This document shows, piece by piece, positions 1 through 64,000 of a stretch of DNA of 64,000 nt. The notes beneath the pieces are model-generated. The model ran no database searches, had not been told where the DNA came from, and saw only the letters and a list, made by a program, of their open reading frames with translations. The translations under genes were made by a program, and so were the position numbers. Source of the stretch: Mesodorylaimus sp. YZB2_4 (taxonomy: Eukaryota > Nematoda > Enoplea > Dorylaimida > Dorylaimidae); contig JASANH010000389.1 of NCBI GenBank assembly GCA_030248295.1, forward strand, positions 78,780 to 142,779. The letters are read 5' to 3'. The number at the start of each line of letters is the position of its first letter. Within the stretch, counting starts at the first letter, position 1.

Positions 1-134
1 ATCGATTTAGAACATCCAGTCAGCAAGTTAGTGTCATCTGCGTGATTGCCTAGTTTTCTTTCGCATCCTAAAATGTCCATGCCCCTTACTGTATGTTTGT
101 CCGGGTGTCAAAAAATTTTGCGCCTGTCTTAAGC

Positions 135-410
135 AGTCATTCATGAGCAGCATGGATCCTCTTTACTTTATCAGGTTGTAAAGTATCCAGTGATCCACGA
201 TGAGCTGTGTGGCAGCCTTGAGAGGGGTGCTGCTTGTGCCTTGGCACAGTGATAATAAGTGCGGTACTGTTGTTTATCATGGGGAGGCCTTTCGAAAAAG
301 TTGATGCGTTATTCATTGTTCAAAGAAATACAAGTATTTCACTTGATCCGATCCGGAACTCATTCGATCCGATCCGATCCGGTCGTGACTGTACATATGT
401 CGATTGCTGA
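135..410 (+). repeat. Interspersed element end, GGATC-type subterminal repeats (copy 1)
   Basis: This stretch matches the minus strand of 60150-60445, sharing blocks such as AGCAGCATGGATC, GATGAGC, TGAGAGGGG and GATAATAA. It ends in GATCCGATCCGATCCGG repeats. I read it as the terminal part of a non-autonomous mobile element. No coding potential is visible. Confidence 0.5.
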
Positions 411-869
411 TAAAATTGTGCGTTTTGCCTGTATTAGCGTTTTTTAGCCTAAACTGTTACAGAGCAATCGAGATTCTACAATTCCCCTCATCTATTGGCC
501 ACCTCATTTTTTGCGCTGGGAAAAGCCCCAGTGGCCTATTGACCGTGTGCCTGAACAGTATTTAAAATCCTGAACCGCGAACGACCCACTGCAAGCTAAT
601 CATGTGGTCTGCTTATTGACCTTACTTTTTCGTGATACTTCCCGTATTTTTTGGCCGCAAATGGATAGATGCTGTTAACCTTTGTCGCACTAATAGCATT
701 GGATGGAGTTTCCGATCACGAGGAAATACAAGAATGCCTGTTTTCCTATTTCTACTGTGTGCTCGCCATAGTTTACGGCTTGCAATAGAATTGGCTCAAT
801 GGCCTGGATGGCATTGAATTGGATCAGTGGATTACAACGCGAGCGCTACATATGAGACAAGCACCGTTG

Positions 870-2005
870 TAAGTAGACTAGTAGACAGGTAGTTACGGGT
901 CGGGTCGGGTCTGGTCGGGTCAGCTAAATTCCGGGTCCAGTCACTTTATTGAAAGATCGGGTCAGACGGGTCAAAAATACTGCAGTTTTGCAAGTTTTTG
1001 AATATAAAGAAGTACGATAAGTACGGTAGTACGAAGTGCAGTAAGAAGTCTTGGGTATATATCTGGTTGGAAAAGCCTGGAATTTACTCTGTGCACCAAT
1101 AATAACTTCCTTGGCTCATTGACTCCTTGGTCATGTTACATTGCGAAGCAGTTTCAGCTGTGTTCAAAAGTCATATATACCCTTACATTTCTTCATCAGG
1201 TGAAGGTTCTGGCAGGAGCTTGTTTCCAGCATAATATGACCTTGTAAGCAGTATCTTTTGTAAAAACTAGATGCATACTCCAGCATGGGTTAATATATGT
1301 TGGCGTATTCTTAGTCCAGCCTATTTCTGGCTCCAAACTTATGCAACTAGTCTTTATTATTCAAGCCTATTATTCAGACGGTTTAAATTTTGCTAAAGGC
1401 TATAATCTGTTTCCTTTGAGAACATACACGCCTTCCAGGTTTCGCGTAGTGCCGCGTGTACATTCCCAAAGAGAACATAGTAGCGTAAACGCATACTGTA
1501 CTCATACTCATAGCTTACTCAAACCTAAACGGTAATTCGCACTCTGCAGGTATAAACTGTTTTCTTCGGGAATATACACGCCTGCCGCGTTAAAGAATAG
1601 TTCGCTGTACATTCCCAAAGAAAACAGATAATAAGAGACACGACCATCAAACCAATACAGACCCTATCCGCTTTTAGACCTACTAAGGTTTCTAAATTAT
1701 TTGGCCAGCTTTGTGGGAAATAGGAACAAATGCTGTTCTGAAAGGATTTTTAGGATTACCAGGGAATCACTGAAGAAGAAAATTCACGTGCGTACAATAA
1801 GGGGGCTTTTATCGAAATATCTCCACGCAGTCACCTTTACACTGAAGTCACCACATTTTGGCAGGAATTGTGCAAAGTTTTTATCTCAAGGAGCTTCCGC
1901 GGCTTATAACAAAGTCGGGTCAACCCGACCCGAAATTTCGGGTAAGGGACTTTCGGGTCGGGTCGGGTCAACTCGACCTGATCCGGTGTCTAGTTGTAAG
2001 TATGC
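870..2005 (+). repeat. Interspersed element with CGGGT-type subterminal repeats, copy A
   Basis: About 1.1 kb flanked by GGGTCGGGTC arrays (895-970 and 1912-1985) and matching the minus strand of 13240-14435. Shared internal blocks include GACCTTGTAAGCAGTATC, TAGATGCATA and TTTTTATCTCAAGGAGCTTC. The 119-residue ORF at 1701-2060 falls inside it and is not considered a gene. It lies just past the 3' end of the chimeric channel gene. Confidence 0.6.
1408..1627. repeat. Two tandem ~70-bp hairpin units inside element copy A
   Basis: Units at 1408-1482 and 1557-1627 each form an inverted repeat with arms like CTGTTTTCTTCGGGAAT and ATTCCCAAAGAAAACAG. They could be tiny MITEs or hairpin RNA precursors; nothing further is visible. 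Confidence 0.4.
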
Positions 2006-2255
2006 TGCTACAGTAGGCTATTCGCAGAATGCTAATAGGTTTCTTGAGTTTGTCCTCTGAAAATTTCTTATTTACTCGCGGTGCCTTCAGCTGTCTTCAG
2101 GCATGCTGCAGTACATTAGACAGAGGAGTGGTTTTATCACACATCACAATTAATGAATAGTGTTAAGTATACCATACACGGCGTAAGATAGGTCACTAAA
2201 AGCAAACGTTTCGTTTTCCTCAAGTGCCCCCCAGTGCATTCTTTGCCCATGTGCT

Positions 2256-5200
2256 CTACTTGATCATCTGATAAATGGCCAATGTGGGGAAAACGACCAC
2301 CTCAAAAATTGAAATAGCGCACAAATTCAACCAGAATCCAATGTTTGCAAAAGTGTCGGAGACCAGTTGCAGCATCTAAAGAAAATCTTGCTATGAATGG
2401 CTGGACTGCTGCGATAAAGCCTACTCACCGTATACTTCGCGTATCCAACAACACGGGTACTGGTCATAACCCCGTAATATATATCCACTCGACTGTGAGT
2501 TTTCCTGCAGTAAATGTCGATTTCAATTTCGATTGCGGAATTAAAAACAAACTCTCCAACCTACTTCAGTTTTTCTTTACAGGATTCCAAATTCAGCCCT
2601 GATTTCCCTTCACACGTAGACGGCTAAGGAAAGGCTATCAATTTTGATCTCGCCTCCCTCATGCAAACGCTGCAAAACCTACCATGAAGCTGGGCGATGG
2701 CCAGGCTGCTTTCGTCTGTTCCACGTTGTACATGGTGGAGCTGTAAAAGAGACCAAGATACAATGATGGTCGTATTTCATTCATCAGATGGTCCATACCT
2801 GCAAGACGGCTTGCACTGACAGTTGGACGTGCTGATGTAATCTGCTGCCCTGCTTGCAGCATCGTCAACACACGCTTCTTAAAAATCCATGGTTGGGGAT
2901 CACCAAAAACGCTAAAGATCAACCATTTCCTACTTTGAGTAATATTGCAGTGCACTCCTCCTTTGGGTAGTGGGTAGCGCGGGTCTCCGCACGAGCACAA
3001 ACTCACGACCATCTGTTGGTAGCAACTGGCCATGCATGTCTAAAATGATGGGGTGTGAGGCGTGGAGTTTCCAATTATAAAAGCTAGATACTTCAATAGA
3101 ATAAGATTTATTGGTGTAAAAAGTTTCTCCTTTAGTCGTTGTATTCGTGGAACAGGCTTTGTATGGCGCTCCTGGCAAGGTCACCTTTGTCTGGAACGAG
3201 AAAATAAACATACGTTTCAAATGTTGTACCTAAATTTACTTTTTTGATCGAAAAACTGTAGTATTCGCCAGAAGAGCAAGTGATTCCAGCCATGGCCATA
3301 ACGGGTTGCTCGTCAGGATCGTGAAATAACAGTTTGTATCCACTGCTCAGAATGAATGGCAGAAAATCCGAAGAGGGCATGTGGAATACCAATTTCAGTC
3401 CTAACTTTTGGCCAGCCCTTCGTGAAAAATGTGTGTTTGCAGTGGGATTGAACGTGAAGCAGTTACCGTAACTGGGGTCCAGGAACATTCGCATCTCTCT
3501 GGAAAAGTTAGGTATACTGTAACAATGAGCATGCTACCACTGGGGGTCAATTTGTGCCTTACTGGGAAAAATTGCATTTGCGATCTCCATATTTGCATAG
3601 AACAACGAATTCGTCCATTTGATATCCAAGGGAGGAAAGTACAGTGCTGTTCAAGTTCAATTCACTGATAAGGTAGGGCAGCGAGTCCTCCATTTGACTT
3701 GCCCAGGGCATAGTGTCAGAAAGCTTTGACGGCTAAAAAGCACCATATTTTGCTGTAGTTTTCCGTCTAGTCGCCCATACACTGTATCTTACAAAATGTC
3801 ACGTTGATTAGGCAGGGGGTACTTACCATGGGAATGCTTAGGTTACTTGACAGCTCTGCTTCCTCTGGTGGCAGTTTCCTCTGTGGGTCCTTTTCTGTTG
3901 TGGCCATGTCTCTGGCCGGTCCTGCAGTTGTTACGTGGTTGTGATTGTCGTAGTTTACAGCACTCGTAGTAGTGGCCAAGGAGTTCAGAGCTGGTTTAGT
4001 AGCGTGAGGTGATGATGTTTTTAAGATCTCGTGAGGTTGATCCAGTGGCACCTCCTGTTTTTTCAAGGGTGTGGATGGTAGAAATGGGGCAACCGACTCA
4101 AGCTCTGTTAGAGGAAAGGTCTGTGGAAAAAAGAAGCTTTTGTTTGTCATGGGAATAAGCTCATTTACTGAAATGCTGGCATTCTGTGATAGTTCAGAAC
4201 GATTTGCAGTTGTGGCGATTGGCTGAGAAATGTAGGCATGATCAGTCATCTGCTTTTGCTGGCTTTCCGTACTGGGTGGGGACCATGATGGGATTGGAAG
4301 TGTGGATGTGTCAGATGTAAGGTCGCCTGGTAGTGAAATGCTGGTAGCGGCTCGCGCTATGTGTGCAGGTGGTGTCGCAGTTAACGCCATAGCTGATGCA
4401 TGGGTACTACTGTTCGAGCTGTCTGCTGACTCTCCTGATAATATTTTAGGAGACAGCTGTTCGGTTTCTTGTAATGATAAAGTTGATACGAGCGTTTCCT
4501 CCCCCAAAGCAGTTGGATCTTCTGTTCCAAAGGCTAACGACACGGAAAACACGATTGGCTCATTTTTTGTAATTTCAAGGGGGAGTGTCATTCTAGACTG
4601 TTCCAAATGAGCCATTTCAGTTATGACTGTGACTGGCGGCAGCTCACGCGGCGAACTACGCGAGATTAGGGAGCCCACTTTGGTAGATAAATGTTCATCA
4701 AATCTTTCAAGACTCGGGTAATTGTTGTTGGTGGTTGGCGATGCAGCTTGAGGACTAACCATGTCCCGTAAATCGGTGGTGACATGCGGCATAGGCGCGT
4801 GGTCGGGTATTGAATTGCGTGATTTAACTCGTGTTCTTGTAACGTCAGGAGTACTTGAAGCAGTCTCGGTTTGTGCCTTCGTTTCTCTATCTGATTCGAT
4901 CACTCTGGCTGGTGAGGCACTTGGATTTGGTGACGACTGCTCTATTCGGCGGGGCAGTTGCTCAGTAACCGAGTCTTTTGATTGTGCATTTGAAATAAGT
5001 GTGCTGACTGACCCAAGAATGGTTGTGGTCAAAGGTTCCTGTTCTCCCTTAGGAATGGTTGCAGAAGAGGTTGCCGGGGTGGAGGGCCACGTTTTGACGT
5101 GTGTCAGTGGTGATGGACCAGACACTGAATAGGTCAAATCAGAGCTTGGTATTGACTTGGTCGCCCCAGAAATTGTGGTTTTCGTTGCACTTTGATCGCT

Positions 5201-8200
5201 TGAAACATTTTCAGAGAACGAGGTTTCTAGAGACGACAGGGACGACATAGCCTCTTTTGCTGTCACCATTGCCTCTGTTTCACTTTTTCGACCATCGTCA
5301 AATGCTGTAGTCAAAACAAATTCTTCAGAAGTACTGGCTGCACGATTAGTAACTGTCGTTGCATTTATCATTGAACTTGAAGTGGTGATTGAATTTTGCT
5401 TCAATGATTCACTCGCAAACTGCGAAGACATGCCTGCTGACATCAGATGGCCAGAGAATCGTCTTTCCAGGTCAACGCTTGCGGAATGGTCAAGCGGGCC
5501 TGGGGTCGAAGCTGTGGTTCCCACCATTTCAGTTTTTGTCTCTACATACTTCTGTGCCTCGCCTTTAGTGCTAAGAAGAGCCTGCAGGTCCGTACGTTGG
5601 CTTGTCTCAAGCGGTTGACCTGAGGCTTGGTCGATACTGATTGCGACCTGGTTCGACGAAAAGTCAGCTGTCTGCAAGGCAGCGCTGTGTGCTTTCTCTG
5701 GAACTCTAGTTGTGACTTGTGCGGCAGTCTGGCCGAGCATATTCGTTTTAAACGTACTGATTCCTGCACTAAGAAGAGTCGTTTGAGAGGGCAGCTCCAG
5801 GGGGTTTGCAGCAGGGGTTCGTTGTTTCACGATTCTAAAGGAGCGTGATGTTGAAGTAGACAGTAACTCTTCTGTGGTATAACGGACAGGCAGCGTATCG
5901 TTTGGCATAGATGTCTCTGAAAACTCAGTAGTAGCAAGACTAGCTATTCTGTCAGTCTGCCTTGCTGTTGTTGTTTTAAAACTTTCAGCAGTCTCGGCAA
6001 AGGTGGGCAATTCTATGGGGATGGCAGCACGAGTTCTCAACTTCCCTAATCGTTTCGGTGGGTGCGTTGTGGTCGTTGAGTGTACTAGGTTCCCTTCAGT
6101 CTCTATTGTAACCCCTAGTTCCCTAGTTGAGGTCGCTGCGCTGGTTTCAGGCTGCTCTGGGAAACTGCTTTCTATGCTCGCAAATGAATTGGCCATGCCT
6201 GTTATCTCTGGAGTGGCAGCAGAAGATAAAGCTTGAGCAGCTGAGCTTGGAATGACTTTATTTCTGCTGGTCATACCTCCTTCCAGTCCTGTATTACTAA
6301 CTTGACTCTGTTCAGTGTTGCTGCTCAAAACATCTTGAGGCTCTCCTGAAGATGCTGAGCTCGTTGTGACAGAGTTTGATATGGTCTCGCCTAAGGTAGA
6401 ACTGGTTTTCAGCAATGGGGAGGGGGTCATGGGCGCTATTACAGGAATTGGAGTGGGAGACCTTAGTTTTCGGGCCCTCCTTGAGGATAAGGTAGGGGTT
6501 GACGTTGACGTAGACAAACTTGTTGCTTCCTCCAAGGTTGACACACTCGTTCTTACAGTTTCTGCAGTTGATGGTAAGGGTGCCGAGGGCTGTAGTTTCA
6601 TCGTGTGGTCTGGGGTTATGGTGATAGGCGAGAATTCCTTACGAGTACTTGTGGTTGCGTTCAAAGCAGCAACATCGGCTGTCAAAAAAACCGAAGTCAA
6701 GATTGCTGTGTGTGATGTTGTAGAAGTGTTGGATGAAAGAAATTTACCTGTTTGCTCAGTGTCGCTTCGACTTGTCGTGCTGACATGCCCTGATACGGTC
6801 ATGGCAAAGTCTCCGTTTTGCACACTTGAGGTTTCGGTACTCAGAATACTTCCTTCCATTTGAGCGGTACTGGTACTAACTGCAGAGGAGACTGGAACTG
6901 TTTTCGCTGATCTACTTGTCTTCATGGACGACTCACTTGCAGTTGAATTATCACGGGCTGTTCTGAAGGTCATTGTGTCTGCGGCAAAAGTGGTGGTAAG
7001 TTGGTTAGTGGTGGTGATGAGGGTCTTGGTCAGGTTATCTGAGCTTCGGATAATTGTGGGTGTGCCTGTGTTTGTTGCAATGGTGGTAATGGCTGGTATT
7101 GTGGCCGCGATAGGAATAGCAGGAGTTGGTGTAGTGATTGAGACCCAAGTAGTGGCAGCTGGCATTCTTGTGGTTGCGGGGGTCACTGTAGTGCGAGGTA
7201 GAGCTGAAGTGCTGGAGGTCGTACTTGTGGTAGGCAGAGATGTAGTGGTGGTAGCTGGAAATGTTGTTGTGGGGGATACCATGATAGTGGTAGCTGGAGC
7301 TATAGTAATAGAGGTCATTTCGATGGCAACTGGAATTGTAGTAGTGGAGGTCACGGAGTTGGTAGTTGCAGTTGTTGCAGTAGGGGAGGTCACTGTGGTG
7401 GCAGGTGCTGTTGTAGTGATGGAGGCCCTAGTGGTGATAGTTAAAGTTGTTGTAGTGGTGTGGGCCCCAGAGGTGATAGCTGGAGTTGTTGTAGTGGTGG
7501 GGGCCCTAGCGGTGGCAGCTGAAGTCGTTGTAGCGGTGGAGGCCCTAGTGGTGGTAGCTGGAGTTTTAGTGATGGAGGGCACTGTAATGGTAGCTGGAAT
7601 TGTTGTAGTAGTGAAGGTAACGGAGGTGGTAGTTGGAGTTGTTGCAGTGATGGAGGTGACTGTGGTGGCAGGTGCATCTGTAGTGATGGAGGCCCTAGTG
7701 GTGATAGTTGGAGTTGTTGTAGTGGTGGGGGCCCTAGTTGTGGTAGCTGGAGTTGCTGTAATGGTGAAGGCCCTAGTAGTGATAGCTGGAGTTGTTGTAG
7801 TGGCAGAGGTCACTGCGGTGGCAGGTGGAGTTGTAGTGGTGGAGGCCCTAGTGGTGGAGGTTGCTGGAGTTGTGGAGGTCACTGTGGTTGCAGATGGAGC
7901 TGCTCTAATTGTGGAGCTCATTGAGGTGGTTGGCGGATTTGTATTGGTGGAGGTCACGGAGGTGGTAAGTGGTATTGTCGTGGTGGTGGAGGTCGTACTG
8001 GTCTCTAGGGAAGTAGTCGTAATCGTAGTAGTTGGGACAGCCGTCGTTATGATTGTGGTAGTTGAAACATTGCTGTAAATCGTTGGCAAAGTTGATGAAG
8101 TGGTTGTCGAACCTACTGCTTCGCAAGCAAAAGTTACATATTAACTGCAGAAATGCAGGTCAGGGAACACAAGACAAAAACCACATACCTAGCACAATGT

Positions 8201-11200
8201 CTTGGTCCACATAAACCACAATGCTAGAGCATGTTGACCGAATTGCCCAACAACGATGGACCAGTGTTTGGTTAATAAAGGTGTCAATGTATGTCCAGTT
8301 CCAAAGCTCGAATGCCTCCATCTCAGCAACAGTAGAGCAAGCATCGGTGACAGCAGGCACTCCAGTCACGTTTGTATCTGACAGAAAAGATGTATCTTCC
8401 AGGTAAGCTGTCAGAGGCGCTGTGTAATTTCTTAATGGCCTGGATATATTTATTAGCTGCACAGCTGAGTCGGCTATATTTCCGCACTTGTCGACGAGAT
8501 TCCATTCTCGAATAATGATGGAGGAGCAAGCTGTCGCGTTCATTGTGTCTTGATATGTCAGGTTGTATGGCAGGCATCGTGGGTCGACAGTTGCCACAGC
8601 CAATTCAGGATCAGATCCATTTTGCGGCGAGGGGGGAGTCCATAAATCGCACAACTCTAACTGGCAACCAGTCACATTGATTACTGGAACTTCAGCAGCC
8701 AGGTCCTCGTCGATTAATCCATCGTTGTCATCGTCGATGAAATTCCGTATTTCTTCGTCGATCCATCCATCACAGTCATTATCAAGTCCATCAGGGGGGC
8801 TAGGGTCGGATGTCTTGTTGCAGAAATAGGAGCTAGGTCCAAGCAATCTCCCAGCAGTGTACGCATAAGAGCAGCTAACGCCTAATCCGTAAGCCACTAC
8901 ACTGAACATGACGCTGATATCGGGGTGCGCAATCCTGTATGAGGCCGGACTTCCATTGCAGGTGAACATATACTGATACGCGTTAAGCGTCGTCCCAGGA
9001 ATTGGATTTGGCGTTACCGCACCAAGGAAAGGTTTGTTGTTTAGCAGCAATCCAGTCGCTTTTGAACTTTCGATGACAACAGTCAAGTAGTGTTTTGTAA
9101 ACATTGGGTTGCATGAGACGATGGAGTAACTTTTACCAAACGCATCTGATGGAACCACGAATATCAGAGATGGATCCGACTCTTCGCCTACAATCAGGAC
9201 ATGAGAACAGAAAAACATCTGCGGTTTTTTGGTGCTAAGTAAAAGGGTTGTGAATATAGAACGTTTTGGTAATTGGTTCATGAATTTGTAGTCGATTTTA
9301 TGGTGCATAAAGACAATGGGTTGTGAATATATGGCGGTTTTTGTTATTTGTTCATCAATTTGTAGCATTCCAGTTATATTCTTTCAGGGCATACTTAATA
9401 TCCTCAGTTAAAATTGACTGATTTCAGAAAATACTTCGTAAGCTAATTGCAATGGCTTGCTAAGGAACGGACAGAAACGAGAATGCGGGTTTATAAAAAG
9501 AAATTGGAATCAAAGATCTCTCAAAACAGCGAGAGAAGTCGAACATAACCAAGGACCTCGTATTATCATAACCACGGGTTGCTAAAAAGAAAAATAAAAA
9601 CCTCTTTGGGCGCTTTGTGAGGTTATGTGAAGAAGATGCCGACCTTCTTACTGAGAAAAGACGACTTTCATCGTTGAAAGGTCTTTTTTGAGGTAAGTTT
9701 ATTATTTAAAATCTAGTAGCTCCTGTTAGACACGAAATACTCTAAATTCCAGTGAGGTGTACAGTAAATCCATTGCTGAAAATATCCTTAATGTACTATG
9801 GCAGCCCACAGACTCCCATACTACACTACTCATACTCCTATAATGCTGCATGTCTCTCAGTAAACGATATCTTCGTGTGATATGCTTACCTGTATACTGT
9901 GCGCTCTGCATAATATGAGCGACTAAGATTGGATTGTTTGAAGTCAGGTAGGAGTATTCGGTCTGCAGTGTTCGAACGTCTTTGTACTGTCCTGAATTCA
10001 AATTAAAGGACTCATTGTTTGAGCTTCCATGACGATGCACTCTTGTTCCATCCATTAACGCCAAAACCTTGTAAAACTCGTACGGCTTTGAGCAGTCTTG
10101 ATAATTCCAGCAGCACACTGGCTGGAATAGGAAGGAAGCTTGATGCTGAAATGGCGTTAGCGCAAATTTCATGCCAAATGTCGAGGTCGGTGGCAGCTAA
10201 CAATAAAGATATAATTATAGCGAGACGTCCAAAATCACAGTAACTCCTCCATCGCATCCCAGGTTGGCCTCCTTCAAAACCTTATGTCTCAATCTCTTTT
10301 ATTGCCAAGGTAAAACTGATATGTGAAACAAGGCGGGGTGCTTTCCTGTTTCTTCTCCATAATTATGCTCTCCTGAATTATTTTCTCCTAATCTCTTCAA
10401 AAGCGCCTTTTCTTAGGATGCTGTAGATACAAGTGGAGCCCTACGAATAGGAACGTATATACTTTATATACCGAAGAATCCGTTTACAATGCACTTGTTC
10501 AAGATTCTGGGAGTGCCCCCAATGTACCCCACCCACTTGCAGTTTATCCCCAGGTCAGTCCCTTTGAAATCGTACAGCCCAGATCAGTGGGGATGGATAT
10601 GGTATGTCTGTTAAAGGAATACATACAGTACAGGACAGGCGTACCTGATCTACCACAACATCGCAATATTTGCAATATGACGGATAAAATAAGCAGTCAC
10701 TACCCGTCAGAACTGCAACAGGCTTGCTTGAAGATATTATCATTCCAGATCTATCCGAGTAATACTGCAATTGGATAACATCCATCTCCTGCAGAGCATA
10801 TGAACTCGAAACGCCTCTTGTTGACCTAATATTCACTGCAGTTTCGTTAAATGCGGCAATAACATATACTAATGAATCCATGGAGCCATATGTAAATGCG
10901 CTCAATACCATGTATTCGGTCCCTAATACGTCAACCGGAAATAACATGGTACCATCGGCTGTTCCATTCCCAATGTGCATTGTGTAAGCTACGAAGTCAT
11001 ACGGCCCAGATATTTTTACGCCAGGACAGGCCAAAGCGTCGTCAGAAATATTGACCACGAATACTTGGGAGTTATCGATTGTTATTTGTGTTTCTTGGAA
11101 GATTGCGGAAGTTTTGACTGTAATGGTCACGACAAATGGCACTGCTGAGTCGGTTGATAGCATGAGTTGTTGTTCGGGAACGCTCTTCGCCATTGAATTC

Positions 11201-14200
11201 GGGAAAAAGGAAGTATAAAAAACTTTTCCAGTGTTGTCTGGAGCACCTAAAGGCAACGGTGGCAAATTCATAAGCAAGTTATGGCAACGGGGAAAAACAA
11301 GCCTGTAAAATGATGGCAACACCAGGGAAGTTTAATGGTTGAGAGTCGACATGTCGAAATGTCTGTAAGAATCGACACCGAATCAGCCAACATTGAAAAA
11401 TGACCCCGCTATATTATTATATACTGTATCTCGAAAGTAGATGCCATCAGGACCACGAAAACGATAATCATTTCGCGGCCAGATCAATAGTCATGGAACA
11501 GGACCCGTTCAAAAATTGTTGGTGTCCAAAAATGGGGGATTTGAAAAAGCCCTGATAGCTCAACTAATATGCAGTCGTGCAACTAACAAATGCGTGAATG
11601 AGATGAATTTTAGTGAAAATTCTTGCATGACCTTTTGTGTTCGATCCAATTTTGTCAATAATAGAAAGAGGCTGCTTTCTTCAAAACTTCAAGGGTCTGT
11701 AGAGAAAAAGGTGCTCTTTTTAATGAGGCTCGTCCGAATCAGTTTGGCCACATATTAGATGAGCTATTGAGGTTTTTTTTCAATACCCGCATTTTTTGGA
11801 CACCAAAAATTTTTGAATGGGTCCTGTTTCATGTATATTAGATCCATACCTGGAGGTGAAACGATTATCGTTTTCGGGGTCCTCATGGCATCTGCTTTCA
11901 AATTATGTATAATATAGGGGGGGGGGGGCGAATCAATTTTCAAGGTTGGCCATTTTTTGGTCGAATCAGTCGATTCTTACTGACAGTGCCTCTTAACAGC
12001 TTTCCATTCTACAGCAGGGGCATTTCGTCCGAACAAATTTTAAACTCAGCTATGGTTCACTAACAAACACTTGTTCCAAGCTTTACTGACTATGACTATT
12101 ATAGTATTCTCGGCAGTTATCATCGGCAGTTACTTAAAGTTTTCATGCATGGAACCCGGAGGAGAGACCTACCCATTTGACCTCATTGTGCAGGAATGAA
12201 ATGAATTTTTTCTTTTTATTGATTTCGAGCGATGTAAACTGATGGTAAAAATACTCTAACCAGCACGACTTTGACAGACCAGTCTCAAATACGCACTGCA
12301 GCACAAGACTGTAGGTGACCCTTTACATACGTACTGCAGGTCCCCCATCGCATACGGGTATATGTAGTTTTGCTTAGAGGACTCTATGTAATGGACACAA
12401 CTTTACACCATGCGAATCAGTGCTTGAGGCACTTGAACACAACGTCAAACGAACATTAAATTAACTATTCCAACACCATACAGTAGCAGGGGTAGAAAAC
12501 GAAGGGAGTTGAAATTGCACATTGGCGTGCGAGCCAGCGTTGCCAGATGCAAAAATGAAAACTCGCTGCCAGGGACCTGAAAATCATCTAAAATTCCGCT
12601 GCCATATCTAAGAAATCCGCCGAAAATTTTTCCTCGAAAAAGCGATTTTTTAGCGACTAGTTTTAAATAAAACGCGGAGTAGAACAAATAGCGTTCACTC
12701 ACACATCGCCCACAATGTGCAAGTCAATTTCAAGTGGGCCATGCTAGGGGCGAGGGACACCGGAAGGGCAAGGAGACCGAAGGGCAAAACGGGACGCCCT
12801 GACGCCCCCGACCACCTTACTCTGTCTAAATCTTATGCAAAGTGTGCAAGTTAGAGCACACAATACTGAAGGATGAGGAGCCAAGGACGAGCCGATCAAG
12901 AACCTGGGAGGTACGTGTGCCTGGCAATGGTCTAAAAAATTATTGCGTTCCCTATTTCATGCAACCCCACTCGTATAGTCGACCTTTCAGATCACAACAC
13001 GCGGACAAAACTGCATCACGTCTTAGAAAAAGGGCATGCCGCTTTAAAAATGGTCGCACACAGGTTGCTGTAACCAGATTCACACCAATCCGCCAGAATC
13101 CGCCAAAAAACCCAAAATCCGCTGCTTATCCCGCTGTCGGGCAAAAAATCAGCCAGATCTAGCGGATTCTAGCTGCATCTGGCAACGCTGGTGCGAGCCC
13201 GCCTGGTGCATATTATTTTGATTGACAGTTACATATTGTAGATAGACACCGGATCAGGTCGGGTTGACCCGACCCGCCCCGAAAGTCCCTGACCCGAAAT
13301 TTCGGGCGGGTTGACCCGAAATTATAGCAGCTGAAGTTCCCTGAGATAAAAACCTTTCACAAATCCTCAGAACATGCGGTGACTTTGCTGTAAAGGTGAC
13401 CATGTGAAAAGGATGGAAGGGTTTTGATTATACGCACCCGAATTTTCATGTTTTGTTATCCCTAGTACACCTTCCAAAACAGCGTTCCTTCATAACGTTA
13501 TTTCCGACTATAGTAGTCTAATTATTTGAAAAATACCTTGGTAGATCTAGAGCGACTAAAGTCTGTCTGCTAGTCTTTAGCAAGATTTAATCAATCCAAA
13601 TAATATTGACTACTTGCATGAATTTTGCAATCAGACAGGCTATACTTGCTATTTGTAGGAATACCTATAGATATTGACACACCCAAGAATATGCATCTAG
13701 TCTTCACAAAAGGTACTGCTTACAAAGTCATATTGTGCAGGAGTCATATAGCTCGTCAGAACATGGCTACTGATGGAGGAATGTAGGGGACTAAGACTTT
13801 CTAACACAGCGAACTGTTTCGCAATTGTGACGTGAATGGTGGTCGAGGGGACTATTATTGGTGCAAATTTTTTGTGGTTTGGGTTCGGACTGAATCGCAG
13901 GCTTTTCCAGCCAGGTCCCAAGACTTTACTTGTCACATTCAGGAATCAAATGTGATTGCAGATAATCCAACGACCTGCTATCAAAGATCATCAAGTCCTT
14001 CTCAGACTTTCGCTAGTCCCACCCATTTATCAGAATTGCTAAGACTGTTAATAGGAGCTCTGAGATATCGACCTTTCCTTATGCAGAAATTACTCGGAAA
14101 ATTCGCTCATTGTCACATCTTGCAATTTGTCTACATTCTTAAAAGTTACGCAGAATTAAAACATTGTAATGCAAGGCTCTATATGTACATGCATGCATGA

Positions 14201-15469
14201 GGCAAAGTCCGCAAATCCTGGAGTTAAACAGCTATGAAAAGGTTTTTGTAACTGTCAATAGTAGAAACTAGCAAAATTGCTGTATTTTTGACCCGTTTGA
14301 CCCGATCTTTCAAAAAAGTGACCCGACCCGATTCTGACCCGGCTTGACTCGACTCGAAATTTAGCTGACCCGACCCGACCCGACCCGACCCGAATATACC
14401 CGACCCGATCCGGGGTCGAACTGTAGACACCGCGACCCGCTCATCAGTGATCTCATAGTAGATTACGGTATGCGCTGGCTCGTTAACATTTTTATGTAGT
14501 CTTGCATGACTGAAAGTCTTGAGTGATTGTCAGTGAAAGAGAACTAGGGCACCATCAGGAAATACCTCTACGTACCTTGAAACCGAAGCTCTAATTAGTT
14601 GGAAGGTGTGCCCCTGAATCAAGACCCCCCTCCCAGCGCTTGGGCTACTGTAGCGCAATGATAATATTGCGTCAGCTCCCATACAATCGCTTCGTAATTT
14701 AGTCCAAGGTTGGTGTGAGATGACGGCACAGAGGAAAACAGATAAAATTTGACAGTTCGTTGCAGCGTGGCGTGGAAGCTACTGGTGTCAACAAAATTTG
14801 AGATCTGACGCGCAGGTTATTGAAAAATTGTATGCGCTTGATCGTGAGTGGCGCGCTGGATATGTCAGAAACTTCTGAAATCTAGAACTTACTTTTCAAC
14901 GCTTGCACAGCGCGACGTTTCCGGATTAAAGGTTTTCGCTTTGAATAGTCATCAGAGATTGCGGTCAGGGACTGAGTGGGTGATTGCGAAAGATAGGACT
15001 GCCTCGGGTTGCCGCTTTGCGCTTCTCGAAGGATACGTTCGCTCTGGTTGGCCACCTACAGTATACAGAAAAGTTAGACTTATATCAGAGAATATAGGTC
15101 ACAGACTGTAGGTCTCACTACTCACTGCATTATATAATTGGGGTACAGTTTTCTTGATAGACGAGAGTTTGTAAGGATTCAGGCTGCAGATAGAGACTGA
15201 TGGAAACTCCAAACGGTCCGTGTTGATCTGAAATCAATATGATTCTTTTAAGAAACTCAACCGCCACCAAATATCCTTACGATGACAGTGGTGCCGACTG
15301 GGTATTCGAGAAAGAATATCAGCGATTGAACGAAAAATGCCAGGAAAATCGACAGACTAAGTATGATAGCAAGTGCCCAAAACGCTTTGCCGGCTTGGTG
15401 CTTCGTTTCAGCAATGACTGCTGCCGCCCGAAGACTTGATCTTAGAAACGACTGCTTCACTTCATTCAT
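2256..15469 (-). CDS. Chimeric DEG/ENaC channel with IgGFc-binding-like, Ca-loop and giant mucin ectodomain
   Basis: Likely plasma-membrane DEG/ENaC subunit. Exons, 5' to 3': 15469-15281 (ATG, TM1 near residues 30-53), 15227-15126 (EFPSVSICSLNPYKLS, the FPaVTiCNlNp block), 15055-14893 (contains RKRR), an unresolved gap, 11246-10645 and 10121 (or 10145)-9890 (IgGFc-binding-like), 9187-8189, 8112-3827 (mucin), 3732-3563, 3498-3240 (SYGNCFTFNP), 3190-3092, 3039-2934 (CMASCYQQ, CSCGDPRYPLP), 2877-2799 (CQCKPSC), 2740-2683 (AAWPS), 2623-2565, 2504-2429 and 2375-2256 (TM2, stop). Every junction from 11246 to 2256 keeps phase, giving about 2,390 codons, plus 151 before the gap. Family members are normally 500-700 residues. 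The insertion lies between the post-TM1 block and the YGNC block, that is, in the finger region. The cytoplasmic tail after TM2 is only a few residues. The TM1-to-IgGFc link is inference; the mucin-to-DEG/ENaC link is supported by phase and by the need for a TM1. Confidence 0.72.
2259..2375 (-). other. TM2/pore exon of the chimeric channel
   Basis: The last coding exon, read in phase 0, gives LVSDTFANIGFWLNLCAI and then SIFEVVVF. It aligns with the DEG/ENaC pore segment LLsDIGGqlGLwLGaSilsifE. The pore-mouth Asp and the TM2 Glu are kept. The G-G pair after the Asp becomes F-A, and the G-x-S selectivity filter becomes N-L-C. The acceptor is TTCTTTAG at 2376-2383, and the stop TAG follows at 2256-2258. 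I see no AATAAA close downstream. Confidence 0.65.
3827..8112 (-). other. Mucin-like Thr/Ser-rich exon of the chimeric channel gene
   Basis: A single 4,286-nt open exon (1,428 residues). The first third (about 8112-7000) is an irregular Thr-rich tandem array built on units such as TTTTPATTTRAP and TTTTTPTITTRASIT, expected to be densely O-glycosylated. The rest is Ser/Thr-rich, less repetitive, and punctuated by four basic motifs of the form R-x-x-K-x-R-[STN] followed by a Pro-containing tail. The acceptor is GCAGTAG at 8113-8119; its first two bases complete a Gly codon begun by the upstream exon. The donor is ATG|GTAAGT at 3821-3827, in phase 0. If the donor were not used, the frame would stop at 3767. 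This is an extended extracellular stalk in the family sense; its function here is unknown. Confidence 0.75.
8189..11246 (-). other. IgGFc-binding-like, acidic Ca-loop and HYR-like ectodomain exons
   Basis: Exon 11246-10645 carries the start of an IgGFc-binding-like domain (GKVFYTSFFPNS, then FVVTITV, VLTGSDCLFYPSYC). Exon 9890-10121/10145 carries the continuation (KVLALMDGTRVHRHGS). Exon 9187-8189 carries DPSLIFVVPSDAF and the end of the domain, then two adjacent acidic loops (DNDCDGWIDEE and DDDNDGLIDED) resembling thrombospondin-3 or EF-hand calcium loops. Two segments resembling HYR-type modules follow (REWNLVDKCGNIADS, and a second Cys-rich one near the exon end). Splices: donor CAG|GTACGC at 10641-10644, donor CAG|GTAAGC at 9884-9889, acceptor TTGTAG before 9187, donor GTATGT at 8183-8188. 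Two in-frame acceptors 24 nt apart (exon start 10145 or 10121) cannot be separated by eye. Domain names rest on motif resemblance. Confidence 0.6.
11370..11990. mobile_element. Foldback/MITE, short relative of the long-TIR element
   Basis: The left arm begins CTGTAAGAATCGAC and the right arm ends GTCGATTCTTACTGACAG. Further inverted blocks are AACGATAATCATTT with its reverse complement, and GGACCCGTTCAAAAAT with ATTTTTGAATGGGTCC. The arms are about 200 bp and the whole is about 620 bp. The sequence matches the arms of the element at 16745-19052. It lies in an intron or gap region of the chimeric channel gene. Confidence 0.6.
12524..13200. mobile_element. TIR element with GCGTTGCCAGATGCA ends
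   Basis: The left end has GCGAGCCAGCGTTGCCAGAT near 12528. The right end has ATCTGGCAACGCTGGTGCGA near 13170, the inverted copy. About 675 bp, with only weak internal ORFs. Class unknown; non-autonomous DNA transposon inferred. Confidence 0.5.
13240..14435 (-). repeat. Interspersed element with CGGGT-type subterminal repeats, copy B
   Basis: Reverse-complement copy of the element at 870-2005. It starts at GACACCGGATCAGGTCGGGT and ends in a run of CCCGACCCGACCCGA near 14370-14410. It sits in the large unresolved intron of the chimeric channel gene. The 79-residue ORF at 13697-13936 lies within it. Confidence 0.6.
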
Positions 15470-16740
15470 TTTTTGCGAGTACAATAAACTGAACCCGCGA
15501 ACCGCGCTGATGACGAAATGTAAAGACTAAATCTTGTAAATTCGCCAAAGACGATTCCAGCCAAGTTGTGTCACCTAGTGCCTCAATCAAACGCTGAGGC
15601 CACGACTTTTGTAAACCTTGGTACGAACGATGGACCCATTAGTAATTTAAATTTGACACGCGCACTATTGGAGGCCACTGGCCGGTATCCTTAGCGGCTT
15701 GCATGGAAACGTTTGGAGGTTGCTGCGTAGTATAGACAGGCTGATTGTTCTCTCCAGATTGCCAGGTAAAAGTTGCTAATAATGTTACTGTATATGTACA
15801 TAGAGTTCAGCGCTACATACGTCAATGTCGTTTTGATTGCTCGATTCTTGATGATTAAATAATTTTCACACGGCGTACTGCATTAGTATAATTAGCTAGA
15901 AAATGGTAGAATCGTGATTGATTTCGTGCGTCGAGGTTCTAGTCCGTTCGTTCTTTTGCTGCATGGGGTTGAGCTTGAGTCTGCGCCACTTGTACACAGT
16001 GCTGCACTATCCTTGCCCTCCTTGCGTCGCCACTGACTGGTAAAAAGGTCGGGAAAACGCATAGAACGTCTGAGAAAAATTCCGCCAACTATTTGGACTT
16101 GTTGAGAGGAAGACTTTGGATTTATGATGAAGAATACCACAATAACGACACACTCACGAAGCAGCCAGCAGAAAAGAGGCAGGAAGATTTTTGGTGTGTT
16201 GGGAACAACATTCATTTTTGTGTAGGATATGCATTACTACAGTATCTTATGCTTTTTTAAATGAACATTAGCAAACCTCATCGACAGAAAAAATGCATGC
16301 TAGAGCGACATTCTCGTCAAACAGTAAGCCAAACGTCACACGCATGTCACACCGAACCCCCATCTCATAACACCTTTGTCGCGCCATCGTTAGAGTGAAT
16401 TATCCGTACGGTGGCGAGTAATGTACAAATTGGATGGAGATGGTGTGTTCTCGTCGTGCTGTCTTCCGTCAACCTATTGTGCTATATACAAAGTGAAACC
16501 CGCGGGCGATGAAGTGTTTCAGGGCGTAAATATCCCTGAGCCACGACAGGTTTATGAAGTGCCATAGATGGCGGACGCAAGCGCTCGATCTTACTTGGCA
16601 CAAGCCATATTCGACCTGTGTGCCTCGCCGCCGTCGCCAGAGCTGGAGGAACGACGAAATTTCAAGTCCAACCTACAGAAAGGCTGTTATAAAGGCACCT
16701 TGACAACACTGTAAATTTCGGAGGTGTAATTAAGAGGTAC
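15470..16740. other. Region upstream of the chimeric channel gene; no supported gene
   Basis: A minus-strand ORF at 16215-15892 begins with a true ATG and has a hydrophobic start (FLPLFCWLLRECVVIVVFFI), but it resembles nothing I know and continues into low-confidence sequence. A TTCAG acceptor-like site lies directly before the channel start (about 22 nt upstream). No TATA box is obvious. Otherwise I see nothing. Confidence 0.25.
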
Positions 16741-16744
16741 TGTT

Positions 16745-19052
16745 TGTAAGAATCGACTCCGAGTCGGCCAACCTTGAAAAATGACCCCCATGTATTATTA
16801 CATATCTCGAAAGTAGATGCCATAGGGACCACGAAAACGATAATCATTTCACGGCCAGGTCACTATTCATGGAACAGGACCCGTTCAAAAATTTTTGTTG
16901 TCCAAAAAATGTGGGTTTCGAAAAAACCCTTATAGCTCGACTAATATGCAGTTGAAAAGATTCGGGCGCAGCTCATGAAAAAGAGCACCTGTTTCTTTAC
17001 AAACCCATGATATCTTGCATGAAACAGCCTTTTTCTATAATTGACAAAATTGGATCAAACACAAAATTTCATGCAAGAGTTTTCACTGAAATTCATCTCA
17101 TTCATGCATTTGCGCGGAAAAGCACTTTATTTTAAAGTGATTTATGTAAAAAGATATGGGCTTTCAAATAAGACTATCCGCGACAAAAAATAAGTGGATC
17201 GGAGATTGTCACGACCCGTCCGAACACAAAAACAACCTACCCGGCGCGCAAATTTCAAAATTCCCGCACTTTTTTTCGGTCGTCTGCTGTGAGCGCCGGC
17301 GGCTGCTCCTCAAATTATCTCTGCTTAGCGATTTTGACGTTTTGTTTTTCTTGATTAGGAGTGTACAATCAATACTTTCGTGTACAGAAAGTTTGTGTTG
17401 TTAAGGTGCATTGTAATGTAATAAGAAGGCTTATCGTCGGATTTGCGAATTGTGGTGTTATTGCCGTTGCCATCGCCTTATTTCGACAATACATACTGTA
17501 TTGCTGATGGTGATTTCATCGATCGGTATTTACTTTTCCTGCAACTTGTATGATGGAATAAAAGTCCTTATGTACTGATTCTCTGCGTTTTAGGGCTGCA
17601 GGATGTGCAAGAAACAGCACCTGTGCTGTAGTAAAACGGATTCCAAGTCACTTGGACGGTTTTCAGCCATCAAGACCAGACCGACAAGCGAGAAGAGCTC
17701 AATCTTAATCATCATTTGGCCTATTACCATATCGACTCTGTCCTCAATCGATGAAAATATGCCCGCTAATGTCTTCGATCAATGCAAAACGAACTTTCGG
17801 TTGAATTTGATTTCTGGGTTTTAATATCTTTGTTGAACCGCGCTATTATTTATTCAATGTATTGGATTAATGCCATTTCTTGTGTCATCTCACGTTCAAT
17901 CATCTGAAACACAAATTAATACAAAGCGAATACTGGGCTGGCACAACACGAAATTTACAATATAGCGATATGCTATGACGCCTGACAAAGTCATATATAT
18001 AGATAATTCTTCTCCTACCATCAAAAGCCCCATGAACCATACAGCAAGATGTCTTAGAACGCAAAACAAAATATTGAAAATGGTAATCACTAATTTGGCA
18101 CGCGGCTCCTACTTTGCTGTGAGTAGATGAGGGAACATATTCGGCATTGCTGGAGAAACACATTCTTGTCAATAATAAAATAGCCGCCAAATTAATCCGT
18201 ATGCTGGAATCAAATTCAAAAGACCGTTCCAATTTGACTCGGCAGCTCCATGAAGCAAAAAAATTTCTTTGTCTTGAACTTCGAACCCATCTAGCAAATT
18301 TTGTCCAAAAGCCGAGGATCGATGTATGAAATAAATAATAACCGTCCGAAATCTGCATTTTTGCGGAAATTTTAGTAAAATGTAGACAATGTGAGAAGAG
18401 CAAATATTTTCAACAAACGAAAATATCGAAAAGCACACATAATCAATCCAAATAAAACTATTGCATTTGTTTAGCAAAGATATTTGAGGAGCGGCCGCCG
18501 GCGCTCACAGCAGACAACCGAACAAAAAGCGCGGGAATTTCGAATTTTGCGCGCCGATTAGGTGGTTTTTGTGTTCGGACGGGTCGTGACAATCTCCGAT
18601 CCACTTACTTTTGACGTAGATGGTCTCATTTGAAAGCCCATCTCTTTTTACACATATCACATTAAAATAAAGTGCTTTTTCGCACAAATGCATGAATGAG
18701 ATGAATTTTAGTGAAAACTCTTGCATGAACTTTTGTGTTTGATCCAATTTTGTCAATTATAGAAAGAGGCTGTTTCATGCAAGATATCATGGGTTTGTAG
18801 AGAGAAACACTTTTTTTTTATGAGCTGCGCCCGAATCTTTTCAACTGCATAGTAGTCGAGCTATAAGGGTTTTTTCGAAACCCACATTTTTGGACACCAA
18901 AAATTTTTGAACGGGTCCTGTTCCATGAATAGAGACCTGGCCGTGAAATGATTATCGTTTTCGTGGTCCCCATGCCATCTACTTTCGAGATATTTAATAA
19001 TATAGAGGGGTCATCTTTCAAGGTTGGCCATTTTTTGGTCGAATTAGTCGAT
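16745..19052. mobile_element. Long-TIR DNA element, ~2.3 kb, no transposase seen
   Basis: Arms of about 560-590 bp at 16745-17330 and 18490-19052 are inverted copies. Paired blocks include GCCAACCTTGAAAA with TTTCAAGGTTGGC, GTGGATCGGAGATTGTCACG with its complement near 18590, and GAGCGCCGGCGGC with GCCGCCGGCGCTC. The centre (17330-18490) is AT-rich and has only short ORFs, so the element looks non-autonomous or decayed. The same arms form the smaller foldback at 11370-11990. The right end abuts the palindrome at 19056. Confidence 0.65.
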
Positions 19053-19055
19053 TAA

Positions 19056-19727
19056 CCCGTAGTTGGTAGAACTCTTGGGTCCACAGACCCAACGCATGTT
19101 ATAACACAGGGCGAAACGGTTTTATCTGCATATCTCGACAACCAGCCATTATTTTGCAAAACCGTTTGGTAGTATCATAGGTTGATAGGTAGGACATGCT
19201 AGTACCAAAAATTATCGAAATCGATCAAGCGGTTCCCAAACGGCGGCCCGAAAACCCCAAAAAAGTGCCCAAGAACAATAATAACTTCAATTGAAACATG
19301 AATCGTACGAAAGGAAGAACTATCTTCTATCACAGGCATCGTACAGTTGCTACTTGATGCTGCAAACAGTGAGACCAACTAGGGGCCCCCTAGTTAACCC
19401 CTAGTTGGTCTCACTGTTTGCAGCATCAAGTAGCAACTGTACGATGCCTGTGCTAGAAGATAGTTCTTCCTTTCGTACGATTCATGTTTCAATTGAAGTT
19501 ATTATTGTTTTTGGGCACTTTTTGGGGGTTTTCGGGCCGCCGTTCGAGAACCGCTTGATCGATTTCGATAATTTCTGGTACTAGCATGTCCTACCTATCA
19601 ACCTATGATACTACCAAACGGTTTTGCAAAATAATGGCTGGTTGTCGAGATATGCAGATAAAACCGTTTCGCCCTGTGTTATAACATGCATTGGGTCTGT
19701 GGACCCAAGAGTTCGACCAACTACGGG
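19056..19727. mobile_element. Two inverted 330-bp piggyBac-type MITEs forming a 672-bp palindrome
   Basis: TTAA (19052-19055) and TTAA (19728-19731) flank the pair. Each 330-bp arm (19056-19385 and 19398-19727) starts or ends with CCC-type termini: outer CCCGTAGTTGGT and inner CCCCTAGTTGGTCTC. The 12-bp spacer contains another TTAA (19394-19397). TTAA targets and CCC ends are the hallmark of the piggyBac superfamily. The arms are nearly identical over their full length (for example GCATCAAGTAGCAACTGTAC and its complement), implying recent insertion. No ORF of note. Confidence 0.75.
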
Positions 19728-19829
19728 TTAAGGCTTTTTCAGTCTCTGTGTTATAACTCTCAGCTGTTTATCTCTTTTGATGGGGCTCCGTCATTCTAAC
19801 ACTCAGGGGGTTCTTACTTCATCACGACT

Positions 19830-19925
19830 CGTGGTTGGGTGGGTGGGTGGGCAAGGCGTCGGCATCTCACGCCAGATGCGCAGTTATGGGAGTGTTCGAC
19901 TCGCGGCCTGGTAAATCATTCCCCT
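19830..19925 (+). repeat. tRNA-derived SINE fragment (family 1)
   Basis: It carries CTCACGCCAGATGCGCAGTT and a B-box-like GTGTTCGACTCG, sharing both with the copy at 29680-29760. Cloverleaf pairing and an amino-acid identity are not evident, so I call it a SINE head, not a tRNA gene. Confidence 0.45.
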
Positions 19926-20439
19926 GTAATGTGCCCCTTCCCTCAAATACGCATGAGCGTTCGATGATGTGGTGGAACATGAACATCACCAACCTGTGGA
20001 GAAAACTATGTAAGCCGGTATTGATTAGCCGAAGGTTTAAAATTCAGATACCAAATCTCGACTACTTTCATGTTGTCGAGATAAGTCACACTGCTTTTAT
20101 GACCAAAGTTGGTCAGATCTACATAGTGAACAAAAAACTAACAATAGTGAGTTAGCTCATCGCCCTCTTTGCTGACCTTTCCTCCCACCTTGTCCATTAA
20201 TCATCACAACATTTAAAATTTAAATGCCAATAGGTGGGCCCATGTTTGGCATGCGAAATCAACAAAAAACGATTCTGAGCTTTTTATGAGGCGACAAAAT
20301 AAGCATACAGAATAGTTCTTATTCACTTCCAATTTTTCACATATTCTATTTAACATGCATGCACCTGCTCAATCGCGCTATTTGGAGCGCAGCTCTGTTG
20401 TCTGACGTTTTGTAATCCTTGTTCCAGAAAAGGAAAATC

Positions 20440-21334
20440 ATGATGCCAGCTAAAGTCTCGCCTTTGCTCTTCTGGATCTTCATAATCCAGGTTGATCCAG
20501 TGCTGTCACTTAAGTGCAGCTGCAACTCGATGAGTACGCCAAATCGCCGCTGCGATCATCCAGAACGCAGAATAGAAAGAGGCCTTTGGACTTGCAGTGA
20601 TGACAAAACATATGGATGCGTGAGAGAACATAAGGTAAGTTGACAACTCATGCACAAAACTCTGTTTTTCATCTGATTTTTTCAAGGTATTGTACGCACT
20701 CAATGCAGATAATAGTTCGTGGGAGGGAGTCCGCATTTTCAAAGACGATTCGTGCGATAACACCACCGCGCAGTACCCCTTCCATCTTGACATTCGCATT
20801 TCCTACTCCTTTGACGGGAATGCGTCAGTGACCATCAAAAGTCGCTGCAATGACTCCGATTATTGCACCCGAAGAACCTTGACCGACGAGATGTGCCAGG
20901 GAAGCTATAATCTTACCGACTATTTCAAGGCATTCAAGTATGAGCCTGTAAAGTGCTATTGCAACGACGGAAACAAGGAGAGGTGGTCAGTTCGAGATGA
21001 GTGCATTTGGATGAACCAAGCGCAATCCGAATCGAAGCAAATTTGCTCGTGGGACAAATCTACTTGCGGTTTCGACATGTCAGCGTCCACCGAACATCAT
21101 GGATCGCACAATTATCGAATCGAATGCCACCAGCCTACACTGAATTCGTCATCTTTCAGATGCCTTCTGGCATGCAAATCATCCGATTTCTGCAACGATG
21201 AGATTTCGTTCATCAATATTTATTGCGGCGCTTTAGCCTTATTTAAAACCGAATTTGATCAGCCTTCATTGACAAGTCAAGTTTCTGCGAAAACACATGC
21301 ATATAATTTGAGCGATGACTGCAAGACCGAATGA
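20440..21334 (+). CDS. Secreted Cys-rich protein with two Ly6/uPAR-like modules
   Basis: Two exons, 20440-20634 and 20687-21334, joined in phase 0 by a 52-nt GTAAGT..TTCAAG intron, encode 280 residues. The start is the ATG at 20440, with a second ATG directly after it; both lead into a signal peptide (PLLFWIFIIQ, mature chain from about LKCSC). About 20 cysteines follow in two parallel modules. Each begins KC-x-C (LKCSCNS and VKCYCND) and ends in a C..SD[YF]C motif (RCNDSDYC and ACKSSDFCND), as in Ly6/uPAR three-finger folds. Several N-glycosylation sequons are visible. The C-terminus lacks a hydrophobic GPI-type tail, so the product is probably soluble. A TTGTTCCAG acceptor-like site lies 14 nt upstream of the ATG. 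I do not recognise an orthologue; the Ly6-like assignment is inference from Cys spacing. Confidence 0.7.
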
Positions 21335-22046
21335 AGAAACAAATTGATAAGTCAGATTAGGTGAACTGAAGGTGAATGCATTATGTCAGTCAGGATGCTA
21401 CATGGTTACAGTTGGGTGCGTACAAAATACGCATACGCTAAGTTTGTGTATTACGCATTGAAATTTGGATGCGTATACGCATACGCCTTCCACCTGATGT
21501 ACGCATATACGTATACGCAAACTCGCTTGTACGCAATACATGCAAGGCCTTGATATATGCTGCTTGAGCCAAATTATAAATTATTGGGAATTTGTTTCAC
21601 CCGACGGTGGCGATAGATAGGACTGATGCACCTACATGACTGGCTGATTGTGAGCTTTGTTGCCATAACCTTTCAGTCCAGCATCCCTCAAACACGCAAG
21701 TGAGGCAGTGCGCTAGAAGACTAATTGTAAGAGTAGTGGCAGTGTTCGCTTCGACGCACTGACTCACTCTCTGCTCTCTGCTCTCTGCTCTCTGCTGATG
21801 TACTCTCTGCTGAATATAAGCTGAATGCCGTGCCAAAACTTTTTAAAAAGCTTTTGAAAATCTGAAATCCAACTTTCTGAAGCGATTTTTGCAAGATCCC
21901 ACATTAAATCAGCAACTGGAAAATAACCTGGTTGATAACTGGACGATCCTGATGGCTGGAACAGTAACAAGCAAGGAGTCTCATGAATAAAACATTGAAA
22001 AGAAAAATGTCACATCTCAGAATGTGTTCGATTTCAATCACAAAGA

Positions 22047-22103
22047 AACTTTTATCTTAACCCCTTCGCTTTATTAAAAGCGAAGGGGTTAAGATAAAAG
22101 TTT
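22047..22103. repeat. 57-bp palindrome with TTAACCCC arms
   Basis: Arms of about 26 nt surround a 4-nt loop, with internal TTAACCCCTTCGC and GCGAAGGGGTTAA. It resembles two head-to-head piggyBac-type termini with almost nothing between them. Confidence 0.55.
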
Positions 22104-22814
22104 AAAGCAAATTCAGCAGATTCAGTTTAACCCGCCTAGGACCATGGGGTCCTGAGGACCCCAGGTGACTTCAACACAGTGGTATATACTTACCATTGGG
22201 GTTTATTGAACCCCGCACAGAAAAGATGCGCAGGTGTGGGCAGAAAAAAAAGTGAAAGTGAAAATAAAACCATCCGCTAAAAAGCAAATTTAAAAGTACT
22301 AAAGCAAATTCAGATTTTATGGCAACATGACAAACTAAATGACAAATTTGATTCCAGAATTAGTTTAGTGAGATCCTGAAAATGGAATATCTTCACTGCT
22401 AGTGCAAATGAAGACACGAATTGTTGAGTCAGAAAAAGTGAACATTGAAGCTACGTGCATAACATGATAGTCAAGTTATGCAAACTTGTGTTCCAATATT
22501 TGGAAAAAGCTACTTTTAAGCATACATGCTGTACTGCACAGGAAGTATGAGGCCCAGGAGATCATGTTGCCACCCTCGAAAGTCTACAGCGACATGTAAT
22601 TACTGAATCTTCTCGCTTGTTAGGCAGGCGCAACAGGAATCAGGATTTGAAAGAAATCTGAATCAGAGGTAGAGCGGAGATTCTGAATACATACAACAGA
22701 CGCTTATTTAGAGCATCATAAATGTAGCAGGTGTTTTAGTATCTACTGTGTATGTAAGATGCCCTTGTACACATGACAGGAGGCTTTGTAGCGTAAAACT
22801 TTTCGATAACCGCG

Positions 22815-23105
22815 GTCTAAGAATTCTGTCTCTGAAAAGAATTTATCAGCTGGCAGAGACACAACCAAATAAAATGAAGCCATTCCTGTCTGTGGTGCAG
22901 CAGCGTCTGTCTGTGCGTCACGCCTAGAAGCACCTCAACACGAAGTCTTGCACTCGACACTGACTTCCTCGGACGATGGCGGGTGGGCTGTGGACATGTC
23001 GGGTTTGGCTCCCATCTCTCCACTCACGATCAGAGCATCTTGCTCGCTCCTAAGCAACATGGGTAGACGGACGCCGAATCACTGCGCCATCGCGGCCAAC
23101 TCTCT
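22815..23105 (-). repeat. tRNA-derived SINE (family 2), minus orientation
   Basis: On the minus strand it begins GTTGGCCGCGATGGCGCAGT (A-box-like) and continues to CCCACCCGCCATCGTCCGAG. That last block is shared with copies near 42170 and 46850, defining a common core. Confidence 0.45.
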
Positions 23106-23469
23106 GCGTTCTCAGGGAGAGGATGAGGATGCTCTCATATTGACCCAAAGAGGAGAGCTGAATGATAGGTTTTCAGACAGATCTTTTGAAAGTCATTCGT
23201 TTGAATTATTCTACAAATCGTTTTTTTAGCAATAAGCTGAAATGAATAGCGTCAACAAGTTTTAGTTCTGTTCAGTGCAGTGCTTTAGACAAAAAGTTTG
23301 CGTATCATTCATCAACAACTAGCAAACATTCGTTTAAAGGTATCCGTTCATGTGAAAAGCTAGGACTCAAAATTTGTTGAAATTCAAAGCATATTTAGTA
23401 AATAGGGTCAGAATACTTTCGAGAAACATAATTTCCAGCCTGGTCACTCCATTCGCTGACCGCTGGTAT

Positions 23470-23715
23470 TTATTTTATTTGAAGAAGTACCCTCCCCCTT
23501 ATCAGTTTGGAATGGATATAATCGAAACGTGTGCGCGCAAGGCGGCCGCCGGGTGGTCCTGCCCTATCGTCAGCACGGCCGTTGGTATAGTTTATGTTAG
23601 GGAGCAGCATTTGAACATGAAATGCTTCTCGAGTGTCCAATAGTTCGCATCTTGCATTTTGACGAACATCATGAAATAACCCTTGGATTTTGGCGGACAG
23701 AAGCTGTTGCACCAT
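23470..23715 (-). CDS. Unrecognised 81-residue ORF
   Basis: Starts with a true ATG at 23715 and ends at 23470. The product is polar (MVQQLLSAKIQGLF at the N-terminus) with no signal peptide, membrane segment or known motif. It could be an exon or chance. The surrounding 23400-24240 contains nothing else I can support. Confidence 0.15.
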   Translation of the reverse strand: MVQQLLSAKIQGLFHDVRQNARCELLDTREAFHVQMLLPNINYTNGRADDRAGPPGGRLARTRFDYIHSKLIRGRVLLQIK

Positions 23716-24359
23716 GCATTGATGATCTGTTGGCCGAATTGCTTGGTATTGATTTTGTTTTGCCTCAGATTTATTGGGGATTATTTATTTCGGTACCTGC
23801 GACTGTGGTGCGAGTCAGAAAACTCCTTGAGCCCTGGATACACGTATGTATGAGCTTACGTTTGTGCTGGTTGCCACAGAACTCCTGTTTTAGTTTTCGT
23901 TTGGATGATGTTCCTTAGTTCGGCAACTTTACGGGTTCTGCAGCAGCTCTACATACCAGCTGCTCCTACTGCTTGGCCAACTTGTGACACACATAAAAGA
24001 AGTGAGGCGAATTTTTGTTGGCTTTTGTGTTTTTGATTCTGTGACTCCTGCATCGTGTGAGATATATACCTACTCGTTTACTTGTGTACATTTAGAAAAG
24101 TCTCTAGCAATGTCGAATGCACAATAAAATACCAAGCATCGCTATCACAATACATCAAAAACCCAAAGACAAATCGTCATCGTCGTTCATAAGAAAAGTC
24201 CTTCTGTAGCTCGTTTGAAAACGCGTAAAAAGTAAACTCAGTGATAGAAAGCAGTGGCTTCATCTTTCGAAGCGCGTCGTGCAGTACTCACATTTTTATC
24301 CCATGGACAATTCAAGAGCAGGCGTTATTCGGGTTATTAGCCATTCCACATCGAGTATA

Positions 24360-24614
24360 TCAGTCCGCTGCTTCCCGACGACAAAGCTTCTCAGTAAGTT
24401 GCTTTCCATCCGCTACTGCTGTCCGACGTCGACAAGAAAAGTGCCGATCCCCGTACGAGCCAACGTCGACCAATTTGTGACTTGGTGTATCCTGAAGCGA
24501 ACACTTCTTGCAGTCGGGGACATTTTCAGAATGAGTTGAATTTAAGTAATCCTTTTCAATGTAGTTTTCCCCCTTCAAAAAAGTCCTGATGTTGACCTCA
24601 TCCCCCTTTTTCAT
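24360..24614 (-). CDS. Unrecognised 84-residue ORF
   Basis: True ATG at 24614. The product is charged, with a CKKC motif (VPDCKKCSLQDTPSHK) and a later RRR tract. No family is recognised. It may be a fragment of a transposase-like or zinc-binding protein, but a single CxxC is insufficient. Neighbouring sequence to 26000 has only short ORFs. Confidence 0.2.
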   Translation of the reverse strand: MKKGDEVNIRTFLKGENYIEKDYLNSTHSENVPDCKKCSLQDTPSHKLVDVGSYGDRHFSCRRRTAVADGKQLTEKLCRREAAD

Positions 24615-26019
24615 TTAGAAAATCCTAAATCGTTTAGTGTTTACTCTGCGCGGAGCGATAGAAAGCCTAAAACTTCATGTCGCTGTTGTAATTTACCAAA
24701 TGGTACAACACATGCAGGAACATACAGCATAGTGGCATATTATTATCATGTAGCATATTCTTACCTGGGCCGGCCTAGCTCCCATCCAACTGTGGAGCTC
24801 GCTCTTCGTCCACCAGCATTCGCAGCCACTCAGCAAAACCTGCTATTGCCACATCGTCGTCACTTCTAGATAAATTCATTATTTCAAAAAAGGTTCAATA
24901 TTTTTTTCTTTCTTTCTATCAGTCCTCATACACGCCAGTTTTACGTGGACTGAACCATCCTGGCCATGGCCCCACTACTACTGTTATATGGCCTAGTAGC
25001 TCGTCGGTTCCGCTGGAAAATAGGTGTTGATCGCGACCGGCGTGCGCACCCTGGTTTTTGACGGCGCGAGTGACGAAGGAACGCACAGTGCGAAGAGCAG
25101 TGGGGAAGCGCTGAGCCTTAGTGGACACCACTTTGATACTGAACTCATCAGACACTCTAGCTGCTCATCAAACTGAGCTTGTTGCACCCATCTTGCATAC
25201 CGTAGGTCTCAGGTTCACTGCGCGACCTGAGGGCGTACCGAATATTTGAGCGACCTGAGGGTGCTGGGTATTTGAGTATTTATGGTGTTGACCGTGAGTC
25301 TTCCTCACAGAGATCGGTACCTACTATATATGGCGGCTAATTTGAAGTCGCAAACCAACATGTTTACGAACAGGATACACACGAAACGCATGTCTGACTA
25401 GATGCAAAACCCAATAAATAAGCGCTTCTGGAATTGTTCCTTCAACACACCATCGATTTTCATTTATTCGTTGCCCATATCTCACACGGTTCATGCGCTG
25501 ATTAAAGCCCGCACGAACAGCTCATTCGCGCAGGCGTGTCGCTCCTGGATAAGCCTTTTTCTGCTTTGTTAGGCCCCTCTGCCCAGTAGGCGACAGGTCA
25601 CGTTTAACTAGTGGCGGAGCACGAAGGAGACAGAGAGAAGCGCCATATACAGCAAATTTGTACATACAATATGGGGCGAGACTTACACAGCACACAAGCA
25701 AAGGAAGCTTATCAGTCAATATCGATTTCCGTTTTACCAAGCAATGCATTTTCATTTTCATCGGTGCCGTGGCACAATGGTTGCCTGACAGTTGCATTAA
25801 CTGTCTTTTTTATCCCCCGCTCCGCTGGATGTATCCGGGCTGACCGTGGATCGTAATTTTGCTGGCACGAATGTTGTTGTCTTATGGAGTAATCGCGATG
25901 TCGTCTGCAGATAAGCGGACGATATCCTAGGCGGGTACTCATTCGCAGCCTGATCCAATGACATTGTTGAACACGACATGGAAGACTCAGCGGCAGGTGC
26001 ACCTACAGAAAAGTTGTGA

Positions 26020-26190
26020 CTCGAATTGAGTTCCTGATTGAGTTCCAAACCCGAGTGTTGGAAGCTTAAACCACTGCTGACCAGTTGGCCAGACGCCTCT
26101 AATATTTTGCGCATAGCTTTCTTTTGCACCTAGAAACATATTACAATTTTTGGTTTCTCAAAGTTCGACTTAACGGTAGGCGATGTTTCC
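26020..26190 (-). repeat. Dispersed repeat with CTGACCAGTTGGCCAGA end (partial copy)
   Basis: It shares CTGACCAGTTGGCCAGA, ATATTTTGC and TTTCTTTTGCA blocks with 53600-53710 and 60880-60990. Confidence 0.4.
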
Positions 26191-26199
26191 TTGTCAGCT

Positions 26200-27363
26200 C
26201 CTAGTCTCGATTTACCTCTACCGCTCTCCCAGCCTGGAACGCAGACATATGTAGGCCTACACAAGCAGGCACGATTACTGGTTATAGAAATAATTAGGAC
26301 AAGGTGTCCCGTCTGGCCGGCGCCAGGCCAAGCGGTTCACCAATATGCTGCCATCACATTTGCATACTTCACACTGGCATCACTGCAACTGTCTAATAGT
26401 TTTCATAGAACTTTCAAAGGCATAAGAAATCAGTCCAAGCAGTTCTACAGCAGGTATCGCATGGAAAGCTAACAGCTAGTAACTATATGCACCTTGCTGC
26501 ACTAGCTGACAAGGGACCATAGGGGCATCGTTATCAGCTAATATTACCTTTCGTGCAGATAATAATCGCGGGTTCTCTACTTTTGAACATTTTAGTCGGC
26601 TCTAGAGAGGGCAAGGACATATGAATTAGCCCTATCTGATATATAAAAAGACGCTGAATCGAACGTTATCATCCATATCACGTGGTGGCAACGCATTATT
26701 GCGCAATACGTTCAAGAAAGGCGGTAATTTATCACGCATTCAGTACACCGTGGTAGGTGCACGTCAGGAGAGACGGTCGATGTGGTTGCGTTGACTGAAC
26801 ATGCTCATTTTGAACAGACACGGCAGGAAATGGTCGACTGCCCTGCGAGTCGTGATTGTGTTCTACCTCTATTGGCCCACATCGCCCACTACAGTATCAT
26901 TCGATTTGTCATTTTTCAATCCGTAATGTGAGCTTGTGCTGGGTTGGTTGTGTCCCTGACATGGGCGGCAGGAAATTACCAATAGGGTAATCAAACTGTC
27001 TTCATGGCTCCTGTCACACTTGGATGAGGCCACTCGTTCCATCGTGAGCTTTTGCGCTGCTTTTAACCCCACCTTGGAATCGAAAAGGTTCCAGACGGTG
27101 ATAAACAGAAAATCAAGATCGATCGAGCACTTTTTTGCTGAACAGGACTTCGTTGGCTTACGCCAGAAAACGATGATGATAAGAGAAAGAATACAGTAGG
27201 TTCCAAGGCGGTCACTCGACACTTTTTCTAATTAACCCAACCAAATAAACGCTTTTTATCAAAACGAAATTGCAGCACATTATCCTCTCCTCAAAACTGA
27301 ATTTCTCCGTAAAAAATCATTTAAATGTGCTATCCTCTCCTAGATCGCCCGAAATCATATAAC
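26200..27363. other. Region downstream of the F-box gene; no supported gene
   Basis: A 117-residue minus frame (27222-26869) lacks an ATG start and has no recognisable motif. Otherwise AT-rich unique sequence. Confidence 0.35.
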
Positions 27364-28856
27364 TCATAAAATCACTTCCAATTCATCCCCGAACTGTTGC
27401 CACGCCTCCTCGAGCAGATCCTCAGTGCATCCCGTCTCGCGGACACTGACGACCACACGACCACCCTCGGCTCCGAAGAAGGCGCTGGCCCGCTTGCGTC
27501 GAAGAGCTACGTGGAAATCGAGGATGCCGCGGTCGGAGACTCCGGAATTGTTGATGAAGAGGGTGTGGACGCGAGGGCAGCACTCGGCCACACTGAGCAG
27601 GCACTGGTCGTCGACGTTCTCGCTGCACACGCCAAACACTCGCAAGCGCGGGCACGCTCGGAGCACTGCCTCGATGGCCGACACGCTCATCTTGGGCAGA
27701 GTCCAGTTGTGACGAAAGAGCGGCGAGTGGGTCTTTTCCGTATTCAGTTCCAAGTGGAGCAAAGGAGGCGAATGGAAGCCAAAGTGCTGGGCGCAGGAGA
27801 ACATGAACTCGTCGCCCACCGATTCGACCAGCTCGTTAAAGATGATACAACGCCAGTGCTTACTGCCACGCACGATCCGTGCGACCTGCTCCTCGCTGCC
27901 CTTGCCCCCGAAATCGACCACGATCGATCGCAGGGAGGCCAAATCTGCCAGCGGCGAAAAATCGGTGACGTGCACGGAATTGCGAAGCTCGAGCTCCCGC
28001 AATCGACTGAGGTTGGCCATCAACACGATGTTTTCGTCGTGCAAGTACTGGCACTCGATCATCAGCGAACGAAGATTGGCAGCCTTCTTGAGGATGGCGT
28101 TGAGGCAGCCCGTCGTCCACCATTTGTTGTTCAACGCCTGCAAAAAGTCAATTTGAGTGGCGAAATGCACTGGTCACGCCTCACCTTAAAGTGCGTCATC
28201 CTCGTGAATTTCAGATCGAAGCTCAATTGCAAATTGCTGATTCGCAGGGCGGTCGGGGGATGGGCCCAGAAGGTATTGAGGGCGTCGGCCACTCGGTATC
28301 GCTAGGTGAGCATGTTGAAGGACAGGTCGGCGCCGGACGAACGAACTTCCATAAAATTGGGCCAGTATTTGACCTGATGCAGGGCCCGCACGTCCACGAT
28401 TTCTCCACTCACGTCCAACATCTCCACTTTGGGCCACAAACGCACCAGGTGACTCATCAACTCGTTAATAATAAACACGTGTAGCCGAGACGGGTGCGGC
28501 AGACGACCCTCGCCGCGTCCACGTCGGACGTGATTGCGGAATACCAGGCGGCTCACATTCGGGTACATCTCGGCCAACCACCTGGTCATTTTCGTGACCA
28601 CGTTCGTCCTCAACAACGTCAGCCCGGCCAGGTCCTCGCGATGATGGAACACGGGACGCTCGATGAATCGATCCTTCATCACCAAGTCCACGTAGAAATC
28701 GGACAAGCGCAGAGTGCGCAACCCCGCTCGAGACATCACTCCAATCGATCGCCACTGAAGACACGTCTGCGACGCCGCCCACGAATCGCGGCCGCCAAGG
28801 TTGGCAAATATATTTCGAACTACAACGTCGGGCAAGCGCGCACAATTTTCGCTCAT
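27364..28856 (-). CDS. F-box and leucine-rich-repeat protein (FBXL-like)
   Basis: The ATG at 28856 gives an N-terminal F-box (ARLPDVVVRNIFANLG, then WRSIGVMSR) followed by irregular leucine-rich stretches (LVRLWPKVEMLDVSGEI, LSRLRELELRNS, LADLASLRSIVVDF, CPRLRVFGVCS, CPRVHTLFINNSGV). Such proteins are substrate receptors of SCF ubiquitin ligases. Exon 28137-27364 joins upstream in phase 0 through GTGAGG..TTTTTGCAG. The upstream frame has an in-frame TAG at 28304-28302. It is either removed by a 72-nt intron (28373-28302, weak donor CAG|GTCAAA, acceptor CACCTAG, phase 0) or is a nonsense codon. With that intron the exons are 28856-28374, 28301-28185 and 28137-27364, giving 457 residues. The gene is clearly more GC-rich than its surroundings, and its antisense frames are therefore long and spurious. 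Confidence 0.72.
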
Positions 28857-29679
28857 CTTTGATAAGTTTCCAAATCTAGCAGGCAAACATTCAAGAAAAG
28901 AACTACGATCGATCTGTAACTGACCTCTTTGTAATCGTGATTCCAACGCGATGCCAATCGTCGCACCCACCAGCACAGCAATGATGTGTCGTGGGCCGCG
29001 TCTGCTTTACACTGCATGCGGCCGCACAAGTCACGTGACTTGGCTGCTGTTATAAGCAGTTCAATGGGTCTCACCGCGAATGGTAGAGACTTTAAACTGG
29101 TTCTATGTAATTCAGGCGTGTCTGAGGTTGAACCAGCACGCATTGTGCGATAACCACTCCAGCCCCCTCCTCAATTCACATGGTTCCTTTAGGAGGTGGC
29201 TGGATCCTGACTTTTGTTCACTTTAAGAGATAACTAACTTTTTATTTGGCCAAGGATTTCAGAGGCGAGAAAGTTTAGACCGTAACTAGTGGTGTAATAG
29301 GCATGTGCGGCAAGGTTGTGTTGGCTTCCTTAAGGCAGCATTACACAGAACCCGGAGCAATGTATTCGCGAGGCATCGCTGGTACTCTCCACGCGAGGCA
29401 GAACCCCGCTGAGATGTCTCGGGTTCGTACGACTAGAAGGCCTGCCTGCTGGACTGTTTTTGAGACCATCCGCTCACCGTGTTGCTTTCTCTGATTACTG
29501 AAGGGAGTGACTATGTAGTGGACTTTTTGCACCACGCAAAACCCCAGGGTGGCTAACAAAGTCTTCCGGCCTAGTCCATGGCTGCAACGGGGTGACGCTC
29601 CCAGCTGCTGGCTGTTTCTGTTTTACCAAAGCACCAAGCGCACTCGAGGGTGAAGGGACACAATATACAAGAATTTATT

Positions 29680-29760
29680 TCGAGTCGAACACTCGCCCAT
29701 AACTGCGCACCTGGCGTTAGAGGCAGACGCCTAACCCACCAGGTCGCGACCCGGCTCTGT
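29680..29760 (-). repeat. tRNA-derived SINE fragment (family 1)
   Basis: Minus strand reads GGGTTAGGCGTCTGCCTCTA, then ACGCCAGGTGCGCAGTTATG and a B-box-like GTGTTCGACTCG. It matches 19830-19925 on the plus strand. Part of 46410-46475 is a third, more diverged relative. Confidence 0.45.
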
Positions 29761-30149
29761 ATCGATTGCCAGTCCAGCCTCTACAATATATTGTAGTAAA
29801 GTTTTGAATCAGTTTTCTTTTTTATTACCCTCATTAGCTTCGACAAAATTGGCAGGACTTGCTCACAATCGAGACGACAAGACGAGCAGCCGTCGTAGAG
29901 ACTATGGGCAAAATGTGATTGTCATCTCGCCAGGAATTCGAAGTTTTATCTGACGCTAGAGCGCTCGTTTAAGCTTCTGTGTCTGCTTCACCTACTGTAC
30001 TTCAATAATCTCACAAAAATTAGACATTAGACTTGACTAGCTGCCCCTGTAGTGGAGACATGGCGCCAATTTTTAGCACGGCATTTTGATTTAGGATGAC
30101 TTGGAATTTTGAGCACTCCTGAAGTGTTACTGTGTGTAAACTGTCTTCA

Positions 30150-31000
30150 AGACCATGGGTTGGCCCTGACCAGTGTAAGCGTGGGGCCGATCCCTGCGAG
30201 TGTCATCCTTACCATGGGTTGGCCCTGACCAGTGTAAGCGTGGGCCCGATCCCTGAGAGTGCCATCCTTACCATGGGTTGGCTTTGAACAGTGTAAGCGG
30301 GGGCCCGATCCCTGTGAGTGCCATCCTTACCATGGGTTGGCCCTGACCAGTGTAAGCGGGGCCCGATCCCTGTGAGTGCCATCCTTACCATGGGTTGGCT
30401 CTGAACAGTGTAAGCGGGGGCCCGATCCCTGTGAGTGCCATCCTTACCATGGGTTGGCTCTGAACAGTGTAAGCGGGGGCCCGATCCCTGTGAGTGCCAT
30501 CCTTACCATGAATTGGCCCTGACCAGTGTAAGCGGGGCCCGATCCCTGTGAGTGCCATCCTTACCATGGGTTGGCTCTGAACAGTGTAAGCGGGGCCCGA
30601 TCCCTGTGAGTGCCATCCTTACCATGGGTTGGCTCTGAACAGTGTAAGCGGGGGCCCGATCCCTGTGAGTGCCATCCTTACCATGGGTTGGCCCTGACCA
30701 GTGTAAGCGGGGGCCCGATCCCTGTGAGTGCCATCCTTACCATGAATTGGCCCTGACCAGTGTAAGCGGGGCCCGATCCCTGTGAGTGCCATCCTTACCA
30801 TGGGTTGGCTCTGAACAGTGTTAGCGGGGGCCCGATCCCTGTGAGTGCCATCCTTACCATAGGCTGGCACTGACCAGTGTAAGCGGGGGGGCCCGATCCC
30901 TGTGAGTGCCATCCTTACCATGGGTAGGCCCTGACCAATGTAAGCGAGGGCCTGATCCCCGTAACTCCTATGCTCACCACGGGATACCCTGACCAGTGTA
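30150..31000. repeat. Tandem satellite, about 14 copies of a ~59-bp unit
   Basis: The unit begins ACCATGGGTTGGCCCTGACC and continues AGTGTAAGCGGGGGCCCGAT, then a TGTGAGTGCCATCC block. Unit lengths vary by 1-3 nt because of G-run changes. Two alternating variants (GGCCCTGACCAG and GGCTCTGAACAG) suggest higher-order spread. Copies decay toward 30950-31000. The 5' end near 30150 is sharp. Confidence 0.85.
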
Positions 31001-31842
31001 TGTGTGCCCTAAACCAAGTAGAGTGCAGCAGCGACACCTGTCGGCGTACGCCCAGAACGGCGAAAAACGCCTAATGGTTAAACGTACCATATCTTACAAA
31101 AAATCCATAAAACCTGTAGTCTAATGTATCAGTAAAATGCCAAGATCTTAAACAATTCGAAATACTACGTGAAAAATCCCTTGGACTGCACGTGGAAGAA
31201 GTTTATCGTAAAAATGCTGGCGTCCGAAGTTATCCAAGGATGGGCATTTTGGAGACCCGTGCTGAGACGAAGTGCACTCTAGAATCTACTGTATGTAGGA
31301 ATTCTGGAAAAAGTGATATTTAGATTCAGCCACTCGCATTTTGCAGAAAATTCTTGATTGCAAAGGGGGGACCATCGAAAAATGAAAATTTCGCTTCTTA
31401 AATTATTGAGATAAGGCTATCTGAGAAAGGCATGCCAGAAAGACAAGAAAGTCAAGTGACTTGGCTGGAAAAGCTATAAAATGCCTAATTTCACCCAGCG
31501 AATTCATTCGTAGCCCAAGCGCGAGGAAAAGTCTGCGACCAGAAAATTCTCAGAAATTTTTTGAGGCTGGGAATAATTATGTTTTCTTACTGAACCTGAT
31601 TTTATTTTCAGGTGACGCTAAGCTCACGGCTTTGATAAAGTAGTTTAAGCTACAGAATGGCATGGAACGACCAAGTTCAGCGATAATGTTCTCCGCGGAG
31701 CACATGTCAAAGTTAACGCAGAACGCGCATCCGACATAGCCCCAGATTATGGTAATGCCTTCATTTATGAACACACTTTATTGCAACAATGTTATAAAGG
31801 CGATACTTGACATGAATTCTAGTCACTTTTATCAATGCTGTG

Positions 31843-34390
31843 TCAACAACTAGAACGGGCGCAGGAAGAAAGAAATTTTGGCGCATTTTGTTCAAGCTCG
31901 TTGGATATGTCTCTATATTCACGGCCTTTCGTTTCTGGCGCGCAGAAGTAAATAAATGTTCCAAATATCAATAAAAATGAAAGGTACAAAAGGAAGGAAA
32001 ATTCGTTTACCGCGTCCTAAAAAAATTAAGTTACAGTGACTGGAACGCAAGCTTCGACTCCCCTCACACCCTGCATAGCCCTGGCATACTCAGTTGCGTC
32101 CATGCTTACTTTCCAAGGTAAGAAAGATACGCCAATTAGAAAATTGGCGAACCAATTCATTAATACAGCCACTGTATTCGCTTTTCCACGCGCAGAATGC
32201 TCAAAAAGCTCGCTGACGAAGAACCATGGAATATTGCCTGAACAGGGGTGCACTTTTACGCTTTCTTTCCTTGATGTCAACGTTGCTTTTGCTCTTCAGT
32301 AACACATACCTGGACCAATAGCAAAGAAAACTACGAAAATGTATACCAGCGCGATGGAAGCGTAAGCAGCGGCAGATTGGTTTCCAGTTTTAGTCGCCTT
32401 AAATTGAGAAGAGGAAGAAAAGAAATAATGCCACATCTATTGATCATAAGGCCATATAAGCTTACCAAGACATGCAACGTTATAACAAGGCAGATACTCA
32501 TAACCGACATTCCAGCCATGCCCACCAACATTAGTACGCGACGACCAAATCGCTCGACAGTTGCCGTAGAAATTAGACTTATAATCACCATTGTCACTCC
32601 GATACCCAAAGTTGCCCCAGCGGCCATATCTTGGCTCATTTTCGCACCATCGCGAAAAATAATTGTTGAATAGTACAGAGCCTGAAGACGAAGGCTTGTA
32701 GACTGATGTATGCTCACATCCTGATCTGACTGCTGGGATGGTATTTGAGGAGAGAGCAAGGTATTGCAACTCCTTCTCTGATATACCCTTCTGGGGACTG
32801 ACTGAAATAATAGGACTCTACAGTATCATATACGTAGACCCTTTTATCTGGACTTGAAACTCTGAAGTGTCCCCTCGAGTTGTCAATCAATACCTACAGG
32901 AAGTGCCACACAGATGGAGACGTACATTATTTCATTTAGGTCACCTAATGCCTTACATCAAAAGATCAGGGCAAGTAAGGCCCTTGTCGATTTACAGCCA
33001 AGTTTATAAATGCACTTACCACGACAATGCCGGAGCATTGCTGAGATAGCATCATGACAACAGCTATGATCAACCCCCACAGGAGGGCGGGTTTCCTGAA
33101 CATATCCGCAAATGACACTTGTGGCGCGGTGTTGATCTTCTGCGCTTCTTCCAACATGGCTTTCATTTCTTCAGTAACATCACTCGTTTGGCGCAGGCGG
33201 GTCAAAGCTAGAAACGACCACACGTTTAGCACAGCTCAATAGTTAAGCCAGGAGCTTGGTCTAAACCAAAAGATCATTCACCAGCAGCAGCTTCTTCCTC
33301 TTTCTGCCTTATCAAAAGTAAATATTTCGGACTCTCAGGACAGAACGGTAGTGTCGCCAGTTGCCATACTGCTGGCAATGCAGTCAGTCCTAAAACCACG
33401 CACCATTTTTGCTGTGTCTTTGCTTCACAAAACCCTGACGTTACCTAAAAGAACCGGCCACAATGCTGCTGTTCCAAGAAGCTGTGGCAAGCCGAGTATT
33501 TGCGAGGTAAGGATAGCAGTGACGACCACCAATTGGTTGACACTACCCAACATCCCACGGAGATGTAAGGGGGCGATTTCTGTCAGGTACATTGGCGCTA
33601 ATCCAGTGTTCAAGCCTGAAAGGTGCTGTTGCATCATCGCTTTGCACTTTTCCTGCACAATGGCTCCCTGAATGGAGTAGACGCCGAATCAGTCGACTTT
33701 GCATCCACATACAGAGGCGTCAAACAAGCACTGAACAATATATAGCTAGGCTTATCTCGTCTTACACGCTCCGTCTCAACGCGCCTTACGTAGTTCGACT
33801 CGAAAGCTACTTTCCTAAACCTACCGCAGTTAAATCCGATTAAAAACCGTCCTACAATCAACAGTGCGAATACATTTGTCGACTTGCTTATGCCCATCAA
33901 AACGGCCGCAACGATGGCTATACAATTGTTCAACAACATGGCACCTTTCCTGAAACAAATCCAACATTATCCACCCTTTGACTCAACAAATGAGACACTC
34001 GCCTGCCGAATCGGTCAGCCGCAAATCCGCATAGGACACCACCAAACATGCCTCCAATGGCGAATACAGCCACAATCCAAGACCATATTTCGTTGACTTG
34101 AGGTTGGCTAATTGTTCTTCCGTATAAACTTGGATAAGACTCATTTTGAATCCATGCTTGGATGAACTAAAAAACCATTCCAGGGTTTCACACTTGAAAT
34201 GGAGGTGGTTAGAATCTTACTTCTGCAGGAGAATTGATGACACCAGTATTATACCCAAATAAGAACGAAGATCCACCAGCTGCTGCAGAAACGGCGAAAA
34301 TTAGAGCAGAATTCATTTGAAGGCTGCAAAGGAATCCAAAAAAACGCAAGATTCTCTCGAAGATTTAAAAACTCACCAAGTCTCCCTCAT
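31843..34390 (-). CDS. GLUT-family (SLC2A-like) facilitative sugar transporter 1
   Basis: Twelve-TM major facilitator of hexoses, 492 residues, with all phases consistent. Exons: 34390-34377, 34323-34221, 34166-34003, 33949-33825, 33615-33445, 33389-33282, 33207-33020, 32681-32466, 32397-32310, 32237-32110 and 32016-31843. Signatures in order: [11 protein letters not shown] in TM1, GGMFGG and DRFGRKG after TM2, [12 protein letters not shown], a [17 protein letters not shown] segment, [17 protein letters not shown] (the QQxSGI substrate motif), [20 protein letters not shown], and APETKGR before the C-terminal tail. The intron after FGR has a GC donor (AG|GCGAGT at 33997-34002). AATAAA on the minus strand lies at 31777-31782. 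Compared with the paralogue at 55332-57646, six central exons have the same lengths, but this gene has one extra intron (32465-32398). Sugar specificity cannot be read from the sequence. Confidence 0.9.
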
Positions 34391-35076
34391 TTTACCTGTT
34401 ATCACCTAATTTGACGGAGCTACTGCGTCAGAATTTCTTCGGGCATTTCACGATTACGATAAGAGCTAGACGTAGTGTGATAAGCGTTTGAGAATGAAAA
34501 ACGGTGTAGTATAGCTGGTTAGGCGGCATCGGTGTGTACTAGGGCACGAACGTAGGCCAGGTATGGATGCGCGTGGAGTACTTACTCGTACACGACCATT
34601 CTTCTCGCAACTGGTTCTGACAGCTCGAGCCAATGCGAAGTTGACAAACGGATAAAGGTGAACGGGACTGGGCGTCTAGAATTCTAGAACTGTTTTATAT
34701 GCCAGGCGATTCATTTGTGTGCACAGCAGGCAACAAAACCATTGAAATAGGCGCAGTTTTGGCGAAAAACACTTGAATTTCTAGCTGCGATTTCTGTTGG
34801 CTGATTAGGCATAGAGACTAGGTGCAGATTGAAGGGAAATGAGTAACTGGTTCGATTTTACGTCACAGGAATGATACGGTGTTTGGTGAGGAACGAGACA
34901 GGTTCTTTGGGGCAGGTTGACAGAGCGGGTTGTCAAGTGGTGGTGCAGGCAGCGGTCTCATCTCAAATGGTGTAGATCACAAATACACAGTTGGTTATAC
35001 TGGCTTTACTACAATCTACTTTCACATTACTACTCACTACCGATCATAAGCATGCAAGTCATTTCAGCAAAAAAGA
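34391..35076. other. Intergenic region between transporter 1 and the collagen gene
   Basis: Holds the likely promoter of transporter 1 (its first coding exon is only 14 nt, 34390-34377). I see no TATA box and no other gene. Confidence 0.35.
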
Positions 35077-36113
35077 TTAGGCCTTAGCCGCCTTCAACTT
35101 CTTGGCCCTGTTTCGGCGAGGGCAAGGGCAGTATTGAGCATCCTTGCCTGGGCCACCCGCATTGCCTCGTGGACCTGGTGCTCCGTTCTCACCATCTCTT
35201 CCCGCAATTCCTCGAACTCCTGGTGAACCAGCTGGACCCTCCTTGCCAGGAACACCATCGCGTCCCTTATCACCGTCCTTGCCGGGTGCGCCTCTGTAAG
35301 AGATAGAATAAGGGTGATGTACAGTATGTAAGGAAGGTTATTTAATGCACTTACGGATCCCCGACAGGGCCGCGTGGACCAGGTTCGCCCTTATTTCCAC
35401 CTTCAGCATCGGCTCCTGGACCGCCTTTCTCGCCTGGTCGACCAGCTTTGCCTGGCTCGCCCGCTGGTCCATCGGGACCAGCAGGTCCGAGCGGTCCGGG
35501 ATTGCCAGGATTGCCGTTTGGACCAGTGTAACCCTTGGCACCTTGAGCCCCCACAATACCTTCTCTTCCTGGATCGCCTTTTGGTCCAGGCTCACATTTG
35601 CGGCAAGTTCCATAAGTGACTGGATGAACTTCGATCAAAACACCTGCCGGGCCTGGCTCGCCTTTGGGGCCGTTTGGTGGGGGTGAAATGCCGTCAGCTC
35701 CAGGCTCTCCTGGTGGGCCAGGTGGACCCGGTGGGCATGGATTATCTGAAAATGAACAGCATTTTCGTGAATCCGCACTGGTTAAAAACCTGTCCAAACT
35801 TACCGTCATAGCAGTGGCAGTGCCCTGGTTTTTCAACCTGGCTTCCCGCTCCACCTTGTCCTGCAGGTTTCTGCCCTTGAGTGAGGGCCACACGGGCCAC
35901 ACGTTGTTTAGCCACCTTGCCAGCCTTGACAGCTACGATTTTTTGCCAGGTGTCGTCGGTGACCATCTTAAATTCGCTCATGCCTTCAGCCAAATCGTAC
36001 TTGATACTTGAGCCTTTCTGGAACAGCATCGGCAAGGTCACACAAATAGCCAGCAGGGCCGTTAAACTCAAAGTGACGGCTGCAGCGGCCAACACATCAG
36101 TCGAAGTAGGCAT
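35077..36113 (-). CDS. Nematode-type cuticle collagen
   Basis: Three exons (36113-35804, 35745-35355, 35293-35077) encode 305 residues. Residues about 8-62 form a Col_cuticle_N-type domain: one membrane or signal segment ([18 protein letters not shown]), then an acidic region ending in [19 protein letters not shown] at 69-75 contains an R-x-x-R site, as in the homology block cleaved by subtilisin-like proteases in cuticle collagens. Gly-X-Y blocks follow, interrupted and flanked by Cys clusters (HCHCYDDNPC, YGTCRKC, QYCPCP) that form inter-chain disulfides in this family. The tail is Lys/Arg-rich. The second intron splits a Pro codon inside GDPGAPG. A TATA box lies 59 bp upstream. Role: secreted structural component of the extracellular cuticle. 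This is the best taxonomic marker in the window. Confidence 0.9.
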
Positions 36114-36171
36114 TTTGACTTGATTCGTTTTCTGGGAAAATGAACTGATACCTTCATCTCCAAGACCATTC

Positions 36172-36179
36172 CTTATATA
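36172..36179 (-). promoter_or_regulatory. TATA box of the cuticle collagen gene
   Basis: TATATAAG on the minus strand, 59 bp upstream of the collagen ATG at 36113. Spacing and orientation fit a core promoter for a short-leader transcript. Confidence 0.55.
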
Positions 36180-38477
36180 GGCAGGGACCGCCACACTCGT
36201 GATGCAACCAGTCACGGTTGGGTAAGATCAACAAAAGGCATCGGACAAGAATATCCGGTTTATTGGGGGGACAATACTTGATGGACGAAGGCCGACAAGA
36301 GCGATTACAACCAGTTTTATGACAGCGCCAACCAAAACACGCGTGACGAATATGGGGCGTTTATACTTATTTCGTAAGTGGAAGGTTGGACCACCTCGAA
36401 AGAATGTCGTAAAGAACGCACGACTAGGCAAATTAGGGCATGAAAAACGGGGAATCATGAAAACAACGAGTGAATCGGGATGGTTTACTCGATTCGGCCT
36501 GTCCAACGAACTGAAACGCGGTCAAGACCATGTGATCCTAATGGACAATAAGGAGGGTCTTAGGCATAGGACTGTTGTGCAGTGGAGTCCAGTACTGTGC
36601 ATGACACCGTTGCTCCAAGCTCGGATATTGCCGTTATACACAGTTTTTGCGCACAGTCAAAGTTGGCACAGAACTTATGCCGCACCCTGTAGATATGATA
36701 ATCTTTGTTGGAGCATTTACGCAATAAATACGAGCACAGGCGCGCCCATTTTGTGCGTGAGGATCATCCTGTTGCGCCATATTTTTGGGCGTGGTTACGG
36801 AGGACAAGAAGCTTTGTACCTTGCGCTGCCTGCTTAATTTTTTCATGCCTGAGTCAAAAGATGCAGCAGAATCTTTTCCAGTCCTTATTATTGGTGGATA
36901 TGCCATTTATAGCTATAATAAGTGATTGGGATGAGATAATACAGATACAGATACAGATACAGATTTATAGCTTACGAGAGCGTCAAATTCAAGTTACCGC
37001 GAGCATGAGCTCGCTTTCGTGGGTGGACAGATTGTATACATGACATATGCAAATCCAACTAGTTGGGAGGTGTATAAGGGAGTGTTTGCCCTCTTGGTTG
37101 GTGAGTGTGTGCCGTGTCACCTCGGGTGCGGGTGATAGTAAACTCTGTGCGCTCACTGTCCAAACAGTAGATTGACCAGTGATTATGCACAAAGCTAAAA
37201 ACCCAGAGCACCCAACCCACAACAGTCCTATGCCTAAGACCCTCGTTGCGACTCCGTGCTAAGGGTCGATTCCAACCGGCTTTAATCTAGGTCTATAAAA
37301 AGGCACATAAAAACTGAGGGGATTTACGATAGCCCAATAAAAGATACAAAGGTTCGACATATCTTTTTTTGACAACTCTAAAATTGTAATAAAAAAGTAT
37401 GTTCACCACTGATATAAATGGTGACAGCAATGCATCGCATCGGTTTTCATACCAGCCTCTTTCGCCACCAGTCTCTCAAACAATGGAATACAAAAAACCT
37501 GGCACAAACCCTGACTTCTGGTCTGCGCCTAATCTTAGGCTTAAAAAACCAAGCTGCATCTCTTTGTGCGTTATCCGACCAACTCTCATAAATAGCAAAA
37601 CTGCCTCCAGCCTTCTGGTCTCTGCGCCAACTGACTAACGTCAGCTCAAATTTGTTCTAATTTTCTCCTTTGCCAATTCCGAGCAACTTCCATTCTATTT
37701 TATTGCTCGGCAAATGACACTTCGGGGAAATTTACGAAATTGATTTTACCGACTAATCTTTCATAACGATCAGAAAGCCGGCTAAAAAAGTAAATCGCCT
37801 TTACTTTTCGTGCTCTCTAGGTGTCGGAATTCGCTGCTTCTCAAAAGCTCGAAACGATGTGACACGTTTTTTTGATTCGGCCAATGCTCATCGTGGCGCC
37901 TGGCAATGTGGCTAACTTTAGCTACTGTTACGATGAAGCAGTGTCTGCTATGATTGCTACCAGCGTCAGTCATGTCGAAGCAGTTTTGTGGAAACAGACC
38001 TGTGAAAAGCTTCTTGTCCATATTGCCTCTGACTGTGTGAATATCAGCTATAGATCGCGAGAATCCGAAAATTGGCGAAACATTATTTTGAAAGCATTCT
38101 GATATCAGAAAAATTTCCATAACGAACTCTATTAATTTTCTTTTGGCAGATTCAGCAATTTTATCTTTCGATTTAGACAAACGGAAGAAAACCTCAAAAA
38201 CGCAACCAATTCACGTGCAAGTCACGTGAAGATATCCACAAGAACCCATTCTAAACCAGAATACCTATCATAGTCGAGACGAATAACTGTGCCTGCGGGA
38301 TTTGGAGACTGCCCAAGATGGGCTTATTGCGGTAATTGCTTGGCTGTAGAACACATACTTCGTCTCGACCATCCTCTGCTCGGGCCTCCACTCATCGCGT
38401 GACGTATTCGTATGTGCCATAAGGCCTCATACTCCTCGTTCCTGAACCAGTCTGGTGCCAAGCTGTCAAGCTTTAAA
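36180..38477. other. Intergenic region between the collagen gene and channel A
   Basis: Includes an ATACAG microsatellite at about 36938-36966. Plus-strand ORFs at 37399-37638 (79 residues) and 37872-38102, and the overlapping minus frame 38180-37782, resemble nothing I know. I do not call them genes. Confidence 0.35.
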
Positions 38478-41151
38478 ATGAATGGAACCGATCACGATAA
38501 AATACTTCAAATATTTTTACAGCGTTTCGATAAAATCGAAGCGCGAATTTATTCAATGGAAGAACACCTGAGACCGTTTGGTCTACAACCAACATTGACC
38601 AGAGGTATGCCGTGTCAAGTGTGGCAGAAGCAGTGTGACAGGGTTTCTGTTTAGGCAGACTAGTGCACGAGCTTGCGGACAACGTGTCTTCCTTGGTCGG
38701 ATTGAGAGAAGCAATCACCTGGCGTCGAAGGTCAATCAAGTACACTTGGGCCACGTTATTGTGTCTGGGCCTCGTAGCTACCACATATTATATTTATAAT
38801 ACAACGAAGGAATATCTGGCCAATCCGACCGCCACAAATGTGAGTTATATCTGGAATATTTGTTTGGCTGTGCGTAAAGTGTGTATACCAGCCCGAGAGG
38901 GCGAACCCAATTCGGACCCAGGAGACGCTACAGGGCAATGGTATGTTGGAATCGCGAGTAATTTTGTCGTTTCAGTGTCTACAGTACAGGAAACATGGAC
39001 TAGCCCCGTGACGCTTTCTTGCTGTTTCACTTCCGCCAAAGACGAGGTATCGAGGGTGGGTCTTTATAGCTACAGAAAAATGTGTAATCCTGACTAGCAC
39101 GTAACGCTTTTGTCTCAAAGGACATGGAAAATGGGTTCCATAAAACCCAAGTGTAAATGCTAAAAAGCTGTTTGTACCATTGAACGAGCTAGTCTTAAAA
39201 CGAAATGGCAACTAGTTGGAACGGGATGATCACCCAGACGCATATAAAACTAGCGCGAAAGCGGAAGTCATCCAGACAACAGTCAAACTGATGAACTGGG
39301 TAAAAACTGATGCGAATTCTCTCGCTGGAGGTGATGTCGGTCTGATTAGCTTGAATGCTTTGACACTTGTGAATAGACCTAGTAGTTGGCATACAAAACG
39401 CGGCATACAAACAACGTCGGACTTTCGGCACCGGAGGTTTCTTTGATGAATTATATATTTGTATATATATCGATATTTATATTAATCGATATTAATCCCC
39501 CCTTTCCCGGGGGGACATTCCACCTTACTATTGGGGAACTTTTGCACCCCCCCGTACTGGGAAAGGGGTTCAATCCATCGCCCCCATACTGGCGAACTCG
39601 GATACCGTCATCAGATCTTCGATGACTGCTATCCTACCCGTGCTCAGTTAGTCGAGCCGGGCTAAACTCTGACACCTCTTATCGATTTATATTCGAAAAA
39701 GAGCGCCGCCACACATGGTATAATCGACCATGCATGAATGGAACCCAAATTCGAAACCCTGCTGATATTTAGCCACTCAACTACTTCTAGCCGGAGCTGA
39801 TTTCGTAGCTTCTTGTGTTTCCAGTTGCGCCCCGAGGAGGCAATCAGCGAGGGACATGCTGAACTCGAAAAGTTTCACCAGCCCAAGTTTCAGCTTTACA
39901 AAAGTTTTGTTTTAGGTGGAGTTGCAACGAAAGGCTGAGTATGAGTATCCTTCGCTGGTACTGTGCCCCGGCGCCTGGGTCGATACTGATAAGGCACTGT
40001 TCAAAGGTCTGTCACTGGATGCCCTCAAGTATTCCCTGGCATATCTGGACAACTACGCAGTGGACGACACAGTCAATATCAGCGAGGCCCGTGCCCAGTT
40101 TTACCGATTCTATGACACAAATAACTACACCTGTCTTCTCGAATACTACCGTGATATGGCCATTGACCTGACACCAGCCAATTCAATCCTTGCTTTCGCC
40201 ATGAGCGCTTCATCCTCGTACCTGTGCACTGGCTGCGTCGATGTTTCGCCAGTCGAAAAAGTCATCGTGGAAGATTCGCTGTGTTACGCATTTTCGTTGA
40301 AAGCAGCTGACGCAAAGCACTTTCGAACTTGGTCTACAGCCCCTGAAGTATACATAAAAATACAGGATTTGACACGTGGCGTAGTCAAGGTGTCTCCGAA
40401 TTGGAAGGCTTATTTAATGGGCGATAAACATTTGACGCAGCCTAATTTCCCGTCCATAACTGTGGAGCCTTTTTCAGTCACTACCCTAAAAACCAGCGCC
40501 CAGAGATTCGTCACGTTGGGTGTAAACGGTTTGCAATGCTTGGAATCACGTCTCGTAGAGGCTAATTATTCAGCCGAAAGATGCATTGTCAAATGCTTGC
40601 ACAAAATATTCAACCAAGCATTCAACTGCAGCGTTTTTACGTATTCTGCAAACGATGATTTCAGATCACATTTGCATTATTGCAACTATTTTGAAAATCT
40701 TCCTGGAACGAACAGAAATTTCTTAGATTTTTTTGCAGAAAATGAAACTGATCTGATCGGATCGAAAGAAGGCGAAAATTGTATTAAAATATGCCCTCAC
40801 ACTTGTGACAGAACTATTTACATATCAACATTCGATTCAAAATTTACAATAAATTTGGACACGTACAACATTACTGGCTTTGCCCGCAGCCGCAACATGT
40901 CATTCGTTGCGGTCAATTTGGACAACACAGCCATATCACAAGGCGGCATTCTTACATTGACTGAAGTGAGCACCTTCTCATTCAGCACACTGGTTAGCAA
41001 TGTTGGCGGCACGTTGGGCCTGTTCGTAGGCGGAACCATACTGACCATATTCCAGGTGGTGTTGTTCTTGGTCAACTATGCACTGGATATGAAGGAACAG
41101 AAGAGACGCAAAGAGAGACAGACGGTTGGCCGCCACGCGTCAGTGATATAA
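38478..41151 (+). CDS. DEG/ENaC-like channel, tandem paralogue A
   Basis: Exons 38478-38604, 38655-38839 and 39916-41151 (phases 1 and 0) encode 515 residues. Residues 1-42 form a charged, heptad-like helix. SSLVGL (54-59) sits where the family has the S-x-HG gating motif, followed by TM1 (about 73-90) and YPSLVLCPGAWVD, matching the post-TM1 FPxVTiC block. The ectodomain has an LCYAF block, N-glycosylation sites and Cys pairs (CIVKCLHK, YCNYF, CPHTCDR). TM2 contains NVGGTLGLFVGGTILTIFQ at about 466-484. Compared with ASIC/ENaC this reads HG to VG, pore-mouth Asp to Asn, G-x-S filter to GGT, and TM2 Glu to Gln. Ligand or gating mode is unknown. First of three same-strand copies. The 1,076-nt second intron is much longer than in copy B. 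Confidence 0.82.
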
Positions 41152-43213
41152 TGTACTGTGGTGTTTTCAAAGAAGACGCAAGCATGGCTGTACATTTAGT
41201 CAGACGTATGATCTTGTACAGAAAATCAATTTTTAGTCAGATTCACCAGTGTGGGTGCAGAACTTCAAAGGGACCACGCCCAGGGGTAGTAATCCATGGG
41301 GATATAAGTAAGTATTGAAGGTGCAATACACTGGCAGAAACAGCTGTAACCTAGCATAGCAGGCGGTGAAGAGAATGTCGGCGGGAAAAAGAAAGAAAGG
41401 CAAGGCTCGCGACTATACCTGCGGCTGAAACATCAACCTGAGGGACTGACGTTTTCCAACCAAGGGAGATCGGGTACTCTCTTCATGTGGCCATGGCCCA
41501 CCAGGCGCCGTGGTTACACAGTAACAGCAGTCTCGACTATCGGCGTCAAAGCCAGGTAAGGCACCATAAGGCTAACGGGTATCACACTTCACCATGCAAC
41601 CCGGAGAGGCTACCATGCAGAGTACTGTACAATATCATTATATGAATAGTGCTTGAGATAGTCAGGTGTGCGAAGTTGAATGAAGGCAGCTCAATTGAAA
41701 TAACGCAAGCCGTTCGCAAAGAGTGCATCCTTGATAAGGTTTGAAATATCGTAGGGTCTAATGATCGGCACTATCCCGCCTGGCCCATGTAGCCGGTCAC
41801 TGACTTCCGCCTGGCCGGCAAGTACATCAGTGACCTAAGGGCGATGGCCGACAGTTTCGCCTGGCCGAAAAAGGAATAGTACCAAATTAGTACCGCGCTC
41901 TGACGCTTGAGCAAGCTTTAGAGCACATTAATATCACATATTTGTCAAGAAACAAAAGCGAATAAATCAAATACGCGGAGGCCCCTACCCTAGGAAATTA
42001 GCGGCCGCGGTGGTGAAGTGATTCGTCATGTCTCTCCGTATTGCTTGGGAACGAGTGGCTGGACTCGTCCGGGTTCGATCCCCGGTGATGGAGGTCGAAA
42101 CCATAAACCCTCGACAGAAGCCAAACGAGGAGAGAGTCTCGGCTGTCGAACACGGACAGAGGTTACAACCCACCCGCCATTGTCCGAGGAAGCCGGTGTG
42201 CAGGTCCAGGATGCCCTCGCGTGGAGGTGCATAGGGGCAACTCGCTTAGGCGCGCAGTCTTGCTTAGAAGTTTTGGCTGCTGGCTGGCTTTAGGCAAAAA
42301 GGGGCTTCGGCCCCACAAATATTTTTCGTAAAAAACTATTCTAGAAGACTGACGACATACAGTGGCTCAAAAAAGCATTAGCCTTCATCAATAACGGCAT
42401 CATGCCTTCTTTGATCGGTATCATATCGTGGCCTAAAGAATATGCGCTTTGCACCAGCATATCAGCAAATCAGCATTGATTCTGACATATTGCCGTCTCG
42501 AGGTCGAGCCAACTCTCCTCGCTGATGAATGATCAAATCTGACCAGGTGAAGCATTGTCATGTATACTGTTGCGGCTAATGTGAGAAACTGTGCAGTTTC
42601 TGTAAATCGTTAATTTGCTTTCATGGCTAGCCTTCAGGAAGGTTGGTTATACGAGGACCAGGTAGACTAACACACTCGGCCAGGAGATGCACAATCTAAT
42701 AATCGAGTTAAAATAGCTTTTGACTCCTTTACATGGCAACTGAACATTAGGTCATGTTGCTTCTCATACTGTAACTGTACGAATACTATAACTGTTCATA
42801 TTGCTTTTTTGAATCCATTTTGCCGTTCTTCGCAGCCTGCACTCTGACTTCTTGGTACCGATGCGTCACCCATCGCCTCCGTCTTATCCAACTCCTTCCC
42901 ACAATAACATCAAATCATGTGTTTCTCTCGATGAGGCGTAGATCAAAGCAACATAAACTTATATCCTCTTTCTCATATATGTTACAGTGAAAACAGGAAA
43001 GTGAGAATGACACATTCTTTTCCCTCCCCGCCGCTACTGCCTCCGGGCTATTAGGCACACAGACGTAGAACTAAATAAACGAGATGCCGATACTAAAAAT
43101 GTGATATATACACCCGTAGATTCGGAAAGTTTCGGTCTGAGTTCTACTTTTCTTCATCGTACATACTGTTGACAGTGCGCGTTGAACTTTTATTCGGTTT
43201 ATCCGCTGAGGGA
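41152..43213. other. Intergenic region between channels A and B
   Basis: Holds a tRNA-derived SINE (about 42002-42310, head with B-box GGTTCGATCCCCGG at 42074-42087, tail core CCCACCCGCCATTGTCCGAG) and decayed repeat sequence before it. No gene seen. Confidence 0.45.
42002..42310 (+). repeat. tRNA-derived SINE (family 2), best-preserved copy
   Basis: Starts GCGGCCGCGGTGGTGAAGTG (A-box-like), followed by the B-box GGTTCGATCCCCGG and a body containing CACCCGCCATTGTCCGAGGA. That body block is shared in opposite orientation with 22815-23105 and 46750-46920. Ends near GGGGCTTCGGCCCC. Confidence 0.6.
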
Positions 43214-44843
43214 ATGGACAAAACGGACTTTACCACGGAGACTGTGAAGAATTTTCAATATTATAAGACTTTGGAAACCAGATTGTTTTTACTAGAAGAA
43301 CAATTTCGATCACTCGGATCACAGCAGCCGACAAAACGTAAGATATCAGGCATTTGGCTCAATAATTGCTGCAAATCGTGTAAATTTTAGACAAAGCTGC
43401 TTTTGATCTGGTGAACAATGTGTCAGGTATGGTGGGCCTGAAAGAAGTAGTGACTAGTCGATACATGACCATAAGGATAACGTGGGGCATACTGTTCTGT
43501 CTCGGTCTTCTGGCCACAGCCTATTACATATTTGCTACTACGCAGGAATACCTCGCAAATCCGACTGCTACAAATGTAAGATTGTGATGGAGTTTTGAAG
43601 CGCAGTTTTCTCAACTCTTCGATTCCAGGTTGAACTACAGAGGCAATCGGAATATATCTACCCGTCACTGGTCCTGTGTCCTGGTTCCTGGGTCGACACC
43701 GAAAAGGCCCTTGCAAAAGGGTTAACCAAAGACGCCCTTAAGTACGGCCTGGCTTATCTCGACCGATTTATGGTTGACGGTAGCGTCAATGTGAGCAAGG
43801 CGAAGAGAGATTTTGAAAAATTCTTTACTTCTCATAATTATTCAAGTCTCCTGGATTTCTACAAAGACGTGGCCCTCGACATCGAACCATCGCCAGGGCA
43901 AGGTGAACTGAGTGCTATGTCCACCTCCGGGTATTTTTGTGTTGGGTGCAACGAAAGCACGTCGGTCGAGAAAGTCATCGTCAGAGACCTGATGTGCTAT
44001 GCATTCTCTCTGAAGGCAGCTAGCACACGCAATTTTCGAATGTGGGACGCGGCAGCCCCACAAATTTTGGTCCAAACACAAGAGAAGTCTGATGGGGTTG
44101 GCGGAGTGACTTCGAATTGGAGAGCATATCTAATGCATGACAAGCACATCCTGCAGCCCAATTATCCATACCTGTCGTTGGAAACCTTTTCCGTCACCAC
44201 TCTTAAAACAGCAGTTCAGCATTTTTTGCTGCTGGATGACGATAATTCGAGATGTTTGAGCCAAGCCGAAGTACCCGCCAATTATACTGCTGAAAAGTGC
44301 ACACTCAATTGTTTGCACCAGTTGTTTCAAAAAACTTACAATTGTAGCGCTTTTTTCTATTCTGCTTACGACAAAGCTACCGCCCTTTCTGATTACTGCA
44401 ATCATTTTGAACAGAAGCTTCCTGGAGCGAATATATCATTTTCGGATTACATCGATAATGAAGAAGTGGCCTTGACGGAGTCAAAGGGTGGCACGGAATG
44501 CGTTGACCAGTGTCCATACCCGTGTCACAGAACCCTCTTCACTTCCACTTTGGATTCTAGATTTACCATAATGCTAGACGCGTCCAATTTCACCAGCAAT
44601 GCGCGTAAGCAAAACTTGTCAGTCATTGTAGTCGCCGTGGACAACACGGCCATATCTCAAGGCGGTATTGTAACATTGACAGAAATGTCAACATTTAGTT
44701 TTAGCACTTTGGTCAGCAATGTTGGCGGCACATTAGGTTTATTTGTTGGTGGAACAGTATTGACACTCTTCCAATTAATTTTATGGTTCGTTGAATACAT
44801 GCTAAATGCCAGCGAAACTAGGAAAGTCAGGACATCGACATGA
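43214..44843 (+). CDS. DEG/ENaC-like channel, tandem paralogue B
   Basis: Exons 43214-43337, 43391-43575 and 43629-44843 encode 507 residues and are the most compact of the three copies (introns of 53 nt). The exon structure is the same as in A and C, including the 185-nt second exon. An N-terminal charged helix (LETRLFLLEEQFRSLG), then SGMVGLKE at the HG position, TM1 (TWGILFCLGLLATAYYIF) and YPSLVLCPGSWVD follow. The ectodomain includes LMCYAFSLKA, CTLNCLHQLF, CPYPCHRT and sequons. TM2 reads SNVGGTLGLFVGGTVLTLFQ, with the same four signature changes as A. AATAAA at 44945-44950 is a plausible polyadenylation signal about 100 bp after the stop. Confidence 0.82.
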
Positions 44844-45474
44844 TTTGGTGATTTGTAATGCGTAGAATGTATCCATGTCATGTTGTGGACTATTGTTCAG
44901 GATTACGAATAATTTCGCCAGGTGACCGACCAGTAAAGAGTCTAAATAAATACTTTAACTCCCATGCAGGCACTGCATGCACATTTCATGTCACAGCTGG
45001 TGTGGGTCATCGTCTATCCAAATCGAAAGGTTTTTTACATGGCTTGTGGAATCACTGTGGAAATAAGGGGTTTTGTGTGCTGCTTTGCTTCTTGGCAGCA
45101 GAATTATCAATGCAGTGGAGGGCTCACAATAAACTCCATACTCGACGCCTTACTGCAGTACTGTGCTACAGTATGTATGTATGTATACTGTGCGCGTGCT
45201 ACATGATCCATGTGAACGTTCCACTGACGATGAGAGGTCCACCTAAGAGAACACAGAGCATACATACGTCCTAAGAATATAGAGAGACAATAAAACCGAA
45301 CTAAATGTCTAGAAAACATTTCTAAACCATCGTATGAGCCCATGAAATATCACGAGGCACATTCTCACATTACTCCGGGATACTGGGAAACTCTTGGCCA
45401 CGTGCACATTCCTTATCAATGTTCCAGTAATTCTTCAGAAAATAATACTGTACTCGAAGCATTATCCATACGTA

Positions 45475-45896
45475 CCGTATTTCCTCGAAATTCTCCCCGG
45501 ACAGAAATTTTTTCAAATGGGTCCGAGACGGGGGGGGGGGGGGAGAATAAAACTCAAACATTTTCCCGATGCCATAATAGAAAGATAGACAACAAATACC
45601 GCTAACTTCGTTTATTTCAATACTTCTCGTCCCGTATTCATGCTAATCATAGCCGAATTCAATCAATATGCACGATATCTTCGTCTTCAACCTCGTCTTC
45701 ATCATCTGACTCTTCAAGGAAAATATTTTTATCACGTCAACACTCATATCATTCACATTTTTCACACCTGATGATGCTGTGCGGCAATTCAAATTCGTCC
45801 CCGGGGGAGGATTTGCAGAGGGGGGAGAATTAGGGTTCAATCGGGGTCTAGACGGGGGAGAATAACCAGAGGGGGTAGGATTTCGAGGAAATATGG
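45475..45896. mobile_element. MITE with CCGTATTTCCTCGAAAT ends and TA target duplication
   Basis: The left terminus CCGTATTTCCTCGAAAT (45475) is mirrored by ATTTCGAGGAAATATGG (ending 45896), each flanked by TA. Size about 422 bp. The TA duplication suggests a Tc1/mariner-type non-autonomous element. Confidence 0.6.
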
Positions 45897-46749
45897 TATG
45901 TGCTTGGTATTTCGATGAAATGGTCCTTCACTAAATATTCGCTACCATCTCCCCGAAATTCAAAGTATGGATAACGAACATTTGGATAGTAAGCGAGGCC
46001 TTGACAAAACTAATAGAACTGAATTTCTTGCAGTGATCGATGTAGAGAATCCCATTTCTGTCAGGGCCAGAGCTCTCCCAGTTCATAAAGCTTGCTCCAG
46101 TTGTTAAGAATTGATCGCTCAGCAATCATTGGAATTTGCACAACTTCCTGTAATTACAAGTGCGATAAATTTTTTCAAATGGTCAGATTTACTGTAAAAA
46201 ATGGTTCGCCTACAGTGGACTGTTGCTGTAAAATTAAATGGACATTTTTTAGGGGTCAGTCTTATAGGTTCTATCCATAGCCCAGTACTCCAATGGGATT
46301 CGAATGGCCGCAACGTGCGCTGTTAGGAAAGCTCTGCTAAGGCCACAAGCTGCTGTCAATCCACGAACTGTAAGGCTAAATGGGTGGTATTAATGAGGAC
46401 GAACCGCCCGGGCCGAGGGAGGGTCTGCCTCTCACGCCGGGGCGCAACGGGCGATCACCGCGGGCCAAACAAAACCCCCCCCCCGCAAAAAAAACGAACG
46501 CAGTTCGGCGCAACCATGCTCTCTCACAGCTTTACTTGGCACTAAATGTTCCAAATTCAGGCAGCTTATAGACACAAGCGGGAAGGAGTGAGTCAGGTAG
46601 ATGGGAAAGGCTCCTACTCGCGCCGCTATTCTTTTACTCCCTGGAATCTGCTCATACGCCGTGACCCATGCTGATCGTGAGCGTGCATACGAGTGTAACT
46701 TTTACTCTGCGGCTTTTTCTGGGCTTCAGCCCGCTTTGCCTATAGCAGT

Positions 46750-46920
46750 CAATCCGTCTGTGCTGGGACAGAGCAGTGCCCCTCTGTGCGTATCCAGTAG
46801 GAGCACCCGACATGCGAGCATCCTGGACCAGAGCCCGACTTCCTCGGACGGTGGCGGGCGGGCTGTGAGCCCTGTCGGTGTTCTACAGTCGAGACTCAAA
46901 TGCGTTGACCAATGACTCAA
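46750..46920 (-). repeat. tRNA-derived SINE (family 2) fragment
   Basis: Contains CCCGACTTCCTCGGACGGTG, the reverse of the SINE core at 42170, and the AGCACCCGACATGCGAGCAT block related to 22930-22960. Confidence 0.45.
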
Positions 46921-49356
46921 GTTTTGGTTCCAATGGTCCACGGGGGGGGGGGGGGTTTGGACTGGCTGTCGGTCTCCATCGGATATGAATGCTTGCTGCA
47001 CCATGGTTAAGTGGCTCGTTGGACTTCCGCTGTCAGCCTACCAACGTCCTCTTCCGCGATTGGCTTCTTGTCGAAATACTTGCTGGCGCTCTTCTTCTTT
47101 GAAGCGATACTGTAGGTTCCGCCGTCAATGATGAACAATCAATATACGTAGTACTCGATGGAAAATTTTCCGACCTAAAAGTCCTTGTTAAGCTTTTTGC
47201 CCCAATTTTCGCTTCTTCCTCTACCTTTGAATTCTTCTGATAGAGACTATGTACTTGCACTTCGCCACTTCAAGCAGCCAGTACGAAGCGTACACCAATA
47301 AGTCAACAACTGTCCTTCTTTCCCCTCATCTACACACTGCCGACAGATACGCTTCCAACCACCACTCATCGCTGGCTCACATTTGCATTCTTGGCGTCTA
47401 ACCTCCTGTGGTCCTGCTGGCGACCCTCTTACATATTCTCGCGCATCTTTCTCTCCTCGTGGCTTTGTCGGCCCTATACTAGGAAAAACTTGAGATCATC
47501 GAGGACAATAAGGAATTCGCATTTTATGAAAATTATGGATTATTATTCCGAGGCGATCATCACATCGTAAGGGACCAGTGTCGGAACCCTCGCTCTATCA
47601 CGGGTGTATACCGCATATTCACATTGTGGCCTAAGTGCTGGTTACGCAACAGCATTTCAAATAAAACAGCTTGATTATCACCGCTTATCGTTAGTATCGC
47701 GTGCTAAGAATAAGCCAAGAATAATGTTTCTCTGGTATTTCGTTTGCTTCTTTTCTAAGATAGCTTGTACCGCAAATCACCATGTTTCCTTCCTCACCTA
47801 TATTTCAGTGTCGGTCTTTTTTAAGGCCCATATAGGAGCCCCTGGGGCAACAAAGAGAGTTCCTGGGAAGCCTAAACTTTCATCAAACCAGCCTGAATTT
47901 ATCAGGTGTTGGATGCCAGTTGATGTATCTTGAGCACAGAGGGAGAATATTACAGCCATTAAACTAATTTGAACTAACCAGAATAAATCAGGTCTTTTTT
48001 AATAATTCTGAGTGTAAGCACATAGGCCTCTGCGGGCACCTGATTCAGTTCGTTGCTGCCTAGCCCACCTACAATAAAACAGCCTCCTCGATCCCCAGCT
48101 CCATCTTCAGTGACATCAGTTTCATAGCTCGGCACCCCAGGGGGACGTTGCCGAGTTATGAAGCTGATTACCCATAAGTTATATGTGACAAGCGGCAATT
48201 GAGGCTGCAGGTTCAATACTATTAGTCATATGCGACTGACCTGTGTCATTATCTGCTCTCTTCGAGCACTCTCCCTGGCGCAAGAAATGAAAACTATGCT
48301 TACCGACGCGAAGCGAGAACAACTACGGTAACTAAGAGGCAGGTGTTCAAGAATGAAAAACGGTACTGAAATGTCAATGCAATGGATCACATCAATAAAT
48401 ATTGAATGACGATCAACAAACCTCGCCAAGTGTTTGCCTAGTGTGGCCACCTGATGTCAAAGTATTCAAACGCCGTCCATTGGTTGTCATCGGGCTCATA
48501 TTGCGGCCATAAAAGACACACCCGATTGCCAGAGGAGACGGAAGCATTTGAACTGATCGGACGTTTTCTTTTAAAAAATTACAAATGAATCATAAAATGC
48601 TTTTCCCCCACCCTAAGAAAATTTTTTTGCGAAGAGAAGCTGATAGAAAAAACCAGCATTATACTGTAGCTTTATTGCTACAGTGCCAGTGAATATGTCA
48701 CTCGGGCAGGGTCGGTAGCTGTATCCGTAGCTTAGCTTTTGCGAGTGTCCGACTTCTGTCACTTCACAGCCGCTTTCTTTTTTTCGATTTCCCTCATTTA
48801 TGCACTACCAACGGTATTTCATGGAACATTAATCTTTCTGTTGAACACATGTTCACGTTGTAGTGATATCAGATACCAGTCTCTAGCACAGTACCTAACC
48901 TATTTTCTTTCTATATTCATCCGGTTCATCCTGTTCGATGTCTCCTGCCAGTTCGTATTTGCGCCACCACCGAAAATGGATGTTGTTGCTCTCTTGTCTT
49001 TTTGGCCTTTGACGTATATGTACATTCGGATCAAGCGGAAAAGCCCAATGTGAACATGGACACGTGTGTGGTTGCTGTGGGGCGAAACTAAGAATGTTTT
49101 TATGTGATGGTCTCCGTGTGCTGATGCATGATGCGTGATTATGGCGCAGTAGGCGGGCTGGCGTAGGATATTTAGATAGGTCTGCTCAGCAATAATATGC
49201 AGTACAGCAGAGTAGGGTGAGTGGAATATTTAGTACCTACCTTTGCCCGCTCCCACGGACCTGTTTTGGCAGTTGTTTCGTCGTGGCATATTCGACTAGT
49301 CTCTTCATGTGTTCTGACTTGGAAGACGACTATTTCTGGTTTGGATTTTAGGACCA

Positions 49357-52285
49357 ATGGACCTCGAGAAAGATATCCAAAAGATTTATCAGCGTCTGTC
49401 TGAAATCGACAGTAAATTTGCTGCTATTGAATCGCATTTTCAATCCTTGGGAATTGGAATGTCGAAAAAGAAAGCAGCGGGGCCAAAAAGTACTGCATTC
49501 ATTTTGTTTAGTTTTAGAATCGCGTGCATTAACATTTTTGAATTTAGGCAAATTAATCTTCGGTCTGGTGGAAAATGTGTCTTCATTGGTTGGTTTAAAA
49601 GAATGCATTACACATCGACGTCCTGCAATGAAAATCGTTTGGGCAATACTGTTAGCCTTGGGGATGTTGGGGACTGCCTGGTACGTGTACAGTACATCGA
49701 AAGAGTATTTGGATAATCCCACTTCAACAAACGTAAGTGGTTTTTATCAATTTTGCCTAATTCACCGAATTCCTCTAGGACTATGTTTAACACATCTCAA
49801 GCAATAGTGTGGCATTCTTGATCTTACATTCGGCCGCCAGCATCGACCGACCTGGGTGTGGGGTCACTGAACCGAAGGTCTGGATCGGCCCGACCCGGTC
49901 CAGAACCGACCCGATCCACCCGACCCAACGTTGTATTGCACCTGCTCACTTATTTCATGCCATTATATACTTTCTCTCATTGATAAAGGGCTGTCGATTA
50001 CGAGCACACACAGTCAGGAAGGGGCTGAAGGATTCGGACGAAAACGTCCAACGGAGGAGAAGTTGAGAAATGAGTCAACGTGATCGTCCCCTGATTTTGC
50101 CTCTTGCTGCCTGAGCTGATAGCGTAGAATTTCACAAACTTTGCAGTCCAACTTCACCTGCAATATCGCGCTTTGTTTGCGAACTTCACTTTGTGGAGTG
50201 GAAGGGTGGCCAGCATGAGGACAGCTACTTCATGTTTTTGGGGCCGGGATCCCCGCCGCCCCAATTCCCCTAGGGACCCGCTGATCGTTTTGCCTATTGC
50301 CGCTAGTCAGCAGTCATGATATGACAATTGAGGCAGTGATATGACCAGCTCTCACAGCAGGTTCCCTCTGACGGCTCCGCTGGAGCATCACCGTCTGCTC
50401 CAGCATCGCCGTCCAAGGATGATAGGGGGCGAGAACGGAGGGTCCCGACTGGCGTATGGACCAGTTTCCTCACTCTAGTCGTTCTGCCCGCCACTTCACC
50501 TCCACTTGGGTTCCTGGTGAGTCCCCCCCCCCCCCCCCCGGAGCCAACTGTGCAGTTCCCTCTTTGAGAATGGGTTTCCTAAACTGCCGTCCTGAGCCAG
50601 AATTGAACTGCAGCGTCCCAGTCAGGGTTGCGCCCAGTCAATGCGAGACCAACATCTTAACCAACTGAGCGCCTGCGACCAGACAGAACGTGGAGTGGGG
50701 TAAGAATTCAAAAATAGAAGCGACGTCATTCATTGGCGGCCCCTCCTGTGGGCTGAGCTGTAAAAAGCCGCCTGCGTGAAGACATACTCGGACGCCAGAG
50801 AAAATATTTTGGCGGGAGTTCAAAATTCCGATCCGGCCAGCCCACAGCTTGGGCCGGTTCCCCCCAAACCGATCCGGCCCAGATCGGCGGGTCGGTTCAG
50901 CTGGGTCGGCGGGTCAGTCGACGCTGGTTCGGCTGTCCTTTCTTTTTATTCCCTGTCAAATCTAGTTACAGTTTTTCTTGGCATCTTCCTCACCTCCATC
51001 GGCACAAGAAATACTGTAGGTACCTAGCAATACAGCTTCCTTCACCAGATGGTAAACCCTAGGATCACTTCTTCAATTGCAGGCGGAAATCGCTCGGCAG
51101 CAGCACTACGACTATCCATCTCTGGTGTTGTGCCCAGGATCCTGGGTAGACAAAGAGAAAGCATTGTCGAAAGGGATATCCATCGACGCGCTCAAATATT
51201 CCATCGGTTATGTCAACGGATTTGCTTCGAGGGACATCCGCGACTTGAAGGAAGCAAAAGCGTCATTTGAAAATTTCTACAAGCGCAATAACTATTCTTC
51301 TTTGTTTGACTACATCCAAGACATCACTGTGGATTTAATCGAAGCGAATTCCGTGAGTGACATGGTGTCCATGAACAGTTCGGCTTTTATATGCAGCGGA
51401 TGCAATAGTTCATCACCAGTTGAGAAAGTGCTCATTCTGAACAGAATTTGCTACGCATTCACTTTCAACGCAGTTAGTGCCAAGTCAACGATGGTATCCG
51501 ACGCTGCGCCTGAGATCATAGCACAAGTACAAAATAAAATGGAAGGATTAGCAAAAGTATTACCCAGTTGGCAAGCTTATCTCATGGAGGATGCACATAT
51601 TTTACAACCCAATTTTCCTCCAATTTATTTGGAATCATTCTATTACAATTATTTGAAAGTCAAGGCTGAAAGATTTATATTGTTGGGGCTGGAAGATGAA
51701 GCTTGTTTGAAACCTGAAGAAACACCAAATAACTATTCCGCCGAGACTTGCAATGTCCGATGTTTACATCAAATGTTAAAAAACAATACAGATTGCGGTG
51801 TCTTTGGTTATTCTGCATACGACGAACTAAAACCACCATCTTACTTCTGTAATTACTTGGACCAACTTCCCGGAAAGAACATTACATTTTTTCAATTCGT
51901 TCTCACTGCTTACCAGGAGTTATTCAACTCGAATGAAAGCCAGTTGTGTGGACTGCAATGTAAGCACCCGTGCGACAGGATGTTGTACACATCAACATTG
52001 CATTCCAGATATTACATTTCGAAGGATTCGAGTGGTCTTATCAGTAATGCCCAATTGCACAATATGTCCCTTCTTGGAATTTACGTGGACCACGCTGCAG
52101 TTTCTCAAGGTGGCATTGTCACACTGACCGAAGTCAGTAACTTTTCGTTCTCCACATTAGTGGGCAATGTTGGAGGGACATTAGGACTGTTTGTTGGTGG
52201 AACCATTCTAACTTTCTTTCAGTTTATTCTATGGTTTGTGGATTACACGCTTGACGTAAGGCATGAACGGAAAATTCCAATTTAA
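49357..52285 (+). CDS. DEG/ENaC-like channel, tandem paralogue C
   Basis: Exons 49357-49489, 49548-49732 and 51083-52285 encode 506 residues, again with a 185-nt second exon and phases 1 and 0. An N-terminal charged helix (IYQRLSEIDSKFAAIESH), SSLVGLKE, TM1 (VWAILLALGMLGTAWYVY) and YPSLVLCPGSWVD are followed by an ectodomain with ICYAFTF, CNVRCLHQML and CKHPCDRM. TM2 reads GNVGGTLGLFVGGTILTFFQ. The second intron is 1,350 nt and holds a mobile element bounded by GGTCGG-type repeats plus a tRNA-like SINE. An acceptor-like GGATTTTAG ends 6 nt before the ATG, suggesting an upstream non-coding exon or trans-splicing. Confidence 0.82.
49840..50940. mobile_element. Element with GGTCGG/GATCGG-rich ends inside the channel C intron
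   Basis: Both ends carry short GATCGG/GGTCGG-type arrays (49850-49930 and 50820-50935), in the style of the CGGGT and GGATC element families elsewhere in the window. An internal minus-strand tRNA-like stretch (50684-50585) has A-box-like GCGCTCAGTTGGTTAAGATG and B-box-like CAGTTCAATTCTGG. A run of 18 C lies at about 50523-50540. It explains the 1,350-nt intron. Confidence 0.45.
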
Positions 52286-55200
52286 TTCATCACAGAAAAG
52301 CTTAGGGATTCGAGTTCGTGTTTTATTAGTGTAATGTGATGGTATTCTCTAACGATAAGTACATTCACATTTTTGACATCATTTATTTGAGCCCAGTTTT
52401 TTTGGCGGCCCAGCAGTCACTGTGAAGTGGGGACCAGCCACACAGTAGCTTCCATCATGCGTCTCCACCCCCACTCGGTGGTGTTCGACATCGACCACGT
52501 GTGCTCCTTTCGTTCGTCTTGCCACTCGGACTCCGGGACGGTCAGTCACCCATAGTCAGCATAGGCCAGGTGAGGCTTAAACTTCCCCTCCGAAAGTGGG
52601 AGTTTGAACACGGACCCGTAAGGTAAGGCTGCAAATTACAAAGATTGGTGTTGACGAAGGTAATAAGCGTCTCGTGATCATGGTCAGTCCCTTACGCACG
52701 AATTCAATTCAAAATTTATGAATCACAAGATGCAGCCTGCTCTCCCAGGTGGGGGGGGGAGGGCAGAAGAACAAGTTTTTATCAGCCCTCATTTTTCTGT
52801 CTTGTAGTCGTGACTACGTAAACATTACGATCTACGCTCCCCCTGGTATACGCCCCTCCGAGGTACGCGGCGGAGGGGCCGTTTCCTAGAAACAGGATTC
52901 TCGAAGCCTGAATGTCCTTTTTGATGATTTATCACACATCGATTAGTGCAAACTTTAAAAAATGGGGAAACTTAATCTGATCGGCCTTTTGTTCCCCACC
53001 TGCACTTAAAGTGCGAAACATTAGCTGTAACCGTTGGGATGATAAGACCAACCAGCTGATAACAGAGAAAATTCTCTATTCTGTCTAACATGTACTGTAG
53101 CGCCGCAGTTTTCGTGCAGCATTTTATGTAATTCTTTACCATGGGATTACGCTGGCCTACCTTCCACGGATTTAGTGACTTTTGAGTGTGTTTTGTAGTG
53201 TTGATACAGTTTTGGAAAGCAGATTAGATTCGATGTGAGCATAAATCTCCACTTTTCTTTTTTTAGATACAACACATTGGACTGTACGACTTCAACAGCT
53301 CACAAGGGACCACTGTCGAACCTGACGTAATCAAGTATTGTAATTTGTTTTAAAAGAAAGCTTTCTGCAAAATATTAGATCTGTCTGACCGCATGGTTAG
53401 CAGTAATCAGCGCCGAAATCCTCCAAATTGTTTTAAATCTACCTGCTCTGCCGGTTTTTAGTGGGAAAAAGCCAAAACCCAAGTGTTAGAACACGGAACC
53501 CAAAGCCCGAAACCTGAAAACCGAGTTTTCAAAAACCCAGCGAGTTTTCCCTAACACTCTCCTTACTTACCGCACAAGAATCCGAAAACCCGAAGGACTT
53601 TAAGCGCTGACCAGCTGGCCAAACGGGTTCAATATTTTGCAGCTTTCTTTTGCTTCCAGGAACAAATTACAGTCATCGATTAAGTCAAATTCAACTTAGC
53701 AGTTGCCAGGCTCCATCAGATCAAGGAGATAAACTCTTTCACTCACGTAGCGGGAGCTGATGAACCACGGCAATATTGCGAACATGTGCCAAATTTTCTC
53801 TATGGTTTGACCAAAATTTAAACGGATCCGTTTCATTTAACCGCCTGATGCTTTTTAAGGATGACAAAATCTGTCTCTAACTAGCGATCAACAGGATTCA
53901 AACCAGCAACGCCTCAGCAGTGCCTCAGCTGCGTTTCGTTTTTCTTTGAGCTTTGCACGAGCACCCGAAAACGGATCACCAAGTTCCGAAATGTGGAATT
54001 CGACTAACTGTTTCTAAAATGATTCAGTTATATTGAAATTCAGTTTTGACAGAGAGATTCAGTTTCAGTTTCAGTTAGCTGTATTAACATGATAAGACGT
54101 AGCGAGGGCAGGTGCCGACTTTGGATTCAAATGTTATTCGCGGGTGACTGCAACACAGTATCTTATAGTTTCTGCACAATTTTTTGGATTTGGCGCGCTT
54201 CTGACAATTCCTCTTGCACGAATGCTGTACGACTTACTAACTGAGCTTGAAGAGAGGACTGGTATCGCTGGTATGGAGACGTGCGATTTCGTCGCGACGA
54301 GAATCTTCGACCGATTTGGCAGATGCAGATGGGACTCGAACGCAAAGTGACGATCTCCTTTCTTTGTCCAAATTAAGAACGCGCCAATGCACAGCGAAAA
54401 TGCATACACATACACTGACTCAACGCAGGAGTTGCGCGCCTTTATATACTGTTCCAGCCCCGATCCTCTCTACATAAATTAGCATATCTTCCCAATTATC
54501 AGAGGTCGTAAATTGTTCAGGCCTAAAAACTGGAAATCGCTAGTCACTCCAGGTCTTATGCAAATATACCTATGTGATAAGAATGGTCAGGACGGATCCA
54601 GAAACTGGTTGTGTTAGGCATCTAATGATTTATGCGAATGACTTGGATCCTGAGAGCAAGAACTATATCACTGCTGAAATCTGAAGAGGAATTGTCAGAA
54701 ACGCGCTAAATCCGAAAAGTTGTTCAGAAACTAAGATACTGTGTTGCGTGACCATTGGTCAAAGACAGGCGTGTTTACTCAAGCAGTCTTACGTAGTTTA
54801 GAGTCGTCAATGACACTGCCTGGGGCGAGAAACCCCGACCCCAGAAAACTCGAAAACAAGCCAGATACTGTAAAGGGAGAGAGCTCGTGGCTCGAGCCTG
54901 GTCGTAAAATGTTTGACTGACTATGCACAATAGGATAGGTGTATGCCTAATGCTCCTTTGGACCATCCGCCTTGCTTCTTCTTTTGCGCTGTAGTAAACT
55001 GGACTGCGCAGCGGTCTCTGGAGTCGCGAAAAGACAGCATCGTATTCGTGGCACAGAGACATTGTCAAATAGGAGAGTGTCATGATCCAGTACGGGACAT
55101 GTTATCAAATAAAATAGAGGAGCTGGCAAACCGCCCAATGCGAAGGCAATATTCCGACTAACTTAGTTACCAGTGCTGCGATGCCAATAAACAAAGAGAA

Positions 55201-55331
55201 GCAAAAATTAATTCAGACATCTGTTTGGTCAGAAATTATTTTTTCAGCACACCTCTATCAACGCCCATTTAGCAAGGAGACCAATTTTATAGCTACGTAT
55301 CTCAAAGAAACCTCTAACACTCCCTACCAGA
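52286..55331. other. Intergenic region between channel C and transporter 2
   Basis: Holds a hairpin at about 52846-52879 (GCCCCTCCG arms), a dispersed repeat at 53360-53710, and a minus-strand TATATAAA at 54441-54448. The frame after that TATA box (54415-54134, minus) is open but lacks an ATG. The plus ORF 54222-54350 (43 residues) overlaps it. Neither is called. Confidence 0.4.
53360..53710. repeat. Dispersed repeat, CTGACC...TTGGCCA family
   Basis: Shares the order of blocks with 60610-60990: an ATATTxG(G)xxxCTGACC start, a central AAAACCC/GAAACCTGA-rich stretch, then GCTGACCAG(C/T)TGGCCA, ATATTTTGCAG and TTTCTTTTGC. The start and end are partial inverted copies, suggesting a small TIR element. 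Confidence 0.45.
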
Positions 55332-57646
55332 CTACTTTCTTTGTTTGTGGCCCGGAAAGAATCTCGCAATGGCTGTAGCCTGATTGTTCAGCTCGTCAAT
55401 GATATCACTCAGTTTCCGTCCTTTCGTCTCTGGTGCGAAGGCAAAGATGAATAACCAAAAGACCGCGACGAAGCCGCAGTAAAGAAGAAACGAGAATTCG
55501 TTAACTACGTTCTGAAAAGCATACAAATTAAGAGAATAACAGTGCAATTAGTGGTTAAAAACTTAAGGTTTTTGTACCTTCCATAAAAGGAAAGTAAACC
55601 CTACGAGAAAATTTGTTGCCCAATTTACGCCCACTGCCAATGCATTAGCTTTGCCGCGTGTGTTTTGTTCGAACACTTCGCTGACGTAGAACCATGGAAT
55701 GGAACCTAAAATGATAACACTTTTCCTTGCGCTTTAGTTAAACGATATGGGTGCAATATTTTAGAAGGGCCTAAATTTGGTCTCAAACTCATTGGACATT
55801 GTCCACAGTTGCTTACCTGGTCCAAATGCAAATGATGCTACGAACATATAAATGAAGAAAATAGCAAAGTAAGCCGAGGCTTGATACAGCTCTTTGTCCT
55901 GTTCCAACAAGTGCAGCGTAATCACTGTGCACATGCCGCACACCCACATCCCGCCCAGTCCAGCCAGCATTAGCAGCTTTCTTCCCAGTCTGTCCACGAT
56001 CAATGTCGAAACCAGGGTCATAAGCACGTTCAATGTACTCAGACCTAATGTGGCTCCACTGGCCTGCGCCTGAGTCAATTTGGCACCTTCCCGGAAGATG
56101 TTGGTTGAGAAGTACATGGCCTACGAAATTCAGACTTTTTCAGAGAATTCACGCGGAAATAACAGTAGATTTAAAGGCCTAGATGCTCAGAGAACAGTAC
56201 TTACCACATTGATGCCAGACCACTGCTGGGCCAACATCATGACGATGGCGATGGTCAATGACCACGCCAGGACGGGTGACTTGAACATGTCGAAAAATGT
56301 CAAAGATGGTGTTTCAGCCATGCGCTCCTCCTCGTCCTGCATCATAACCAATTCGGCACTGACCTCAGTCTTGCCTCGCAGTTTGATTAGTGCTGACAAA
56401 AAATAGATGAAAAATCATACAAGTTTGATTTATTACTTCTTACCTTTGACAGCATCTGGTTCGTTCTTCTTCAGCAGAAGGAGATACTTTGGGCTTTCTG
56501 GGCAAAACCTCAAAGTAATCAGCTGGAAAACAGCCGATAGGGCGGGAACAACTGAAAATAGGATCTCGTCCTCTTGAACCTGAATGAGGAAAAGCCACTT
56601 ACCGAGCAAGAGCGGCCAAAGTGTGGGTGTACCCAGAATGTAGGGCAGACCCAAGATATTCGAAACTAGAATTGCAACAGTGACCATAAGTTGACAGACA
56701 CTTCCCAACATTCCACTCAGATTTATCGGCGCTATCTCGATAAGATACATTGGTGCAAGACCGCTGTTGAGTCCTTAAAAAAGGCGACATCTTATCTGCC
56801 AGTCACGTACTTCTGACACCGCTTTCACATTAGCTAAGACACGCCCAAAACCCGAGTCCATCCAAAATCCCCTCCCATATTAGCGCAATTGCTATCCCTG
56901 TGGACATGCCGTAGCTGAGTGAAAGTGCCCTAATACGCTTCGAGTGCATACCACAATTGAATCCTATGATCACTCTGCCAACAATAAGTAGCGGGTAACA
57001 ACAGGCCACTTTTGCAATGCTCATGATCAATGCCGCTATGATTGCAAAACTATTGTTTACCATCATTGCACCTTTCCTAAAATCAACGGTATAAAGTGGC
57101 CCGCACAACCACCGTAGAACCGGTTTTATCAATACCTGCCAAACTTATCAGCAAACCATCCACACGCCAATCCGCCAAACATGCCTCCCAGTGGAAAGAT
57201 TCCAACGATCCAAGACCAGATTTGTGTCAAGCGGATTTTAGACAATTCACTCCCGTGCAAGTATGGATAAGATACGTTTTGGATCCATGTTTGAATTACC
57301 TACTTTTTCCATGCGAAATTAATCGTTCAAATGACCAGAAAAGACTGCCTACTTGATCTGGAGCATTCATAACACCAATATTGTATCCAAAGATAAACGA
57401 AGATCCACACGTCGCTGCTGCAACTGCTAACAACAGTGAGCCTGTCAAGCGACCCTAAAACATAGTCGGCTCTTCACAAGGCAGGGAAACAATGACTTTC
57501 AAACTGACCGGACTGACACCACTCCTTACCTCCAGCTCATTCTGTGAAATACTGGTCAGTCGTCGGAATGCATGAGGTGGCCTGTCCTCCAATAACAGCT
57601 TGAATTCGGGTTCCAGAATGGTCGAGGCCTTCTTACTCCGCGCCAT
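55332..57646 (-). CDS. GLUT-family (SLC2A-like) facilitative sugar transporter 2
   Basis: Paralogue of the transporter at 31843-34390, 528 residues. Exons: 57646-57530, 57454-57353, 57299-57136, 57076-56952, 56773-56603, 56551-56444, 56392-56205, 56120-55817, 55705-55578 and 55511-55332, all in phase. Signatures: FIFGYNIGVMNAP, GGMFGG and [73 protein letters not shown] and APETKGRK. The N-terminal cytoplasmic part is longer than in the paralogue (39 residues before the TM1 exon). The 51-nt intron at 56552-56602 is open in frame, so a naive reading would wrongly insert 17 residues; the paralogue's exon lengths show it is an intron. The transporter 1 intron inside the 304-nt exon is absent here. 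Confidence 0.9.
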
Positions 57647-58562
57647 CGTTCTGACAGTTATTTGGACCAACCGAGCTGTTCACATGCGCCACCCACAGTC
57701 AGAGCACGAATATACTGGGGATGAGTGCTTCCAGTCTGAACACCAGGCCAGTCGTTATCAAAATAGCACCTATACAGATAATAAAGCTACTTAACCCTGT
57801 TTTGTTCAACGCTGCCTGACATTGGGAGTCTTAGCCGTCGACATTGTAAATTGACTGCTCAAAGCGCCCTCGGTTTTAAGTTTTGAGATTAAAATTTATC
57901 GCGCTCTTATGTCCAAAATAAACGAGATAGCCGTGCGTGCTAGGAGTGCTTTCTCAATCGTCTATAATGGTCGATAGCACGTGATTGTTATGAGTGTGTT
58001 GGCAGAAAGACGGACATTGCGTTGGCCCCACGCGCTGTAAAATGACTTCAGAACATAACATATTTTGGTTTCGAAAAATTCAGCGAGGTCGAATTCAGCG
58101 AAACGTGAGGAACAGATTGTATAAACATGATGATGGATACAAGATACAACCTGCCTTGGTGGCAGCTACAGGAGGAAGAATGACGAAATATTTTTGAGTC
58201 ATCATAGCGTAAGCAGTCACAACGCAAGTACATAAACTGACCAGTCTTCCCATTTCACACACAATTTCAAAAGCACAACAATACACCCACACGCTTTCAG
58301 TCGAGATATTCGCAAAGTGCAGTTTAAGAAGTAAACAAGGCCAATGAGAGCCTCATTCCCTCTTTTCCCCTCTCGATTAAACGATTGTGCTAATCGAGAG
58401 GGGCATTGCTGAGGGGTGCCAGAAAACGAGGCACTGACGATTCCCCCATAGCAGTGATATACTGTAGTTCTTGTTCTGGACTTCCCTTCCAGCCTGTCTT
58501 GAGGATGCCTAGGCGCATAAGACTAGTTTGGATCATCTGCTAGAATAGGTCGCCTTCTTCAG

Positions 58563-58690
58563 GTCCTGTGCATTTCCCTGGTTTGCATGTCTGCAAATTA
58601 TCAGACGTACCTGTTCTCGGGCTGGGCGCTGTGCATTTGCCTGTTTTGCATATATCCAAATTATTGTACATACCTGTTTTCTGGCTAGGC
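58563..58690 (+). repeat. Two tandem ~64-bp units with octamer-like motifs upstream of a TATA box
   Basis: Units at about 58563-58627 and 58628-58690 share CTGTGCATTT, GTTTTGCAT or GTTTGCAT, CCAAATTATT or GCAAATTATC, and ACCTGTT blocks; a third partial GTGCATTTTC follows. TATATAAG is at 58710-58717. Confidence 0.5.
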
Positions 58691-58709
58691 TAGGTGCATT
58701 TTCTGAGGG

Positions 58710-58717
58710 TATATAAG
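58710..58717 (+). promoter_or_regulatory. TATA box downstream of the tandem octamer repeat
   Basis: TATATAAG in the same spacing relation to an ATG (58751) that a core promoter would have; it follows the repeat directly. No downstream gene is confirmed. Confidence 0.35.
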
Positions 58718-58750
58718 GGCGTGTATTTTCTTGTGAGTCGGGCGTTCTTC

Positions 58751-58882
58751 ATGGTGAATTTAAAAGTCACTGATGGCGTCTTCCTTTGCGAAACTCGTAT
58801 GGCCGATTTACGCCTTGTCATAGTCGTACTTTGGGTTAGCACTAATTGGTGTGGTGTAGTTTCCAGCAATCCCTACCCCTAG
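58751..58882 (+). CDS. Unrecognised 43-residue ORF behind a TATA box
   Basis: The ATG lies 34 nt after the TATA box. An internal ATG (58799) starts a peptide with a hydrophobic core (LRLVIVVLWVS), resembling a signal or membrane segment. It could be a small secreted peptide or a first exon; no family is recognised. Confidence 0.2.
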   Translation: MVNLKVTDGVFLCETRMADLRLVIVVLWVSTNWCGVVSSNPYP

Positions 58883-60149
58883 ACATGTGGACCATCAACC
58901 AAACATCAACTTCACCACATAGCTATCGCTCTGATTAGTCGGAGGATGTTTGCCAGTCCCCAATCGGAATCCTTCCGACCAATAAGATCTGCTGAAAAAT
59001 GCAGGAGTGGGGATCAGATGGGTTTTTTAGTCGATTAATTCTCAGCAAGTTGCATTTCAATCTGACCATAAAAATTCTGGCCATGTACTGCTGCCTCTCT
59101 CATAAGTTTCCTCGATTGTTATCCTGGCAATAAGTCAAACACCCCCTTTAAAAAAAAAAACGTTGACCCTGCTATTTCTGTAAAGCTGAAGGATAAATTC
59201 TCCAAACCGTCTAGAAGAGTTTCTCTTATGTGGGTCTTCGGTGAAAACTTCGTACGAGAAGGATCAGCTTGGCTATCCTAGCCTACATCGAGCGATCACG
59301 AAGTAAAAAAGAGGACCTTATCATGGAACAAAGATGGCAAAGACAATCAGGAAAACTGCTGTTCTGTACAGTACTTGCAAAAGCTATTTTTAACCCAGTG
59401 CTTTTGATTGCTTGCTCGATTGAAAATGAGCATGTACCACGTCGACAGGGCCTAACAGATTTAAGTAGGTCCGAGAGGGGTCTATAAGTAGGGTCAACTA
59501 CAATTTTCGATGCCCAGTTTTCGAGCCCAGCCAGCCAATTTTTTCAAAGTTTTTCTAAATAAGTACTGAATAGGATACTGGCTCAATTTAAAGGGTCTCC
59601 AGATGACTTATTCAGGAAATAGGGTGCGTGATAAGTTCCCGCCTTCAGTGAAAATCCATTATCAAATCAAAAAATCTTTTTACCTTCTCTAGCACGAATT
59701 GGTGAGATTATAATCACATCAGATGTTCAAAATGTCCTCCTTAAACTTTTACTAGCATTCAAACGTTGAACCTGATTTTCGACTTTAGCCGTTTAGTTAC
59801 TTCCAGCTTCTTCATCCTAGGGTTTTTCCAGAGCAATATCACATAGATTTACGCTATTGCAGCTTGTAGAGGATATTTTGCTCTACAGAATAGACCAACT
59901 GGGATTTGAGAGGGTTCAGATCTGGGAAATCAGAAAGCTAAAACCCGTAACCACGCCCGTAACCTGTAACCACGCCTGCCAGGCTTGGTAACACATCCTA
60001 CGACTGTGCATCGTGCGTACAGTATGTGTCACAGAATGACACTTGACGGCCTTTCTTGTTCAGCCAATGTGTGGTTACGCTGTTTCGCCAGAGATGGCCT
60101 CGCAATGCTATTTGCATGATTGGTTGAGCACCACCTATTCACCGCAGGT

Positions 60150-61260
60150 GGAAGATTGTGATTCACGACTGGATCGGATGGGGGTTTGTCGGGTCGGATC
60201 GGATCTCATCGGATGGGAAAAATTTCGGATCGGATCGGATGAGTTTCGGGTCAGATAATGTGAAAAATTTGTAATTTTTCCGACATTGAATGACTCATGA
60301 ACATTTTCTAAAGGCTGCCCCCCCCTGATAAACACACAGTATTTATTATCATGGTGACATGACACAAGCAGCCCCTCTCAACCACACTGCTCATCATGGA
60401 TCTACTTTACAAGCTGATCCATGCTGCTTATAAATGACTGCAACCGCAACTTCAATTTTTTAAAACAAAAAACGGATATTTCCACTTTGTTTCCACTTCT
60501 CACTAATATTTCTGTCGTCCATCTCCAAACATTTGCAAAATCTGGAAAGGCAATCTTGCAAACCGTTGCATCGAACTTAATAAAACTAAAAATTGCAATT
60601 TGTTTTCAGGTTTAAAAGAGCTCTCTGAAAAATATTGGGGCATCTGACCAACTGGTCAGCAGTGGGCAGTGCCTAATGCCAAGGAATTTTTAAAATTCTT
60701 CTTGATTTTTTGGTTTTTTTTCCGAGAGAAAACCGAAACCTGAGTCTTGGAAGCTCAAAATCGAAGCCCAAAATCCAAAACCCAAAAGCGAGTTTGAAAT
60801 GAACCTTGCGTGTTTATCTCAACGCTCGGGTTTCTTATATCAAGAATTCAAAAATTTTCAGGACTTTAGGCCATCGCTGACCAGTTGGCCAGACTTCTCT
60901 GATATTTTGCAGAAAGTTTTCTTTTGCATTTGGGAACAATCAACAAATTAGGAGTTTCTGTTCCGTAAAGTTCGACTTGACTTGGCTGTGCTTCCTTGTG
61001 TGTGAGTCATGAATGTTTTCTCTGGTCTTAAATAATAATAATGGGATGACGACTTCTAATTATGAGCAAAAAATGGAAGCATCAATGCAGAATATTGATC
61101 TCATCTCATTTATTACACAACAGAGCGAGTGGACGAAAATTGCGCGGTGGTTCGTTGTTTGCCCACGGTGATTTCAGAAACCATTAAATGTCGGATCGGA
61201 GGGTTCAGATCGGATGATCTGATCCGAATTTTCGGATCGTCCGTGTCAGAACTATCAGGT
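60150..61260 (-). repeat. Interspersed element with GGATC-type subterminal repeats (copy 2)
   Basis: One end (60165-60250) has GGATCGGATCGGATGAG-type arrays and extends to 60445, matching 135-410 in reverse. A second GGATC cluster at 61190-61240 may be the other end. The repeat at 60610-60990 is nested between them. Confidence 0.5.
60610..60990. repeat. Dispersed repeat, CTGACC...TTGGCCA family (nested copy)
   Basis: Starts near GCATCTGACCAACTGGTCAG and ends with GCTGACCAGTTGGCCAGA and GAAAGTTTTCTTTTGCAT. Homologous to 53360-53710 and 26020-26190. Confidence 0.5.
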
Positions 61261-61269
61261 CGAGGTGTT

Positions 61270-63373
61270 GATCCATGTTCATGTTTTACCACATCGTCAA
61301 ACGCAGGTATGCACTCTCGAAGGTGGAACCACATATTATTCTCGAATTGATTTACTGGGAGCCGATTCGATCCTTGGCAACGGTTAATTTCGCAATTCAC
61401 CCACCCCCTTGAGCAATGTTGGCAATGTTTTCCCCCGTCTAGCGTGCGAGCCCACACACAGATAATGCGCATCGAGACAAGGCTTTTTGTTTTAAAGAAT
61501 GTTAGACTCATGATCAGATCGGATTGTGAGATCCAGGAGACCAAAATTATATCTAATATTCACTGTTTAGACCTGATAGTACATGATTTAAAGTATTTAT
61601 GATCAAAATCTTACAGAAAACATAAGTAAAACAGTAATTTTCCATGGGCTGCCTACCCTTCAGTCACTGTAGCTTTCGTCGGGCCCTTACTAGCGTCGGT
61701 GCTTGACAATGAAATTATAAACCAAATGTAATTCCAAGTAGCTGAATGTGCAGTACTCACCCCTTTGCTGTCAACAGCGTTCTAACAGTCCTAGTGCAAT
61801 CCTAGTCTGACAGTGAAAAGCATCCGAGCTTCTTTGGTTTTCATGCCGCGTTGAAAACTCACGTGCACTTTGCAGTCTTGCCACGTGTCCTTGCACGTGT
61901 ACTGTCCAGAAACCACGCCATTTTACGGCTCGGCATTACCAGCTTGACGAAGCAGAGTCGAAAGTCTTCAGCGATACTGGTTTATGTGATAACTACTCTA
62001 TAAGTCGTTTTATCTTGGCGGATGCAAGTAATGACAAGTGCGACTAATATTTCGTCAAAGTAAACTTTTACAGGCACCTTGCGTCATCGCCATCCAAAGT
62101 CCTCGTTTTGTCGCACGAAAGTCGCATGAAAAAGTTTACTAGTCTGGGGCACCCCAAACGTGTCTCGCTGGCGTTGAATCGCCATGCGCTGAAGTTTCTG
62201 CAATGTCTGAAGGATATGGGACTAACATGAACAGAATTGAAACCCGGGTGTGGTTGGCCAGGAGCAAATGCCTGTATGGCGTGATTCTTGCTGACATAGG
62301 CTCATGCGGAAAGGAATTGCTTTTGTTCTAAATGACTTCGCTGGGAGTGCATTGGTACGGATGATGTAACTAGTCGTTGGTGCTTGTGTACTCCACCTCA
62401 TTGACGGTTAGTAATTATCTGATGCGCTCCTTTGCTTGATTCAGATTCTTATCAACTTCGACTGAGGCTACTTGCTTTGGTCTTTAGTGCTTGTTTGAGT
62501 ACTTTCTACTTGTATCGGCAGCGATGCTATTTTGAGTAAATCAGCCAGAATGGTGCCAATTATTGATAAGAAACAGGCCTAACCCCTCCGTGTTTATAAA
62601 GCAGACCACCGCTCCTCCAAGCTTACGTTTGGGGCGTCGCTGGTGTCTAGCACAGGTTTGCTCTGCCGCTTGACGTTTTTGATGCCGACGTTTAAAGATG
62701 GCACATGATCCCATTTGTTTTTCATCTAATCTGCATTTCTCCTTTGAATTTCTCCCTCGAATAAGACTCCGCGGTTTGAAGCCCTCAAACAGCCAAGCAG
62801 AAGTCTCTGGCTCATGTACAAAGTGAAAGTGCAGAGCGATGTTGGGCGTGGGCTTGTGTCGCGCGCCGTGAAGACAAATAACCCTCAAGATAAGTCACAC
62901 CGAACAGGCTCTTCTTGGTGGGGATTGAAATTACATTGGGCCTTGCGATGGAAAAACACCCAGGCAGTGTCTTTTTATGACATGCGTGACTTTCTTTCCA
63001 AGTCATACTAAATATGAGTTTAGTCTTCCATGAGCAATTTTCAAAAGGAAGCTACCAACATCATCTCTGTACTTTGGACCTGCAGAATGCAAGTAGCCAA
63101 CTATGTCTGGGCCTGCAGTTTCGATCATGAATGCGAACCTGTGGTTCATTATTCTAACTGACCCACGAGAAGGGTGTGGATGTGTTATTTTGCCACCCCG
63201 TTCCGTGGGCCGCGTACTGGAGTCCGTGTCCGTCATTCATCCGCGTCGGACACTCGGTCGCGGCGAGTTTTGTCCAACTGGAATAAACCGCAACGTTCTC
63301 GATCCTCGAGTACCTCCGGGTCAAATGGTCGAATGAGCAAAGTCCAGTGCGAAACGCATTGGGGTTGGCTAAA
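61270..63373. other. Region upstream of the methyltransferase gene
   Basis: I see only short ORFs without motifs. The 143-residue minus frame 61544-61113 overlaps repeat sequence and has no recognisable domain. No TATA box was found immediately before the methyltransferase ATG. Confidence 0.35.
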
Positions 63374-64000
63374 ATGAATTCACTTTCTTTTGAGACAAGG
63401 ATCAAGACAGTGAAAATGGGAGATCGTCGCGCTTTGACTTCATTTTGGGAAAACTATGCCCGATCACCAGATTTGCAAACCATGATGTTGAACAAAGATG
63501 CAGAAACATTCGATGAGCAAGATCGCAACGACGTCATGGTCTCCTTGCCCAGTTTGAAGGGCATGAGAGTTGTGGAAATTGGCAGTGGAATTGGGTAAGT
63601 GACAATCTCTCAGTGCTTGCTGTAGACTCATTCGGGCATCGCTTACAGGCGTTTCACAGCAGCATTGGCCAATCAAGCAAAACATGTCCTAGCCACTGAT
63701 TTCATGAAACCGTTCATTGATAAGAATCGCGAGCTCCATGCACATTTGGGCAATGTGGACTTCGTATGCGCAAACGCGGCAAAATTGGATTTGGAACCCG
63801 AAAAGTAATAATAGCGCTTTTACTCACTCTCTCTCTGCCCTCTGTAAACCCTTTTCTATTCCAGCTGCGACTTTGTCTTTACCAATTGGCTTCTCATGTA
63901 CCTGACTGACGTAGAAGTGGTTGATTTTCTGACCACTGTTTTAATATGGTTGACACCAAACGGGTGGCTTCACCTGCGCGAATCTTGTTCAGAATCGTCA
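63374..64000 (+). CDS. Phosphobase (phosphoethanolamine-type) methyltransferase, 5' part
   Basis: Exons 63374-63594, 63649-63804 and 63865 to the window end give 171 residues, still in frame at 64000. The start is the ATG at 63374; an alternative ATG is at 63416. Features: MMLNKDAETFDEQDR upstream of the fold, SAM-binding motif I EIGSGIGRFT at about 69-77, LATDF after the second strand, and FVFTNWLLMYL corresponding to the post-I/II region of phosphobase methyltransferases. These enzymes methylate phosphoethanolamine stepwise with SAM toward phosphocholine; nematodes have split PMT-1/PMT-2 forms. This N-terminal catalytic-domain arrangement resembles the PMT-1 type, but the C-terminal half lies outside the window, so the assignment to one of the two is not made. 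Confidence 0.82.

Follow-up and report, generated by a model that had tools for sequence, protein, structure and literature searches.

The window analysed here is a 64,000-nt stretch of contig JASANH010000389.1 (assembly GCA_030248295.1) from the nematode Mesodorylaimus sp. YZB2_4. Within it, a minus-strand gene model runs from 15469 to 2256 and joins 16 exons through 15 GT-AG introns of consistent phase to a single terminal stop, giving a protein of 2,553 aa. Its parts follow one another as a first transmembrane segment (TM1) with the first block of the DEG/ENaC channel domain (ASC), a complete IgGFc_binding domain, two acidic metal-loop motifs, an HYR-like segment, a long stalk, and then the remaining DEG/ENaC sequence with TM2, such that 2,065 aa lie between the two ASC halves. 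An earlier note on this DNA had placed exon ends at 11246, 8189, 3827, 3563, 14893, 15469, 15126 and 2256, all of which are boundaries of the present model; the in-phase joining it described from 11246 to 2256 is borne out by the GT-AG introns, consistent phases and one stop, and the TM1 and FPSVSIC block that it saw upstream, at 15469-15126, are exons 1 and 2, within the first ASC half.

On the channel side (all features being on the minus strand), exon 1 (15281..15469; gene model, Pfam and hydrophobicity) carries the start codon, N-terminus and TM1 (aa 1-63), exon 2 (15126..15227; aa 64-97; gene model and Pfam) the FPSVSIC block, which is matched in 13/13 paralogous genes examined, and exon 3 (14893..15055; aa 98-152; gene model) the end of the first ASC half plus a linker, finishing in phase 1. 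Intron 3 (11247..14892) contains repeats that also occur elsewhere in the window. The domain restarts in exon 8 (3563..3732) and continues as the remaining ectodomain through exons 9-15 (2429..3516), both assigned from the gene model and Pfam, with TM2 and the stop in exon 16 (2256..2375; gene model). Pfam matches ASC (PF00858) in two halves, over profile positions 5-126 (1.3e-13) and 133-455 (5.3e-46), each above the cut-off alone, and leaving out the insertion yields one match over 5-455 at 2.1e-64. Hydrophobic windows exceeding 1.6 occur at aa 25 and aa 2523 only, which points to two TM segments with a large ectodomain between them. The solved structures nearest to the channel part in sequence are those of ENaC beta, alpha and gamma. 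In the alignment with ENaC beta, the gap falls at the position of GRIP, the extra domain that ENaC has between finger helices alpha1 and alpha2 (PMC6197857).

The ‘head’ of the insertion is encoded by exons 4 to 6, which form one phase 1-1 module (gene model and Pfam): the first part of the IgGFc module lies in exon 4 (10645..11246; aa 152-352), the middle in exon 5 (9890..10196; aa 353-455), and the end, together with the acidic loops and HYR-like segment, in exon 6 (8189..9187; aa 455-788). What had been called IgGFc-binding-like is a full-length match to PF17517 (profile 1-297, 1.6e-49, 169.2 bits against a gathering score of 25.6), a region that no PDB sequence matched at better than E 0.39. 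The acidic loops (aa 587-617; 8700..8792), also present where the earlier note had put them, match MopE at E 0.0053, below the Pfam cut-off, and are tandemly multiplied in one paralogue, C11; the HYR-like segment, likewise in its place, is identified by sequence reading plus a single sub-threshold match to HYR_4C (E 0.12). An NCBIfam search added nothing useful for the head, and a single-sequence AlphaFold2 prediction of exon 6 (pLDDT 34) was set aside.

Exon 7 (3827..8115; aa 788-2217; gene model and composition) encodes the Cys-free, Ser/Thr-rich stalk, which at 1,430 aa is close to the 1,428 residues first estimated and contains 533 Ser or Thr and 114 Pro. The exon stays open for 1,429 codons, as against a longest open run of 316 in 500 order-1 Markov simulations. 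The stalk is probably O-glycosylated; the domain search of the exon gave no family match, so ‘mucin’, the term previously applied to it, is a description of composition and not of family membership.

Does all of this belong to one gene? Some features would suit two transcription units on one strand, with an IgGFc-mucin gene nested in or adjacent to the channel gene: intron 3, at 3,646 bp, is long; exon 2 could be spliced to exon 8 in frame; and the intron 6 acceptor scores poorly (rank 599/1,061), although sequence reading finds two AG sites 3 bases apart that both preserve the frame. Against such an arrangement, which we regard as highly improbable, the exon 7 donor ranks 5/922 and joins exon 8 in the correct phase, intron 3 holds no more signal-peptide-like exons than simulated sequence does (2, against 1.64 on average over 100 simulations), and in the compact paralogue C1b intron 3 is, by reading, only ~61 bp long, in phase 1 as in the main gene. 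Most tellingly, the TM1-side, IgGFc and channel C-side exons occur on the same strand and in the same order at 13 of the 14 loci examined in this genome, seven of the 14 forming an array on this same contig, and the parts co-diverge (Mantel r 0.85-0.86, permutation 0.0002 each, in tests using 12 of the 14 genes). We therefore rejected nested-gene and two-gene models on the grounds of phase, the compact C1b and the 13/14 co-linear loci, and TM1, IgGFc and channel are almost certainly parts of one protein throughout the family. Since a splice from exon 2 to exon 8 would be in frame (a join from exon 3 to exon 8 is out of frame), the gene may additionally yield a shorter product that lacks the arm.

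As this genome contains a whole family of such genes, what we describe looks like a real, repeatedly copied design and not an accident of gene prediction. The earlier reading of a channel fusion inserted in the finger region thus gains strong support from the 13/14 loci, and the finger position also from the ENaC beta alignment gap; it had missed the gene family itself, the furin-like site and the atypical pore. Judged by dN/dS, two close pairs of paralogues are under purifying selection, with values of 0.10-0.39 across six tests on their TM1, IgGFc and ASC parts (a third pair being saturated), and in both pairs the ASC part has the lowest of the three values (0.10 and 0.20).

The pore departs from the family norm. 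Reading of the TM2 exon finds N-L-C at 2319..2327 (positions 10'-12'), where the G/S-x-S motif of DEG/ENaC channels belongs. Among the 12 family genes with a readable TM2 exon, 11 carry [G/S/N]-x-Cys and the remaining one GLG, none has Ser at 12' or an acidic residue at 21', and all 12 keep the pore glutamate E18'. An N-terminal HG motif before TM1 is a DEG/ENaC family feature; exon 1 of the main gene lacks it, as do all 13 genes whose flank was displayed, a set that does not cover C11. The possibility of a mis-called TM2 exon was rejected, a downstream scan having found no G-x-[ST] TM2-like stretch and the odd motif being common to the family, and a decaying pore or pseudogene is not favoured in view of the purifying selection and the shared Cys. 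With the motif atypical in all 12 readable genes, it cannot be taken for granted that this is a canonical Na+ channel. For ENaC S12'C mutants, one study reports reduced relative Na+/K+ permeability, and it describes homomeric ASICs as non-functional when G10' or S12' is mutated (PMC5449180); with the latter result and no acidic 21' in any of the 12 genes, conduction is not assured. The channel fold might have been retained as a trimer that anchors a mucin-like adhesive coat in the membrane, its pore no longer usefully conducting, and the absence of Ser 12', acidic 21' and HG motif would agree with this, as would the ASIC mutants. We think this unlikely, however, as E18' is kept in 12/12 genes, 12' is Cys in 11/12 and not drifting, and in both pairs the ASC part is the most constrained of the three.

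A second shared feature is a furin-like site ahead of the arm. In the main gene this is RKRR (aa 142-145; 14912..14923), the sole RX[KR]R in the 2,553-aa protein, with positional equivalents in paralogues; the finger insertion carries a furin-type site, and in ENaC the alpha and gamma subunits have one on the N-terminal side of the first GRIP strand (PMC6197857). A uniform exon test found such a site in 10/13 family genes, counting C79 as a miss although its region is only partly covered, against a background of 10/462 (300-bp windows) to 15/112 (1,200-bp windows). It is absent under this test from C387 and from the partly covered C79, was not found in g2, which has RRPR, and in g3 is a weak reading; a by-eye reading over differing ranges, which had given RX[KR]R in open frame in 11/12 genes, is superseded. 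Since the site usually precedes the insertion, the latter may become a free N-terminal arm and not a closed loop, and we rate an arm opened by cleavage as rather likely. The same site frequency, along with the atypical pore, makes a plain sensory channel improbable, that is, a homomeric Na+ channel with an uncleaved sensor or tether in a closed extracellular loop, for all that the ASC domain is complete and the loop holds matrix-type modules.

Cleavage on both sides can also be imagined: the IgGFc arm would be released as a secreted protein resembling mucus, and the channel would be activated, much as ENaC is when its inhibitory tract is removed. The insertion shares the GRIP position, the N-side site is frequent, C1b has extra basic sites in frame directly before exon 8, and the stalk of the main gene contains four KxR motifs (mean 0.03 and maximum 2 in 5,000 shuffles, for a pattern picked post hoc). 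But no RX[KR]R was found in the long frames that encode the stalks of g2, C114 and C79, and the main protein has just the one, so a second furin cut does not characterise these genes; we consider a releasable arm quite improbable.

Synthesising these observations, we propose that the whole is best explained by a protease-opened adhesive arm on a stalk that gates or modulates an atypical DEG/ENaC subunit, a reading to which we assign a probability of roughly 50%. The finger loop at the GRIP position would have been replaced by an arm in which the IgGFc_binding head, acidic metal loops and HYR-like segment are mounted on the long stalk. A furin-like protease would cut after the basic site of exon 3 and open the loop, leaving the head at the free N-terminus of the chain that carries TM2, while both halves remain together. 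The head might bind mucus, cuticle or another matrix glycoprotein, with load or ligand binding transmitted via the stalk into the finger, where it would gate or modulate a channel that is probably heteromeric, with a pore of lower Na+ selectivity than usual. The earlier suggestion of a protein tethered to, or sensing, matrix is plausible; that the tether acts on a conducting channel is a more tentative suggestion. More speculative still, and rather unlikely, is the idea of an undescribed class of channel subunit that radiated in this nematode. Its GRIP-position loop would have turned into an adhesive arm of up to ~4,000 residues, opened by a protease and carried on a stalk, and its pore would bear G/S-x-Cys; each paralogue would sense mechanical force or contact with mucus, with a stalk length and a ‘grip’ of its own. 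If true, the paralogues would in effect be gating springs outside the cell, built into the channel itself.

In the DEG/ENaC touch channel MEC-4/MEC-10, the extracellular matrix partners are separate gene products; the general idea of a channel acting with matrix is shared, whereas the tether proposed here is part of the subunit. The nearest named precedent is EGAS, whose name denotes EGF modules with an ASC domain in C. elegans, and whose subunits yielded no oocyte currents larger than those of controls (PMC10424705), which counts against the reading proposed here. Both are nematode DEG/ENaC proteins with other modules beside ASC, but the main gene has no EGF match (in aa 1-803, exon 7 or the C-terminal 336 aa) and instead an IgGFc head, acidic loops and a 1,430-aa stalk. 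ENaC alpha, beta and gamma share the finger position of the extra domain, though GRIP is a small beta-strand domain and not 2,065 aa with adhesive-type modules, and they differ from the main gene in its NLC pore motif and missing HG motif. With FCGBP and its relatives the main gene shares a complete PF17517, here set within a channel subunit and with no VWD-type domain found in the domain search of the protein.

The gene family suggests that the DEG/ENaC finger loop, the site of the protease-controlled domain of ENaC, can hold a built-in arm of ~2,000-4,000 residues, a design of which a single genome would carry copies at about a dozen loci. As the stalk differs among paralogues while the channel core stays recognisable, nature here provides a way to test how extracellular matrix exerts force on DEG/ENaC channels or signals to them; it is also a natural family with Cys at 12', the position at which the ENaC mutants are reported to have reduced relative Na+/K+ permeability.

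We note that the same window also encodes a nematode cuticle collagen N-domain.

On the minus strand, 16 exons running from window position 15469 to 2256 (15 GT-AG introns whose phases agree, with the sole stop at the end) give a predicted protein of 2,553 residues, in which a DEG/ENaC (ASC) channel is interrupted by a long ‘arm’. TM1 and the first ASC block occupy residues 1-152; exons 4-6 (residues 152-788) then supply an IgGFc_binding domain in full, a pair of acidic metal-loop motifs and an HYR-like segment, and next come a Ser/Thr-rich stalk devoid of cysteine (residues 788-2217, exon 7) and the remaining ASC domain with TM2 (residues 2218-2553). The acidic loops lie below the Pfam cut-off (E 0.0053), and the HYR-like label reflects a single weak match (E 0.12). 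Once the insertion is removed, the ASC match reaches 2.1e-64 over profile positions 5-455; scanned separately, the two halves match positions 5-126 and 133-455, so that the insertion is confined to some seven positions of the profile. Only two hydrophobic segments in the whole protein reach the threshold used, which places the insertion, by prediction, outside the cell. By domain content and predicted topology the product is a DEG/ENaC-family protein, albeit one in which the two hallmark motifs tested (see below) are absent.

The stalk frame stays open for 1,429 codons, as against a longest open run of 316 in 500 order-1 Markov simulations. Splice sites were scored leave-one-out, with a matrix built from the remaining 14 introns, and ranked among 922 GT sites and 1,061 acceptors: the donor and acceptor of intron 3 rank 1/922 and 97/1,061, and those of intron 7 rank 5 and 59, with the weak acceptor of intron 6 (599/1,061) marking the least certain junction of the model. 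Phase 1 at both ends makes exons 4-6 a symmetrical module (1-1), as is usual for a shuffled extracellular domain. Exon 3 is in frame only with exons 4, 6, 7 and 12, and skipping from exon 3 to exon 8 is therefore impossible; exon 2 does join exon 8 in frame, which leaves room for a putative short form without the arm. Signal-peptide-like exons show no excess within intron 3 (2 candidates, whereas 100 simulations averaged 1.64).

The window sits within contig C233 (78780-142779) of a 145-Mb assembly, and searches of this genome, whose counts are lower bounds, gave at least 42 matches to the IgGFc family, at least 123 to our C-terminal channel part and at least 35 to our TM1 part; the three were repeatedly found together, with strand and order unchanged. 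Among 14 well-known control genomes the IgGFc family was found in none and the ASC family in one (Thermotoga maritima). Taking loci where TM1-side and channel C-side matches lie near each other gave 14 including ours: seven in an array on C233 (ours and g2-g7), two on contig C1 (C1a and C1b), and one each on C114, C90, C387, C79 and C11. IgGFc exons lie in between at 13/14; the exception, g5, has no IgGFc match, and the middle of its locus is not covered. The ASC exons matched in g3 are the last two only, and the TM2 exon is unmatched in g4 and C11. With g3 and g5 set aside, enough of both parts is available in 12 genes, and among these distances correlate between IgGFc and the ASC C-side (r = 0.86), IgGFc and TM1 (0.85), and TM1 and ASC (0.86; permutation 0.0002 each); the parts have therefore been inherited as a unit. 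For two close pairs (a third being saturated), dN/dS was 0.26 and 0.14 for TM1, 0.39 and 0.26 for IgGFc, and 0.20 and 0.10 for ASC. C1b is gap-free across 7.8 kb, and we read its TM1-side and IgGFc exons as separated by an intron of ~61 bp, in phase 1 as in our gene. Taken as sequence, these loci support the fusion as a single gene.

Further matches lie around this set. A lone TM1-side match inside the array (C233:21433-21747), with no partner exons assigned, is perhaps a broken or additional family member. Elsewhere in the genome, with C64, C12, C31, C232 and C290 as examples, lie weaker matches to the TM1 side or the C side; these have no IgGFc match among those listed and are probably ordinary channel genes. 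Seven 10-kb stretches (L041-L047) carry IgGFc_binding hits, with none to our TM1-side or channel exons at E<0.01; these are possible relatives of the source of the IgGFc module.

The arm varies between paralogues, whilst the channel ends do not. The open frame from IgGFc to channel spans 1,461 aa in g2 (40% Ser+Thr) and 1,618 aa in C114 (36%), and 2,199 aa in C79 with the end of IgGFc included (32%); in C1b the IgGFc-to-channel distance is only ~1.1 kb. In C11 (L039/L040, G000:C11:1106000-1125999) a frame of 4,016 aa has 15% Ser+Thr and 52 matches to the acidic-loop pattern, and here predicted tandem loop-plus-HYR-like units replace the Ser/Thr stalk; in the three units scanned, the loops fall under the Pfam cut-off (E 0.013-0.034) and the HYR-like segment gave no match.

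The sole RX[KR]R of our protein, RKRR, occupies residues 142-145, seven residues ahead of the exon 3/4 boundary. Since 20.8% of 2,000 whole-protein shuffles hold such a motif somewhere, the weight rests on the position of the site and its recurrence. Exon 3 is too diverged for tblastn among the paralogues. A uniform test was applied to the exon 2-4 interval of 13 of the 14 genes (g5 left out); it asked for a phase-0 exon of 60-270 nt that begins after an AG, ends at a phase-1 GT[A/G] donor and has RX[KR]R within its last 20 codons. Ten of the 13, which are related genes and hence not independent trials, hold a furin-like candidate (ours, C1b, g3, g4, g6, g7, C1a, C114, C11 and C90), that of g3 being weak, with its site 17 codons off the donor. 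The test failed in g2, whose likely exon 3 carries RRPR; C387 has RRRR and then AGAgtaagt, yet no exon satisfying the test; and C79, its region only partly covered, gave no candidate. In seven IgGFc-only loci, used as background, the same test was passed by 10/462 windows of 300 bp, 15/196 of 700 bp, 14/140 of 1,000 bp and 15/112 of 1,200 bp.

By sequence, the closest solved structures are ENaC beta, alpha and gamma. The GRIP domain of ENaC is described as lying between finger helices alpha1 and alpha2, and alpha and gamma as having their first furin site N-terminal to the first GRIP strand (PMC6197857); in the alignment with ENaC beta our insertion occupies the same GRIP-position gap, with the furin-like site likewise on its N-terminal side. 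Building on what can be read from the genome itself (the architecture of the gene model, the family, selection in two pairs, and the recurring site and motif), we propose the following as the most likely mode of action. The basic site would be cut en route to the surface; since g2, C114 and C79 have no further RX[KR]R in their long stalk frames, the arm would remain on the TM2 chain as a free N-terminal end, tipped by the IgGFc head. Mucins extend by about 0.25 nm per residue, at which our stalk could reach ~350 nm. We suggest that the head may bind mucus or cuticle material, such that tension or contact would be transmitted to the finger, the part that ENaC too uses for protease control.

Whether such a protein would conduct can be considered from TM2. 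In a gapless alignment our protein has NLC at the place of G/S-x-S, where ENaC beta and the window's three other DEG/ENaC genes have GGS or GGT; HMMER puts a gap there instead, and the motif is absent under both alignments. The TM2 exon could be read in 12 family genes. Of these, 11 have Cys at position 12' and one has Gly; at 10', six have Gly, four Ser and two (ours and g2) Asn; all 12 keep E18', and none has an acidic residue at 21'. The HG motif ahead of TM1 is absent in the 13 genes displayed. According to PMC5449180, ASIC homomers are non-functional upon G10' or S12' mutation, S12'C in ENaC lowers relative Na+/K+ permeability, and E18' is essential for ASIC Na+ selectivity. A non-conducting anchor is one possibility; the Cys and Glu common to the family argue for a pore that works but is altered, or that works only within heteromers.

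Our protein has no EGF match and so, by its modules, is not an EGAS channel, since EGAS carries EGF modules. EGAS subunits are named among those without current above controls in a screen of the 30 C. elegans DEG/ENaCs in oocytes (PMC10424705), the main text of which does not contain the words IgGFc, mucin or furin. Three short DEG/ENaC genes in tandem at window 38639-52285 (+), 47-53% identical to one another and with pore motif GGT, are distantly similar to ours and show no insertion in the open frames read; a nematode cuticle collagen N-domain is also present within the window and points to a nematode. Genome-wide, at least 114 ASC matches are listed (93 of 1,086 first-look candidates scored), and several ASC hits that are split inside one open frame of 700-1,015 aa (C215:88704-91418 and C617:25268-27595 among them) may represent other kinds of ectodomain insertion.

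Repeats in intron 3 have further copies in the window, at ~16.7-19.05 kb and at 0.9-2.0 kb. They include inverted-repeat elements at 11360-11985, with copies elsewhere in the window (16741-19053); together with a separate 18-nt inverted-repeat pair (12534-12551 and 13174-13191), these look like small DNA transposons. Five-base CGGGT/GACCC arrays lie at 896-921 and 14367-14412, and the stretches beside them occur both in intron 3 and within the window's first 2 kb. The early part of the stalk exon (7287-7873) holds tandem repeats with units of 39 bp and multiples, and the length of such arrays often differs between individuals. Finally, the stalk has the basic motif K-x-R-x(2-4)-[IN]-P at four places (aa 1337, 1479, 1551 and 1885; window 4800-6480, minus strand); 5,000 shuffles gave 0.03 on average and never more than 2, for a pattern picked post hoc.
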